Assembly (NCBI GenBank): GCA_023251725.1
Contig: JAHEYG010000009.1
Coordinates: forward strand, 1-53,762
Reading direction: 5' to 3'
Length of the DNA stretch: 53,762 nt
Origin: Sphingobacteriaceae bacterium
Lineage (GTDB): Bacteria > Bacteroidota > Bacteroidia > B-17B0 > Aurantibacillaceae
In this document: piece by piece, positions 1-53,762 of the stretch
How positions within the stretch are numbered: position 1 is the first letter of the stretch
Layout of the letters: every line of letters begins with the position of its first letter
Position numbers and translations under genes: made by a program
The notes under the pieces: model-generated
What the model was told of the DNA's origin: nothing
Database searches by the model: none
What the model saw: the letters and a program-made list of their open reading frames with translations, nothing else

Positions 1-600
<600 letters not shown>

Positions 601-644
601 TTAAAAATTAAATTATTACTAAAATTAATGAAATTATTGGGATA

Positions 645-2312
645 TTATAATGCCTGATATAAATAAATAACATAATTGGATTCTAAGCTGAAAAACTCTT
701 TCTTAAATTGAAGATTTAGTTCGGCGGCGTTATTAATCATCGCAGTACTAAAAACATATTTTCCTCCCATTTCTTTAAACGCAGTAATATTAATAGCCAG
801 ATTCTTAATACAAGAAGTATTAGTTTCGCAAGATTCGATATTGGCCGACACATAACAGCGGTTTCCCCACTCATCGAAATACTTCTGAGTTTTTTGATTT
901 TTTATTAATTCTCCTTCGATAACTTTTCTAAATTCATTTTTATATTTGAGTGGATAATTATTTTGATAACTGTCTAAAGTATAAAACCCATAACATTGAG
1001 CCGGCGTTGGTTCAATTCCGATATTAATGATTCGATAATTTTGTTTTGGTTCATTAATGTAGGTATCTATTTCATTAAATAATTTTTTTGAGAAGAACTG
1101 ATTAAATGTAACATTGCCAGGATTGGAATTATATTTTTTATTAAGATAAAAATTATATACGCTAAAGAAAGCAAAGAATGAAATGCAGGGAATAATAAAT
1201 AATTTATTCTTTGCGATGAGATATGTAATACATAATGACAACAAAGTAAAAACTCCGACCGGCAATAAAAAATGAAAACGGCGCAAATTAAACGATTCCA
1301 GAAAATGAAATTTATTGTAAACTGGAGTCATTCCCTTCCAATCTAAAACAGTAATGAAAAATCCCAAACTAAAAACAATGCACAAACCTATCAGCAAGAG
1401 TCTATTACTTTCTTTTTTAAGAAGAGAATAAACAAGAATTCCAATGGCCAAAGCAATAACAGGCCATCCTAAATAATTAGCTGAGCCATAATTTCCTTGG
1501 GTAATGTTCAATAAAGTTACACCGATTACACCATTAAAATTTAGCGTTAGTAAAGGAGAAAATTCTTTACGGTGGGAAATGTATTCGCTAGAGAATACCA
1601 ATGAATGAATTAAATTAGATTCAATAAAAGCATACGATGCCGCCATCATCAGCATTCCGGAAAAGAAATAAATATTGGCAGTGCGATTATATAACAAGAT
1701 CAAAAAAGCGATTCCGACAGTAAACATCACAAACATTCCGGTATGGATAAGGGAAGAATAAACACAGTAAAATAAAATTAAGCCAAACATTAAGACTATT
1801 TTTTTCTTCAGGAAAAGATTATTAAAAGTATAAAACACCAATGGGATTCCCATCAAAGAAATTCCGGCGAGGTTATTTACGGGAAGAATGGCAAAAGCTG
1901 CAGCCACGAGCCAGTTCATTGAATACTCATCCTTTTTATTGATTACATTATTTAAAAATAAAAGCATCCCAACAAAACCAATTAAGTGAACTAAAATATA
2001 GTTCACAAAAAAACCGCCAGTTGCGCCAAATAGCATTATGAGCCAGATTACCATATTGTAACCCGATGGAAAACAATCGCGGGGCAAGCCATTCATAATA
2101 TTTTCTATGACCACATTTTTACCCGTTTGAAATACTTTTCCTGAATTCACTAAACCTTCAAATACATTATAACTATCGAGTTGATCGTGTATCCTCATTT
2201 GAGAATTTCCCCAATTAAAAATTATTGGTAATAAATAAATCAGCAAAATTAAAATAGCGAACGATTTATTAAAAAAAGAAACGCGGGTAGAATTTAAATT
2301 ATTGAGAGTCAA
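645..2312 (-). CDS. Polytopic membrane protein, GT-C-like periplasmic glycosyltransferase candidate
   Basis: 555 residues with about ten or more hydrophobic segments and a soluble C-terminal stretch after roughly residue 400. After the first membrane segment there is an acidic motif, HDQLDSYN (about residues 41-48), the place where GT-C enzymes carry their metal or acceptor-binding acidic residues. The protein recalls the DUF6044/YkoS group, but I cannot confirm that by eye. The start appears to be TTG at 2312; the next in-frame ATG would remove the first membrane helix. It lies 9 bases downstream of a polyprenol-phosphate type GT2 gene, as in GtrB/GtrC pairs. It may therefore add a lipid-delivered sugar on the outer face of the inner membrane. 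It could instead be a polymerase-like protein. Confidence 0.5.
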   Translation of the reverse strand: MTLNNLNSTRVSFFNKSFAILILLIYLLPIIFNWGNSQMRIHDQLDSYNVFEGLVNSGKVFQTGKNVVIENIMNGLPRDCFPSGYNMVIWLIMLFGATGGFFVNYILVHLIGFVGMLLFLNNVINKKDEYSMNWLVAAAFAILPVNNLAGISLMGIPLVFYTFNNLFLKKKIVLMFGLILFYCVYSSLIHTGMFVMFTVGIAFLILLYNRTANIYFFSGMLMMAASYAFIESNLIHSLVFSSEYISHRKEFSPLLTLNFNGVIGVTLLNITQGNYGSANYLGWPVIALAIGILVYSLLKKESNRLLLIGLCIVFSLGFFITVLDWKGMTPVYNKFHFLESFNLRRFHFLLPVGVFTLLSLCITYLIAKNKLFIIPCISFFAFFSVYNFYLNKKYNSNPGNVTFNQFFSKKLFNEIDTYINEPKQNYRIINIGIEPTPAQCYGFYTLDSYQNNYPLKYKNEFRKVIEGELIKNQKTQKYFDEWGNRCYVSANIESCETNTSCIKNLAINITAFKEMGGKYVFSTAMINNAAELNLQFKKEFFSLESNYVIYLYQAL

Positions 2313-2321
2313 AATATAATC

Positions 2322-3236
2322 TTAATCTATTTTTTTGTCAATGATATAATGCGGGCGCCTTTTCACTTCATCCAAAATGCGCCAAATATATTCGCCCAAA
2401 ACGCCCAGCATTAACATAGTTAAACCACCAATTACTAAAATTAAAATCATAATTGGTGCCCAACCCTGAAACGGTGTTTCATGAACATAATATGCCCAAA
2501 TAATATTTAAAGCGTAAGCAAAGCCGCTTAGAGCTACAATTCCTCCAATGGCGGTTAGTAATCGTAGCGGTAAATAACTGACATTTAAAAATGCCGTGTA
2601 AAAATTTTTAAAGCGTTTAAAAAAATTGTATTGCGATTTTCCAATCTTGCGCTCGAGTTTATCATAAGGAATAAATTTAACTTTAAATCCCGCCCATAAA
2701 ATATCGTATTGATAAAAACGATTTCGTTCGTGCAATGCATTAATTGCATTCATTGGCTTACGATCAATCAATGCAAAATCAAAACCACCGGGAGGAACAT
2801 TTGGCAACATCATTTTGTAAAATAATTTTGAAGTCAATTTACGTGTTGACGAAGTGCCATGAGAATTGCGATAGCTGATAACAATTTCGTTTCCCTGCTC
2901 CCACTCTTTTATCATTAAGGTACATTGCTCCGGCGGATCTTGTAAATCGGCCGCCATGTTAATTACACAATCGCCTGTTGCGTTTTCCCATCCTGCTAAA
3001 ATAGCGGCCATTTGCCCGAAATTTCTTGAGAAAGAAATTATTTTTACGTTAGTATCCCATTCTTTTAATTTTAGCAATTCGTTTAATGAATTATCCTTAG
3101 AACCATCGTTCACAAATAATAATTCGTAGGTATGATGGGCAAAATGTGTTTTTAATTCATGCACCATCCGTTCATACAAAGGTGTTAGCGAACCTTCATT
3201 TTGATAAACTGCAAAACAAACTGAAATTTTAGCCAT
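2322..3236 (-). CDS. Family 2 glycosyltransferase, GtrB/ArnC/DPM1 type with two C-terminal membrane helices
   Basis: Residues 1-215 form a GT-A domain with VNDGSKDNS near 42-50 and the metal/nucleotide-binding ADLQDPPE near 96-103. Two hydrophobic segments follow (about 218-245 and 260-285), and the protein ends in the family phrase LGEYIWRILDEVKRRPHY. Enzymes of this architecture load a sugar from an NDP donor onto undecaprenyl phosphate for later use on the periplasmic side. I chose the ATG at 3236 because it gives the normal N-terminus MAKISVCFAVYQNEG. An upstream in-frame start at 3287 would overlap the preceding methyltransferase by 29 bases and add a charged extension not expected in the family. 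The downstream neighbour is a GT-C-like membrane protein. Confidence 0.85.
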   Translation of the reverse strand: MAKISVCFAVYQNEGSLTPLYERMVHELKTHFAHHTYELLFVNDGSKDNSLNELLKLKEWDTNVKIISFSRNFGQMAAILAGWENATGDCVINMAADLQDPPEQCTLMIKEWEQGNEIVISYRNSHGTSSTRKLTSKLFYKMMLPNVPPGGFDFALIDRKPMNAINALHERNRFYQYDILWAGFKVKFIPYDKLERKIGKSQYNFFKRFKNFYTAFLNVSYLPLRLLTAIGGIVALSGFAYALNIIWAYYVHETPFQGWAPIMILILVIGGLTMLMLGVLGEYIWRILDEVKRRPHYIIDKKID

Positions 3237-3258
3237 GATTAATTTTTTTATTTTTTGG

Positions 3259-4014
3259 TTACTGAGATGGTCGATTACCTTTTTCACACATTAAGAAAAT
3301 ACTCGAACATAAATCGGGATACTGTTGTCCGAGTTGATAACAACCTTCTAAATACTCTTTCGAAATAATATCTGTATTTAATAATTTATCCCACTGAAAA
3401 TTAGCGAGCGCCTTAAAAAATATTCCCGAACGGTGCACCACATTTAATCCAGCCGCTTTTGCATCGCGCTCTAATGTGTCGAGCGAATAAGTAATCCGAT
3501 GACCATGTTCTTTTTCGGCAGGTGTAATTGCTGCGTTATGAGTAATCAATCCCATTTTAACAGCAATTTGTCGCGATGGCGCATTTGCGTTCGGACAAAC
3601 CAGAAAAAATCTTCCTGTATCGCTTAACCATTCATCGTTAATTCTTTTGAGAACCAAAACCGGATCGTCGATATGTTCCAGCACATGTGTTAAAACAATA
3701 TTATCATATTTAGCCGGTAATTTTACTTCTTCAAATAAAGCATTTACATATTTTACTTTATCACCAAATTCTTTTTTGGCGATTTCAATGGCATCGCTAG
3801 AAGCTTCCACGCAAGTGATATCATTAAAATGCGTAAGAAAGCGACGCGTAAAATTTCCCTGAAAACTTCCTAATTCAAGAAAATTTCCTTTCCTGAAAAA
3901 CGGAGCGAACGATTTTAGCATGTAAGGATGCATCACATCAAAATCAAAACTATAGCCGTATTTGTGATCCTTTGTGTCTTGCAGTTCTTTGTTATAATCT
4001 CTGGTTGATTCCAT
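3259..4014 (-). CDS. Class I SAM-dependent methyltransferase
   Basis: 251 residues. Motif I is NFLELGSFQG (44-53), the acidic end of beta-2 is CVEAS, and the post-motif region reads VLTHVLEHIDDP, typical of small-molecule or sugar methyltransferases (Methyltransf_11/23 type). The C-terminal third, with a SGIFFKALANFQ segment and QQYPDLCSSIF, has a clear counterpart in the second methyltransferase at 8481-9206, so the two are paralogues. The acceptor is unknown. Position in the glycan run and linkage to the beta-propeller pair upstream suggest a sugar or sugar-substituent methylation. Confidence 0.8.
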   Translation of the reverse strand: MESTRDYNKELQDTKDHKYGYSFDFDVMHPYMLKSFAPFFRKGNFLELGSFQGNFTRRFLTHFNDITCVEASSDAIEIAKKEFGDKVKYVNALFEEVKLPAKYDNIVLTHVLEHIDDPVLVLKRINDEWLSDTGRFFLVCPNANAPSRQIAVKMGLITHNAAITPAEKEHGHRITYSLDTLERDAKAAGLNVVHRSGIFFKALANFQWDKLLNTDIISKEYLEGCYQLGQQYPDLCSSIFLMCEKGNRPSQ

Positions 4015-4038
4015 ATCGTATTTTTTTGTTTTATTAAA

Positions 4039-4992
4039 TTAATCTTCCAAAATTGCTAAACCAAATCCATGTTTTCCAAATTCATTTCCATTGTAAAGCA
4101 TGTACACTTTATCATCGCAATTAAAAACATTTGGATAACACATCATTTCCGAATCCCAACCACTTTTTGAAACCTCAATTCCGGAATTGTTATCGTCTCT
4201 TGTCCAATGTACTAAATCTTCAGAGAATGCGTGTCCGATTCTGTATGCTTTGTCTTTGTTTATTCTAAAACCAAATGCTTCACGGTAGCAAAAAAACATG
4301 TGGTATTTTTCGTTATATTTTATTACTGTTGGTAAGGCCTGACATTCGTTTTCATTGATCTTATCAGTAATTATTTTTTTATTATCTCTTTCCCAATTAA
4401 TTCCATCTTGAGATATTGCATGAGTAATTTTATAAATTCTTTGAGGCGCATCCTCGCCGGGTTCAATAATCCATTGTTGACCGAAAATATACCACATGTG
4501 GTATATTCCATTAAATATTTTTACAAAAGCATCACACACGAGAAATGGTTCATGTAATGAAGCTGTCATCACCGGTCCTTTTCCCAATTTTTTAAATGTT
4601 AATCCATTATCTTCACTATAAGCAAATCCAATTGAAGCATCTGCGGAGACTGATACTTTTCTGTTCCAACCGGTAGTATAAGCAACTATTTTATTTTCAT
4701 TTCTAAGTACGTTGATTGGGAAAATACCATGTTCATCAAAACATCCTAAATCTCCTAAAGGAATTACAGTATGGTTAGCAACGTTTTTAATGTGTTTAAA
4801 ATTTTTATCAAAATCAACATAAGAAACGTGACTTAAGAACTTGCCGGAGGCATCTTGCTCTCTTGTTGAGAAATAGATTCGCACAAAATCATCAAATACC
4901 AAAGCCTGTGGCGATTGGGCAAATCCCAAACAATTGTTTGCTAATTTATGATTGGAGGGATCAAATATCTTTCCTAATTTCTTCCACTTCAT
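4039..4992 (-). CDS. Five-bladed beta-propeller, glycosidase-like protein (GH43/GH32-like fold), copy 1
   Basis: 317 residues that begin with WKKLGKIFDPS and contain repeated propeller blades such as IRIYFSTR-like VRIYFSTREQD, IGFAYSEDNGLTF, YHMWYIFG, ITHAISQDGINW, IGHAFSEDLVHW, and a final MLYNGNEFGKHGFGLA. This pattern belongs to the GH43/32/130-like superfamily members common in glycan loci. The true activity there (hydrolase, phosphorylase or transferase) is mostly unknown. There is no signal peptide, so it should act in the cytoplasm. It is the tandem paralogue of 5003-5965, separated by 10 bases. The two copies conserve NECQALP/NECQASP and SGWDSE, which makes them candidate active-site segments. 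Confidence 0.7.
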   Translation of the reverse strand: MKWKKLGKIFDPSNHKLANNCLGFAQSPQALVFDDFVRIYFSTREQDASGKFLSHVSYVDFDKNFKHIKNVANHTVIPLGDLGCFDEHGIFPINVLRNENKIVAYTTGWNRKVSVSADASIGFAYSEDNGLTFKKLGKGPVMTASLHEPFLVCDAFVKIFNGIYHMWYIFGQQWIIEPGEDAPQRIYKITHAISQDGINWERDNKKIITDKINENECQALPTVIKYNEKYHMFFCYREAFGFRINKDKAYRIGHAFSEDLVHWTRDDNNSGIEVSKSGWDSEMMCYPNVFNCDDKVYMLYNGNEFGKHGFGLAILED

Positions 4993-5002
4993 TGTTAAAA
5001 TA

Positions 5003-5965
5003 TTAATTGATTTTGCTTTCTAATTCTGCTAATCCAAATCCAAACCTTCCAATTTCATTTCCCTGATGAAGCATTAAAACTTTTCCATCCAACTCAAACA
5101 CGAAAGGATAACTTATGGATTCTGAATCCCAACCGCTTTCAGATAAATCAATACCTGCTTTATCGTCATCTCTTGTCCAATTAATAAGATCTTCGGAAAA
5201 AGCGTAGCCAATTCTGTAACCCCGATTTTTATCCCTAAAATTTAAATTATATCTGTAAGAAAACCACATGTGATATTTTTTCTCATAATAGAAAACATCG
5301 GGACTTGCCTGGCATTCATTTTCTTCCAATACATTTTCAAGAAGGTTTTTCCCAACTCTTATCCACCTGATACCATCACTCGAATATGCCATTCTAATTT
5401 TATATACCGGTTGCGGATTTCCATTATTACTAATCCATGTTCTCCCGGCAGAATACCATAAATACCAGGTACCGTTAAACCTTCTGATTTTAGGACTACC
5501 TAAAACAAAAGGTTCGTCGGGCGTAAATGATAATACGGGGCCTTCTGCAAACCTTTCAAATGTATTGCCATTATCATTACTAATTGCGAGGCCGATAGCG
5601 GCATTAAATGGGACAGATTCGCACCTTGTCCATCCGGCATAATAAACCCGAATATCATTTTCTGTTTTTATTACCGATGCAGGATAAGTTCCGAATTCAT
5701 CAAAAGTGCCCAATCTTCCCAGAGACAAAACAGGACTTTCGCAAATATTTATAACGCCGAACAAATTATTTCTCTTTACATCTATAAAACCCAATCGACT
5801 CACATACATTCCTTTTTCATCCGGTAATGCCCGGGATGAAAAATATATTCTAATATAATTTTCAAAAATAATTACTGAAGGAGCCTGCGCGTACTCTTGC
5901 ATCCAGCTCTTTTTTGCAATATCTGCAGGGTTAAAAATTCTCCCTAATTTTTTCCATTTAAACAT
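5003..5965 (-). CDS. Five-bladed beta-propeller, glycosidase-like protein, copy 2
   Basis: 320 residues, collinear with the neighbour at 4039-4992: WKKLGRIFNPA start, IRIYFSSR, LGRLGTFDEFGTYPASV, IGLAISNDNGNTF, WYLWYSAGRTW, NECQASPDVFYY, IGYAFSEDLINW, SGWDSESISYP and a C-terminal MLHQGNEIGRFGFGLAEL. It has no signal peptide. Tandem duplication with marked divergence suggests two related but non-identical substrates. A cytoplasmic glycosidase-like protein in a biosynthetic run could be an atypical transferase or a proof-reading hydrolase. I do not assign a reaction. Confidence 0.7.
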   Translation of the reverse strand: MFKWKKLGRIFNPADIAKKSWMQEYAQAPSVIIFENYIRIYFSSRALPDEKGMYVSRLGFIDVKRNNLFGVINICESPVLSLGRLGTFDEFGTYPASVIKTENDIRVYYAGWTRCESVPFNAAIGLAISNDNGNTFERFAEGPVLSFTPDEPFVLGSPKIRRFNGTWYLWYSAGRTWISNNGNPQPVYKIRMAYSSDGIRWIRVGKNLLENVLEENECQASPDVFYYEKKYHMWFSYRYNLNFRDKNRGYRIGYAFSEDLINWTRDDDKAGIDLSESGWDSESISYPFVFELDGKVLMLHQGNEIGRFGFGLAELESKIN

Positions 5966-6000
5966 TTATTGAGAGCATACTTTTAATTTTGAAATAATCT

Positions 6001-6681
6001 TTATTTTGGAAGCTTGCATAAATTACGGGCGCCGGTTTTTAAACAACCGTAATAATAATCGCTAAATCCGGCTTTGTCCATCAATTCAAAAACTTTTTCC
6101 ATGTCGTATTCTACTCTATGCAAAGAAATATTTCCATTTTCAAAAACAGCAAATGCCGCTTTTGGGTTGTTATCACGGGGCTGGCCTACCGAACCGGGAT
6201 TACAATACGTTTTACCGCCGAATTTTATTAATGATTGAATATGCGTATGGCCCGACATAAATATTTTACCGGGAATTTTTGAAAAATATTCTTCCGTTGG
6301 TTCCAATAAATATTCATCAATAGGATCGGTCCATCCTCCGTGTACCATGTGAATATCTCCAACAAATCGCTGAACAGAAAAAGCTCTTAACCATTCGATA
6401 TGTTTTTTAGAAATCACTTTTCTTAAATACACCAAACAATCATTTACACTTTTTGATCTGGGACAAAAACCCCCGCTGGCCATGTACCAATCATGGTTTC
6501 CCATTAGTGATGGAATTTTTCTTTCTATTAATTCGTTACAACACTCATTTATTTGTGAGTAATAACCAACCACATCACCTAAACAATAAATTTCTTTAAC
6601 GTTCATGTTATCTAACTTAGCTAACACCGATTTTAAGGCTTCATAGTTGCCATGAATATCTGATATAATTCCAATTTTCAT
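6001..6681 (-). CDS. Calcineurin-like metallophosphoesterase (YfcE-type)
   Basis: 226 residues with the complete metal-site series: DIHGN (8-12), GDVVGY (35-40), GNHD (61-64), HGG (114-116) and GHTH (144-147), followed by CNPGSVGQPRD. Such enzymes are cytoplasmic phosphodiesterases or phosphomonoesterases. The start ATG overlaps the stop of the upstream ATP-grasp gene by 4 bases, so the two are probably translated together and may act in sequence, for example removal of a phosphate or nucleotidyl group after ligation. The substrate cannot be read from the sequence. Confidence 0.85.
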   Translation of the reverse strand: MKIGIISDIHGNYEALKSVLAKLDNMNVKEIYCLGDVVGYYSQINECCNELIERKIPSLMGNHDWYMASGGFCPRSKSVNDCLVYLRKVISKKHIEWLRAFSVQRFVGDIHMVHGGWTDPIDEYLLEPTEEYFSKIPGKIFMSGHTHIQSLIKFGGKTYCNPGSVGQPRDNNPKAAFAVFENGNISLHRVEYDMEKVFELMDKAGFSDYYYGCLKTGARNLCKLPK

Positions 6682-7640
6682 TTGTAAAATATATAATCTT
6701 CGGTATATCTAACAGCTCTTCCTTGCTTAATTAAAGGCTGCTTTGGTTTTTTATTTTCAAGATAATATTCAATTGCCATATTTGATTCGTTGTAACCGAA
6801 CGCACCTCTTATGGAAGTTGACGAAGAAATTCGCGGATTAATTTCCAAAAGTTTTAAAATTCCATTTTGCGTTCTGAACTGAAAATTTGTTGGCCCCAAA
6901 GGTTTAAAAATTTGGCAAAGATTTTTTATTACAGTTTCTATTCCCTTTGGTTCTGCCACTTCTGCCTTGTCAGTAAAACCATCCTTCGATAATTTCCTTT
7001 TTAAAGTCATATAGGCGAAAAAACCGCCTTCACCATCGCAAAACGCAGAAGTAGTGTATTCTTCATCTTCGTTACCAATTAAAGGCTGCACCATTAATTC
7101 GGGACCAATTAGTTCTTTATATTTTAGAAAACTTGTTTTATCATTAATTATTACAATGCCCTTTGAACCAAATCCGCGACGGGGTTTTAATAATAATGGC
7201 AATCCGAATTCTTTAACCAGTTCTTCAAATTCATTAGATAAAGAGGTGGCAATTACATATTCTGAATTTTTTTTAATCAAATATTCATAAAAAAGCCATT
7301 TATCTTCACATAATGAAATTAGATTTGGCTTATTAATTAAAACTTTTACTTTTCCCTTTTCGAGTTTGTCAATATTTTTTGCCCACATATACATATCGGC
7401 ATCTATTCCGGGAATTATTATATCCACATCATAATCGCTTATTGTTTTAACCAACCAATCAATGTACCCTTTATCATTAGTTAAAGGCGCCTTTACAAAA
7501 ATATCACAAAACCCTTGTGCTACCGAATCGTCGAAAATAGTAGTTCCAATAAGTTTCAATTCCTTTCCTGAATTTTTCAAGGACCGTAAGATACCATATC
7601 CTACAATACCGCTTGCTCCGGATACAAGAATTTTTTTCAT
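6678..7640 (-). CDS. ATP-grasp ligase (carbamoyl-phosphate-synthase-like)
   Basis: 320 residues. An N-terminal Rossmann-like pre-ATP-grasp domain begins KKILVSGASGIVGYG. The ATP-binding loop is LLKPRRGFGSKGI (150-161), and the metal-binding end is LLEINPRISSS (264-274). ATP-grasp proteins of this size join a carboxylate, through an acyl-phosphate, to an amine or other nucleophile. Within a glycan operon this could attach an amino acid to a sugar, or amidate a uronic acid. It overlaps the downstream metallophosphoesterase by 4 bases and lies 1 base after the SDR stop. The substrate is not known. Confidence 0.8.
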   Translation of the reverse strand: MKKILVSGASGIVGYGILRSLKNSGKELKLIGTTIFDDSVAQGFCDIFVKAPLTNDKGYIDWLVKTISDYDVDIIIPGIDADMYMWAKNIDKLEKGKVKVLINKPNLISLCEDKWLFYEYLIKKNSEYVIATSLSNEFEELVKEFGLPLLLKPRRGFGSKGIVIINDKTSFLKYKELIGPELMVQPLIGNEDEEYTTSAFCDGEGGFFAYMTLKRKLSKDGFTDKAEVAEPKGIETVIKNLCQIFKPLGPTNFQFRTQNGILKLLEINPRISSSTSIRGAFGYNESNMAIEYYLENKKPKQPLIKQGRAVRYTEDYIFYK

Positions 7641-7641
7641 G

Positions 7642-8484
7642 CTAATTTTTTCTATAATTTACAATACCCTTTAAACCTGCTTCCAAAGTTATTTTTGGAT
7701 AAAAATTTATTTTCTCATATAGTAAATTATCCTCTTTAAAAATATTATCCTCAATATTTTCCTTATCAGTTAAGAAATTAATTTTTCCGTTTTTTTCAAA
7801 AACTTTATAAGCAGTTTTTGCAAATTGCTTATACGATATATTCTGAGGGTTCTGGCAGGTAAAGGTCCCCACAATTTTTTGTTGTGCTACACGTTCAATA
7901 ATTTTTACAACATCCTCCAAATGTATTACATTTATTTTTGCATCAAGTGACCCAAAAATATTAACGTCTTCGCCGCGTTCTGCTTTTTCTAAAATGGAGT
8001 TTAAAAAAGGCTGTCGCAAATTAAAATTAGGGATATTACCGTATAGCTGAGAAGGCCTGATGATAGCAAGTGGCAAAGAAACAGAACTACAAAATAATCC
8101 GGCTATTTCTTCAGATTGTTTTTTTGTTAGGGTATAAGCCGAATAATGTTTCGAATGACTATCTAACAAAGCGAAAATACTGGAAATTAAAATAAAGTGT
8201 TTGGTATTTACTTTTGCTGCAGCCTGACACATTTTAAGCGTACCCAGCACATTTACCGATTCCGCCTCTAACATTTCACTTGCTGTTTTCCCTCCAAAAT
8301 GGGCAGCAGTATGAATAACAACATCAATATTCTCCGGAAAAACAATATTGTTTATCGCGTCGTTTAAGTCGAAAATAATATCACAATTTTTTCTGCCTGC
8401 AGTAATTACTTCATTTCTTTTTGAAAACTGCTCTTTTAAGGCTAGCCCTAATGATGATGTTCCTCCTATAATTAGTATTTTCAT
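7642..8484 (-). CDS. NAD(P)-dependent epimerase/dehydratase (extended SDR)
   Basis: 280 residues with the dinucleotide loop GGTSSLG (7-13), VIHTAAHFGG, the catalytic Ser region LISSIF (99-104) and YTLTK (Tyr117, Lys121). The later segments RPSQLYG and NVIHLEDVV are typical for nucleotide-sugar epimerases, reductases and dehydratases. The glycine loop is GxxxxxG rather than the usual GxxGxxG, and sequence alone does not decide between epimerase and 4-ketoreductase. It overlaps the upstream methyltransferase stop by 4 bases. Confidence 0.8.
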   Translation of the reverse strand: MKILIIGGTSSLGLALKEQFSKRNEVITAGRKNCDIIFDLNDAINNIVFPENIDVVIHTAAHFGGKTASEMLEAESVNVLGTLKMCQAAAKVNTKHFILISSIFALLDSHSKHYSAYTLTKKQSEEIAGLFCSSVSLPLAIIRPSQLYGNIPNFNLRQPFLNSILEKAERGEDVNIFGSLDAKINVIHLEDVVKIIERVAQQKIVGTFTCQNPQNISYKQFAKTAYKVFEKNGKINFLTDKENIEDNIFKEDNLLYEKINFYPKITLEAGLKGIVNYRKN

Positions 8485-9206
8485 TTAATTTCTGTTAATT
8501 CTGCAAGTATACCGCATGAGAGCTCAGGGTAACTGATTCCTATTTCACACATTGCATTAATAATGCTTTCACTTAAATTTAAAGAAATCATCTGACTCGT
8601 TGCGAGAGGTTTTAAATAAATGCCTTCCATTTTTTCTACCTTATATCCGGATTTTTTTATATCCTCTTTTAACGAAGCTACTGTGTAATATCTTTTGTGT
8701 CCTAATAAAATGTCGTTATCGGATAAGGATTGCATATCCGGTAAAAGGCCGGCCAAATTACCCAGCCTCCTGTTGAGCACTTCGGCATTTGGAACCGCTA
8801 AATAAAGTTTTCCATTAGTAGTTAAAAAATTTCGATACTTATTTAATATCGCGCAGGGATCATCCACATGTTCGAGGATGAAACCCAAAACAATAACATC
8901 AAATTTTTCATTAGTCTCAAAAGTTTCGAAAAATGTTTCCTTCACCTCTACGCTGCAGGCTGAGAAATTTTTTTTAAAATTCTCGATAACCGCCGATGAC
9001 CCATCCAATACTAAATGCCTTTCAAAGGCTTTTGAAAAAACGTTTGTTGAAAATCCATGGCCCAAACCTAATTCGAGAATTGATTTTGCACCCTGAGCTA
9101 ATTCAATTATTCTTTTAGGATACCAATTCAATAATATTTTATTGTCGAAATCGTAAAGATTTTTTCCCTGATAAGCTCCAACGTGTGAATCTAATTTGTT
9201 TTTCAT
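8481..9206 (-). CDS. Class I SAM-dependent methyltransferase
   Basis: 241 residues. Motif I is SILELGLGHG (42-51), the cofactor-binding acidic residue lies in LVLDGS, and the post-motif is LGFILEHVDDP. The C-terminal half resembles the methyltransferase at 3259-4014 (EGIYLKPLATSQ; ISYPELSCGIL), so both belong to the same locus-specific family. A GHKRYYT segment parallels GHRITYS in that paralogue and may contribute to the acceptor pocket. It is tightly coupled with the SDR downstream (4-base overlap) and WbqC upstream (3 bases). The acceptor is unknown. Confidence 0.8.
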   Translation of the reverse strand: MKNKLDSHVGAYQGKNLYDFDNKILLNWYPKRIIELAQGAKSILELGLGHGFSTNVFSKAFERHLVLDGSSAVIENFKKNFSACSVEVKETFFETFETNEKFDVIVLGFILEHVDDPCAILNKYRNFLTTNGKLYLAVPNAEVLNRRLGNLAGLLPDMQSLSDNDILLGHKRYYTVASLKEDIKKSGYKVEKMEGIYLKPLATSQMISLNLSESIINAMCEIGISYPELSCGILAELTEIK

Positions 9207-9209
9207 AAT

Positions 9210-9914
9210 TTAGATAATTTTATATAAATCCAACATCTTTACTATTTGCTCTTTTGAATTAAACATCATTAAATCAACTATCGATAAAAAAGGAACAAAC
9301 TCATTTTTAAATTGCGGGTATACAATTTCATCTGTTTTCAAAAATTGTAAAGCAATTCCTTCTTTTAAAAAATCTTCTTTATTATACATATCAATACCAC
9401 CAATTGGGTTAATATACACTTCTGCCTCCATTTTTTTACAAATAGCTTTTACCTTATCGGCCGCCTTCAAATTATGGTCAATGTTGATTGCAGATGAAAT
9501 TATACATTCCGTTTTTATTTCTAAATACTCACAAATAGCTTTAACTGAATAATAAATAAAGGTAAATAAATTTTCGTCACTATTGTTAATCACATTAGTT
9601 ATTACAGGAAAAGCCGAGTCTAAGTATGGCGCTTTGCGATAAGCCTCGGTTAATTTTCTCAACATTTTTTGCCTTTCATCTTTAAACGCGTCTGCCAAAT
9701 TTCTTTCATTAATATTAAGATAATCGGAATCTTTTTTTAGAGGTGCCGAAATATATTCATCTTTCCCATTTACCAAAATACGATTACGATTAATCCAGCC
9801 TTTTTTAGTGTATTGAATGTTATCGTATACGATGAATTTATCTACGGCATTAATTAATTGAAAGTATCCAATGTAAGGAAAAAAATACGGCTGCATAATG
9901 GCGATTTTATTCAT
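9210..9914 (-). CDS. WbqC family protein, copy 1
   Basis: 234 residues beginning IAIMQPYFFPYIGYFQLI, the hallmark opening of the WbqC family (PF08889). It is followed by FIVYDNIQYTKKGWINRN, a NPIGGIDMY segment and FVPFLSIVDLMMFN. WbqC proteins occur next to amino-sugar aminotransferases in many O-antigen loci. Their chemistry is poorly defined, and a role in modifying the amino group has been suggested. Here it follows a DegT-type aminotransferase by 1 base, which fits that idea. A second, divergent member is at 28526-29251. Confidence 0.85.
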   Translation of the reverse strand: MNKIAIMQPYFFPYIGYFQLINAVDKFIVYDNIQYTKKGWINRNRILVNGKDEYISAPLKKDSDYLNINERNLADAFKDERQKMLRKLTEAYRKAPYLDSAFPVITNVINNSDENLFTFIYYSVKAICEYLEIKTECIISSAINIDHNLKAADKVKAICKKMEAEVYINPIGGIDMYNKEDFLKEGIALQFLKTDEIVYPQFKNEFVPFLSIVDLMMFNSKEQIVKMLDLYKII

Positions 9915-9915
9915 T

Positions 9916-10989
9916 TCAAATATTAGCGTTAATTATCGCTGAAATTTTTTCGATATTTTTTTGTTCTAAATCAGGATACAAAGGCAAACACAATACTCTT
10001 CTCGAAATATCTTCCGACACTTTGCACACTTCTGCCTTTTTTACATAAGGCAAATTATTAAGCGAAGGATAAAAATATCGACGAGTATTTATTTTTTCTT
10101 TAAATAAAGCCTCTTTTATTTTTAGTAAAACAGATTCGTTTTCGAAAATTACAGGATAATAAGCAAAGTTGTAAACCGTTTCTTTTGGGAGATTTGGTTG
10201 CTGAATTTTATTGAGATTAATAAGCGAATTGTATTTTTCAGTTACAATTTTTCTTTTTTCTATTAATTGGTCAATTACTTTTAAAACACATAATCCCATC
10301 GCAGCGTGGAATTCCGAATTTTTTGCATTTACACCGTACGAAAAATAATCATCTCCGATATGTCCGAACGCATGGTACAAAAATAATTTATCTTTCAGTT
10401 CTTTATTGTTAGTAGTGATAGAACCTCCTTCAATAGTATGAAACACTTTGGTGGCGTGAAAACTGCAGGTGCTAATATCCCCGTAAGAAAATATATTTTT
10501 GTTTTTATAACTTACGCCAAAAGCATGTGCCGCGTCGTAAATAACTTTTAAATTATGTTTTTTGGCAATGGCTTCAATTTTTTCGACTTCGCAAGGGATT
10601 CCGTAAACGTGAGTGGCTAATATTCCGGTTGTTTTAAGAGTAATTAGCGATTCTATCTTATCAGCATCAATACAAAATGTTTTATCATCAATATCACAAA
10701 ATACAGGTTTACAATTTTCCCACAGAATAGAAGTGGTAGTTGCCACATAAGAAAACGGAGTTGTTATAATTTCTCCCGACAATTCCAAAGCTTTAATGGC
10801 GATTTGAATGGCAATTGTTCCATTTGAAACAAATAACAAATGTTCAATATTTAATTTTTTGCAAATTTCTTTCTCTAGCTCATTTACCAAAACACCGCGG
10901 TTAGTTAACCATTTCGATTCCCATAATTTTTTTAAGTAGTCGGAATATTCTTCTATTGGCGGCAAATACGATTGGGTAACGTTAATCAT
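9916..10989 (-). CDS. DegT/DnrJ/EryC1/StrS aminotransferase, VioA/FdtB-like
   Basis: 357 residues. The PLP lysine is Lys181 in FHATKVFHTIEGG, the pyridine-nitrogen aspartate is Asp152 in IYDAAHAFG, and the phosphate-binding region is SNGTIAIQIA. FHATKVFHT and EFHAAMGL are characteristic of enzymes that aminate nucleotide 4-keto- or 3-keto-6-deoxy sugars (VioA, QdtB/FdtB, RfbE types). With the upstream LegB-like 4,6-dehydratase, a 4-amino-4,6-dideoxy sugar is the most natural product. Which regiochemistry applies is inferred. The start overlaps the upstream SDR stop by 4 bases. Confidence 0.85.
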   Translation of the reverse strand: MINVTQSYLPPIEEYSDYLKKLWESKWLTNRGVLVNELEKEICKKLNIEHLLFVSNGTIAIQIAIKALELSGEIITTPFSYVATTTSILWENCKPVFCDIDDKTFCIDADKIESLITLKTTGILATHVYGIPCEVEKIEAIAKKHNLKVIYDAAHAFGVSYKNKNIFSYGDISTCSFHATKVFHTIEGGSITTNNKELKDKLFLYHAFGHIGDDYFSYGVNAKNSEFHAAMGLCVLKVIDQLIEKRKIVTEKYNSLINLNKIQQPNLPKETVYNFAYYPVIFENESVLLKIKEALFKEKINTRRYFYPSLNNLPYVKKAEVCKVSEDISRRVLCLPLYPDLEQKNIEKISAIINANI

Positions 10990-11840
10990 TTATTTATTTT
11001 TTTGTAATCAATTATTTTTTTTAAACCCTCCGCAAATTTAATTCTTGGCTCCCATCCTAAACTATTTTTAGCCAGTGAAATATCGGCTACCGTATCAGGA
11101 ATTTCATTTATCCGGATTTCGTTGGAACTTTTTACATTTTTACTAATTCCAGTTACCTTCTTTATTTCTTCAATAACTTCCGCAACGCTTAACGAACTTC
11201 CGCTTCCAATATTTAAGGCCTGAAATTTTTGAGTACTATTTAAAGTTAAAATTAATGCCTCCACAACATCCAAAATAAAAACATAATCCCGCTTCGGAAT
11301 AAGATCCTTTACAACAATTTCTTTCTCGTTTAAAGTTTGCTCAATTAACATGGGAATTAAAAAACGTTCGTCTTGCCCAAGCCCATAAATATTAAACGGA
11401 CGAAGAATATTAATTTTCACATTATAAAAATCGGAATAAAATTTACAAAGGTCCTCAGCCATGTGTTTGGAAAATGCATAAGGATTATTGGGTTGTAAGG
11501 GATGATTTTCTGCAATTGGTAATTTTTTTGGGATACCATAAAGATAACTGCTCATAAATGTTAAAGAAGCATTTTTGATACGACACAGTTCGAGAATTTT
11601 TTCGGTGCCATATACATTTGTTTTAATAAACTCATCAGGTTTTAACCAGCTATCGGGCACATAAGATTTTGCTGCCAAATGAAAACAATGCGAAAATTCA
11701 AGTTGATTTAAATTATAATAAGATTCATTTTTTGTAATGTCTCCCGAAAATTCAATAACATTATAATTTAATTCCTTAAGCGCAGGCACTAAATTTTTTC
11801 CTATAAATCCCTTTGACCCTGTTACTAAAATAGTTTTCAC
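10986..11840 (-). CDS. Extended SDR, GDP-4-keto-6-deoxymannose reductase/epimerase-like
   Basis: 284 residues: GSKGFIG (8-14), FHLAAKSYVPDSW, SSYLYG, YAFSK (Tyr121, Lys125), RPFNIYGLGQ, and RDYVFILDVVEA near 205-215. The AAKSYVPDSW phrase is like that of RMD/GMD-type reductases acting on NDP-4-keto-6-deoxy sugars. It stands between a sugar nucleotidyltransferase and a sugar aminotransferase, with 4-base overlaps on both sides, so it is probably a step of one translationally coupled pathway. It could work as reductase or epimerase. Confidence 0.75.
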   Translation of the reverse strand: MKTILVTGSKGFIGKNLVPALKELNYNVIEFSGDITKNESYYNLNQLEFSHCFHLAAKSYVPDSWLKPDEFIKTNVYGTEKILELCRIKNASLTFMSSYLYGIPKKLPIAENHPLQPNNPYAFSKHMAEDLCKFYSDFYNVKINILRPFNIYGLGQDERFLIPMLIEQTLNEKEIVVKDLIPKRDYVFILDVVEALILTLNSTQKFQALNIGSGSSLSVAEVIEEIKKVTGISKNVKSSNEIRINEIPDTVADISLAKNSLGWEPRIKFAEGLKKIIDYKKINK

Positions 11841-12547
11841 TTTAAAAATAAAGATTTTTTTTGTTCAAATTCCTCAATAGCCTGCGCATAATCATCGGGT
11901 CTTCCAATATCGAGCCAATACCCATTGTGTTCTTTTATATTAGCAAAATTTTTCTGCTTAATTAATTCAAGCATCAAATGATCGAATCCATAAGCCTGAT
12001 TATCGGGAATTATATCGAGAATTTTTTTATTGGCCATATAAACACCCATACTTACCAAAAAATTCTCTTTCGGCTTCTCTTTAAAATCTACCAATTGATT
12101 TCCGTCGTTTTTTATAAGCACACCATATTCTGTCATTTGAATTCGTTTTGCGGCCGACACGGTGAAAATATTTTTGCTTACGTAATGTTCGTCGTAAAAT
12201 TTTCCAAAATTAAGATCCGTAAGAATATCACCATTCATAATTAAAAAGTTATCAGGTAAATCTTTAATTAATTTAAGCGGACCCATTGTGCTCAAAGGTT
12301 TATCCTCGAGCGAATAATCAATTTTTAAATTCCATTTTTCGCCATTGCCAAAAAAAGCTTTAATAATATCTGCCTGATGATTTACTGCTAAGGTAATGTG
12401 AGTAAAACCGTATGAAGCAAGTTGTTTAATAATAACTTCCATAATGGGATGCTCGCCAACCGGCATTAAAGGCTTTGGCAACACAACTGTGTAAGGTTTT
12501 AAACGGGTTCCTTTTCCCCCGGCTAAAATTATGGCGCGTTTAGACAT
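11837..12547 (-). CDS. Sugar-1-phosphate nucleotidyltransferase
   Basis: 236 residues with the nucleotidyltransferase signature LAGGKGTRLKPYT (8-20) followed by LPKPLMPVGEHPI, the base/metal segment MNGDILTDL, VDFKEKP and GYWLDIGRPDDY at the C-terminus. It belongs to the mannose-1-phosphate guanylyltransferase / glucose-1-phosphate thymidylyltransferase superfamily in its short form, without a left-handed beta-helix or CBS domains. The base used cannot be read off. Overlap of 8 bases with the upstream LegB-like gene suggests it makes the substrate of that dehydratase. Confidence 0.8.
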   Translation of the reverse strand: MSKRAIILAGGKGTRLKPYTVVLPKPLMPVGEHPIMEVIIKQLASYGFTHITLAVNHQADIIKAFFGNGEKWNLKIDYSLEDKPLSTMGPLKLIKDLPDNFLIMNGDILTDLNFGKFYDEHYVSKNIFTVSAAKRIQMTEYGVLIKNDGNQLVDFKEKPKENFLVSMGVYMANKKILDIIPDNQAYGFDHLMLELIKQKNFANIKEHNGYWLDIGRPDDYAQAIEEFEQKKSLFLK

Positions 12548-13532
12548 TGTAAATATTGGTTTTATATTTTTTTAAATTTTCAGGATTTTTAAACCACTTA
12601 ATGGTTTCAGTTAAACCTTTATCCAAATTATATTTGGGAGAATAATTTGTAAGCGAATTTATTTTTCTATTGTCGCAAACCAATCTAAAAACTTCCGATT
12701 TTTTTGGACGTTTTCGCTGATTATCAGTTTTAAGTTTAGCGTTGCTTTTCATTATTTTTTTTATTTTGTCGAACAAATCTCCAATAGAAATTTCGGTTCC
12801 TGAACCAATGTTTACGGTTTGTCCGATTGCTTTATCACACTCGGCCAATTTTATAAACCCGTCGCAAGTATCTTTTACATAATTAAAATCGCGGGTGGGT
12901 GTAGTATCACCAATTTCAATTTCTTTTTTCCCACTCGCCATTTGCGAAATAATGGTTGAAATAACAGCGCGTGCCGACTGTCGCGGACCGTAAGTATTAA
13001 ACGGCCGGGCAATTACCAATGGCAAATTAAACGAATTATAAAAACTCATAGCCATTGAATCGGCGCCTATTTTACTGGCGCTGTAAGGCGATTGCGGTTG
13101 CAATGGATGCTTTTCATCGATGGGAACATATTTTGCTGTACCATAAACTTCACTCGTGGAAGTATGGATGATGCGTTTGCATTTATTAGCCAATGCCGCC
13201 TGACAAATATTTAAGGTGCCTTTTACATTGGTATCAACATAACTGTCGGGCGCCACGTACGAATACGGAATTGCAATTAGTGAAGCCAAATGAAAAACAA
13301 CATCTACATTTTTAGTAATGTGCATGCAATAGGCCGGATCGCGAACATCGCCGTTTAAAACTTCAACATCCTTATTTAATTCAATATCTTCAATCCATCC
13401 CCAAAAATTAAATGAATTGTACTGACTTAATACTTTTAATTTGCAACCTTTTTTCATTAGTGCTTCTACCAAGTGAGAACCAATGAATCCATCGGCGCCG
13501 GTAACTAATACTGTTTTTCCTTTTAAGTTCAT
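12540..13532 (-). CDS. LegB-like NAD-dependent nucleotide-sugar 4,6-dehydratase
   Basis: 330 residues. TGADGFIGSH (11-20), the diagnostic YNSFNFWGWIE (38-48), HLASLIAIPYSY, STSEVYG (125-131) and YSASK (Tyr150, Lys154), then RPFNTYGPRQS. The YNSFNxWGW element marks the LegB/ArnA-like SDR group. In Campylobacter, LegB dehydrates GDP-GlcNAc on the legionaminic acid route. The rest of that route (LegC, LegI, LegF) was not recognised in this window, so the product is more likely an NDP-4-keto-6-deoxy sugar used by the aminotransferase two genes on. It heads the five-gene cassette 13532 to 9210. Confidence 0.8.
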   Translation of the reverse strand: MNLKGKTVLVTGADGFIGSHLVEALMKKGCKLKVLSQYNSFNFWGWIEDIELNKDVEVLNGDVRDPAYCMHITKNVDVVFHLASLIAIPYSYVAPDSYVDTNVKGTLNICQAALANKCKRIIHTSTSEVYGTAKYVPIDEKHPLQPQSPYSASKIGADSMAMSFYNSFNLPLVIARPFNTYGPRQSARAVISTIISQMASGKKEIEIGDTTPTRDFNYVKDTCDGFIKLAECDKAIGQTVNIGSGTEISIGDLFDKIKKIMKSNAKLKTDNQRKRPKKSEVFRLVCDNRKINSLTNYSPKYNLDKGLTETIKWFKNPENLKKYKTNIYNV

Positions 13533-13533
13533 C

Positions 13534-14757
13534 TTAACACGAAATTAATTTATTATAAAATATTGAGTAATTATTGGTTCCGTTAAATTTCCCTTCCCAA
13601 AATAGGCGTACTTGCTTTCTGAATTCAATTGTATTCTTATTACTGTTCATAAAATTTGAAATGATTGATGCTATTTTTTTAGGATCAAAATCCTTCTCAA
13701 CTAAAATTCCGTTTTTTTCTGTTACCACTTCAGAAACACCACCCACATTTGTAGCAATAATGGGAATACCAAAACTACTTGCCTCTATTAATGTTACTGG
13801 TAAGCCTTCAGTTCGGCTTAATAAAACAAATAAGTTGATGGATGTTTTTTTCATGAATTGCATTACTTCTTCGTAATTTTCTTTACGCTCGTGTAATTCA
13901 AATTCCACATTAGAAGTAAGCTCTTTTATTTTTTCGAAAAATGTTTTTTCCGAATCGCCCATATTTCCGTGATGTATCCATTTAATGGGAATAGAAATGT
14001 TTTTTAAAATGTCGACCAAAGCATCGGCTCGTTTCAGCGAATTTAAATTAGAACAGGTGAAAATGCAAAATTTACCGGCAGAATCAAATTTTGACATTCC
14101 GTAATCTTTTGTTCCGAAATAGCTACACTCTATTTTCTCAGGATAAATATTAAAGCTTTTTAAATACTTGGTTCCAGTGTTTGACACAACAAATACTTTT
14201 GAAGCATTTGCAAAATTAAACGGACGAAAAGGAATATAATTCCATTTGGTTTGATTCTCGTACAAATCGAAGCCATTTACTCTGAACACATATCTTTTAA
14301 TTTGATCCTTATATTTTAAAACCGAAAGTGCTGTTGCTGTTTCATTCATCCAAAACGAATAAAAAATGTCATTTTTACCGGGTGTAGTCTTCAAAGTCGT
14401 TTTTATTGAATTAGCGAGGCAAATAGATTTACAAAGGCGGCTATTAAATTCGCGAAAATGTTTAAAATAAATCAATTTACTTTTTGATTTCATTACTTCT
14501 TTCCAATGCATGCCAAAAACAAGAAATAAATTTCCAACCACGATATTTAAGGTACTGAATTTAATACTTTCACTTTGTAAATTCACAACTTCGGCATTTA
14601 GCGGAATTTTTTTAATTGCATTTGTTCCGTTGGCGGGATAAATAATTACTTTTTCGAATTTAGGAGCTAAATAAAATAATTCATTTTCTAAAAAAGGCTC
14701 TCCATCACCATTTGGATAAATATTCGAAAATAAATGTAAAGTGTGTGAGGTTTTCAA
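13534..14757 (-). CDS. Family 4 glycosyltransferase
   Basis: 407 residues of GT-B fold. The C-terminal donor domain shows FTCSNLNSLKRAD, the EX7E-like segment SRTEGLPVTLIEASSFG and the following PIIATNVGGVSEVV, all standard for GT4. The N-terminal part begins HTLHLFSNIYPNGDGEPFLENE. It is cytoplasmic. The stop is 1 base before LegB and the start overlaps the next GT4 gene by 4 bases. Donor and linkage are unknown. Confidence 0.85.
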   Translation of the reverse strand: MKTSHTLHLFSNIYPNGDGEPFLENELFYLAPKFEKVIIYPANGTNAIKKIPLNAEVVNLQSESIKFSTLNIVVGNLFLVFGMHWKEVMKSKSKLIYFKHFREFNSRLCKSICLANSIKTTLKTTPGKNDIFYSFWMNETATALSVLKYKDQIKRYVFRVNGFDLYENQTKWNYIPFRPFNFANASKVFVVSNTGTKYLKSFNIYPEKIECSYFGTKDYGMSKFDSAGKFCIFTCSNLNSLKRADALVDILKNISIPIKWIHHGNMGDSEKTFFEKIKELTSNVEFELHERKENYEEVMQFMKKTSINLFVLLSRTEGLPVTLIEASSFGIPIIATNVGGVSEVVTEKNGILVEKDFDPKKIASIISNFMNSNKNTIEFRKQVRLFWEGKFNGTNNYSIFYNKLISC

Positions 14758-15920
14758 TTATTAGTTAAGATTTCGTTCCAAAAATTATCAATTTGTTTGA
14801 TAAAATTTGGAACGTTGTGAACATTTTTCATTAACTCAACACTTTCCTCACCCATTTTTTTTACCATCTCACCGTCCGAAATCATTTTAATTAATGCTTC
14901 GGCTAATCCTTCGGCTGAATCCGGATTAATCAATACTCCATTTTTATTACTCCTCACAAATAAATTGGTTTGCCCGACATTACGCGCCACTATTGCGTTT
15001 CCGGAGGCCATGGCTTCCGACATAGAGAGTGAAGGGAAATTATCATAATTCTGACACGACACATAAATTTTAGAAACATTAAATAGTTTTTCCATTTGTC
15101 CTTCTATGCGAAATTCAAGAACATCAGATAATTTTTTTTCGGTGGCTTGTTTCATTAGTTCTTCCCGCAAAGGCCCAGTACCGCACAAAATAAATTTCCA
15201 GTCATTAAGTTTATTTTGAGATTTAATTATTTCAATGGCTTTCAAATACCAATCGGCATGCTTTTGTTCATCTAATCGAGAAGCGAAAACAACAAGATTC
15301 TGCTTTGCAGCTGAAGGAATAAATTTTTTCACGTCGGAAAATCGCGAATTAATTGCGTATACTTTTTTTGGAATATTCTTAAATACTTTTTCTTTCCCTA
15401 CATAATTAACAAACGATTCATTCCAACAAAAATAGCCCGATACATTTATCTCTTTAAATAAGGGCAAGTACGAATTACACATTGATTTGTGTAATTGATG
15501 ATTTTTGTCGGATAAAACCTGAGCAACATAACAATTAACTATGTTAATCACAATTTTAGGTCGGATAACTTTTGGCAATTCATTTAGTTTTTTTAAAATG
15601 GGAATGTATGTTGGGTCATAAAGCGGAATGTGAACGATTTTAATATTATTTAAAAAAATGTGTTTCGCTAACTCCAAAGTTTCCAGTTTATGCTTAAATC
15701 GATTCGAATGAATCTTAAAATTTAGCAGATTATTTCTACTTTTCAGTTTATTAACCTCATTCAATTTTTTTACTGAATTCTTATCAATTATGTAAAATAA
15801 TTTATTTTGGGAGATTTTCGAATCCTGATACTCATCAAAAAAATCAGCGAAAAACCGTTCGGCTCCTCCTCCGCCCTTTAAATCATTAATACCGTAAATA
15901 AACAATGCAATGTTACTCAC
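14754..15920 (-). CDS. Family 4 glycosyltransferase
   Basis: 388 residues. The N-terminus has a glycine-rich acceptor/donor loop, KGGGGAERF, and the C-terminal domain contains VVFASRLDEQKHADWYLKA, LCGTGPLREEL, and NFPSLSMSEAMASGNAIVARNVGQT, which is the GT4 EX7E region in variant form (the first acidic position is not Glu but part of NYDNFPS). The variant may reflect a different donor. Overlaps of 4 bases with both neighbours. Confidence 0.85.
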   Translation of the reverse strand: MSNIALFIYGINDLKGGGGAERFFADFFDEYQDSKISQNKLFYIIDKNSVKKLNEVNKLKSRNNLLNFKIHSNRFKHKLETLELAKHIFLNNIKIVHIPLYDPTYIPILKKLNELPKVIRPKIVINIVNCYVAQVLSDKNHQLHKSMCNSYLPLFKEINVSGYFCWNESFVNYVGKEKVFKNIPKKVYAINSRFSDVKKFIPSAAKQNLVVFASRLDEQKHADWYLKAIEIIKSQNKLNDWKFILCGTGPLREELMKQATEKKLSDVLEFRIEGQMEKLFNVSKIYVSCQNYDNFPSLSMSEAMASGNAIVARNVGQTNLFVRSNKNGVLINPDSAEGLAEALIKMISDGEMVKKMGEESVELMKNVHNVPNFIKQIDNFWNEILTNN

Positions 15921-17074
15921 GATTTTAATTTTGCGATTAAATCTAAAAACGGTCCTACTACTTTTTTAAAGATGTAAAATTTTCGAAAATGTTTTTTATC
16001 CCATTGCGTTCCGTAAAATGCATGCGGTATCGGTTTTTCGTTCATGTAAATTTCGAATTGCTCAGCGGTTAAATCAAATTTTTTCAATGCGTATTCGTAG
16101 TCTTCCTTCTGAGCTACGGGGTCGTAAGTTGGTTTTTTTAATTCTTCAATGGCTTCTGCTCGCGTAATTCCCCCCGAGGCTACCAACGACGACAAATGCG
16201 CCTTCCGTTTATCCACCTGAAATTTACGGGGTAAAATGTATCCCTGATAAAATCGCGTGAAAATAGATTCATAATGTTTTCCGCCGTAATCGCGCCATCC
16301 AAATTCTTTAATCAACAGTTCTTTCGCTTTATTTTTATCGTAATCCATTAAATTTAATGGCGGAATTGAATGCATTTTATACAAACGTTGATTGATAAAC
16401 ATTTGTGTTAATCCCAATTTAGGGAAATCTTTTAATTTTTTTGTTCCAAATCTTTTATGAATTTCAGTAAGATTAACAATATCCAACTTGTCGGGGAAAT
16501 ACCAGCTCTTCGGTAAAATTCCTTCCGACGAAATATTATTTCCATTGACCACGCTTTTAATTTTAAATTTTCTGGCAATCCTAAACAAGGAAGCAAAAAT
16601 TAACTGATCGGTTGGCACTTCAATATCCAACACAGACGCTTTAATGTACGCCAATTGCAAATCCTTAAATTCTTCCCAATTAATTACGTAAGTATACAAA
16701 TCGAATCCTGTTTTTTTAATAATATTTTCAATATTCTGAACTGCCAATTCACTGTTCCAACCATTATCGAAATGCACAATGAGCGGACGGATACCAACTT
16801 GTTTTGCCCAATAACATAAATACGAGCTGTCTACCCCGCCGCTTAATCCCATTAAACAATCGTACTTATCTTTTATTCCAATTTCCTTTATTCTTTTTAC
16901 TGAATCATTAAGTTCCTTTAATCTAATTTCTTTTGGCCGCCAAATAGTTTTATGTGCGAGTAGGTCAAAATCTTTGCAAAAATTACATTCGCCTTTTTCG
17001 TCGAAGGTAATTTCGGTAGCGGTGGTGTCCATCACACAACGGGTACATTGCTTGTATTCGTTTGCCTTACTCAT
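15917..17074 (-). CDS. N-acetyl sugar amidotransferase (WbpG/WbuX/PseA family)
   Basis: 385 residues. An N-terminal four-cysteine site (Cys10, Cys13, Cys30, Cys33) precedes the PP-loop LSGGVDSSY (77-85), then NGNNISSEG and WRDYGGKHYESIFTRFYQG. This family uses ATP to activate an acetamido group and installs ammonia, giving an acetamidino sugar. The ammonia comes from a dedicated HisH/HisF-like pair. In this window that pair lies about 30 kb upstream in the same transcription direction (47823-48428 and 46899-47654), an unusual separation. The start overlaps an AsnB-like gene by 8 bases. Confidence 0.9.
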   Translation of the reverse strand: MSKANEYKQCTRCVMDTTATEITFDEKGECNFCKDFDLLAHKTIWRPKEIRLKELNDSVKRIKEIGIKDKYDCLMGLSGGVDSSYLCYWAKQVGIRPLIVHFDNGWNSELAVQNIENIIKKTGFDLYTYVINWEEFKDLQLAYIKASVLDIEVPTDQLIFASLFRIARKFKIKSVVNGNNISSEGILPKSWYFPDKLDIVNLTEIHKRFGTKKLKDFPKLGLTQMFINQRLYKMHSIPPLNLMDYDKNKAKELLIKEFGWRDYGGKHYESIFTRFYQGYILPRKFQVDKRKAHLSSLVASGGITRAEAIEELKKPTYDPVAQKEDYEYALKKFDLTAEQFEIYMNEKPIPHAFYGTQWDKKHFRKFYIFKKVVGPFLDLIAKLKS

Positions 17075-18974
17075 TTATTAAGAGAGAATTTATAACACAC
17101 CAAACCTTGGAGGCGTTATTAGTGTTCCAGCTGTTATTTTGATATTGTTGTTCAACGTATTTTTTTATTTCAGCGCCTTTTAGATAATTCGCTTCCAATA
17201 ATTTTTTTGAAGAGATGTTGTCATTAATTAATTCTTTCATTGGTCCTGCTACCCATTCGGCTATAGGAGAACCAATTCCTATTTTCAATTTACGTGTTCT
17301 TATTTTTTCGGGAACAATTCCCTTCATGGCATCTCTTATAATGCGCTTAGTAAACCCGTTTCCCAATTTACTTTCTTGCGGCAGTGAAAACATATAATTC
17401 ACCAAGCGATAATCCATAAATGGCATCCTTATCTCAATGCTGTTTTGCATGGAAGCACGATCGAAATCACGTAAATTAATGGGTAAACTGTTATAATGAA
17501 AATCGTTAAACAAAGTTTTAGTAATTCCCTTAAAAGGATTAGAGAAAACACTAAAGGTTTCAGTTTTTGATTCTTCATTAAACCAATTAAAATTATTTGA
17601 TGGAAGTTTTTGAGAACCGTTAGTTCCAATAATTGATTTAATTTTATTTTTAATTTTGGCCTTTACCGAATTATTTTCATAAAATGATTGCATCAATTTT
17701 TCGGAATTGTAAACAGGCGATAATTCACTTACAATTGCCGAATATTCCTTCGCTCCATTTTCATTATTATTTTTTAGAGCTTCGTAAAAAGCATCCAAAA
17801 CATAATAATTATAACCGAAAGCATATTCATCGGCGCCATGTCCATCTAACGAAACAACAATTCCGTTTTTACGCATAGCTTTATAAATATCGCAAATGGC
17901 AATAACCGGATTAGCAATAATTCCATCAAACAAAGCCGTTGTCTTTACAATGTCTTTTATAAGATTAGAATAGTCGGGAATGATGTAAACTGCATTTCCA
18001 TTGGTATAATTAATTACTTCCTCGGCGTATTGGCGTTCATCCATATTTGTTCCCGGAAAAGTGGCCACAAAGGCTTTTTGCCAATCGGAAGGTAAACGTT
18101 GTAATTCGGAAGAACTATTTTTGAATTGTTGCAAAGTGCAATAAACAGAACTTGAATCTAAGCCGCCGCTCAGGGCCGAAGCAATAGGCACATCGCTACG
18201 CATGCGTAATTTGCAGGCGCTGAAAAATAATTCCTTAAATTCTTCAACCTGCTTTTCATAATTGGAATTTACCAGAATCAAATGATCGGCAGTGTTCCAC
18301 CATCTTTCAATTTTTAATTCTTTATTGTTGGCGATAACGATTGAGTGTCCGGGTAACAACTGATAAATACTTTTAAAAATAGTTTTACCTGCAGCTTCAA
18401 TGTAATTGGAAAGTTGAATCGCACACACTAAATTTTTTTCATCAAAATTTCTATTAAATTCATCTAAATGTTTAAAGGCAATAGTTTCGGAAGCAAAAGC
18501 AAATAAATGATTGGGAATAAAACAATAATGCAATGGCTTTACGCCAAAACGGTCGCGCGACAAAAATAAAGTGTTTTCTTTCTTATCCCAAATGGCAAAA
18601 GCCCACATGCCATTGAATTTTAAAAGACAATCTTTTCCGTATTCATTATACGCTGCTAAAACTACTTCAGTATCTGTTTCGGTTTTAAAGGAATATCCTT
18701 TTGCAATTAAATCGTTTTTTATTTCCAAAAAATTAAATATTTCCCCATTGAAAGTTATTGTATAACGGTCGGCATAGTGCAGCGGATTTTTGGCGGCTTC
18801 CGACAGGTCTAAAATAGAAAGTCGACGGTGACCAAGGCCCAGAGTATTATTATTAAACAATTCGTACCCTGCTCCATCCGGACCACGATGCCTCATTGAA
18901 TCGGTAAAGTGTTTTAAATTATTCAAATCAACTGAATTTCCATTTAAATTATATATGCCTGCAATGCCGCACAT
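17067..18974 (-). CDS. AsnB-like glutamine-dependent amidotransferase, copy 1 of 4
   Basis: 635 residues. After Met1, the nucleophile Cys2 opens a class II glutaminase domain (MCGIAGIYNL, MRHRGPDGAG, TFNGEIFN, DTEVV). A synthetase domain follows with PP-loop ALSGGLDSSS, VSLDGHGADEYAFGY and SIEIRMPFMDYRL. Classical enzymes make asparagine; members within O-antigen loci are thought to amidate uronic acids or join carboxylates to amines. The start codon follows directly on the stop of the upstream gene (no gap). Three more copies in the window make a housekeeping asparagine role unlikely. Confidence 0.85.
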   Translation of the reverse strand: MCGIAGIYNLNGNSVDLNNLKHFTDSMRHRGPDGAGYELFNNNTLGLGHRRLSILDLSEAAKNPLHYADRYTITFNGEIFNFLEIKNDLIAKGYSFKTETDTEVVLAAYNEYGKDCLLKFNGMWAFAIWDKKENTLFLSRDRFGVKPLHYCFIPNHLFAFASETIAFKHLDEFNRNFDEKNLVCAIQLSNYIEAAGKTIFKSIYQLLPGHSIVIANNKELKIERWWNTADHLILVNSNYEKQVEEFKELFFSACKLRMRSDVPIASALSGGLDSSSVYCTLQQFKNSSSELQRLPSDWQKAFVATFPGTNMDERQYAEEVINYTNGNAVYIIPDYSNLIKDIVKTTALFDGIIANPVIAICDIYKAMRKNGIVVSLDGHGADEYAFGYNYYVLDAFYEALKNNNENGAKEYSAIVSELSPVYNSEKLMQSFYENNSVKAKIKNKIKSIIGTNGSQKLPSNNFNWFNEESKTETFSVFSNPFKGITKTLFNDFHYNSLPINLRDFDRASMQNSIEIRMPFMDYRLVNYMFSLPQESKLGNGFTKRIIRDAMKGIVPEKIRTRKLKIGIGSPIAEWVAGPMKELINDNISSKKLLEANYLKGAEIKKYVEQQYQNNSWNTNNASKVWCVINSLLINE

Positions 18975-20171
18975 TTAATTAAGAAGTATTTTATTTATTT
19001 CGCTTAACATTAATTTTTGATTGTGTTCGCCGCTAAGTTCATCTGCGTGTTTATGTGAGTTTGATTTAAAGGCATCAATTTTTACCATGTTTAAAGATTT
19101 TATTTTTTCGGCCATCGCTCCCGCAGAATAATTTTCAGAAACAATACCTAATTCAAGTTTCTTCACAATTCCTTTCATATCCGGGTTGGGAGAAACGGCT
19201 AGGCACAATCGGCCTTGTACATACTCGAATAATTTGTTGGGCAGTACATTTAGCCAGTTAAAATTTACCGGCGGTAAAATAAATAATCCGATATCGTACT
19301 TATTGCACTCTGCCGGAATTTCAGAAACAGCTACCGGTTCAATAAACTTTATTCTTGAATTAGATTTATATTTCAGTTTCAATTCGCTGAGATAATCGGC
19401 CTCTGTAGGAACAAGCATAAGATACAACTCATAGTCGTTACTCAAAAAATTCATCATATCTGCCATCAATTCAATTTGTCGCGCCCGCATAGCAGCGCCG
19501 TGATGAATAATTTTTATTGGTAAACTTGTTTTTTTTGGATTCAGGTTCTTATAAGAAGTGGCATTTGTTATAACTATTGAATTTATTTTATTGTTTTTTT
19601 GATATTCTAATTGAATTTGTTCTGAAACACAAAACACCTGAGTACACTTAGGTAAATATTTATTAATGACATAAGTTGCAAATGCGCCTTGAGTTTTCAG
19701 CCAGTTCTGATCCTGTTCAAATTCTAAGGGATAATATTCATGGGCATTAAAAATAACCGGTATTTTATTGTTTGAAATTTTTACAGCTAAAGGAAGTGTA
19801 TCCACACCATGACTAATAATTAAATCAATTTTTTCTTCCGACAATTTTACAAGATCCAATTTTCGTTCGTTGGTCCAATATTGCTGTTCAAAATTAGCCG
19901 CTTTATTAAATTGTTTTTGAATAATATATTTATAATAAAAAGATACCGGAAGCCTGATAACAGCCGGTTTATCAAAATGCCAATACTCTTTTTTACCTTG
20001 CCTAGTGTTTTGCGCTAATGGAATAAAATTAATTGCATGTTCTTTGGCTTCAGATAAACCTGCCACCGAAATATTATGATCATTTTTTAAAGCTTCAATG
20101 GTTCGCAAAACGCGCGGTTGTTGTTGATAATTGTGAGTACAGATAATTATAATGTTTCTACGAGAAGGCAT
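18975..20171 (-). CDS. GT4-like glycosyltransferase (divergent GT-B)
   Basis: 398 residues opening NIIIICTHNYQQQPRVLRTIEAL, with the interdomain IISHGVDTLPLAVKI and FNAHEYYPLEFE, then IKIIHHGAAMRARQIELMADM and a donor-domain end LNVLPNKLFEYVQGRLCLAVSPNPDM. The NKLFEYVQ phrase is the GT4 donor-binding helix. The protein sits between two AsnB-like genes with zero-base junctions at both ends, so production of the three is presumably coupled. The substrate is unknown. Confidence 0.75.
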   Translation of the reverse strand: MPSRRNIIIICTHNYQQQPRVLRTIEALKNDHNISVAGLSEAKEHAINFIPLAQNTRQGKKEYWHFDKPAVIRLPVSFYYKYIIQKQFNKAANFEQQYWTNERKLDLVKLSEEKIDLIISHGVDTLPLAVKISNNKIPVIFNAHEYYPLEFEQDQNWLKTQGAFATYVINKYLPKCTQVFCVSEQIQLEYQKNNKINSIVITNATSYKNLNPKKTSLPIKIIHHGAAMRARQIELMADMMNFLSNDYELYLMLVPTEADYLSELKLKYKSNSRIKFIEPVAVSEIPAECNKYDIGLFILPPVNFNWLNVLPNKLFEYVQGRLCLAVSPNPDMKGIVKKLELGIVSENYSAGAMAEKIKSLNMVKIDAFKSNSHKHADELSGEHNQKLMLSEINKILLN

Positions 20172-21926
20172 TTAATTCGAAACATAACTGTTAAGCATAT
20201 ACAAAAGCCATGGATTTATTGTTTCAACCGAATTACACAGTTTATTATCGTTAAGATATTGCGTTGCGTTTTTTATTTTTAATTGTGACCTTTCGGTTTT
20301 TAAAAAATTACTTTCAGGTGTTTCGAAACCAATTTTGTTTTTACGCCAGGTAATTTTATCTGGAAGCCTTTTATCGAAAGCTTTTCGTAAAATATATTTT
20401 GGCCAGCCATTTTCTAATTTAAAATTATCGGGTAACGCAAAAACAAATTCAACTAATTGATGATTTAAGAAAGGTAAACGGGTTTCTACTGAGTGAGCCA
20501 TCGAATTTCTATCGGCATAACGGAGCAATTGCTGTAACTGACTGCCGCAAATATAATTTTTAAGAGTCGTAAAAAAATAATTGCCGGGTACTGCTTGCTC
20601 TTTATTTAATACTGCTTTTATTGACCTGTTTATTTTTAAACTGAACGTGTCGTTTTTATTTAAATCTACTGCTCCGTACTTTGCAGAATGCATTTCGTTA
20701 TAGGCTTTTACTTCCAAATTATACAATGCGTTATCATTATAAAATAATTGTTTTAGATAATCAACATACAGTGGTTCGTAGCCCCCCAATAATTCATCGG
20801 CGCCTTGTCCGTCGAGCAAAACTGTTACATTATTTTTTCGGGCCAATTGCATTACTTTGTATTGGGCAAAAATACTGGCCGACTGAAAAGGCTCATCCTG
20901 TGATTGAATAATATTTTCGATATCATTTTCAAACTCACCGGCGTCTAAAAAAACATCGTAACGTTTTAAATTGGGAAGCAATTGATTTAAGGCATCAATG
21001 TATTCGCCTTCGTCTTTGGTGTAATTTTTGAAACGTGCTGAAAACGTATATTGTTCTTGTGAAGGTTTTAAGAAATTTTTATTGACGGAATACACAATGG
21101 CCGATGAATCCAATCCCCCCGATAGAGAAGAGCCTAAAGCAACATCCGAACGCAAGCGGGTTTTTATGGAATGATTAAATAAATTGTTGAATTGAATTAC
21201 AGCTTCCGAAAACGAAATAGAAGGATTAATCTTCACCGAATCCAAATTCCAGTAGTTTTTAGTTTCTATTGCAAGTTCTGCATTACAAATTAAATAATGC
21301 GCTGCTTTTAACGAAGTGATATTGCTATAAAATGTTTTCTCTAAGGCTCCCTCTTCCAACGCCTCCGAATAATTAACAAATCGCGAAAGTTTATTAGGAT
21401 CAATCTTTTTCTCCACGCCATAAGCCCAAAATTGTTTTATTTCGGAAGCAAATACAAAACAATCGCTAGGTTTATAATAATAGTAAAATGGCTTTTCCCC
21501 AAAACGATCTCGCGCACAAAACAATTTTTTTTCTTCATTATCATAAATCGCAAAAGAAAACATGCCGTCTAAAAACGACAAACATTTTTCTTTATACTCA
21601 GTATATAAAGCCAATAAGACTTCTGTATCCGAATCGGAAACAAAATTATATCCCTTTTTAATTAATTCTTCCCTCAATTCAATGTAATTATAAATTTCAC
21701 CGTTAAAAGTAATTGTATAACGACCGTTAGCATATTGCATGGGTTGTTTTGCATTATCGCTCAGGTCTATTATAGATAATCGTCGGTGACCCAAAGCAAG
21801 GTTTGAATCCGCATCAAACCAAGCCCCTTCTCCATCCGGACCACGATGTTTAATAACATTGCACATGGCCTTTAATTTTGAAGGATCGATTTTACTTTTA
21901 GAAAAAATACCGGCTATGCCGCACAT
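20172..21926 (-). CDS. AsnB-like glutamine-dependent amidotransferase, copy 2 of 4
   Basis: 584 residues, the shortest of the four copies. Cys2 glutaminase domain (MCGIAGIFSK, IKHRGPDGEGAW, GHRRLSIIDLS), PP-loop SLSGGLDSSAI, VLLDGQGADELLGGY, and HSVETRLPFLNHQL. The GQGADELLGGY form is close to copy 3. The upstream gap (21927-21982, 56 bases) is one of the larger ones in this stretch, but no TAnnTTTG promoter element was seen in it. Probably part of a sugar-amide pathway with the two SDRs upstream. Confidence 0.85.
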   Translation of the reverse strand: MCGIAGIFSKSKIDPSKLKAMCNVIKHRGPDGEGAWFDADSNLALGHRRLSIIDLSDNAKQPMQYANGRYTITFNGEIYNYIELREELIKKGYNFVSDSDTEVLLALYTEYKEKCLSFLDGMFSFAIYDNEEKKLFCARDRFGEKPFYYYYKPSDCFVFASEIKQFWAYGVEKKIDPNKLSRFVNYSEALEEGALEKTFYSNITSLKAAHYLICNAELAIETKNYWNLDSVKINPSISFSEAVIQFNNLFNHSIKTRLRSDVALGSSLSGGLDSSAIVYSVNKNFLKPSQEQYTFSARFKNYTKDEGEYIDALNQLLPNLKRYDVFLDAGEFENDIENIIQSQDEPFQSASIFAQYKVMQLARKNNVTVLLDGQGADELLGGYEPLYVDYLKQLFYNDNALYNLEVKAYNEMHSAKYGAVDLNKNDTFSLKINRSIKAVLNKEQAVPGNYFFTTLKNYICGSQLQQLLRYADRNSMAHSVETRLPFLNHQLVEFVFALPDNFKLENGWPKYILRKAFDKRLPDKITWRKNKIGFETPESNFLKTERSQLKIKNATQYLNDNKLCNSVETINPWLLYMLNSYVSN

Positions 21927-21982
21927 CTTGATTTGGTAAAAAAAAAAATTTAGAAATAAAAACAGGCGTGATAAAATGAAAA

Positions 21983-23044
21983 TTAATTAAGAACTTTTAA
22001 ATTAGCTTCGTGCTTTTTCATAGTTCTCTCAATGGTTTCTAAATTGGTTTGTGTCCAATCGATGGTTCTTTTTAAACCCTCTTCAATATCAGTTTCAGCT
22101 TTAAAGCCTAATTCGTTTTGAGATTTGTCGGTGCTGCCAAACCGTTTGCCCGAATTATCCCAGGTACGTTTTGGTAACAACTCTACTTTTGAAGTACTGC
22201 CCGATAATTTTACTATTAATTGCGCCCAATTGGAAATGGTTGTATCTTTTCCGGAAGCAATATTATATACGTCACCGGGTTTCCCGTTTAAAGCGCAAGC
22301 CATTAATCCTCGGCAAATATCTTCTACAAAAATAAAATCACGGCTGGCCACGCCTTCATTTTCCAGTGGTAAATCAATTCCTTTAATAGCTTTGTAAACA
22401 AATGTGGGCGTTACGTTTCTCCACACAGTAGCGGGTGTGCCTCGCCATTTACCGGCACCCAACACTTCGCCCGGACCATAAACATTTTGAAAACGCGCCC
22501 GTACGGTTGGCAATTGATGTTGGCCGAAATAATAAACAGAATAAAACTCGCCAATTATTTTTGAAATAGAATACGGACTATCGTGTTTTATGGACGTAAA
22601 TTCCTGTTCTTTTGTAGCGGTGGCTTCGTTAAACGTTTTTTCAGCCACTGAGCAACCGGCTGATGAATACACTACTTTTTTAATTTTCCTAAAATATTTT
22701 ATTTTATCAAAAAGTTTAAGCGTAGTTAAAGTATTATTATCGTGGTCGGCAATGGGATCGTGAATGGAGCTTTGGTTACCGTGATAAGTAGCTAAATGAA
22801 AAATGTAATCAAATTTATCTTCTAAAGTTTTTAAAATTTCGTCGTGCGCGATGGAACCTTCCATAAATGTTACGCGCTTATCATCGGGTAAATTAAATTT
22901 TTCGGCCGACATTAAATTATCCACCACAGTGATATTTACATTTGTAGTTTTAGATAAAATTAATTTTACCAAATTACTACCCACAAAGCCGGCACCGCCA
23001 ACAATTAAAACAGATGTGTTTTCGAAATTGGTCTCTCGATTCAT
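21983..23044 (-). CDS. Extended SDR, nucleotide-sugar epimerase/dehydratase
   Basis: 353 residues with VGGAGFVGSN (15-24), FHLATYHGNQSSIHDP, YSSAGCS, YSISK as the YxxxK pair, RFQNVYGPGEVLG and SRDFIFVEDICRG. The insertion GAGKWRGTPATVWRNV after the GPGEVLG segment is unusual and may bind the sugar. It lies 1 base after a second SDR and is followed by AsnB copy 2. Tandem SDRs beside an AsnB-like gene recall the Bordetella wbmF-wbmI arrangement for galactosaminuronamide; that parallel is from memory and not proof of function. Confidence 0.8.
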   Translation of the reverse strand: MNRETNFENTSVLIVGGAGFVGSNLVKLILSKTTNVNITVVDNLMSAEKFNLPDDKRVTFMEGSIAHDEILKTLEDKFDYIFHLATYHGNQSSIHDPIADHDNNTLTTLKLFDKIKYFRKIKKVVYSSAGCSVAEKTFNEATATKEQEFTSIKHDSPYSISKIIGEFYSVYYFGQHQLPTVRARFQNVYGPGEVLGAGKWRGTPATVWRNVTPTFVYKAIKGIDLPLENEGVASRDFIFVEDICRGLMACALNGKPGDVYNIASGKDTTISNWAQLIVKLSGSTSKVELLPKRTWDNSGKRFGSTDKSQNELGFKAETDIEEGLKRTIDWTQTNLETIERTMKKHEANLKVLN

Positions 23045-23045
23045 T

Positions 23046-24002
23046 TTAATGTTTTTCGTCTACGTTTTTTAAATGCGTAAAAGTTTGGGTAATACCAAAA
23101 ACTTTGTAATAATCAATTGCTTTTTTTATTCCGTCTTCTAATTTTGTTTTGGCTTTCCAACCAAAATCATTTTCAGTTTTAGAAGGATCAATTAAAATAG
23201 TAAACACATCGTCTTCTCCTCTTTCTCTAACTTCCACCTCTTTTTCTAATTTAATGCTCATTGCTTTAATTGTAGAATCAAATAATTCTTTAATGGAGTA
23301 ATCGCTTCCTGTAGCAATATGATAATATCCTCTGCTTCCATTTCCGCTTAAAGCGCCAATTACAACATCCACCAAATCATCTACAAAAATAAAATCTCTA
23401 CGGGTATTCATCACAAAACACGCTTTTCCTTCCGATAAACGATGAAAAAAGGTTGGTAGTGGTCCGCTTAAATTTCTTGGTCCGTAAGCATTGGCTAAAC
23501 GAAAGGACTGAAAATCTAATCCGCTTAACTCAATATATTGCTCGGCGCCTGTTTTGCTGATGGCATAACTGCTTCCACCTTCCGACATACCACTGAATAA
23601 AGGATGCTTTAAAGTAATGGGTTGTTCAATGGGTTTTAATCCATAACACAAAGCCGTTTGAAAATAAACAAATCTTATAACGTTGTGTCGCTTGGCGGCT
23701 CTTGCTACATTTACTGTACCCAAAACATTGGTAGCAACATCTTCCTCCCAATTATCGGGGTCTTTGTAAGAAGCGGCAGCGTGCACCACTTTTTCGGGTT
23801 TAAATTCGTCAAATACTTTATCTACAAATTTTTTATCGGCAATGGTGCCTTCGTACAATTTTAAATTAGAGTGTGGCACATTGTTATCTTTTCTTCCGGT
23901 TTGGAAATTATCAATTACACAAACCTGATGACCTGCCGCCAATAAACGGTCGGAAATGTGTGAGCCTATGAATCCTGCTCCTCCTGTGATTAAAACTTTC
24001 AT
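23046..24002 (-). CDS. Extended SDR, nucleotide-sugar epimerase/dehydratase
   Basis: 318 residues: TGGAGFIGSH (6-15), DNFQTGRKDN, VHAAASYKDPDNW, FQTALCYG, YAISK (YxxxK), RLANAYGPRN and RRDFIFVDDLVD. The HAAASYKDP phrase and Gln-Thr in place of the usual Ser-Ser before the YxxxK pair set it apart from plain UDP-glucose 4-epimerases. It stands between AsnB copy 3 (11 bases upstream) and a second SDR (1 base downstream), so a shared uronic or keto-sugar pathway is plausible. Confidence 0.8.
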   Translation of the reverse strand: MKVLITGGAGFIGSHISDRLLAAGHQVCVIDNFQTGRKDNNVPHSNLKLYEGTIADKKFVDKVFDEFKPEKVVHAAASYKDPDNWEEDVATNVLGTVNVARAAKRHNVIRFVYFQTALCYGLKPIEQPITLKHPLFSGMSEGGSSYAISKTGAEQYIELSGLDFQSFRLANAYGPRNLSGPLPTFFHRLSEGKACFVMNTRRDFIFVDDLVDVVIGALSGNGSRGYYHIATGSDYSIKELFDSTIKAMSIKLEKEVEVRERGEDDVFTILIDPSKTENDFGWKAKTKLEDGIKKAIDYYKVFGITQTFTHLKNVDEKH

Positions 24003-24013
24003 GGTTTTATTTT

Positions 24014-25915
24014 TTAATTAATTAATTTTTTAAATTTATTGTGCTCATCTATAAATTGTTTGAACCACAATTCTAAAGATAATAATCCCCAAATCTTACG
24101 GCCAAACTCGCCCTCTGTTTTTAAGGAATCAAAGATACTATTATAATTAAAATATTCTCTGTTTTTGTTTTTTCCATAATCAAAAACATCCTTTACGTAA
24201 TCTTTCAATTCGTTATTAATCCACATATTTAATGGTACCGGAAAACCCATTTTATTTTTACGCTCCAAAACTTCTTTAGGCAAAACATTGCCTGAGGCTT
24301 TGGTTAAAATCATTTTTAAAGTTCCGTCCTTAAATTTTTTATCGGCCGGAATAGTGGCCGCAAATTCTATAATTGAATGATCCAAAAAAGGTACGCGCGA
24401 TTCTAGACCATGCGCCATGCTCATTCTATCTTCAACATGCAACAAGGCAGGCAGCAAAGTTTTAAAATCGAAATGCGTCATTTTATCGAAATAAGATTCT
24501 TTGCCTACATTTTGACTATTAAATATTCCCGAAAAGGTTTCGTAGGGATTATAATCTCCCAGCAATTTCCAATTAATTTCGTTGTTCAAATCAGGCGCGC
24601 GATTAACTAATCTGAAATAACGTTTATCTAAAGGATCGAACATTCCGTCTTTAAAAAATTCTTTTAGTAATGGTTTATAATTTTGCAACGAAACTAAATT
24701 CGGAATAATGGATTCGTAGGTCACTACAAAATTTCCATTGTGCAAAGTATTATCAATGGCGCCTTTTATACACTGCTCGAAATAAGCAATTAAATACCTA
24801 GTGTAACCACCAAAAATTTCGTCGCCGCCTTGTCCGCCTAAAACTACTTTACGATGTTTAGCTGCCATTTTTGAAACATGGTATTGCGGAAAAGAACCCG
24901 GACCGGCCAAGGGCTGATCTAAATGATAAATTACATTTTCGATTGAATTTTGAAAATCATTAGCGGTAATGGAAATTTCGTGGAGTTTAAAATTTTTATT
25001 TTTCGCTATCATACGCGCGTAATTCGATTCGTCGAACAATTCGCCATATTCAAATTTACCGCTAAAACCCATAAAATCGGAAGTAGAATCGGCAGCCAGT
25101 GAAGAAATAATTCCCGAATCAATTCCCCCACTCACGTAAGCACCAATGGGCACATCGCTTAAGGTATGCGCCTTTACCGAATCTTCAATTAAATATTTTA
25201 ATTTCTCTGAAAAATATTCGGCGCTATTGTTCCAATCAATATTATAATACACTTCCCAATATTTATTTATTTTAATGTTGGCGTCCCTAATTATTAAAGT
25301 ATGAGAAGGTTTTAATTCGAAAATATTTTTAAAAAGCGTTTCTGTTCCCAGATACAATTGAAAATATAAATATTCTTTCAAGGCATCGGTATTTACTTCA
25401 GCTTTATTAATAAAGGGTAAAAGTGATTTTATTTCGCTCGCAAAATAAAATATATTATTTTCGATGGTATAGTAAAGTGGCTTTATACCAAAACGATCAC
25501 GGGCAATAAATAATTCGTTTTTATTTTCATCCCAAATCGCAAAAGCAAACATACCTCGTAAATGTTTTACACATTCGGCGCCGTATTTTTGATAGTACGC
25601 CAAAATAACTTCGGTGTCTGAATTTGTTTTGTAAGAATAATCTGAAAGATTTTTTTTTAATTCTTTATAATTATAAATTTCGCCATTGTAACAAATCGTT
25701 AATCCTTGCCCGTTACTCATGGGTTGATTGCCTGTAGCGAGATCAATTATGCTTAAACGCTGGTGCGCGAAACCAATTTTATCGGAAGCATTTCGCCAGG
25801 TAGTTTGAGCATCCGGACCACGGTGTTTTTGCAATTGGTTCATCACTTGCAAATGTTTTTCTAAGCCGCCTAGCGACGAATTAGATAAAGAAAATATACC
25901 GGCTATGCCACACAT
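24014..25915 (-). CDS. AsnB-like glutamine-dependent amidotransferase, copy 3 of 4
   Basis: 633 residues with Cys2 glutaminase (MCGIAGIFSL, QKHRGPDAQT, CYNGEIYNY), PP-loop YVSGGIDSGII, VVLGGQGGDEIFGGY and HGLESRVPFLDHSI. The QYHVSKMAAKHRK helix and the GQGGDE motif agree with the AsnB synthetase domain. It is 1 base downstream of a glycosyltransferase gene and 11 bases upstream of an SDR. Likely substrate: a carboxyl group on a nucleotide sugar or glycan precursor (inferred from context). Confidence 0.85.
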   Translation of the reverse strand: MCGIAGIFSLSNSSLGGLEKHLQVMNQLQKHRGPDAQTTWRNASDKIGFAHQRLSIIDLATGNQPMSNGQGLTICYNGEIYNYKELKKNLSDYSYKTNSDTEVILAYYQKYGAECVKHLRGMFAFAIWDENKNELFIARDRFGIKPLYYTIENNIFYFASEIKSLLPFINKAEVNTDALKEYLYFQLYLGTETLFKNIFELKPSHTLIIRDANIKINKYWEVYYNIDWNNSAEYFSEKLKYLIEDSVKAHTLSDVPIGAYVSGGIDSGIISSLAADSTSDFMGFSGKFEYGELFDESNYARMIAKNKNFKLHEISITANDFQNSIENVIYHLDQPLAGPGSFPQYHVSKMAAKHRKVVLGGQGGDEIFGGYTRYLIAYFEQCIKGAIDNTLHNGNFVVTYESIIPNLVSLQNYKPLLKEFFKDGMFDPLDKRYFRLVNRAPDLNNEINWKLLGDYNPYETFSGIFNSQNVGKESYFDKMTHFDFKTLLPALLHVEDRMSMAHGLESRVPFLDHSIIEFAATIPADKKFKDGTLKMILTKASGNVLPKEVLERKNKMGFPVPLNMWINNELKDYVKDVFDYGKNKNREYFNYNSIFDSLKTEGEFGRKIWGLLSLELWFKQFIDEHNKFKKLIN

Positions 25916-25916
25916 G

Positions 25917-27209
25917 TTATTTTATTAAACTATTTTTTACTTTACGTAAACCCGAATACTTGTACAACTTATTAAAAACATTGCGCGAAGTAAAAGCATT
26001 TGGTTCGCTATGACTTTGTTTTTTTGACCAATACGTTTTATCGGCCATATTATTTTTTAAAAGGTAAAAACTATCCAACAGTTTTTTATTCTTTAATGGG
26101 ATATTCTTTAAAGAATTTTCAGTAATTAATTTCGTGTAAGTTTTGTAAGAGTATTTTCCGGAGAGCACAATATCGTAATAAGCCGTCTCAACAATTTTTA
26201 TTCGCAGCGACTCATCTTTCATTTTTTGAAATACTTCGTTAAGATTGGAGAAATCTTTTTTTATTTCTATGTAATGTATTCCGGGTTTTAAAATTCCGTT
26301 ATAATTTCCTTCGATTAATACCTGACAGCTTTTAGCGGTCACGGCTTCTAACTGTCGTGGAGAAATGGCAATCAATCCTAAATTACCATCCATGCCCGGA
26401 AAACAATTTGTTTCGAAATCAGAAAATGAAGCGTTTGGATGAAGTTTTTCATAATCGGTTCCGTTTTGCCAAATTTTTCCTTGTGGGTCAATAACTGTGC
26501 TGCCACCCTCTACTCCTATAAAATATTTGCATCGGGCCATAAACTTAAACCAATCATCACCGGCAATCGTATCTTTTTCATTGGTAGAAATATCTGCTTT
26601 AAAACCTGCGGCGGGAGCTTTTTCGTTAAACACATCGGCAATTTTTGTTTTTAAAAAACCGTGACTACCCAGCCAGGGTGGCGACCTAAAAGCACGATAT
26701 CCAATATCGATATTCTGAATAGTGGTATTGCTCACAATTTTATTTACTTTTTTTATTGTAGAATCTTCGAGGTAACCGGTTAATACTTGCGTGAATTTAA
26801 CTTTAGTGAAATCAACTTGCTTATATATTTTTTTCCATTCGCTTTCGGGAGCCACTGTGTACACGTAATTAATTTTGAATTCGTTTACAAATTCATTTAA
26901 AATATCGGTATGAATCCATTCGTCTTGCGGATGAACCACTTTTACACAATCAATGTTTTTTAAATAATGAATTTTATCAGTCACTAAAGTTTTAAAAGTT
27001 TCGGCTCCGCGCCAACGCTCGCTTATTAAACTTGTTGTATAAACCACCAAATCGAAATTTATTTTTTTGAGATATTCGGGGAAATTTCCCTGGTCGGGTG
27101 TAAAATAAAAACAATTGGCACTGGAATTATTTTTGAACGAATAAATTAAATCCCGTAAACTCGCTCTCATGGGGTAACCGAGATAACCGTAAAGAATTAA
27201 AATGTTCAA
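25917..27209 (-). CDS. Probable GT-B glycosyltransferase (family 1-like)
   Basis: 430 residues beginning NILILYGYLGYPMRAS. Towards the middle, CKYFIGVEGGSTVIDPQG and NCFPGMDGNLGLIAISPRQLEA look like a GT-B donor domain of the CgeB/spore-maturation-like kind, with a glutamate in IEGNY. The start is TTG at 27209: it gives the full first beta-strand, and there is no ATG until residue 14. It is 1 base from AsnB copy 3 and 6 bases from the next glycosyltransferase. Enzyme class is inferred from fold-like motifs and context only. Confidence 0.55.
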   Translation of the reverse strand: MNILILYGYLGYPMRASLRDLIYSFKNNSSANCFYFTPDQGNFPEYLKKINFDLVVYTTSLISERWRGAETFKTLVTDKIHYLKNIDCVKVVHPQDEWIHTDILNEFVNEFKINYVYTVAPESEWKKIYKQVDFTKVKFTQVLTGYLEDSTIKKVNKIVSNTTIQNIDIGYRAFRSPPWLGSHGFLKTKIADVFNEKAPAAGFKADISTNEKDTIAGDDWFKFMARCKYFIGVEGGSTVIDPQGKIWQNGTDYEKLHPNASFSDFETNCFPGMDGNLGLIAISPRQLEAVTAKSCQVLIEGNYNGILKPGIHYIEIKKDFSNLNEVFQKMKDESLRIKIVETAYYDIVLSGKYSYKTYTKLITENSLKNIPLKNKKLLDSFYLLKNNMADKTYWSKKQSHSEPNAFTSRNVFNKLYKYSGLRKVKNSLIK

Positions 27210-27215
27210 TTTAAT

Positions 27216-28529
27216 TTAATTTTCGGATAATAATTTGCTGTAAATTTCATCAAACTTAACCGCTGCCACATCCGAGGCGTGCCATTTCATTGCAAATTCG
27301 CGACTTTTGCGACCAACCTCTTTTCTTTTATTCGTGTTGACAATTAAATCTTTTAAAACTTCGTAAATAGTTAATTCGTTGGCCGAAACCACCGGTATTT
27401 CATTTACGTAATCAGGAACTTCTTTGCGCATATCGTCTAACCATTCGCCACGCAAATAACAAACACATGGTTTTCCCAACATTAAACCTTCTCTAATATT
27501 TGCACCATAAAAACCATAAGAAAGCATATCCACAAAAATATCGGCTTGTGACTGGTAATACTTAATTTTTTTATTGGGAACATCGTTGAAAAATATTATT
27601 TCAATATTATGTCCCTCATTTTTCAGTTTTTTAATTACTTCCAAATAAATGTGCGTTGATTTAATGGATTTACTGTTTAATTGAGAACGAGTTTCATAAT
27701 TTCCAATAGCGTGATAAATTTTAACTGTGTCTTTGTGAAATGGTAAAATATAATTAGCGGGAATTAAAATATCCGGTGACCATAAATTCTTATCGACGCA
27801 ATATGCCCAAGGTGTTTCCCTTATTTTTTCTGACTTGTTATAATCGGCTCGATTAGAACCAATCAGAAATTGTAAATCACAAATATTGTTTCTAAAAGTA
27901 CCCCATTTGTTATTTTCCGCGTCATTGCAGACTAAATCATCTTTACCCCATGAACAAATACTACACACTGATTCGTTTGTTGTAGTTTCCCACTTTCTAA
28001 AAGATTCTTTTGTTACCCCGTCGTTACATCCATTATTTGAATAAGCTATTTTTTTATCAAACTTTTTCAATAAAATCAGATCCCATCTTTCCGGAAATGC
28101 AGGCGCGAAAAATTTAAATACTTTAAGCGAAAATGAAGGGCCTAAGAAATAAAATAATCGAAATAGAACTCCTACTCTTTTCTTTACGAGTTTATTCAAA
28201 AGAAATTTTAAAAAAAATCGTTTAAATCCGTGAGGTTGTTTATTGACCATTCCATCATAATCTGAAATAAAAAAAAGGCCTTTTTTATTGGCAAAATGAA
28301 AAATCTCAAAATTGCTAAGAGCATAAAGAAAATATTCAAGTTTTTTTACCTGTGAATTATAGGGATGCTTTAAAAAATGAACATCTTCGCCGTGATAAAA
28401 ATCATCAGACAAATTCGGATCGGTATTTACCAATTCGGTTTTCCAACCTAATTTTCGTAATTCACGCGATAAATACCAGAAATTATAATAACACTGACCT
28501 ACATAAAGAACACCTTTGTTTTTACTCAT
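27216..28529 (-). CDS. GT-B glycosyltransferase with an internal cysteine cluster
   Basis: 437 residues. The first strand VLYVGQCYYNFWYLSRELRKLG and the C-terminal YGFYGANIREGLMLGKPCVCYLRG resemble GT4/GT1-like donor domains (EGLMLGKP as the donor helix). A cysteine cluster in the middle, CSIC then Cys 8 residues on and another 15 further, with a nearby NNGCNDG, may hold a metal. The ATG overlaps the WbqC stop by 4 bases. Acceptor and donor are unknown. Confidence 0.6.
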   Translation of the reverse strand: MSKNKGVLYVGQCYYNFWYLSRELRKLGWKTELVNTDPNLSDDFYHGEDVHFLKHPYNSQVKKLEYFLYALSNFEIFHFANKKGLFFISDYDGMVNKQPHGFKRFFLKFLLNKLVKKRVGVLFRLFYFLGPSFSLKVFKFFAPAFPERWDLILLKKFDKKIAYSNNGCNDGVTKESFRKWETTTNESVCSICSWGKDDLVCNDAENNKWGTFRNNICDLQFLIGSNRADYNKSEKIRETPWAYCVDKNLWSPDILIPANYILPFHKDTVKIYHAIGNYETRSQLNSKSIKSTHIYLEVIKKLKNEGHNIEIIFFNDVPNKKIKYYQSQADIFVDMLSYGFYGANIREGLMLGKPCVCYLRGEWLDDMRKEVPDYVNEIPVVSANELTIYEVLKDLIVNTNKRKEVGRKSREFAMKWHASDVAAVKFDEIYSKLLSEN

Positions 28530-29251
28530 GAAATATTTTTATTTACAGATTGTACCAAAATATTTTTTGTACCCTCTAAGCCTAAATTCATCAAAGCATC
28601 AATTATTGATAATCCGGGAGCAAAATTTTCTAAATTAAATTGCTTGTAACTAGGTTGTTTATAATCCATAAAAGATAAATCAATTTTATTTTTTGCATAC
28701 AATTCATCTTTCTGATAACCTTCGACTCCGTCGCCGGATAAATAAGTTGTTCCCTGGTTTTTAAGAACTATATCGATCAGCATTTCGGTAGAACTTTTTT
28801 CATAATCACCATGGCTGCTTACAATAAATTCTTTCTTTTGTCCAAGTGCTTCACATAATGATTTAATGAATTCAATATTTCTAAAAGAAATTAAATTATT
28901 TTCGGAAGTATAAAATTTGTGAATGAACGGAAAGGTTTCATTAAAAAATGGCGCCTTCTTATAATTCAGTTCAATTGTTTTTAAATGCTTATCTGCAATA
29001 ATTTGCGGTTTATCAATTTCCATTTCGCAGATTCGTTGAAAGGTTTGTTCCGATTTATTTTTCAATGGAACGGTTAACCAAAACTCTTGTTTGTTAGATA
29101 TAATTTTTACCCGTTTTGTATAGATAGAAGTACGGGGATTCAATATTACATGATCTAAAAAAACAAAAGCCTCACTCTTAAAAATTTTTGCAAAAAATCC
29201 CATCCATGGGAAAAGGTTGGGCTGATGAATGGCAATGCATTTAGTTGGCAT
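28526..29251 (-). CDS. WbqC family protein, copy 2
   Basis: 241 residues beginning CIAIHQPNLFPWMGFF, the WbqC opening. It continues with FVFLDHVILNPRTS, LTVPLKNKSEQTF, TYLSGDGVEGYQ and FAPGLSIIDALMNLG. Compared with copy 1 (9210-9914), the MQPYFFP core becomes HQPNLFP, the more common form, and the ends agree. It overlaps the formyltransferase upstream by 11 bases and the glycosyltransferase downstream by 4 bases. Linkage to a sugar N-formyltransferase fits an amino-group modification role, which remains unproven for this family. Confidence 0.85.
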   Translation of the reverse strand: MPTKCIAIHQPNLFPWMGFFAKIFKSEAFVFLDHVILNPRTSIYTKRVKIISNKQEFWLTVPLKNKSEQTFQRICEMEIDKPQIIADKHLKTIELNYKKAPFFNETFPFIHKFYTSENNLISFRNIEFIKSLCEALGQKKEFIVSSHGDYEKSSTEMLIDIVLKNQGTTYLSGDGVEGYQKDELYAKNKIDLSFMDYKQPSYKQFNLENFAPGLSIIDALMNLGLEGTKNILVQSVNKNIS

Positions 29252-30026
29252 ATTTCGCTCTTAGTTCAGCTACTTTTTCAATAGGAAAATACTCATTAAA
29301 ATAAATTCTTTCTTCATTTTTTTCAATGAAGGCGCCTTTCAAAGGAAACACCTGAGCTCTTACTAAATTAAATATTTGCCGATTACTCATTTCAGAAAAA
29401 ATTATTTTGGGTGAATCAGGGTTTAGTCTTTTATTTATTGTTGCAATACTTTCGTTTTGTTTGCTTCGCTTATTTTTACCCTTTATAATACAATCCAATC
29501 CATCCTTAATAAACATTTCAGATTTTTCTTTAAGGCGCTCATTTATGCTTATCCAGGTGTCTTGCTCGCTTATTTCTTCTTCTATTTGAAAAATAATATC
29601 TCCGGTGTCTAAGCCTTCATTGATATAATGCATTGTTATCCCAGTTTTTTTTTCATCTTTAATAATGGCCCATTGCGTTGGATTAGGTCCACGATTAAAC
29701 GGCAGTAGCGACCAATGTATATTTACCGCGTTAAATTTTACACTTTCCAAAACGTCTTTTCTAATAACCATTGAATACGAATTACAAAGAAGCATATCGA
29801 ATTTCATTTTAATGAATTCATCAATAAATAATTTATAATCCACAGAATCAAATTTTGGTTGAACCAGTACGGGTAAATTATTTTTTTTTGCTATTTCCTC
29901 TATTTCCGCAACATATTGCGGACGAATGCTACTTATCACAATTCCTTTAATTTTGTTGAGCGGAACACAATTTATTAATTCAGAAATTCCAAAATTATCA
30001 CCAAAAATTACCAGCCTGTTATACAT
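29241..30026 (-). CDS. Formyltransferase family protein, probable sugar N-formyltransferase
   Basis: 261 residues. The catalytic triad of N10-formyltetrahydrofolate-dependent formyltransferases is intact: Asn102 and His104 in NIHWSLLPFNRGPNP, and Asp140 in LDTGDIIF. The GITMHYINEGLD segment is standard. Family members formylate the amino group of methionyl-tRNA, GAR or nucleotide amino sugars (VioF, FdtF, ArnA N-domain). Position in the glycan run points to an amino sugar. The C-terminal 70 residues are short of the Fmt tRNA-binding domain. It lies 2 bases after the NodB-like gene. Confidence 0.8.
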   Translation of the reverse strand: MYNRLVIFGDNFGISELINCVPLNKIKGIVISSIRPQYVAEIEEIAKKNNLPVLVQPKFDSVDYKLFIDEFIKMKFDMLLCNSYSMVIRKDVLESVKFNAVNIHWSLLPFNRGPNPTQWAIIKDEKKTGITMHYINEGLDTGDIIFQIEEEISEQDTWISINERLKEKSEMFIKDGLDCIIKGKNKRSKQNESIATINKRLNPDSPKIIFSEMSNRQIFNLVRAQVFPLKGAFIEKNEERIYFNEYFPIEKVAELRAKYAN

Positions 30027-30028
30027 CT

Positions 30029-30787
30029 TTACCAGTCAATATTCTCTCTTCCATGGTTTTCAAGAGTGTTCTTATACCAATTAATATTATTTTCGGCCCT
30101 TGAATTAATAGAACGCCAAACTTTTTCTTTTGGCGACATTATTTCTTCTGTCCACCATTCGGGATGAAGTAATATTTGCAATTTATCGTTCTTAGCTTCC
30201 TTAATAACATCATCGAGACGGTGAAATCGCCAATACCCGTTAGAATCTGAACAATAAAAAACATTATTTCTAAAATAACTTGAATAGGTATTAATTAATC
30301 CCAAATATTTTTCATTTGTATTCTTTAAAACTTCAGCATTGGGATTATGAAACGAGAAAACGGAAATTGAAGTCTCAAATAAATTTTCGAGCGTTTGTTT
30401 TTCAAATTGCAATACCTTTTCTATTTCTTCCTCATTATTTAATGAATGAAATTCGCAATCGAGATGAATACCTATTGGATGGCCCATTTCGACTATGCTT
30501 TTAATTTTTTGGAATATTTCTTTTTCAAAAGGATTATAAAACTTGCTTTGCAGCCATATAAAAAAAGTAGCCTTAACATTTTCTTCTTTTTCAATTTGAG
30601 CCAACTTAAATGCCGAATGAACCGAAAAATCTACATCGTGTCGTAGTAAAATTATTTTTTTTTCTTTGTTCAGTTCTATCTCATCGTAAGTAATGAACTT
30701 ATAATTTTTTTTTGCTTCCCGGATTAACTTTTTAAAGTTATCTCTGGTAAAATCTTCAAAATTATATTTATCAGAATTTAAACTCAT
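30029..30787 (-). CDS. NodB-like polysaccharide deacetylase-fold protein
   Basis: 252 residues. LLRHDVDFS (48-55) supplies the Asp-Asp motif, HLDCEFH supplies the first histidine motif in altered form (canonical HxxxH), and LLHPEWW near residue 206 supplies the catalytic histidine. No signal peptide, so it is presumably cytoplasmic, unlike chitin or peptidoglycan deacetylases. It could remove an N-acetyl group from a nucleotide sugar or lipid-linked intermediate before formylation by the next gene, 2 bases downstream. The cytidylyltransferase is 6 bases downstream from... its own start side: that gene ends up transcribed just before it. Confidence 0.7.
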   Translation of the reverse strand: MSLNSDKYNFEDFTRDNFKKLIREAKKNYKFITYDEIELNKEKKIILLRHDVDFSVHSAFKLAQIEKEENVKATFFIWLQSKFYNPFEKEIFQKIKSIVEMGHPIGIHLDCEFHSLNNEEEIEKVLQFEKQTLENLFETSISVFSFHNPNAEVLKNTNEKYLGLINTYSSYFRNNVFYCSDSNGYWRFHRLDDVIKEAKNDKLQILLHPEWWTEEIMSPKEKVWRSINSRAENNINWYKNTLENHGRENIDW

Positions 30788-30793
30788 TTGAAA

Positions 30794-31549
30794 TCAAATT
30801 TGGTAAGAAACTTTTTCGTAATTCTTAAGATCTTCCACACTGTCAATTTCCATCCAGCCACCATTTATAAAAACAGGTTTTACGGGCATCAGTTTATCAA
30901 TTATTAATTGTATAAAAGAAGTCATATACATATTATCGAAATTTTTTCCATCGTAAAATAAATTTTTATCTAATGCATGATAAAACATTTTTATTTTATC
31001 AAGCGCTTCTTTTTTTATTTTTATTAATCCTATGTATTGTCCTTCTATTTCATCATACGAAATTGCTTTCTTTCCTAACTCACTAATATTGCCATCTGCA
31101 TTAACTTTTAAAGTTTCGGCATCTGCTAATGGGTTTTCCATTCTTATCGACCAAAGTTCTTTCCAATTTTTATCAACCACTACCGAAAATGGTGCTTCGC
31201 TTTTAATTAGTTGTTGCAACACTTCGTCTTTATAAATAATATCGGCGTACGAAATAATTATATCCTCATTAAAATCCTCTTCGGCACAAAACAATGATGC
31301 GAGCATATTAGTGGTATTGTATCGTGGGTTAGAATGAAATTTTAAAGAATAGGAATGTAAATGTTTTTGTAATACTTCTTCGGCGTAACCCGTAACAATA
31401 ACCACATTGTTTACTTTATTATTTGTTGCTGTTGAAAGAATATAATCGATGATGGGTTTCTTATTGTACTCCACCATACATTTAGGTTTGTTATTGGTAT
31501 AAGGCCTTAATCGGATACCTTCGCCTGCGGCTAAAATAATTAACTTCAT
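30794..31549 (-). CDS. Phosphoglutamine cytidylyltransferase-like protein (Cj1416 type)
   Basis: 251 residues of the LicC/PntC-type nucleotidyltransferase group: ILAAGEGIRLRPYT (5-18), NKPKCMVEY, YNTTNMLASL and SYADIIYKDE. The later phrases DAETLK, LGKKAISYDEIEGQYIG and MYMTSFIQ match, as I remember them, C. jejuni Cj1416. That enzyme joins CMP to L-glutamine phosphate to give CDP-L-glutamine. The start of the next gene, a matching amidate hydrolase, is on its upstream side with an ATGA overlap. A LicC role is less likely because no choline kinase or LicD-like gene is visible. The call is from motif recall plus the gene set. Confidence 0.75.
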   Translation of the reverse strand: MKLIILAAGEGIRLRPYTNNKPKCMVEYNKKPIIDYILSTATNNKVNNVVIVTGYAEEVLQKHLHSYSLKFHSNPRYNTTNMLASLFCAEEDFNEDIIISYADIIYKDEVLQQLIKSEAPFSVVVDKNWKELWSIRMENPLADAETLKVNADGNISELGKKAISYDEIEGQYIGLIKIKKEALDKIKMFYHALDKNLFYDGKNFDNMYMTSFIQLIIDKLMPVKPVFINGGWMEIDSVEDLKNYEKVSYQI

Positions 31550-32166
31550 AAATTAAATATTTTTTTTATTATTTGAAGTTCAAATTCCGTTTCTCTTTCG
31601 GGATGCCACATTTGCGCAAAAATGTTTTTACTCTTATGTTCCATTGCTTCGCAAAAACCATCTTCCGAAAAAGCAGAAGCCACAAAATCGCTTGGAATTT
31701 TTTCGATGCACCAATTATGATATGAATTAACAGTTCCTAATTCAGAAAGTTCATTCGCAAAACGAGAAGAATTATTTATTTTAATTTGGTGGTGAGTTCC
31801 CACATGCTTGTCGCTTTTCTTTAATTGTCCGCCAAAAGTATGACCAAGCAATTGCATCCCCCTGCAAATACCTAAAAGCGGAATATTATTTTTACTGCAA
31901 TAATTAATTATTTTTTGCTCGGTAGTATCTCTTACTTTCGAAATTTCATCATTGGATATAGTAAACAAATCATTTCCTCCGCTTAAAATAACACCTTGCA
32001 CATTTATTTCGGTTAGGAAAACTTCCGGGTCATAATAATTAGGAATAATAACAGGTAAAATATTTAATTTAGAAAACAGTTGAGCCCATCTAATATCTAA
32101 AGCATCTCTGATTTCCGGAAATGTTTCGTTTTGAATAATTCGTTGCGTGATGGCAATTTTTTTCAT
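31546..32166 (-). CDS. Class I glutamine-amidotransferase fold, gamma-glutamyl-CDP-amidate hydrolase-like (Cj1417 type)
   Basis: 206 residues. Nucleophile Cys101 in LLGICRGMQ, with His188 and Glu190 in MWHPERE, form the triad of the C26 peptidase group. The N-terminus ITQRIIQNETFPEIRDAL resembles Cj1417 as I remember it. In C. jejuni that enzyme cuts CDP-L-glutamine to glutamate and cytidine diphosphoramidate (CDPA). The overlap with the cytidylyltransferase (4 bases) puts consecutive steps in one coupled pair. A gamma-glutamyl-GABA hydrolase, PuuD-like, is the alternative, but those are longer (about 250) and belong to putrescine operons. Confidence 0.75.
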   Translation of the reverse strand: MKKIAITQRIIQNETFPEIRDALDIRWAQLFSKLNILPVIIPNYYDPEVFLTEINVQGVILSGGNDLFTISNDEISKVRDTTEQKIINYCSKNNIPLLGICRGMQLLGHTFGGQLKKSDKHVGTHHQIKINNSSRFANELSELGTVNSYHNWCIEKIPSDFVASAFSEDGFCEAMEHKSKNIFAQMWHPERETEFELQIIKKIFNL

Positions 32167-32172
32167 GCTTTT

Positions 32173-33282
32173 TTATTCTACCAACAAAGGAGTAATGATT
32201 TCATCCTGAATAGCTGTTGCTTTTGCTTTGTTCCAGTTTTTATACCCGGCCAAAATTGCTTTCAATTTTTTAATTTCATTTTCTGAAGGTCTTAGAATGT
32301 TGAAACTGCTTTCAACTTTCTTCGAATCTACCAAAAACGTTTGCAATTTTAAATCGTCAATAACATGCTTTCCATCCCTCACATGATGCGCATCCCAGTA
32401 ATTTAAATCATTTGAAGCAAACGCAGTATCAAGATTTAAATCGTAAAATGATTGTACCTCTGCTATTTTTTTTCGCAAATATTCAAATGTAGAACCCAAT
32501 CCCGAATAATAAATCATAGTTGTATTCATTCGATGATCTGGCGCCATTACCAATGAAAATTTTATACCGTTACTTTCAACATAAGATTTAAAAACCTTTA
32601 TTTTATTAATTGCCTCATCTATTGAAGCCGACTTCCTAAAAGCATTACTCGCATACAATCTTCTGTCAATATTATTAAGTACAATATAATCTGCTAAAAC
32701 TTTTTTAAAACTATAAGATGTATCATGTTTGTAATGATTTTGAGTTCTGGTACCATTCAAATTAAATTGCTGTTCCCATTTTGTATTTGATTTTCCCTTC
32801 TCAATATAATAAAACGCATCATCATAAGCATTTTTGTTTAAGTACTGATAAATAAAATCAAAGAAAATATTACTATTGCTTATAACAAATCGGTTGAAAT
32901 AATTTTCACAATTCCGCGACGGGTTAAAGGAGTAAAAAGAAAGGAAAAAAGTTATTTCTTTCGGGTGCTTGTTAACCATTAATTTTCCAAATTCAATTTG
33001 TTCTTGAATCGTCGAACTTTCAATTCCCATTGAATAAACATTTTTATTAGGATACATATACTCGATATCATAATAATTTACCACCGAAGAACCAAGAAAA
33101 CCAAAATCTAAGGTTTTATACTTTTTAAAAAAATTATACGAATACAAATGGTAATTCGGAAGTGTTTTTCGTTTTACTTCATTTCCTATCAATACATATG
33201 GGTCAACAATAGCCATAAATAAAGAATAAGATAAAGTAACCATTCCAAGTATTAATACTGTTCTATAAAAAAGTTTACGCAT
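32173..33282 (-). CDS. Membrane-anchored SGNH-like protein, partner of MBOAT O-acyltransferase
   Basis: 369 residues with an N-terminal membrane anchor (about 8-28). SGNH block I appears as FGFLGSSVV (60-68), and a C-terminal D-x-x-H-like segment is WDAHHVRDG near residue 300. The bulk would be periplasmic. Proteins of this layout (AlgJ/AlgX, PatB, DltD) pair with MBOAT membrane proteins and move an acyl group, usually acetyl, onto the exported glycan. The MBOAT gene is 3 bases upstream. Confidence 0.75.
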   Translation of the reverse strand: MRKLFYRTVLILGMVTLSYSLFMAIVDPYVLIGNEVKRKTLPNYHLYSYNFFKKYKTLDFGFLGSSVVNYYDIEYMYPNKNVYSMGIESSTIQEQIEFGKLMVNKHPKEITFFLSFYSFNPSRNCENYFNRFVISNSNIFFDFIYQYLNKNAYDDAFYYIEKGKSNTKWEQQFNLNGTRTQNHYKHDTSYSFKKVLADYIVLNNIDRRLYASNAFRKSASIDEAINKIKVFKSYVESNGIKFSLVMAPDHRMNTTMIYYSGLGSTFEYLRKKIAEVQSFYDLNLDTAFASNDLNYWDAHHVRDGKHVIDDLKLQTFLVDSKKVESSFNILRPSENEIKKLKAILAGYKNWNKAKATAIQDEIITPLLVE

Positions 33283-33285
33283 TTA

Positions 33286-34770
33286 TCAGAATTGAAAATA
33301 AATAAACTGCTGGCGGTTATCATCGTACTGACCAAAAAACAATATACTAATAATAAGTAGATAATAAATGCCTGTTCTTAACCAAACAGGTTTTTCAGCT
33401 ACATATTTTCGAATGCTTTTATTACGTTGCATAAAGTAAACACATTCCATAATGAAAACCGGCAGAATAAAAAGAATAAGCGTTAATTTACCTTTTGATA
33501 AATATAATAAGGGTAAGCGAACATTATTCTCATTTGAAACGACAGCTTTTAAATCATGAGCGAATCCTACAAAAATTGTTTTTGCTATATAAAATGCTTC
33601 CCAAATATTATTTGCTCTAAAAAATATCCATCCAATTGCAACCAAACAAAATGTTAATGCAACTTGCCACACTTTATTAATGCCGGGCCTTTGTGTTAAA
33701 CCAATAAATTTATTTATCGACTCTCTCATTTTTTTTGTGAGTTCTGCAAATATTAAATAAAAACCATTAAGTGCCCCCCAAAAAACAAAAGTCCAGTTGG
33801 CACCGTGCCATAAACCGCTTATTAAAAAAGTAACAAACAAATTAAAATATTGTTTAGTTTTGGAAACCCTATTACCTCCTAATGAAATATAAACATAATC
33901 TTTAAACCAGGTTGATAGCGATATGTGCCAGCGTTTCCAGAATTCTGAAATGCTTTTTGAGAAATAAGGTCGCTTAAAATTTTGCATGAGTGTGAATCCC
34001 ATCACTTGTGCCGAACCAATGGCGATATCTGAATACCCCGAAAAATCGCAATATATCTGATAAGTAAAAAATACGGTTGCAATTATTAATGGAAAACTGC
34101 TGTAGTGATGTGGATCGCCGTAAACCTGATTTACGTAAACGGCCAATCTATCGGCGATAACCACTTTTTTAAACATGCCCCAAGCCATTAATTTTAATCC
34201 GTCGCTTACTCTTTTGTAATCAAAATTATGTTTCACATAAAATTGCGGTAATAAATTTTGAGGTCTTTCAATTGGTCCTGCCACCAATTGAGGATAAAAC
34301 ATTACGTACAAGGAATAAATTCCAAAATGTTTTTCGGCTTTTTGATTTCCGCGATACACTTCAATAACATAACTTAAACTTTGAAACGTGTGAAATGATA
34401 AACCAATTGGTAAAATAATATTTAGTACACTTATTGGGTACGACCAATGAAAAAACTCGGCTACACGCGCCATATTTGTATTGAAGAAATTAAAGTATTT
34501 AAAAACAAACAATACCAGGCAGGTCGAAATTATGCTTATAACGAGATATAGTTTTCTTTTTTTGCCTTCCGATTTTTCTATCCAAATTGCAGCCAAATAA
34601 TCGATTACAACAGTAATAAGTAAAATAAAAATATAGGCCGGAATAAAGGCCATATAAAAAAAACAGCTTGCTGCCAGTAACATGCACCATCTGTATTTAT
34701 GAGGTATAGCAAAATACAATGTGCTTATTACAACAAAAAACCAAATAAAATCGAAAGAGTTAAATAGCAT
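33286..34770 (-). CDS. MBOAT family membrane O-acyltransferase (AlgI/PatA/DltB-like)
   Basis: 494 residues with about ten or more membrane segments, beginning FDFIWFFVVISTLYFAIP. Family phrases are LPIGLSFHTFQSLSYVIEVYRG, LVAGPIERPQNLLPQF, FCDFSGYSDIAIG-like CDFSGYSDIAIGSAQ, FWKRWHISLSTWFKDYVYISLGG, and the catalytic-histidine segment SGLWHGANW near residue 330. It carries an activated acyl group from the cytoplasm across the membrane for the SGNH partner 3 bases downstream. The pair interrupts the phosphoramidate-like gene set, which suggests co-assembly of decorations rather than a separate operon. Confidence 0.9.
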   Translation of the reverse strand: MLFNSFDFIWFFVVISTLYFAIPHKYRWCMLLAASCFFYMAFIPAYIFILLITVVIDYLAAIWIEKSEGKKRKLYLVISIISTCLVLFVFKYFNFFNTNMARVAEFFHWSYPISVLNIILPIGLSFHTFQSLSYVIEVYRGNQKAEKHFGIYSLYVMFYPQLVAGPIERPQNLLPQFYVKHNFDYKRVSDGLKLMAWGMFKKVVIADRLAVYVNQVYGDPHHYSSFPLIIATVFFTYQIYCDFSGYSDIAIGSAQVMGFTLMQNFKRPYFSKSISEFWKRWHISLSTWFKDYVYISLGGNRVSKTKQYFNLFVTFLISGLWHGANWTFVFWGALNGFYLIFAELTKKMRESINKFIGLTQRPGINKVWQVALTFCLVAIGWIFFRANNIWEAFYIAKTIFVGFAHDLKAVVSNENNVRLPLLYLSKGKLTLILFILPVFIMECVYFMQRNKSIRKYVAEKPVWLRTGIYYLLIISILFFGQYDDNRQQFIYFQF

Positions 34771-34773
34771 TAA

Positions 34774-37140
34774 TTAAGAAATAATTTTTACTTGTTTGTT
34801 CAGGCAATCCAGTTCCAATAATTTTGCTTTGCCCCATAAATTAAAATTACTTTCGCCTGCGCCTATAATGGCAGGTATTCCCATTTCGGCGCAACGCACG
34901 GCCATGTGCGAATTGGCTCCGCCAAATTGCGTAACTAATCCGCCAATATTTTTGGTAAATAAAAAATCGTAGCCAGGGTCGGCCGATTTTATAAATATTA
35001 TTTTATTTTTTAAAGTAGCCGTTTCGATATTTATTTCACCAATGGTTTCGCTACAGACACTCTTTATGGTCACAAAATTGGGCTCCTCCGAATGCAGAAA
35101 ATAAAAATAAACATCATCTGCTTTAGTTATTAAACTCGGAAGTTTTACTGCTTTGGTATAATTATAACTACGTTTATTTTTTTCAATATCACTCTCAAAT
35201 ATTTCTTTCACGTCTCTATAATCCAGTGAAGCGTATAAACCGATAATAGTTTTTATGTCTAAATAAACCAAATCATCACGCTTTACACCATATTTTATCG
35301 AGAGCTCTTCAATTAATGAAAGTATTCTACTAAGTGATTTAGTGAAAACAAATTTAGAATTCTCGCGACCTTCAATAGAAATTTTTATAAACTCAATTAA
35401 CTGTGTTGCTGTAATGTTGAGCCCATACTTTTTAATTAAGATCTCCAATTTATTAATTTGTTTCATCGAAAATTTAAAATTGGAAGGTGCAATAGCATTT
35501 GTGGTTTTTTTGGAAAAATAAGAATCGAAGTTTTCATCATATCTTTTCGATAGAATATCATACGTTCCGGGTCTTAAATGTCCGTATTTTTTTAAAAACT
35601 CTTTTTTGGAGATTTTATTTTTGCTGTAGTGCACCAGATCATTATTGAGATCCTTAGTAATAGTGTGCATCGAACCGATAAACAAATTATATTCTTTGTT
35701 GCTAATAATTTTTAATTCAACGAAGGATCTTAGAAATTGTGTTGCAATAAAAGCCGAACGGGCAATTCCCGCAAAAGGTAAGGTGCCGTATCGTTTACAA
35801 TCTTCCAACAACCAATATATTTTATCGACTATAGATAATTTCGACGAAATTATTTTCTCGTATTTCTCTTTTAAAATTTCGGTTTGCAACAGATCTTTTT
35901 TATAGAGTCCGGTTTCGGGATTAATTATTTTATTGGTTATGGCTAAAAGTGTTTTCTCGATGCTAATAATTTCATCTTTCGAAAAATTTGCTTTGCTTAA
36001 ATCGTTACTAAGTTTTTCAGGCAAATTAAAATAAAAACACGAATGAACAATTTCAAATTCCACTTTATCATGAAATACCGGAAACGAAATAAGTTTAGCG
36101 AGATAATGGTCTACTAATTTTTTGGCAATTTTTTCATTTAGTTCTTTTGGGATAAAAGAATTAAAGTCAACTCTCACATCAATATACGGAACGCCCAAAT
36201 AAAGAAGCATTAAGGGATGCGAACGCAAATTACGGTAACCGTAATTATCGCGCTGATAAGCCCAAATACTATCGGTAATCATTTCTTTATATAATGAAGC
36301 AGCGAGATGTTTTGGTTTTAACCCGATAATTTCGGCAGGATTCCAATCGGGCATTACACCGTAAACCGCATTATCACCAAAAAGATTTGGATGAGGAGAA
36401 GAAAGTTTATTTATTTTTTTATGAATTTTAAGGAGCGTTTCTTTTAGATCAATTTGCGACAAATCTTCTTTTGCAACAGTACTGATTCTTCTTACCTGAA
36501 AAATGTAAAGTGTTTCATTGCTAAAAGCAAATTCCACATCGAGATGAGGAAAATTAAAAATAATTTCAAGTTCTTTTAAAGCTGAAATAAGTTTCGAAAG
36601 TTTTTTGTGTGCACAATTTACCGGCGAATTTTTAAAGTAAACAAACGTTTTTAAATTTTTTCCGGTACCGTCGGTCACCGAATCGCTTTTGCCACTTTCG
36701 TCGTAATTAATAATATAATAAGGCGCAAAGGTATCCATATCGGAAGTAAAAGCTACCCCGGCCATACTAATATTATCGAGTTGCGGCTGAACAAAAACTT
36801 CATCACCTGAGTTATTATTTTTATATGAAGAAATTACTTTTTGGATGGCTGCTTTTATTTTATCGGGAGCTTTTATTGAAACATTTAAAACACTTTCGAA
36901 ATGCCCAGCATTAGAAATTTCAGAGCCGTCTTCACTTAAGGAAGAAGAACGAACCACCAAAAATTTACTTTTAAACTTTTTTTGAATACTGCTAATAATA
37001 AAATCAGCATTTTTTTTGTAATCCGAAACTTTAAATAAATACAAAGGTAACACTTTGGCCCGACTTATCACCTTTGATAAATCATCGAGCGTTCTTGCTT
37101 TAGAAGAAAATTTAAGTTTACTTTTTTTCTTTGACAACAT
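34774..37140 (-). CDS. L-glutamine kinase-like dikinase (Cj1418 type, PEP-synthase-related)
   Basis: 788 residues. An N-terminal ATP-binding domain like that of PEP synthase has VVRSSSLSEDG (62-72), DEVFVQPQ (113-120) and FQVRRIS (214-220). A long central region without PEP-synthase similarity follows. The C-terminal phosphohistidine domain has GGANSHMAVRCAEMGIP with His745. No PEP-binding TIM barrel is present after it, as in Cj1418 and rifampin phosphotransferase. Cj1418 phosphorylates the side-chain amide of L-glutamine, the first step to phosphoramidate, with a catalytic His near the same position as I recall. The partners at 30794-32166 and 37901-38410 make this the best reading. Product untested. 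Confidence 0.75.
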   Translation of the reverse strand: MLSKKKSKLKFSSKARTLDDLSKVISRAKVLPLYLFKVSDYKKNADFIISSIQKKFKSKFLVVRSSSLSEDGSEISNAGHFESVLNVSIKAPDKIKAAIQKVISSYKNNNSGDEVFVQPQLDNISMAGVAFTSDMDTFAPYYIINYDESGKSDSVTDGTGKNLKTFVYFKNSPVNCAHKKLSKLISALKELEIIFNFPHLDVEFAFSNETLYIFQVRRISTVAKEDLSQIDLKETLLKIHKKINKLSSPHPNLFGDNAVYGVMPDWNPAEIIGLKPKHLAASLYKEMITDSIWAYQRDNYGYRNLRSHPLMLLYLGVPYIDVRVDFNSFIPKELNEKIAKKLVDHYLAKLISFPVFHDKVEFEIVHSCFYFNLPEKLSNDLSKANFSKDEIISIEKTLLAITNKIINPETGLYKKDLLQTEILKEKYEKIISSKLSIVDKIYWLLEDCKRYGTLPFAGIARSAFIATQFLRSFVELKIISNKEYNLFIGSMHTITKDLNNDLVHYSKNKISKKEFLKKYGHLRPGTYDILSKRYDENFDSYFSKKTTNAIAPSNFKFSMKQINKLEILIKKYGLNITATQLIEFIKISIEGRENSKFVFTKSLSRILSLIEELSIKYGVKRDDLVYLDIKTIIGLYASLDYRDVKEIFESDIEKNKRSYNYTKAVKLPSLITKADDVYFYFLHSEEPNFVTIKSVCSETIGEINIETATLKNKIIFIKSADPGYDFLFTKNIGGLVTQFGGANSHMAVRCAEMGIPAIIGAGESNFNLWGKAKLLELDCLNKQVKIIS

Positions 37141-37143
37141 TTT

Positions 37144-37893
37144 TTACTTCAACTGTGCCACCCAAATTCTTGTGGTATATGGTATTTCAATTTCAGTCAC
37201 TTTTAAAGAATCAAGATAAGTCGAAATTTTATTTACGATAATTCCAAATTTTTCTCCCGCTTGTCTTTCAAGTGTTGCGTGCGATCTCCACGCTTCAACA
37301 CATTCTGCAATCGTTTGAAAATGCTTTACGTTTCCTTCTATCTTATGAACTTCTTTAAATAATCCACTTTTATTTATTTCTTCGGTTTGATCTTCACGAC
37401 GTGTTCCATAACCGTAACCATCAATTTCATTTTTAATAATTGACTCAATGGCCGATTGAATTTTATCATTAACATCTCTGTGGTTCCACATGCAAGCAAA
37501 CCATCCGCCGGATTTTAAAATTCTTTTTGTTTCTTTTAGAGCCAATTGCCGGTCACATACATTAAACGAAGAACCAAAAGTCACCATATCAAATGCAGAA
37601 TTTTCCTGACCTGTATTTTCGCCGGTACCTTCGCTCCAGTTAGAATGATTATATTTTTTTGTGCGGATAATTCCGTTCGCTCTCATAGCATCATTTGGTT
37701 CAACTGCCACCACGTTGTAACCCCTTTCTAGTAACATCAAAGTTAAGTGTGCAACTCCGGCACCAACATCGCATATTTTTGCTCCTTTTTGCACGCCAGC
37801 TTTTTCAAGCATTGAATTAATTGCAGTTTCAGAATAATCCGGACGTTTCAGGTAGGCATCCGCTAAATTTGTGTAATCCCAATTTGTTTTCAT
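37144..37893 (-). CDS. SAM-dependent methyltransferase, candidate phosphoramidate O-methyltransferase (Cj1419/Cj1420-like)
   Basis: 249 residues. Motif I is ICDVGAGVAHLT (40-51), the acidic residue is in VAVEPND, and the post-motif phrases are FGSSFNVCD and FACMWNHRD, followed by YGYGTRREDQ. The last three are what I associate with the methyltransferases of the C. jejuni methyl phosphoramidate locus (Cj1419, Cj1420). It sits between the glutamine kinase (3 bases) and CDPA kinase (7 bases), so methylation of the phosphoramidate oxygen is a natural role. Only one clear member is visible here, where C. jejuni has two. Confidence 0.7.
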   Translation of the reverse strand: MKTNWDYTNLADAYLKRPDYSETAINSMLEKAGVQKGAKICDVGAGVAHLTLMLLERGYNVVAVEPNDAMRANGIIRTKKYNHSNWSEGTGENTGQENSAFDMVTFGSSFNVCDRQLALKETKRILKSGGWFACMWNHRDVNDKIQSAIESIIKNEIDGYGYGTRREDQTEEINKSGLFKEVHKIEGNVKHFQTIAECVEAWRSHATLERQAGEKFGIIVNKISTYLDSLKVTEIEIPYTTRIWVAQLK

Positions 37894-37900
37894 TTTGTTT

Positions 37901-38410
37901 TTATTTTACGAGGTTTATTATTTTATTGATATTTACTTTTATTTCCTTTTTTGAATTATTTGTAAGATGAAGGTGACAATTTATTGGCTTGTCGAAACTC
38001 ATATCAACACCAACCACATTTTTTATTTTTCCTTTTATCGCTTTTGAATAAAGTTTTTTTTGATCACGTTTTATTAATACTTCTAAATCAGTATCAATAA
38101 ATATTTCGTAATATTTTTTAGTATTTAAACGGTTAAACCGATGTATTTCTTTGAATAAAGAAATAGTAGAGCAAACCACATTGATATTTTGACCTGTCAT
38201 AAACTTACACATGCGTGCAATCTGGAAAGCAACGTTAAGCCTGGCTTTTTTATCATGACCAAAAGTTTGCCCGGTAATTTCACGGTAAGTATCCCCGTCA
38301 ATAAATACAGTGTTATTTTGTTTTTTCTTTAAGGCTTTATAAACCGATTTTCCAATAGTGGTTTTACCACTTCCTGCCAATCCGGTTATCCAAATTAATT
38401 TTCCACTCAT
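37901..38410 (-). CDS. CDP-amidate kinase-like P-loop kinase (Cj1415 type, APS-kinase fold)
   Basis: 169 residues from ATG 38410. The P-loop is TGLAGSGKTT (9-18), then FIDGDTYREITG and CSTISLFKEI, RDQKKLYSKA and NVVGVD. True APS kinases have an ISPYR-like segment where this protein has STISLFKE. That difference and the LYSK/NVVGVD end match Cj1415, which phosphorylates the 3' hydroxyl of cytidine diphosphoramidate. A TTG start at 38422 would overlap the upstream gene by 10 bases; ATG 38410 gives the expected MSGKLIWITG and a 2-base gap. No CysD/CysN homologue was seen, which also argues against PAPS supply. Confidence 0.75.
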   Translation of the reverse strand: MSGKLIWITGLAGSGKTTIGKSVYKALKKKQNNTVFIDGDTYREITGQTFGHDKKARLNVAFQIARMCKFMTGQNINVVCSTISLFKEIHRFNRLNTKKYYEIFIDTDLEVLIKRDQKKLYSKAIKGKIKNVVGVDMSFDKPINCHLHLTNNSKKEIKVNINKIINLVK

Positions 38411-38412
38411 TT

Positions 38413-39324
38413 TTATTTCCAATCTTCTATTGAAAAATCAATTATTGTTTTTAATTGCTCCATGTCTTTCCTAAAAAAATCCTGCAAATACTTTCTGCAA
38501 TCTTCAGGCATGGATTCTTTTTCAGTTTTTATATTTGATTTAAGCTGATGAAACATTTTTAAGTCCTCGTTTTTTTCAAGGTATTGTATAGGGTCTTCTT
38601 CGCGTCGAGTTGCTTCCACAAAAAAGTCAAATCTGTTTTGAAAATATTTTCTTAATTCAACCTGTAGTTTTCTATCTTTTACACTTAAACTTGTAAAACT
38701 TGGCGGCATAACAACTGTGTGATTTTCGTTGACCTCAAGAAAACGAAATACTTTTTTAAAATCTTCCTGCAAATTTTTACCAAACAATTCTGATTTCAGC
38801 ATCAGCATTTGTTCTTTTGGGAAATATTCCAAGAACTTGCTCAACATTTTATAATATAAACCTCGTCCGGTATAATTGTGTGGTTGAATCTCGGCCCAAA
38901 TGCCGGTTTGCGCTTTAATTCGCTCCTCTTCCTTTTCAAGAACTTCTAAAAAACTTAATTCTTCCAAACCTTCAATAACTGTATACCGGTAATTTCCCCA
39001 AGCTCTTTCGATTGGGTTGCGAAGCATAAAAATTAATTTAATATTGGGAAGGTGTTTATGTGTACGTTGTGCAACATCGGGACCAAACATATATGAAGAA
39101 GAGCGTTCGCCAATTGCCTTTTCGGTTTTCACATCTTTAAAATAAGTTTCCAAATAATAACTGAATGGTTTTTCGTATTCCCACGACTTGTAAAAATAAT
39201 GTGGTTCAGGTCGCATTTTTTTTGGAAGATATATCTCCGGATGATTCATCATTCCTGCTGATAAAAAAGAAGTTCCTCCGGCTGCGGCACCACATATTAA
39301 AAAATTTGGTACATTTTTTTCCAT
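38413..39324 (-). CDS. Sulfotransferase-fold protein; candidate phosphoramidoyl transferase
   Basis: 303 residues. The donor 5' loop is ICGAAAGGTSFL (10-21). In usual PAPS sulfotransferases this reads GAQKAGTT or KSGTT with an essential basic residue, but here Ala15 takes the lysine place. The 3'-phosphate loop LRNPIERAWGNY (101-112) keeps the Arg but has Gly110 where Ser is normal. A GERSSSYM segment is present. The gene ends 2 bases before the CDPA kinase start. 3'-phospho-CDPA has the shape of PAPS, so transfer of phosphoramidate is an attractive but untested role. A real sulfotransferase with a variant loop is the alternative. Confidence 0.6.
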   Translation of the reverse strand: MEKNVPNFLICGAAAGGTSFLSAGMMNHPEIYLPKKMRPEPHYFYKSWEYEKPFSYYLETYFKDVKTEKAIGERSSSYMFGPDVAQRTHKHLPNIKLIFMLRNPIERAWGNYRYTVIEGLEELSFLEVLEKEEERIKAQTGIWAEIQPHNYTGRGLYYKMLSKFLEYFPKEQMLMLKSELFGKNLQEDFKKVFRFLEVNENHTVVMPPSFTSLSVKDRKLQVELRKYFQNRFDFFVEATRREEDPIQYLEKNEDLKMFHQLKSNIKTEKESMPEDCRKYLQDFFRKDMEQLKTIIDFSIEDWK

Positions 39325-39327
39325 AAT

Positions 39328-41226
39328 TTAATTTTCTATTTTTTCGTTATTTAAAAATAATCGGCACCACCATTCAAAATTCATGAACGACCAAATTAAT
39401 AAACGGTGATTTATTCTTTGATTGGTGTGTTCATTTACAATTTTCTCAACATACTTTGGATCCAAGAATTCTGATGAAACTGTTTTCCGGTTCAATAAAA
39501 GTTCTTTTATGTAAGCGGCATTCTCTCCCCGGTACCAACTTTCATCCGGCGCCGAGAATCCTTGCTTTTTTCGATTGATAATCGATTCGGGTAAAATATC
39601 AAGCATCGCCTTTCGTAAAACATTTTTTCCGTCATCAAATTCTTTATACGCTTTCCGCTTAAAACCAAAAGTATTTTCATCAAGTCGTTTATTGGCCTCT
39701 AAATTTCCCAACTTATGGCGAATAGGAATTTTCTGAGAAAAATTAACCAAATCATTATCCAAAAAAGGAAATCGTTCTTCCAAGCCATTGGCCATACTTA
39801 ATTTATCTCCCACCAATAATAATCCCGATAAAAAAGTTTTAATTTCGAAATACAAACTGTTTTGAATATGCTCTTCGGGGGTGTTATACTTTAATTTTTT
39901 ATTAAACGTAAATACCCTCTCAAAAACTTTTCGCGGATCATTGATATCAATCTTATCAAAAATATTTTTCTGAAATAATTCTTTCTTCCCTTCATCAGGC
40001 ACAAGTCGCTGCCAAAATCCATAATAATTATTAAAAAAAGATTGCTGATCGAGCGATTGAAAAACACGATAATACCGCCACGGATAACCGCCATACAACT
40101 CATCGCCACCAGTGCCCTGCAAACAAACTTTTACAAATTTAGAAGCAAGCCGGCTTATATAATAATTAGGATAACTCATTCCCACTCTTAAATCTTCTAA
40201 ATGATAAACCACTCTCGGCAACGACCAACGCAAATCGCCGGCATTAATTACTTGTTCGTAATGTTCGGTTTTAAAATAATTAGCCATCAACTCTGCATCT
40301 CTTCTTTCATCATAATTACTTTCTACGCCGGTAACCTGACTCAATTCAAATCCAGCCGTAAATGTAGTGAGTCGTTTTACGTGCATGCTCGCAATAGCAG
40401 TTATGCTTCCAGAATCCATTCCTCCCGACAAATAACTTCCCACCGGAACATCAGCTACCATTTGCCTTCCCACTGCAATTTTAAATAAACGTTCCGTTTC
40501 ATTTTTTGCGTCTTCAAAAGTCATTGTGTTATCGGGTTCCGAAAAATCGTAATCCCACCACGAATTGTGTTTTATAGAATGAACTTCGCCCACATTTATT
40601 TTTACCGTATTAGCCGGCGGCAACATTACCACTCCTTTAAAAAGGGTTTGATAAGTAAATAAATTCTGAAAAGTAAAATATTCGTTTAAAGCCAACAAAT
40701 TTAGTTCTACTTTAAACGAAGGGTGCGCCATAAAAGCTTTAATTTCAGAACCAAATAATAAAGTTTTATTATTGATGTAATAATACAAAGGTTTTATCCC
40801 ATAACGGTCTCTCGACAAGTACAGTGTTTTGGTTTGCCGGTTCCAGGCAGCCACGGCAAACATGCCGTCAAACCGTTCAAAATACGAAGGGCCATAAGCC
40901 GATAGTCCTTCACAAATTACTTCGGTATCGGTGGTTGAAATAAATTTATGTCCTTTTATTTTTAATTCTTCCTTCAACTCGCGGTAATTATAAATACATC
41001 CGTTAAAAACAATAGTCCAGTTCCCGTCTTTCGACAACATAGGTTGCGAACCTTTATCTGAAGTATCTAAAATAGCGAGGCGCCGATGACCCAACGCAAT
41101 GTTTTCTTCTTCAAAAATTCCTTCACCATCTGGTCCTCGATGCGCAATGCGCTGCATCATGGCTTTAATGGTATTGGAGGCAACCGCCTCACCATTCAAA
41201 TTAAATATTCCGGCGATGCCGCACAT
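39328..41226 (-). CDS. AsnB-like glutamine-dependent amidotransferase, copy 4 of 4
   Basis: 632 residues. Cys2 glutaminase (MCGIAGIFNL, IAHRGPDGEGIF, FNGCIYNY), PP-loop YLSGGMDSGSI, VCLQGTGGDELYGGY and NGLEERFPFLDNDL. The NGCIYN form, where GEIYN is usual, puts a Cys in the conserved NGEIYNY position. It is 3 bases upstream of the sulfotransferase-fold gene and 3 bases downstream of a sugar aminotransferase. It may form an amide on a sugar acid of the same repeat unit. The possible link with phosphoramidate chemistry is positional only. Confidence 0.85.
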   Translation of the reverse strand: MCGIAGIFNLNGEAVASNTIKAMMQRIAHRGPDGEGIFEEENIALGHRRLAILDTSDKGSQPMLSKDGNWTIVFNGCIYNYRELKEELKIKGHKFISTTDTEVICEGLSAYGPSYFERFDGMFAVAAWNRQTKTLYLSRDRYGIKPLYYYINNKTLLFGSEIKAFMAHPSFKVELNLLALNEYFTFQNLFTYQTLFKGVVMLPPANTVKINVGEVHSIKHNSWWDYDFSEPDNTMTFEDAKNETERLFKIAVGRQMVADVPVGSYLSGGMDSGSITAIASMHVKRLTTFTAGFELSQVTGVESNYDERRDAELMANYFKTEHYEQVINAGDLRWSLPRVVYHLEDLRVGMSYPNYYISRLASKFVKVCLQGTGGDELYGGYPWRYYRVFQSLDQQSFFNNYYGFWQRLVPDEGKKELFQKNIFDKIDINDPRKVFERVFTFNKKLKYNTPEEHIQNSLYFEIKTFLSGLLLVGDKLSMANGLEERFPFLDNDLVNFSQKIPIRHKLGNLEANKRLDENTFGFKRKAYKEFDDGKNVLRKAMLDILPESIINRKKQGFSAPDESWYRGENAAYIKELLLNRKTVSSEFLDPKYVEKIVNEHTNQRINHRLLIWSFMNFEWWCRLFLNNEKIEN

Positions 41227-41229
41227 TTA

Positions 41230-42369
41230 TTAAATTGATTTTAAAATATTAATGATGTATTCGAAATCTTCTTTTACCATTTTGTTATGTAATGGGATCG
41301 ACATACTGAATTCGTTAGCGGCAAACGCATTTGGAAAATCGTTTGGTTTAATATTAAATGTTTTTGCATAAAAACCTAACATGTGCACCGCGTGTGTACC
41401 GGGGCGCGTGCTAATTCCTTTTTGTTGAAGAAATTCCATTAGCTCATTTCGTTTCATTGGCGATTTTGTTTCATCCACCAATAAAACGTAAGATTGCCAG
41501 CCGTGTTTATATCCTTGCGGGATGTGCGGTGTTTTTAACCAAGGTAAAGAAGATAATTCTTTTGTAAAATAATCGGCCCATTTTTGTCGCTCATCAATAA
41601 ATTTATCGAGTTTTTTTATTTGCACTACGCCCACTGCTCCCTGAATATCTGTCATCCTATAATTAAAACCAACCATATCGAACTCCGGTAAAATATATGG
41701 TTTTGGGCCTTTATGACGTTGCTCCTCTGAAACAGAGGCGCCATGATTGCGCAACATATTTAATTTTTCGGCTAACTCATCATTATTTGTTGTGAGCATT
41801 CCACCTTCACCGGTAGTCACCGATTTGCGGGGGTGAAAAGAAAAACAACCAATGTCGCCCAAACTTCCTGCAGGCCGCTCATTAATTGCTGCACCTGCGG
41901 CGCATGCACCGTCTTCAACAATTTTTAATTGCGGTGCAATTTTTTTTATTTCATCGATGTTAGCACACAAACCAAATAAGTGAACAGGAATAATTGCTTT
42001 GGTGCGCGAATTTATTTTTGCTAAAATTTGTGCGGGATCAATATTAAAAGTTTTTATATCAATATCAACAAAAACAGGAATAGCATTGCAATACATTATT
42101 GCATTGGCAGTTGAAACCCAAGTAAAAGCAGGAACCAAAACTTCGTCGCCCGCTTTAATATCTAATGCAACAAGTGCCAAATGCAATGCAGTTGTACAAT
42201 TTGAAACTGCTATGGCGTGTTTTACTTTATGTCGGGCAGCAAATATTTTTTCGAACTCTGCGACTTTCGGCCCCTGCGTAATCCATCCTGAGAAAATAGG
42301 TTCTTTAGTGGCTTCCCATTCTTCTTGTCCCATTGATGGTAACGAAATTGGTATAACTCTTTTTTCCAT
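41230..42369 (-). CDS. DegT/DnrJ/EryC1/StrS aminotransferase
   Basis: 379 residues with Lys182 in FSFHPRKSVTTGEGG as PLP attachment site, Asp153 in VEDGACAAG, and the opening ITQGPKVAEFEKIFA. GITxGP-type openings and HPRKSVTTGEGGM are typical of the perosamine synthetase/ArnB/PseC group, which aminate NDP-4-keto sugars. The window has an SDR 17 bases upstream that may provide or use the product. PseC is not excluded, but the pseB fragment is 41 kb away. Confidence 0.85.
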   Translation of the reverse strand: MEKRVIPISLPSMGQEEWEATKEPIFSGWITQGPKVAEFEKIFAARHKVKHAIAVSNCTTALHLALVALDIKAGDEVLVPAFTWVSTANAIMYCNAIPVFVDIDIKTFNIDPAQILAKINSRTKAIIPVHLFGLCANIDEIKKIAPQLKIVEDGACAAGAAINERPAGSLGDIGCFSFHPRKSVTTGEGGMLTTNNDELAEKLNMLRNHGASVSEEQRHKGPKPYILPEFDMVGFNYRMTDIQGAVGVVQIKKLDKFIDERQKWADYFTKELSSLPWLKTPHIPQGYKHGWQSYVLLVDETKSPMKRNELMEFLQQKGISTRPGTHAVHMLGFYAKTFNIKPNDFPNAFAANEFSMSIPLHNKMVKEDFEYIINILKSI

Positions 42370-42386
42370 AAATTAATTTTTGTTCT

Positions 42387-43364
42387 TTATTTAATATTTT
42401 TATTTCGCCAATCGATTAATCTTAAAAGTCCCTGCTCGAGCGAAAATTTATGTTTAAACCCCAATTCTTTTTCGGCTTTTACTGCCGAACCAATTCTGTT
42501 TTGCACAAGCGCTCGCGCGTCGTCGGCGCTATAAGGAACGTAGGTAACTTTTAAAATTGATTTTTTCAATCTTAATATTGTATCGCATAATTGTTTAATG
42601 GTAGTTTGAACCTCTGTTCCTACATTATAAAATCCAAATTTCATATCACTTTTTAATGCATTAACATTACAAAGTGCAACATCTTCCACATAAACAAAAT
42701 CGTAAGCCTGACTACCGTCACCATTAATGGTTGGTGCTTCGTTAGCATCAATTTTATTTAACATAATGGGAACCACGCCGCTATACACCGCGTGCTGATC
42801 TTGTCCGGGACCGTACACATTCATATAACGCAAACCAATTACCGAGAGGCCATAACGGTCGTTAAACGCTGTACACATGGCTTCGCCGGCTATTTTTGTA
42901 GAACCATAAAAATTTTTATTATTGAAAGGATGATTTTCGGACATAGGAACTTCAACAGCATCACCATAAACAGAAGCGGATGAAGAATAAATTAATTTTT
43001 TTACATTATTTTTTACGCAGGCTTCTAATACATTAAACGTTCCGGCAATATTTACATCAAACGCAGTTCTTGGATAATCTTTACAATGTAGGAGCCACAT
43101 GGCAGCCAAATGAAAAACATAATCCACGCCTTTCATGGCGTCGTTTAAAATATCAATTTCGCGAACATCGCCACCCATTGGATAAATATAACAGCGTTTG
43201 TCTTTTAATGATTCGGCAATATTATCCATTTTACCGCGCGCAAAATTATCGTAAATAATAATTTCTTTTACATTTTCTTTTAATAATTCGGCCACTACAA
43301 AACCGCCAATGAATCCGGCGCCTCCGATTACTAAAATTTTTTTGTCTTTAAGATCTATACTCAT
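42387..43364 (-). CDS. Extended SDR, UDP-sugar 4-epimerase/dehydratase-like
   Basis: 325 residues: VIGGAGFIGG (12-21), IYDNFARGKMDNI, FHLAAMWLLHCKD, SSSASVYGDA, FYGSTKIAGE with the YxxxK pair, RYMNVYGPGQDQHAVYSGV and YDFVYVEDVA. The GGxGFIGG, NFARG and GPGQDQ phrases suggest a nucleotide-sugar epimerase of the UDP-glucose/UDP-glucuronate group. The start overlaps the Wzt stop by 4 bases, so it is translated with the exporter. Confidence 0.8.
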   Translation of the reverse strand: MSIDLKDKKILVIGGAGFIGGFVVAELLKENVKEIIIYDNFARGKMDNIAESLKDKRCYIYPMGGDVREIDILNDAMKGVDYVFHLAAMWLLHCKDYPRTAFDVNIAGTFNVLEACVKNNVKKLIYSSSASVYGDAVEVPMSENHPFNNKNFYGSTKIAGEAMCTAFNDRYGLSVIGLRYMNVYGPGQDQHAVYSGVVPIMLNKIDANEAPTINGDGSQAYDFVYVEDVALCNVNALKSDMKFGFYNVGTEVQTTIKQLCDTILRLKKSILKVTYVPYSADDARALVQNRIGSAVKAEKELGFKHKFSLEQGLLRLIDWRNKNIK

Positions 43365-44653
43365 ATTTTTTTAATTTTCCAGTTAGTGGTTGGTTCAACA
43401 TATCCCATCACCATGTTCCAGGGATAATCTCCTTCTTTGTTTTTAGTAAGAGAAGTTACACTAAAATAATAGGTGCCTTCTACCAAATCGATGCTTGCTC
43501 CGTTCTTAAAATGAAAAATAGAAAGGTTGATACTGTATTTTTTAGGCATTAAATGAATGTCGTACTCTACTTCGAAATCATAAGTGCCGGGTTCCAAAAT
43601 TCGCGATTCATAATTATTTTTTCCTTCGGCCGAAAAAGTTACCTGTTCTCCATTAGAATTCACTAAACATATCCATATTCCTGCATCTTCAATTTTGGAA
43701 TAAACTTCTAAAGTAATTTTTATTTTAAATTTCTGCTTAAAATACAATTCGTCGGTTTGTCTTTCATCGTCATCAATAACAAAAGCACTTGTAAATTTAG
43801 CTTCACCGCTATTGAAAACTCTTACATCATCTGAAATGATTCCTGAATTATCAAAATCTTTCCCATCGAAAAAATATTTATCAATTGTTTTTTGAACGTC
43901 GCCTTCGTAATTAACCAAACCGTTCTTCAATAAAATGCCTTTGGTACAAAGCGATTTTATGGCGGCCATATTATGACTTACAAAAAGTACAGTTCGCCCT
44001 TCTTTACCTGCCACCGCGCCTACTTTACTTAAACATTTTTTTTGAAAATCGGCATCTCCTACCGAAAGCACTTCATCTAAAATTAAAATTTCAGATTCGA
44101 GATGCGCGGCTACACCAAATGCCAGGCGCACATACATACCGCTGCTGTATCGCTTAACCGGAGTATCAATATATCTTTCCACGCCACTGAAATCAACAAT
44201 CTCATCAAATTTTTTAAGAATTTCTTTTTTTGTCATTCCCAATATCGCTCCGTTCAAAAAAATATTTTCTCGTCCGGTTAAATCAGGATGAAAACCGGTT
44301 CCTACTTCCAGCAAACTGGCAATGCGCCCTTTCACTTTCATTTCGCCGGTAGTAGGGCCTGTTACTCTTGATAATATTTTTAATAATGTAGATTTTCCGG
44401 CGCCGTTTTTTCCTACAATTCCCAACACATCTCCCTGATTAACTTCGAAACTAATATCTTTAAGTGCCCAAACAAAATCGCTGCTTCCTTTTTTACTTCT
44501 GTCGTTCTCTTCTCCCACTTTTAAATACGGATCTTCTTTTCCTCTTATTTTATACCACCAACGATTTACATCGTGCGAAAATGTTCCGGTGCCAATTTGA
44601 CCCAGGCGGTATTGCTTTCCTAAATTTTCAATTTTTATTACTGCTTCGCTCAT
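43361..44653 (-). CDS. wzt: Polysaccharide ABC exporter ATPase with C-terminal domain (Wzt-like)
   Basis: 430 residues. Walker A is VGKNGAGKST (80-89), the signature is YSSGMYVRLAFG, and Walker B is LILDEVLSVGD, followed by an H-loop FVSHN. After about residue 265 a beta-rich extension of roughly 165 residues (ending WKIKKI) resembles the Wzt C-terminal carbohydrate-binding domain. In E. coli O8/O9a this domain recognises the modified non-reducing end of the finished chain. The partner permease is 15 bases upstream. Finding this pair indicates ABC-dependent export. Confidence 0.9.
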   Translation of the reverse strand: MSEAVIKIENLGKQYRLGQIGTGTFSHDVNRWWYKIRGKEDPYLKVGEENDRSKKGSSDFVWALKDISFEVNQGDVLGIVGKNGAGKSTLLKILSRVTGPTTGEMKVKGRIASLLEVGTGFHPDLTGRENIFLNGAILGMTKKEILKKFDEIVDFSGVERYIDTPVKRYSSGMYVRLAFGVAAHLESEILILDEVLSVGDADFQKKCLSKVGAVAGKEGRTVLFVSHNMAAIKSLCTKGILLKNGLVNYEGDVQKTIDKYFFDGKDFDNSGIISDDVRVFNSGEAKFTSAFVIDDDERQTDELYFKQKFKIKITLEVYSKIEDAGIWICLVNSNGEQVTFSAEGKNNYESRILEPGTYDFEVEYDIHLMPKKYSINLSIFHFKNGASIDLVEGTYYFSVTSLTKNKEGDYPWNMVMGYVEPTTNWKIKKI

Positions 44654-44668
44654 TTCGGTGCCGAATAA

Positions 44669-45520
44669 TTATACATTATCCATAAACGTTTTTTCTACTC
44701 TGTTAAATTGCATGATAGAAATAATAACTAACACTAACATAAAAATTCCGCTGTAGCACAAAGCGGCCCAGCTGAAGTAACCATTTCCTAAAAAAATATA
44801 TTTGAAAGATTCTATTACTGAAGAAACAGGATTGAGTAAAATAAATAGTTTAAATTTTTCGGGAACAATGGTCATTGGATAAACTATCGGACTCGCATAC
44901 ATTAATAATTGAATACCAAATCCCACCAAAAAAGTAAAATCGCGGTACTTTGTTGTGAGCGACGAAATTAAAATTCCGAAACCTAAACCCAAACCGGCCA
45001 TTATTAAAACAAGAATTGGAAACAACCATAACATTGACCAGTGAGGATGAATTGTGCTATTGGTGTTTAAATAATAAATCCAAACTCCGAAAAATAAAAC
45101 AACTTGTATTGCTAGTTTAATAAGATTGGAAATTAAAACAGATATTGGAATGACTAATCGCGGGAAATAAACTTTGCCAAAAACAGCCGCATTAGCAACA
45201 AACGTATTTGAAGTTTTATTTAAGCAATCGGCGAAGTAGGTCCATAAAGTAATTCCTGACAAATAAAATAAAACAGGGGGAACGGTATCAGTACTTATTT
45301 TAGCAAGGTTTCCAAATATTATAGTGAACGTTAAAGTAGTGATAATGGGTTGTAAAAAAAACCAAACCGGACCTAAAATAGTTTGTTTGTAAACCGAAAC
45401 AAAATCGCGACGTACTAATAGGAATAACAGATCGCGGTATTTCCAAATGGAAGCAATATCAATTTTGTACCATCTGTTTTGCGGCTTAATTACAAGATCC
45501 CATTGTTGTTGCTTTGTCAT
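44669..45520 (-). CDS. wzm: Polysaccharide ABC exporter permease (Wzm-like)
   Basis: 283 residues, six hydrophobic segments, opening WYKIDIASIWKYRDLLFLLVRRD and then YKQTILGPVWFFLQP, the ABC-2 type permease phrase. Later LLMYASPIVYPMTIVP and LNPVSSVIESFKYIFLG are also standard for Wzm/KpsM-type proteins. It forms the channel for glycan export with the Wzt ATPase. The gene is 2 bases after the antiterminator stop. Confidence 0.9.
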   Translation of the reverse strand: MTKQQQWDLVIKPQNRWYKIDIASIWKYRDLLFLLVRRDFVSVYKQTILGPVWFFLQPIITTLTFTIIFGNLAKISTDTVPPVLFYLSGITLWTYFADCLNKTSNTFVANAAVFGKVYFPRLVIPISVLISNLIKLAIQVVLFFGVWIYYLNTNSTIHPHWSMLWLFPILVLIMAGLGLGFGILISSLTTKYRDFTFLVGFGIQLLMYASPIVYPMTIVPEKFKLFILLNPVSSVIESFKYIFLGNGYFSWAALCYSGIFMLVLVIISIMQFNRVEKTFMDNV

Positions 45521-45522
45521 TT

Positions 45523-46035
45523 TTAAGCCGGAATTAAAATTTCTTCGGGTAATTTTACTTTTATGGTTTGCTTTATACTTTCTAAAGCAATTTCCAAAAA
45601 ACGTCCGTTGCCCTTTTGAGTTATAAATCCCTCAATACCTTTTAATGCACCTGAAGTAATTTTTATTTTATCGCCCTCTTTATAATTGTGAGGTTTCGAA
45701 TTAATTTCAATTTGGTAACCCAGTTCAATTAACTGTTTTAAACTTGCAATTTCGGTATCACGCACTACAGCAATTTTTTTTTCTATTCTTACAAAATTTA
45801 CAACGCCTCTGGTTTGCATTACTGCATCGTTTTGTGTGGGATTAATACAAACAAAAACATAACCATTCATTAAAGGAAGTTCCACTAATTTTTTGCGGTC
45901 GCTCCACTGGCGCATGGTTTTGATAAGCGGAACGTAAGCCTCAATGTTTTTTTCCAAAAGTAATTCTCCCACTTTTTTTTCCTGCCGGGAAGCAACATAC
46001 AAAGCAGCCCATTTTTTATTTTCTGTGTTCTTCAA
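45523..46035 (-). CDS. UpxY/NusG-like transcription antiterminator
   Basis: 170 residues with an N-terminal NGN domain (WAALYVASRQEKKVGELL, PLMNGYVFVCI, RGVVNFVRI) and a C-terminal KOW domain (GDKIKITSGALKGIEGFI). Specialised NusG paralogues of the UpxY type are known to help RNA polymerase through long capsule operons in Bacteroides. The start is TTG at 46035; the codon three before it is a TGA stop, and no in-frame ATG exists upstream. The run of about 43 tightly spaced genes that follows, without a recognised terminator, is an obvious target. Confidence 0.85.
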   Translation of the reverse strand: MKNTENKKWAALYVASRQEKKVGELLLEKNIEAYVPLIKTMRQWSDRKKLVELPLMNGYVFVCINPTQNDAVMQTRGVVNFVRIEKKIAVVRDTEIASLKQLIELGYQIEINSKPHNYKEGDKIKITSGALKGIEGFITQKGNGRFLEIALESIKQTIKVKLPEEILIPA

Positions 46036-46087
46036 TTTATTTCAATATTTAAAAATCTTCATTCTATTAACCCCAGCGCACCGGCAG

Positions 46088-46108
46088 ATCCTTCGCGTTG
46101 CTAAGGAT
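46088..46108. repeat. REP-like short hairpin
   Basis: ATCCTT (46088-46093) and AAGGAT (46103-46108) are complementary arms around a 9-base loop. The surrounding text GTCATCCTTAGC...GAAGGATCTG (reverse strand) is of the kind I recall as dispersed intergenic repeats in Bacteroidota genomes. Only one copy is in the window. Confidence 0.4.
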
Positions 46109-46131
46109 GACACACATTATTTTGTTTTTTC

Positions 46132-46159
46132 ATTCAACATTTATAATTCAACATTTATA
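46132..46159. repeat. Perfect 14-base tandem duplication
   Basis: The unit ATTCAACATTTATA occurs twice in succession (46132-46145 and 46146-46159), with a third partial ATT after it. Being in the leader of the antiterminator gene, it could be a two-site operator or a recent slippage duplication. Confidence 0.7.
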
Positions 46160-46165
46160 ATTTCT

Positions 46166-46212
46166 CCAAAGCTTCGCCTCCTCAGTCACATCAGTGAACT
46201 AAGAAGCTTTGG
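46166..46212. repeat. Imperfect palindrome with 10-base perfect arms
   Basis: CCAAAGCTTC (46166-46175) pairs exactly with GAAGCTTTGG (46203-46212). The 27 bases inside pair further (TCAC with GTGA near 46186-46195, plus imperfect flanks). No T-run follows on either strand, so an intrinsic terminator is unlikely. It may be a REP-type element or a regulatory RNA hairpin ahead of the antiterminator gene. Confidence 0.6.
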
Positions 46213-46247
46213 GCCCGCCCGTACCGGTTCGAGCGCGTTTCAAAAAA

Positions 46248-46781
46248 TTATTTGCTCCAAATGAGGAGCGGAAACGATCCGGGTTCTTTAATTTTTGTCA
46301 AATCAAATTCATCCGAACGGTAATGCACGTATCTTATTTTTTTATCAATCTTTTTTTCTGCTTTTTCAATTTGTTCAATTAAAAAAGTCTTGTTGAGATT
46401 ATTGCCTACTAAAACCAAATCAATAATACCGGAGTCTTGCCCTTTTGATAATTCGCCCACCAAATAAACTTTTTCTAAATCGCCAATGCGTTGTAAAACA
46501 TAATCTACAATATGATCGAGACCCACCAGTTTCATCACCATACTGTGGATGTCTTTAAAAAGAGGGTGCTTTGTATTTACTTTGAAAAGTTTTTTATTTC
46601 CTTCGAGAAACGAATCGAGGAAACCGGCTTTTTCGAATTTATTTAATTCGAGCCGGATGCCGTTTGTTGATTCTCCGAACTCTTCTTCAAGGCTGCGTAA
46701 ATAAGCGGTGGTAGTGCTATTCAAAAAAAATTTGAGCAGCAATTTGATTCTCGTTTTTGAGGATATAAGAGTATCAATCAT
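46248..46781 (-). CDS. Winged-HTH regulator fused to degenerate nucleotidyltransferase-like domain
   Basis: 177 residues. Residues 1-70 look like an ArsR-type winged helix (SSKTRIKLLLKFFLN, LEEEFGESTNGIRLELNKFEKAGFL). The second half has VGELSKGQDSGIIDLVLVG, a weak echo of the GSxARG-SDxDL motif of MNT nucleotidyltransferases, with the catalytic Asp pair reduced to one Asp. Similar proteins are familiar from Bacteroidota glycan loci, from memory. It is probably a transcription regulator of the locus. A promoter and direct repeats (46792-46885) precede it, consistent with self-regulation. Confidence 0.7.
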   Translation of the reverse strand: MIDTLISSKTRIKLLLKFFLNSTTTAYLRSLEEEFGESTNGIRLELNKFEKAGFLDSFLEGNKKLFKVNTKHPLFKDIHSMVMKLVGLDHIVDYVLQRIGDLEKVYLVGELSKGQDSGIIDLVLVGNNLNKTFLIEQIEKAEKKIDKKIRYVHYRSDEFDLTKIKEPGSFPLLIWSK

Positions 46782-46791
46782 TATTGAGTAA

Positions 46792-46822
46792 CAAAGTTAC
46801 TCGTTTATAGAAAAAAAGCAAA
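46792..46822 (-). promoter_or_regulatory. Bacteroidota-type promoter for the HTH regulator and downstream exporter genes
   Basis: On the minus strand TTTG (46822-46819) is followed by 19 bases and TAACTTTG (46799-46792), an exact fit to the -33 TTTG / -7 TAnnTTTG pattern with the usual 19-21 base spacing. Only 10 bases separate the -7 box from the ATG at 46781, so the mRNA would have almost no leader. Confidence 0.6.
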
Positions 46823-46831
46823 TTTTTAAAG

Positions 46832-46885
46832 CAATAATGACACGTTTTTAAATATATATTACTGATAATCAATACAATAATGACA
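46832..46885. promoter_or_regulatory. Two 11-base direct repeats upstream of the -33 box, possible operator
   Basis: CAATAATGACA occurs at 46832-46842 and 46875-46885 (reverse strand TGTCATTATTG), 43 bases apart, about four helical turns. They lie just upstream of the predicted -33 box of the HTH gene. Same-face spacing and position fit activator or repressor sites. Protein identity is a guess. Confidence 0.45.
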
Positions 46886-46898
46886 TTTTACTATTAAA

Positions 46899-47654
46899 TC
46901 ATTCTCGTATAACATCGTCTCTTTTTGGGAAATTTATGAGTACTCCCATGTCTTTTTTGGAGTAAACGGCCATACTTCCGATAGTGGCAGCGTTGGCATT
47001 TGATTCGTATAAAACCTTTTTAAGATGCTCTATATTTCCGGCGCCCCCGCAGGCAATTACGGGTAAACTTGTAAACGTTACCACTTCTTTTACATAATCA
47101 TTATCAAAACCTTCCCAAGTTCCTTCGGCGTCTACGTTTTGCAAAAACAGTTCTCCAACTCCAAGATCTTCTTCCAAATATTTTATAAATTCAAAAATAT
47201 CTTGTTTAACAGAATGCCCCGAATAAGAATAAACATTTTTTTTACCAAATAAGTTTTTCTTAAAATCAATGCAAGCCACTACCGCTTGCGATCCGTATTT
47301 TTGAATAGCTTCTTTTATTATATCCGGATTTTCGAATATTAAAGAATTTACAATAATTTTTTCTACTCCATTTTTATACAGTTCATAAAATTCATTTATC
47401 GTTTTTACTCCGCCTCCATAAGCAAAGGGCATAAAACATTCGCCGGCAAAATCGGCAATCTTAGAGATATCTATTTTACGTTTTTCTTTAGTAGCATTAA
47501 TATCTATTAAAATTAATTCGTCGACTTCTTTTTCATTAAAAATTTTTATGGCATTAATTGGGTCGCCTACGTAAGAAGGATGTTTAAATTTTACGGTTTT
47601 CACCAGACCTTTGCCATCGTAAAGTAAACAGGGCATTATGCGTTTGAAAGCCAT
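46899..47654 (-). CDS. HisF-like cyclase subunit of the acetamidino-sugar system (HisF2/WbuZ type)
   Basis: 251 residues, a TIM barrel: RIMPCLLYDGKGLVKT, LILIDINATKEKRKID, MPFAYGGGVKTINE, VACIDFKKNLFG, NVDAEGTWEGFD and VIACGGAGNIEHLKK. The barrel scaffold is that of HisF, but the locus has no other histidine genes, and a WbpG-type amidotransferase (15917-17074) is present. The established WbpG-HisH-HisF trio of Pseudomonas O-antigen makes acetamidino sugars; this subunit would channel ammonia. The upstream gap to hisH (168 bases) contains the heptamer repeat. Confidence 0.85.
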   Translation of the reverse strand: MAFKRIMPCLLYDGKGLVKTVKFKHPSYVGDPINAIKIFNEKEVDELILIDINATKEKRKIDISKIADFAGECFMPFAYGGGVKTINEFYELYKNGVEKIIVNSLIFENPDIIKEAIQKYGSQAVVACIDFKKNLFGKKNVYSYSGHSVKQDIFEFIKYLEEDLGVGELFLQNVDAEGTWEGFDNDYVKEVVTFTSLPVIACGGAGNIEHLKKVLYESNANAATIGSMAVYSKKDMGVLINFPKRDDVIRE

Positions 47655-47665
47655 TTTGTAGAGAA

Positions 47666-47763
47666 GGTTATCAGTTATCGGTTATCGGTTATCGGTTATC
47701 AATTATCGGTGTTCGGTGTTCGGTGTTCGGTGTTCGGTGGTCGGTGGTCGGTGGTCGGTGGTC
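47666..47763. repeat. Heptanucleotide tandem repeat, 14 units in three blocks
   Basis: Read on the plus strand: GGTTATC, AGTTATC, three GGTTATC, AATTATC, then four GGTGTTC, then four GGTGGTC, in uninterrupted 7-base register. A degenerate GGTGTCG follows. The blocks suggest stepwise copying from mutated units. It fills most of the gap between the HisH and HisF genes. Slippage would change the spacing by 7 bases a step and could alter expression of the HisF subunit. Confidence 0.9.
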
Positions 47764-47767
47764 GGTG

Positions 47768-47807
47768 TCGCGAGGCTTTGCTCGCGATGGCGAGCTTACC
47801 TCGCCAT
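47768..47807. repeat. Two adjacent perfect hairpins
   Basis: TCGCGAG (47768-47774) with CTCGCGA (47781-47787), loop GCTTTG; then ATGGCGAG (47787-47794) with CTCGCCAT (47800-47807), loop CTTAC. They share base 47787. The GC-rich stems stand out in an AT-rich genome and look like a REP/BIME-type unit. A T-run (47814-47822) lies on the plus strand, but the transcript reads the other way, so they are not a terminator for the operon. Confidence 0.75.
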
Positions 47808-47822
47808 TCGGTGTTTTTTTTT

Positions 47823-48428
47823 CTAAATACTTGCGAAATTATTCAATAAACTCATTCCAAATTTTAAACTTTTTTCGGGATGAAACTGTGCGCCATAAAT
47901 ATTGTTGTGATTTAAGATACAGTTAAAATCAATTCCGTAATTACAATTGGCAATTACATCTTCAGCATCATTGCATTTTACGTAATACGAATGCACAAAA
48001 TAAAAACGGAACTTATCATTTTTATTAATTAACGGGTTTTCTTTTTTTACTTCAATGTAATTCCATCCCATGTGCGGAATTTTTAAAGTATGATCCGAAA
48101 ATTTAAATTTAATTACGTTGGCATTTACCCAACCCAATCCCGTTTCACGACCTTCTTCACTTCCTTTACAAAGTAATTGCATTCCCAAACAAATGCCAAG
48201 TACCGGAATTTTTTCAACTAAAACTTTTTGATTTAAAATATCGAGGAGTCCTTTTTCTTTTATCAGTTTCATTCCGTTATCGAACGAACCTACACCGGGT
48301 AAAATTAATTTTTGCGCCGAATTTATTTCTTGAATATTATCGGTAATTACAGATTGAACTCCGAGTTTCTTAAGCATGTTTTTTACAGAAACCAGATTTC
48401 CCAAACCATAATCAACAATAGTTATCAT
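47823..48428 (-). CDS. HisH-like glutaminase subunit of the acetamidino-sugar system (HisH2/WbuY type)
   Basis: 201 residues. Class I amidotransferase triad: Cys80 in VLGICLGMQ, His183 and Glu185 in FHPEKS. LPGVGSFDNGM and HMGWNYIEV are further HisH phrases. It releases ammonia from glutamine for the HisF-like partner and the WbpG-type amidotransferase at 15917-17074. The ATG overlaps the Wzc-like stop by 4 bases. The lack of other his genes supports the glycan role. Confidence 0.85.
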   Translation of the reverse strand: MITIVDYGLGNLVSVKNMLKKLGVQSVITDNIQEINSAQKLILPGVGSFDNGMKLIKEKGLLDILNQKVLVEKIPVLGICLGMQLLCKGSEEGRETGLGWVNANVIKFKFSDHTLKIPHMGWNYIEVKKENPLINKNDKFRFYFVHSYYVKCNDAEDVIANCNYGIDFNCILNHNNIYGAQFHPEKSLKFGMSLLNNFASI

Positions 48429-50839
48429 AATTTCTTTTTGTATCCGGCTTTGCCATAACCACCATAACCGTATCCGCCATAACCTCCGTAGCGATTATTG
48501 TAACCGTATCCGTAACCATAACCATAAGTGTAACCATAACCTTTATAATAATATTTACCCGATAGTTTTTTAACACCGTTAAGTAAGAAATACATATTAT
48601 TAATATTATTTAAGTTAACAAGGTCGTGCACAAAATTTACAACGCGTTTGGTAGCGTGTTTTGTGTTTAATACAAATATAGAGGCGTCGACGTATTGCAT
48701 CAAATAAATAGCATCCGATAAAATACCAGCTGGTGGTGTATCAATAATTATATAATCGAAGTTTCGCTTTGCAAGATTGATAAGCTCCTTCATTCTATCA
48801 GATAAAATAAGTTCGGAGGGATTAGGAGGAATTGGCCCCGCAAACAAACACCATAAATTATCGATTTTTGTTTTAGTAATAATTTCCTCGAAATTACTTT
48901 GCCCAACCAAATAAGTACTAATACCAATTTTTACGTTTTCTTCGAGCGCTCTAAAAATTCGGGGTTTATGTAAATCGAGCTCCATAAGCACCACTCGTTT
49001 TCCGGTTTTTGCTAACACAGTTGCCAAATTAACAGAAGTAAAAGTCTTGCCTTCTCCCGGAGATAATGAAGTAATTAAAAATGTTCGCGATTGAATATCA
49101 ATGTTAGCATATTGCAAATTGGTTCTAAAATTCCGAAAGGCTTCACTTACTTTTGAGTTGGGCTGCTCATCAACCACTACGCCTTTATCGGTTAAGCCTA
49201 TGTGCTGAGGCAAAATACCAATAACAGGTAATTCTGTGAGTTCTTTCAAATGATCGGCCGTTTTTATTTTCGAGAAAAAGAACGAACGGACTAAAATAAA
49301 AATCATTACTATAAAAAATCCTGTTGTTAAATACGCTTTTATTATTTGAGATTTATCGGGCTTAAAACTTCCGATGTTACGCGGACTTTCAATTATTTTT
49401 ACATTCGGCACAATACTGGCTTGGGCAATTTTTGTATTAGCTCTTTTTTCTAATAAAAAATTATAAAGTGATTGGCTTACATTCACTTTGCGTTGAATGT
49501 TTATCATTTCTCTTTGTTTAGGAGGAATAAGTTTAATGCTGGCGATGTAATTATTTATTTCTCCATTAATATTTGTTATTATTTGTTGAACCGCTCTTCG
49601 AGAATTATTTATATATACCAACAAATCTTGTTTTAATTTTTTAATGTTCTGTTTAATATCTGCAATACCCGGATAATTTTCTTTGGCAACATTATAAACT
49701 TGGTTTAATTTCAACTGCATATCATAGAGTTCAGCAATTGCATTACCCATAAAACCACCTTTTTCAGCTAAGTAGGCACTTGGAGGTAAGAACTGTGGAT
49801 CTTTATCTTCAATAATATATTTTTCGAGATCATTCAAAGCCTCTATTTCTAATTGAAAAGTGGTCTTTTGCGCATCGTATCCTGAAAGTTTGGTAAAATA
49901 ATCCGATTGTTCCCATTCCAAATTAAGAATATTATTTTTTTGTTTGTAATCCTGCATCGTATCTTCAATATTTTTAAGGTCCACATTAATTTCATCTAAT
50001 TGTTTATTAATGTAAAGCAAGGTCTTCTCATTTAATTCAAATTTTGCTTTTAATGAACTTTGAGAATATACCTGATTTAAAGTATCTAATACCAAAACGG
50101 CTCTTTCGGGAATTACATCTTCTAATGAAATTTTTAAAATATTAGTGTAGGCAGGATTTTCAACCATTATGTTTGCCTGGAACTGTGTAATTAAAGTTTC
50201 AAGGGCATGCGGAACAAATTGATAAGAGAGTAAACTTATTCCTGAAGCAGTATTTCTTGTAAGATTGGGCGCTCTTGAAATAAGGAAAACAAAATTAAAA
50301 CTGGTATCAATAAGTTCTTTTTCAAACTGGCCTTTTTTTGTAACTTTTTGAACACCGTCGGAATAAGATAATTCATAATTATCATAATCCACAACTTTAA
50401 AATCAAATGGCAATTCGTACCAGGAAGATTTTATGGTACTTACTTTTACAACAAAAGGCACACCGGTAAACTGTTCGGAAGTTAATACCCTTCCTACTAT
50501 AAAATAAGAAACCTGCAAACGGTCTTTTAAACGTGACACCGTTTCCTGCATAATGTCATAAGAACTTAAAATCCTTAATTCGTTAGAGTTATCAATGTAA
50601 GACGAATTTCCATAAAAACCAGCGTCGGTTAAAACGTTATTTTGGTAGTAATTATCGCTGCGGTTCAAAATTATTTGAGAGGAGGCCTGATAAATATCTG
50701 TAAGCCTGTGGGTATAAAACCGGCCCGCCAAATAAAACAACGGAAGGAAGATAATGGGTATATACCAGTTACATCTTACTATGCGCCATAATAACTTGAG
50801 ATCTCTCTCGCTTACAACGGATTGTTTTTTTGTTTCCAC
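48425..50839 (-). CDS. Wzc-like polysaccharide copolymerase/tyrosine autokinase with Tyr-Gly-rich tail
   Basis: 804 residues. Two membrane segments (about 22-42 and about 500-520) flank a long periplasmic coiled-coil Wzz-type region. The cytoplasmic BY-kinase has Walker A SLSPGEGKTF (591-600), Walker A' MELDLHKPRI and Walker B YIIIDTPPAG. The tail from about 762 to the end has 16 tyrosines in about 40 residues, in repeated GY units, the expected autophosphorylation cluster. The start is GTG at 50839. Such proteins belong to Wzy-dependent systems and exosortase-linked exopolysaccharide loci, so its place next to an ABC-exporter cluster is notable. Confidence 0.9.
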   Translation of the reverse strand: METKKQSVVSERDLKLLWRIVRCNWYIPIIFLPLFYLAGRFYTHRLTDIYQASSQIILNRSDNYYQNNVLTDAGFYGNSSYIDNSNELRILSSYDIMQETVSRLKDRLQVSYFIVGRVLTSEQFTGVPFVVKVSTIKSSWYELPFDFKVVDYDNYELSYSDGVQKVTKKGQFEKELIDTSFNFVFLISRAPNLTRNTASGISLLSYQFVPHALETLITQFQANIMVENPAYTNILKISLEDVIPERAVLVLDTLNQVYSQSSLKAKFELNEKTLLYINKQLDEINVDLKNIEDTMQDYKQKNNILNLEWEQSDYFTKLSGYDAQKTTFQLEIEALNDLEKYIIEDKDPQFLPPSAYLAEKGGFMGNAIAELYDMQLKLNQVYNVAKENYPGIADIKQNIKKLKQDLLVYINNSRRAVQQIITNINGEINNYIASIKLIPPKQREMINIQRKVNVSQSLYNFLLEKRANTKIAQASIVPNVKIIESPRNIGSFKPDKSQIIKAYLTTGFFIVMIFILVRSFFFSKIKTADHLKELTELPVIGILPQHIGLTDKGVVVDEQPNSKVSEAFRNFRTNLQYANIDIQSRTFLITSLSPGEGKTFTSVNLATVLAKTGKRVVLMELDLHKPRIFRALEENVKIGISTYLVGQSNFEEIITKTKIDNLWCLFAGPIPPNPSELILSDRMKELINLAKRNFDYIIIDTPPAGILSDAIYLMQYVDASIFVLNTKHATKRVVNFVHDLVNLNNINNMYFLLNGVKKLSGKYYYKGYGYTYGYGYGYGYNNRYGGYGGYGYGGYGKAGYKKKL

Positions 50840-50855
50840 GAATTTTTAAGGAAGA

Positions 50856-50863
50856 CAAAGATA
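50856..50863 (-). promoter_or_regulatory. -7 box TATCTTTG, likely promoter of the minus-strand run
   Basis: CAAAGATA on the plus strand gives TATCTTTG, an exact TAnnTTTG, 16 bases upstream of the Wzc-like GTG start. No TTTG was found at the -33 distance, so confidence is limited. It faces the promoter of the PID-CTERM gene. Confidence 0.4.
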
Positions 50864-50885
50864 ACCTATTTAAGATGAATTTGTT

Positions 50886-50917
50886 TTTGGTTTTAGTGTT
50901 TTTTTGTCTTATATTTA
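50886..50917 (+). promoter_or_regulatory. Promoter of the exosortase unit
   Basis: TTTG (50886-50889), 20 bases, then TATATTTA (50910-50917), seven of eight positions of TAnnTTTG, 16 bases before the ATG at 50934. It is divergent from the Wzc-like promoter within a 94-base region. Confidence 0.45.
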
Positions 50918-50933
50918 CATCATCCGATTTAAA

Positions 50934-51155
50934 ATGAAAAAATTTGTAGTTTATTCGATATTCTTGTCTTTTGTGTTTTATTCACAAGGACTATTTTCGG
51001 CACCGCCGCCGCCGCCCGGAGCTGCACCTCCTTGTTGGCCACCTCCATGTGTTCCCATCGATGGAGGCATACTTTTCTTAATTGCAGCCGGTGTCGCTTT
51101 TGGCGCTTATAAACTGTATAATATTAAGAAAACCAAGCAGGCACAGGCTCTGTAA
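50934..51155 (+). CDS. Tiny PID-CTERM exosortase cargo protein
   Basis: 73 residues from ATG 50934; a TTG 30 bases further upstream would spoil the signal peptide and overlap the predicted promoter. Layout: signal peptide (1-23, KK then a hydrophobic run and FSA), a proline-rich stretch with two cysteines (24-41, PPPPPG, PPCW, PPPC), the sorting motif PIDGG (41-45), a short hydrophobic helix (46-62) and a basic tail KKTKQ. This is the tripartite C-terminal signal of exosortase substrates. After processing only about 20 residues would be left. The matching exosortase gene is 12 bases on. Confidence 0.8.
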   Translation: MKKFVVYSIFLSFVFYSQGLFSAPPPPPGAAPPCWPPPCVPIDGGILFLIAAGVAFGAYKLYNIKKTKQAQAL

Positions 51156-51167
51156 TTTTAACCCAAA

Positions 51168-51716
51168 ATGGGCTTTTTTAATCCTATTCTAAGTAATTTT
51201 AAGCAAAATAAATTCTTTAGGTTTTTAGTCTTTTCTTCTTTCCTTTATCTTGTTCTTTACCTTTTTTACCAATTTTATATAAAACAGTACACTTTTATCG
51301 ATCAGGCTTTTATTCGCGTTATTATTAATTCTTCCGACTGGTTTTTACATCTTTTTGGTTATAAAACTTTCAAAATTTTAAGAGATACCGATTTTCAAGC
51401 CTTAGGTATTGATGGTTCTAATGGAATTTGGGTGGGCGGCGGATGTAATGCCATTACTCTCTTTTTTTTATTCGCTGTTTTTATTTTTGCTTACCCCGGT
51501 CAACAAAAAAATAAACTGTGGTATATTCCTATGGGTATTTTAACTGTTCATATATTAAATATTTTAAGAGTGGTTGCACTTACGCTTATCGCTTTTAATT
51601 GTCCGAACTATCTTAATTTTAATCACACTTATACATTTACACTTATTGTTTATGGTTACATTTTTTTATTATGGATCTGGTGGGTGAATAGGTTTTCTGT
51701 TGATAGAAAAAAATAA
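51168..51716 (+). CDS. Exosortase family membrane protease/transpeptidase (XrtX/XrtF-like)
   Basis: 182 residues, about five or six membrane helices. The conserved catalytic triad is Cys93 in GGGCNAITLFF, Arg134 in HILNILRVVAL and His153 in FNHTYTF. Exosortases cut PEP-CTERM or PID-CTERM type signals in the membrane and hand the substrate on. Small size (usual for the Bacteroidota XrtF/XrtX types) and the adjacent PID-CTERM cargo and small membrane protein fit a dedicated three-gene unit. Which Xrt subfamily is not certain. Confidence 0.85.
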   Translation: MGFFNPILSNFKQNKFFRFLVFSSFLYLVLYLFYQFYIKQYTFIDQAFIRVIINSSDWFLHLFGYKTFKILRDTDFQALGIDGSNGIWVGGGCNAITLFFLFAVFIFAYPGQQKNKLWYIPMGILTVHILNILRVVALTLIAFNCPNYLNFNHTYTFTLIVYGYIFLLWIWWVNRFSVDRKK

Positions 51717-51729
51717 TTTTTATTTTAAG

Positions 51730-52215
51730 ATGAAGAATAAGACTCTACTTTTTATTTTTTTTGGGTTACTGTTTGTTCTTCTTGGTTTATTCCGCGAATG
51801 GTTTTTTCTTAACATAAATAATATTGCTACCATCAAATATTATGGAACACTCACCGAAATGGCGGTTCCAAAAATTCTCACTTTTATTTATAATATGGAA
51901 TACGAAACAATTTATTATTTAAAATATCCATTTACCGTTTTATCATTTCTTTGCTTTTACGGATTATCGTTTTGGTGCATTAAATCATTAACCTATGATA
52001 AAAATTTAATGAAATGGCTTACCTACTCCTATTTAATAATATTAGTTGTAAGTACCACAGCCATGCTTTGGGCCTATTTTGTTAAGGTGAATTTACAAGA
52101 CGATGAATATACGTTTAGTCGCTGGTTAATGGGAATTGCACAATCGCCCCTGGTGGTTCTATTTTTATTAGCCTCATCAAAACTTATGCCGGATAAAAAT
52201 TTAAAAGAAAAATAA
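51730..52215 (+). CDS. Exosortase-associated membrane protein
   Basis: 161 residues from ATG 51730; an earlier start at 51700 would overlap the exosortase by 17 bases and add a charged stretch ahead of the first helix. About four membrane segments: near 7-27, 75-95 and 107-127, then 138-155. A loop with [16 protein letters not shown] precedes the second helix. Small membrane proteins beside Bacteroidota exosortases (XrtF- or XrtX-associated families) have this size and layout. Their role is unknown. Confidence 0.65.
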
Positions 52216-52253
52216 TTTATATATTTAAATTCTTAATCATCAACAAAAAAATT

Positions 52254-53528
52254 ATGCAAAAAGACAACCCTATTTTTAAATTAGTAAAAGAAGAGCACCA
52301 ACGTCAAACGCGCGGTATAGAACTAATTGCTTCCGAAAATTATGTGAGCGATCAGGTAATGAAAGTAATGGGAAGCGTTCTCACCAATAAATATGCCGAA
52401 GGTTTACCCGGTAAACGTTATTATGGCGGCTGCGAAGTGGTAGATAAAGTTGAGCAAATTGCTCTCGATCGTGCCAAAAAATTATTTGGCGCTGTTTGGG
52501 CCAATGTGCAACCGCATTCGGGAGCGCAAGCGAATGCTGCAGTAATGTTAGGTTGTTTAAAACCCGGTGATACTATTTTAGGATTTAATTTATCGCACGG
52601 CGGACATTTAACCCACGGCTCGCCCGTAAACTTCAGCGGAAAATTATACCGCGCCACTTTTTATGGTGTAGAAGAACATACCGGCCTCGTTAATTACGAT
52701 ACTGTTGAAGCCACTGCGAAACAGGAAAAACCAAAATTAATTATTTGCGGCGCCTCGGCGTATTCGCGCGATTGGGATTACGAACGTCTGAGAAAAATTG
52801 CCGACAGTGTTGGCGCACTGTTATTAGCCGATATTTCACACCCGTCGGGATTAATTGCAAAAGGTATTTTAACCGATCCTTTGCCGCATTGCCATATTGT
52901 TACTACCACCACTCATAAAACTTTACGTGGCCCGCGCGGCGGACTGATTATGCTGGGAAAAGATTTTGAAAATCCTTGGGGAGAAAAAACATTAAAAGGC
53001 GAAATAAAAATGATGAGTGCTATTTTAGATGCTGCTGTTTTTCCGGGTACCCAGGGCGGACCGTTAGAACACGTTATTGCTTCTAAAGCGATTGCTTTTG
53101 GTGAAGCGTTGAGCGATTCGTATTTACATTATTGTGTGCAGGTTATTAAAAACGCTAAAACATTAGCTAATGCTTTAGTAAATAAAGGATATAAAATTAT
53201 TTCGGGTGGTACCGATAATCATTGTATGTTAATTGATTTAAGAAATAAAAATATTACCGGTAAAGAAGCCGAAAAAGCGTTGGGCGAAGCTGATATCACT
53301 GTAAATAAAAACATGGTGCCATTTGATGATAAATCGCCCTTTGTAACTTCCGGCATTCGATTGGGAACAGCGGCCATCACAACACGTGGTTTAAAAGAAA
53401 AAGATTGTTTAAAGGTGGTAGAATTTATTGATGCCGCTTTAATGAATAAAAATGATTTGAAAGAACTTGCTAAAATTAAAAAGAAGGTTAATACAGTAAT
53501 GGGTAAGTTTCCTTTATTTAAAGAATAA
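52254..53528 (+). CDS. glyA: Serine hydroxymethyltransferase
   Basis: 424 residues, full length. [39 protein letters not shown] and the PLP lysine, Lys222, in [14 protein letters not shown], plus [12 protein letters not shown] at the C-terminal end. It converts serine and tetrahydrofolate to glycine and methylene-tetrahydrofolate in the cytoplasm. It is a housekeeping gene and marks the chromosomal edge of the locus. The plus-strand start is 38 bases after the exosortase unit; no clear promoter was seen between them. Confidence 0.97.
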
Positions 53529-53531
53529 AAT

Positions 53532-53762
53532 TTAAATCTGAGAATTTTCTTTTTGAAATTTGGGGTTCGCATGATAATCGAAATTTTTTAACCATTCAAT
53601 GGCTTGGTCTTCGTTATTAAATAATTGTGTTGGCGATTTTGGTTTATTTATTTTTATAAAAAGGCTTCCCATTATTTTTGTTGCCAGTGATGTTACCACA
53701 AATGCACTGGCCTTTAAAACTTTTGAATATTCTTCGCCGGCCAGTAATTCTTTTCCTTCTGT
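53532..53762 (-). CDS. Partial small protein, C-terminal part only; STAS/SpoIIAA-like candidate
   Basis: The frame is open from the right edge to a TAA at 53534-53532, giving 76 C-terminal residues (TEGKELLAGEEYSKVLKASA ... NNEDQAIEWLKNF). The segment KPKSPTQLFNNEDQAIEWL looks like the end of small Bacteroidota proteins with a SpoIIAA/STAS-like fold, which finish in a DxxxAxxWL helix. Function is not known. It converges with glyA, 3 bases apart. Confidence 0.6.
   Translation of the reverse strand, partial: TEGKELLAGEEYSKVLKASAFVVTSLATKIMGSLFIKINKPKSPTQLFNNEDQAIEWLKNFDYHANPKFQKENSQI

Follow-up and report, generated by a model that had tools for sequence, protein, structure and literature searches.

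Does this locus make a phosphoramidate donor by the route known for MeOPN in Campylobacter jejuni, and which enzyme passes the group to the glycan? The window is the whole stretch of DNA analysed, 53,762 nt from a Sphingobacteriaceae bacterium. From sequence comparison, the operon at 30794–39324 probably makes and uses such a donor for a surface glycan, with a sulfotransferase homologue as the proposed transferase.

Donor genes and their Campylobacter counterparts

The earlier note had assigned four genes to the Cj1415–Cj1418 set and a fifth to the Cj1419/Cj1420-like methyltransferases. The donor genes (30794–38410) formed a single tight minus-strand operon, and the open reading frames were confirmed as the note had placed them (Table 1). 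The spacing between neighbouring genes from 30794 to 41226 was -4 to +7 bases. For the CDPA kinase, ATG 38410 was preferred over a possible TTG start at 38422, because the TTG overlaps the end of the gene upstream.

Table 1. Genes of the operon and the predicted export genes in the window
Feature	Position	Strand	Evidence
CTP:phosphoglutamine cytidylyltransferase, Cj1416-like, 251 aa	30794..31549	-	48% to C. jejuni L056 gene, 223 bits; NTP_transf_3; 69% in G379
gamma-Glutamyl-CDP-amidate hydrolase, Cj1417-like, 206 aa	31546..32166	-	NF045546 182 bits (below cut-off 250); 39% to C. jejuni; Cys101, His188, Glu190
369-aa protein, no family match, within operon	32173..33282	-	same place in G379, 49%
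MBOAT membrane O-acyltransferase (DltB-like), within operon	33286..34770	-	PF03062 E 1.8e-30; TIGR04091 150 bits (below its cut-off)
L-Glutamine kinase, Cj1418-like, 788 aa	34774..37140	-	PRK05849 985 bits (cut-off 501); 47% to C. jejuni over 777 aa; phosphohistidine candidate His745
SAM methyltransferase, Cj1419/Cj1420-like	37144..37893	-	44% to C. jejuni methyltransferase adjoining its glutamine kinase
Cytidine diphosphoramidate (CDPA) kinase, Cj1415-like, APS-kinase family	37901..38410	-	45% to C. jejuni; PRK05541 207 bits; in tree apart from own CysC
Proposed phosphoramidate transferase, sulfotransferase superfamily	38413..39324	-	PF00685 E 3.2e-8; PDB 3rnl E 2.8e-27; clade, donor loop, co-occurrence
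Asparagine-synthase-like amidotransferase, next operon gene	39328..41226	-	groups with three other AsnB-like genes of window; 84% in G379, same place
Wzt-like ABC transporter ATPase with Wzt_C domain, and ABC-2 membrane protein	43361..45520	-	PF00005 and PF14524, PF01061

The C. jejuni cluster used for comparison (L056) has the order DUF2972, methyltransferase, methyltransferase, glutamine kinase, hydrolase, cytidylyltransferase, kinase. The four window genes were 39–48% identical to their counterparts there and had their best models in common with them. The methyltransferase was likewise found as claimed.

The best model of the glutamine kinase was PRK05849, which the C. jejuni enzyme also matches (1173 bits); the best PEP-synthase-type model gave 73 bits and TIGR01418 36 bits. 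As the note had stated, there was no TIM barrel: Pfam searches (E 0.001) returned PPDK_N and PEP-utilizers domains and zero match to the C-terminal PEP-binding barrel. His745 was present and invariant in the aligned relatives (five rows), as was the hydrolase triad in its own alignment (six rows).

The hydrolase was best fitted by NF045546, 'gamma-glutamyl-CDP-amidate hydrolase', against 86 bits for the next model and 27 for a PuuD-type model. The C. jejuni hydrolase (331 bits) lies above the cut-off of this model and the window hydrolase below it. The cytidylyltransferase score against the C. jejuni protein (BLAST) compared with 63 bits against LicC (phmmer); among the NCBIfam matches listed, none was a curated model specific to the cytidylyltransferase.

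The CDPA kinase matched PRK05541, as did the C. jejuni kinase (291 bits), whereas the genome's own CysC went to apsK (189 bits). Of the 49 cluster kinases in the tree, 46 fell on the Cj1415 side (support 100/95), opposite the genome's own CysC. The three on the CysC side (L041, L049 and L051) were retained in the count of 50 CDPA kinases given below.

Profile comparison had been set beforehand as the refuting test, with placement among PEP synthase, LicC, PuuD and CysC as the refuting outcome; it came out for the Campylobacter enzymes. A plain reading as members of those four families was ruled out by the model scores and the kinase tree. The identities, best models, kinase tree and conserved partners bore out the reading as a Campylobacter-type donor pathway, by which the operon very probably makes a phosphoramidate donor.

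Spread of the donor genes

The closest named record, L035 (Sphingobacteriaceae by title), carries a glutamine kinase 74% identical to that of the window, which makes Bacteroidota the probable phylum. At least 561 matches to the glutamine kinase were obtained, 80 of which were examined, and the counts that follow are on 84 neighbourhoods of glutamine kinase relatives. The hydrolase and the cytidylyltransferase were each present in 76, a separate CDPA kinase in 50 and a methyltransferase relative in 58. In 11 the kinase was fused to the glutamine kinase, and none of these 11 had a separate kinase copy in the stretch read. Hydrolase and cytidylyltransferase occurred together in 74, which excluded a chance neighbourhood. 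Of the 78 loci that had a cytidylyltransferase match, 76 had a top score of at least 131 bits; 14 further matches were at 79 bits or less. Among the carriers are the strains Natronincola peptidivorans DSM 18979 and Fusibacter bizertensis WBS; hydrolase, cytidylyltransferase and kinase were present in their loci, whereas a sulfotransferase was not identified there.

By record title, the glutamine kinase relatives came from 18 phylum-level groups. The full donor set, with the kinase separate or fused, was found in 56 of the 84 loci; one of these is from the phylum of the window itself, and the rest come from 15 of the 18 groups. A 2022 review, in the part consulted, describes the glutamine kinase as specific to C. 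jejuni (PMC9561416). MeOPN has so far been treated as a Campylobacter speciality, and the donor genes here point beyond Campylobacter. It is well supported that this locus adds a further instance of an established pathway, and that the family extends far beyond Campylobacter. Glycans bearing phosphoramidate may thus be widespread, overlooked under names such as PEP synthase, APS kinase and sulfotransferase.

From donor to glycan

In the proposed route, the glutamine kinase would phosphorylate L-glutamine to N-phosphoglutamine, and the cytidylyltransferase would couple this to CMP, giving CDP-glutamine. The hydrolase would take off glutamate to leave CDP-amidate, which the APS-kinase-like enzyme would phosphorylate at the 3' position of the ribose. 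The resulting 3'-phospho-CDP-amidate would be a PAPS look-alike, with a nucleotide 5'-phosphate bearing the group to be moved and a 3'-phosphate. The sulfotransferase homologue would bind it and transfer its phosphoramidate group onto a hydroxyl of a sugar. The glycan of this organism would then carry phosphoramidate. In Campylobacter, according to part of PMC3907429, four of 13 strains carrying the genes gave no MeOPN signal.

The Wzt-like ATPase and the ABC-2 membrane protein are predicted to export the glycan. The MBOAT gene is retained in L035 (79%, partial) and in the relative G379 (79%). The 369-aa protein, for which Pfam and NCBIfam profile searches returned zero matches, is possibly a partner of the MBOAT protein.

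The methyltransferase probably caps the phosphoramidate, and we regard O-methylation as somewhat favoured. According to a portion of PMC11800397, no change was reported for Cj1419 and Cj1420 knockouts. A different final group is conceivable, though we think it unlikely: the cluster may make a related donor from a substrate other than L-glutamine, or stop at the unmethylated phosphoramidate. The methyltransferase at this place varies, that of the window being 39% identical to that of G379 and 86% to that of L035. Unmethylated phosphoramidate has been reported in C. jejuni (PMC9561416, in part), and a title cited in PMC10714395 reports promiscuity of the C. jejuni cytidylyltransferase in the presence of manganese. 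The hydrolase, on the other hand, has its triad intact and matches the gamma-glutamyl-CDP-amidate model best, which argues against another substrate or group.

The gene at 38413–39324 was absent as a candidate transferase from the earlier reading of the locus. Its product has a sulfotransferase domain with an R-[DN]-P motif. R-[DN]-P is the 3'-phosphate motif of PAPS sulfotransferases, and a donor-loop Lys (K-x-G-T) is a further feature of these enzymes. The sulfotransferases of the window, L035, G379 and the planctomycete locus L057 formed one clade (98/97). At the position of the donor-loop Lys, the first three have Ala and L057 has Pro. Among the background sulfotransferases of the window's bacterial family, the Lys is present in eight of nine and replaced by Arg in one. 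The loss of a basic residue is not general, because nine cluster sulfotransferases retain a donor-loop Arg.

BLAST and jackhmmer searches from the window sulfotransferase to the cluster neighbours recovered L035, and plain BLAST added L057. The latter was missed in the first search because greedy frame choice in GC-rich loci had hidden it. Sulfotransferase Pfam matches were found in at least 18 of 173 genes near the operon, against at most three of 145 far genes. The near genes came from 54 loci: of the 204 listed, 172 were scanned, and the L057 gene was added in its right frame. The other 32 were left out by eye, mostly for being very long or short or for coming from GC-rich loci with doubtful frames. 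The far genes were a random 145 from 297, in 40 loci, on either strand. In 10 of the 19 sulfotransferase-flanked loci, the sulfotransferase lay immediately before the kinase. Among 61 genomes of the window's family, the glutamine kinase was present in two; a close sulfotransferase (the window's own, and one at 69%) was found, in adjacent position, in the same two only.

These results suggested that the adjoining homologue is the likelier transferase of the phosphoramidate. It could instead use PAPS in the ordinary way and sulfate the same glycan, beside a real donor pathway whose phosphoramidate is moved by another enzyme. The genome holds CysD and a true, canonical CysC on contigs other than that of the operon, and thus can probably make PAPS; it also has further sulfotransferases elsewhere. 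ATP sulfurylase was found in 15 of the 19 sulfotransferase-flanked genomes (in L062, CysD in two sub-cut-off pieces was counted as present). These points would suit an ordinary PAPS enzyme. The lost Lys, the enrichment beside the operon and the restriction of the close sulfotransferase to the two genomes with the glutamine kinase all weigh against it. So do the other four of the 19, which gave no clear match to an ATP sulfurylase of either kind but are MAGs or bins. DUF2972 (PF11186) is the known MeOPN transferase domain, as described in part of PMC5808241. It gave no match in the window's genome (75% complete), which also counts against an ordinary PAPS enzyme, or in G379 (100% complete). We consider the ordinary PAPS enzyme rather doubtful, a little more so than the related donor above.

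Simple sulfation by an APS kinase and a sulfotransferase was weakened but keeps some probability; the genome has its own CysC and CysD, and just four of the 19 flanked genomes were without ATP sulfurylase. It is extremely improbable that the four donor genes encode housekeeping-type enzymes without relation to one another (PEP synthase, LicC, PuuD/C26 peptidase, APS kinase) and are neighbours by chance; Pfam gives only these superfamily names, but the reciprocal models, the kinase tree, the fusions and the conserved pairs oppose it.

DUF2972 and known systems

The MeOPN literature, in the parts consulted, states no mechanism for the transfer step. DUF2972 gave no match in any of the seven non-Campylobacterota genomes searched; the three Campylobacterota genomes with a match had been selected since their loci already showed the domain. 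When 33 profiles were ranked against DUF2972, with two mixed BLAST clusters (0 and 3) excluded, three sulfotransferase sets came on top and one two-sequence set came last. The links were weak, with hhalign probabilities of 26–35% for the best sulfotransferase sets and 4–10% for that of the window. The best PDB match of the trimmed DUF2972 profile was a 3-O-sulfotransferase (E 0.049); when the full-length profile was used, the sulfotransferase (E 0.68) ranked below two unrelated PDB proteins.

Taken broadly, sugar phosphoramidate transfer may be a branch of sulfotransferase chemistry, a view to which we lean slightly. In bacteria of many phyla, an APS-kinase homologue would make the PAPS look-alike and enzymes of the sulfotransferase superfamily, some of them with a changed donor loop, would use it; the Campylobacter DUF2972 transferases would be a diverged arm of that superfamily. 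If so, glycans decorated with P–N groups would be common on cell surfaces and have gone unseen. With a sulfotransferase relative as transferase, the fold, donor and likely chemistry would become directly testable, and a 'sulfotransferase' gene adjoining a CDPA kinase would no longer indicate a sulfated glycan.

Outside Campylobacter, a cobalt Borg cluster has been reported for O-methyl phosphoramidate; part of that account (PMC12660748) describes CTP:phosphoglutamine cytidylyltransferase-like genes in a glycan region. It belongs to an archaeal extrachromosomal element, unlike the window, and is likened here by its published description only.

The closest system is the C. jejuni donor pathway, which has the same four enzymes and methyltransferase in one operon within a glycan locus. 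The window differs in its phylum, in its 39–48% identity to that cluster, in the lack of a DUF2972 match in its genome, and in having the MBOAT and 369-aa genes between glutamine kinase and hydrolase.

The window protein is proposed to have the role of the C. jejuni MeOPN transferases Cj1421 and Cj1422 (DUF2972), which also adjoin the donor genes. In both families a Gly-containing loop is followed by the R-[DN]-P motif. The window protein, however, is a recognisable Sulfotransfer_1/3 member, which did not cluster with DUF2972 by BLAST and had weak profile links to it. With the PAPS-dependent sulfotransferases (PDB 3rnl and the heparan sulfate 3-O-sulfotransferases) it shares the family, the R-N-P motif and a near full-length match to 3rnl. 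It differs from them in having Ala for the donor-loop Lys and in its gene adjoining a CDPA kinase, with CysD and CysC encoded on other contigs.

The operon and its donor genes

The open reading frames lay where the earlier note had placed them, all on the minus strand. The intergenic spacing from the cytidylyltransferase through the sulfotransferase homologue was only -4 to +7 bases, and we therefore read these genes as a single operon. Their order was sulfotransferase homologue, CDPA kinase, methyltransferase, glutamine kinase, MBOAT protein, a 369-aa protein of no known family, hydrolase and cytidylyltransferase. Pfam, run on 20 window genes, identified a DegT-type aminotransferase, epimerase-type enzymes, a Wzt-like ABC transporter with a Wzt_C domain and a Wzz/tyrosine-kinase-like protein on the flanks, bearing out the assignment to a glycan locus.

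Pfam gave nothing finer than superfamily names for the four donor genes, as had been foreseen. With NCBIfam, the glutamine kinase scored 985 bits against PRK05849 (cut-off 501), versus 73 for the top PEP-synthase-type model. The CDPA kinase scored 207 bits against PRK05541 (cut-off 127). The hydrolase scored 182 bits against NF045546, under the model's cut-off of 250, and 86 with the second-best model. The C. jejuni proteins scored 1173 (PRK05849), 291 (PRK05541) and 331 (NF045546). BLAST identity to the C. jejuni locus was 47% for the glutamine kinase, 39% for the hydrolase, 48% for the cytidylyltransferase, 45% for the CDPA kinase and 44% for the methyltransferase. LicC was the closest solved structure to the cytidylyltransferase, yet scored only 63 bits.

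A tree of 57 APS-kinase-family proteins (49 cluster kinases, seven canonical CysC and one further row, also a cluster gene) placed the window kinase and Cj1415 on one side, which held 46 of the 49 cluster kinases in total. A branch supported at 100/95 parted this side from the genome's own CysC and six other canonical CysC; the three remaining cluster kinases fell on the CysC side. The own canonical APS kinase is a separate gene on contig C4, and its best NCBIfam model was apsK (189 bits). The earlier claim that the four genes fit the C. jejuni set, accompanied by a Cj1419/1420-like methyltransferase, thus held, and the PEP synthase and CysC assignments that it had set against itself for the two kinases were not what was found.

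Two further features of the locus were observed. The MBOAT and 369-aa genes were inserted between the glutamine kinase and hydrolase genes both here and in G379, a relative in the same family that kept the operon. This raised the question of whether they acylate the same glycan as the phosphoramidate. Four asparagine-synthase-like genes, two of them confirmed by Pfam, would perhaps amidate several sugars.

Positions of features in the window and in related loci
Feature	Sequence	Positions	Strand
Sulfotransferase homologue	window	38413-39324	minus
MBOAT and 369-aa protein	window	32173-34770	minus
MBOAT and 369-aa protein, G379	L135	4619-7215	
Asparagine-synthase-like gene	window	17067-18974	
Asparagine-synthase-like gene	window	20172-21926	
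Asparagine-synthase-like gene	window	24014-25915	
Asparagine-synthase-like gene	window	39328-41226	
Canonical APS kinase, own genome	L115 (contig C4)	1795-2325	
Glutamine kinase with extra domain	L031	8816-11926	
Glutamine kinase with extra domain	L032	8799-11927	
Glutamine kinase with extra domain	L033	8865-12011	
Inositol-monophosphatase-cluster gene (example)	L034	14316-15110	

Distribution of the donor pathway

Scanning GTDB species genomes once, with the kinase alignment as anchor, returned at least 561 relatives. The 80 that were kept came, by title, from 18 phylum-level groups: Bacteroidota, Campylobacterota, Nitrospirota, Spirochaetota, Ignavibacteriota, Bacillota, Planctomycetota, Pseudomonadota, Myxococcota, Omnitrophota, Elusimicrobiota, Patescibacteria, Acidobacteriota, Verrucomicrobiota, Cloacimonadota, Nitrospinota, Thermodesulfobacteriota and Balneolota. 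A phylum survey, in which 5 of 296 genomes (own included) exceeded the cut-off, gave four more loci.

Among these 84 neighbourhoods, many of them cut by contig ends, the hydrolase was present in 76, the cytidylyltransferase in 76 and both together in 74. The methyltransferase was found in 58 and a stand-alone CDPA kinase in 50. Loci with all four donor genes numbered 46, of which 34 also had the methyltransferase. The CDPA kinase was fused to the glutamine kinase as its N-terminal domain in 11 more loci (L062, L074, L078, L081, L082, L083, L084, L090, L091, L096 and L102; all by BLAST, and by Pfam in 4 of 4 tested), none of which had a separate CDPA kinase in the stretch read. Such fusions, from Acidobacteria, Verrucomicrobia and Gammaproteobacteria, stand in for the separate enzyme. 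Counting them, the full donor set was present in 56 of the 84 loci, covering 15 named groups and one locus of the window's phylum. It was incomplete in the stretch read at both named Bacteroidota loci; L035 fell short because its contig ends.

Some loci departed from this pattern. Glutamine kinases of 1036-1048 aa with an extra N-terminal domain were seen in genomes of the window's phylum (L031, L032 and L033); the domain matched a MobA-like nucleotidyltransferase in L033 only (E 1.2e-5). A CDPA kinase was sought and not found at these three loci, which perhaps make a different donor. Three Helicobacter loci (L086, L089 and L073) had a glutamine kinase, but a hydrolase, a CDPA kinase and a good cytidylyltransferase match were not found in the stretch read; a DUF2972-cluster gene lay near the kinase in L086 and L089.

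CysQ removes the 3'-phosphate from PAP. An inositol-monophosphatase-cluster gene (one member checked with Pfam) lay less than 5 kb from the glutamine kinase in 14 loci, and by analogy its product might strip the 3'-phosphate from spent 3'-phospho-CMP.

A sulfotransferase homologue as candidate transferase

The gene set in the earlier note was right as far as the CDPA kinase, but left out the next gene, a sulfotransferase homologue by Pfam (PDB 3rnl, E 2.8e-27). Sulfotransferase models matched at least 18 of 173 near genes (inside the operon or up to two genes off, in 54 loci without Campylobacter and Helicobacter). They matched at most 3 of 145 far genes from 40 of these loci, where they were outside the 25 commonest models (Fisher p about 0.002, taking 3). 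Besides the window, 19 loci in 11 phylum-level groups were scored as carrying a sulfotransferase gene. Fourteen were examined singly, three of them weak (L067, L077 and L097), and five (L035, L036, L039, L050 and L066) were admitted by similarity to an examined one. The gene stood immediately ahead of the kinase in 10 of the 19 by order of listed genes, as in the window.

Of 61 genomes in the family, two had the glutamine kinase: the window's own and G379. The close sulfotransferase (69% identical in G379) was confined to the same two, adjoining the rest of the operon in both. Other sulfotransferases (26-37%) occurred in four genomes without the glutamine kinase, and a single one on another contig of the own genome. 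The sulfotransferases of the window, L035, G379 and the planctomycete L057 formed a clade (support 98/97), with Ala, Ala, Ala and Pro, respectively, at a donor-loop position that is Lys in eight of nine background sulfotransferases and Arg in the ninth. We take this Lys to contact the 5'-phosphosulfate of PAPS.

Several observations count against a transferase role for the homologue. CysD and CysC are present, so the own genome can probably make PAPS, and it has further sulfotransferases elsewhere. ATP sulfurylase was found in 15 of the 19 sulfotransferase-flanked genomes; the four where it was not found (L037, L039, L066 and L077) are all MAGs or bins. Arg persists in the donor loop of nine cluster sulfotransferases that belong to other subfamilies.

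DUF2972 is borne by the known MeOPN (O-methyl phosphoramidate) transferases Cj1421/Cj1422 (PMC5808241). DUF2972-cluster genes occurred in 16 Campylobacter/Helicobacter loci, mostly less than 5 kb from the glutamine kinase (Pfam on two). Seven operon-bearing genomes from outside Campylobacterota were searched for the domain, and it was found in none; the three positive Campylobacterota genomes had been chosen for having it. Its alignment showed an invariant R-D-P and a preceding loop with a near-invariant Gly. Against 33 neighbour profiles, in which one sulfotransferase set was entered twice under two names, the top three were different sulfotransferase sets (p 0.0004 to 0.0086). The window's own group matched more weakly (p 0.0033 to 0.012), a two-sequence sulfotransferase set ranked last, and a control family gave p 0.25. 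Against all PDB sequences, the trimmed profile ranked heparan sulfate 3-O-sulfotransferase first (E 0.049), and the two motifs aligned in register; with the full-length profile it came behind two unrelated proteins (E 0.68). This is suggestive, not proof, of a relationship between DUF2972 and sulfotransferases.

Proposed route and known systems

The chemistry of the four donor steps would be that of C. jejuni. A sulfotransferase-fold enzyme would then move the phosphoramidate from the donor. We infer this by analogy, since the proposed donor is laid out like PAPS and its 3'-phosphate would be added by an APS-kinase homologue. Methylation would also belong to the route, as the recurrence of the methyltransferase across loci suggests.

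The C. jejuni literature on donor synthesis is summarised in PMC11800397 and PMC6429109. The former reports no effect of Cj1419/Cj1420 knockouts, which counts against methylation; according to PMC3546167, though, there are no relevant knockout observations. No MeOPN was seen in 4 of 13 Campylobacter strains with the genes (PMC3907429), which counts against reading the group on the glycan from the genes.

Our literature search, with most subscription papers outside it, found no paper combining three or more of phosphoramidate, sulfotransferase, glutamine kinase and APS kinase, and none, in the text it reached, naming DUF2972 (PF11186) a sulfotransferase. A Borg paper reports a cluster for O-methyl phosphoramidate from an archaeal element (PMC12660748), so finding one beyond Campylobacter is not entirely without precedent. 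Judged from its genes, the donor pathway here is a new occurrence of a known pathway, and the variation on it is the proposed use of a different transferase.
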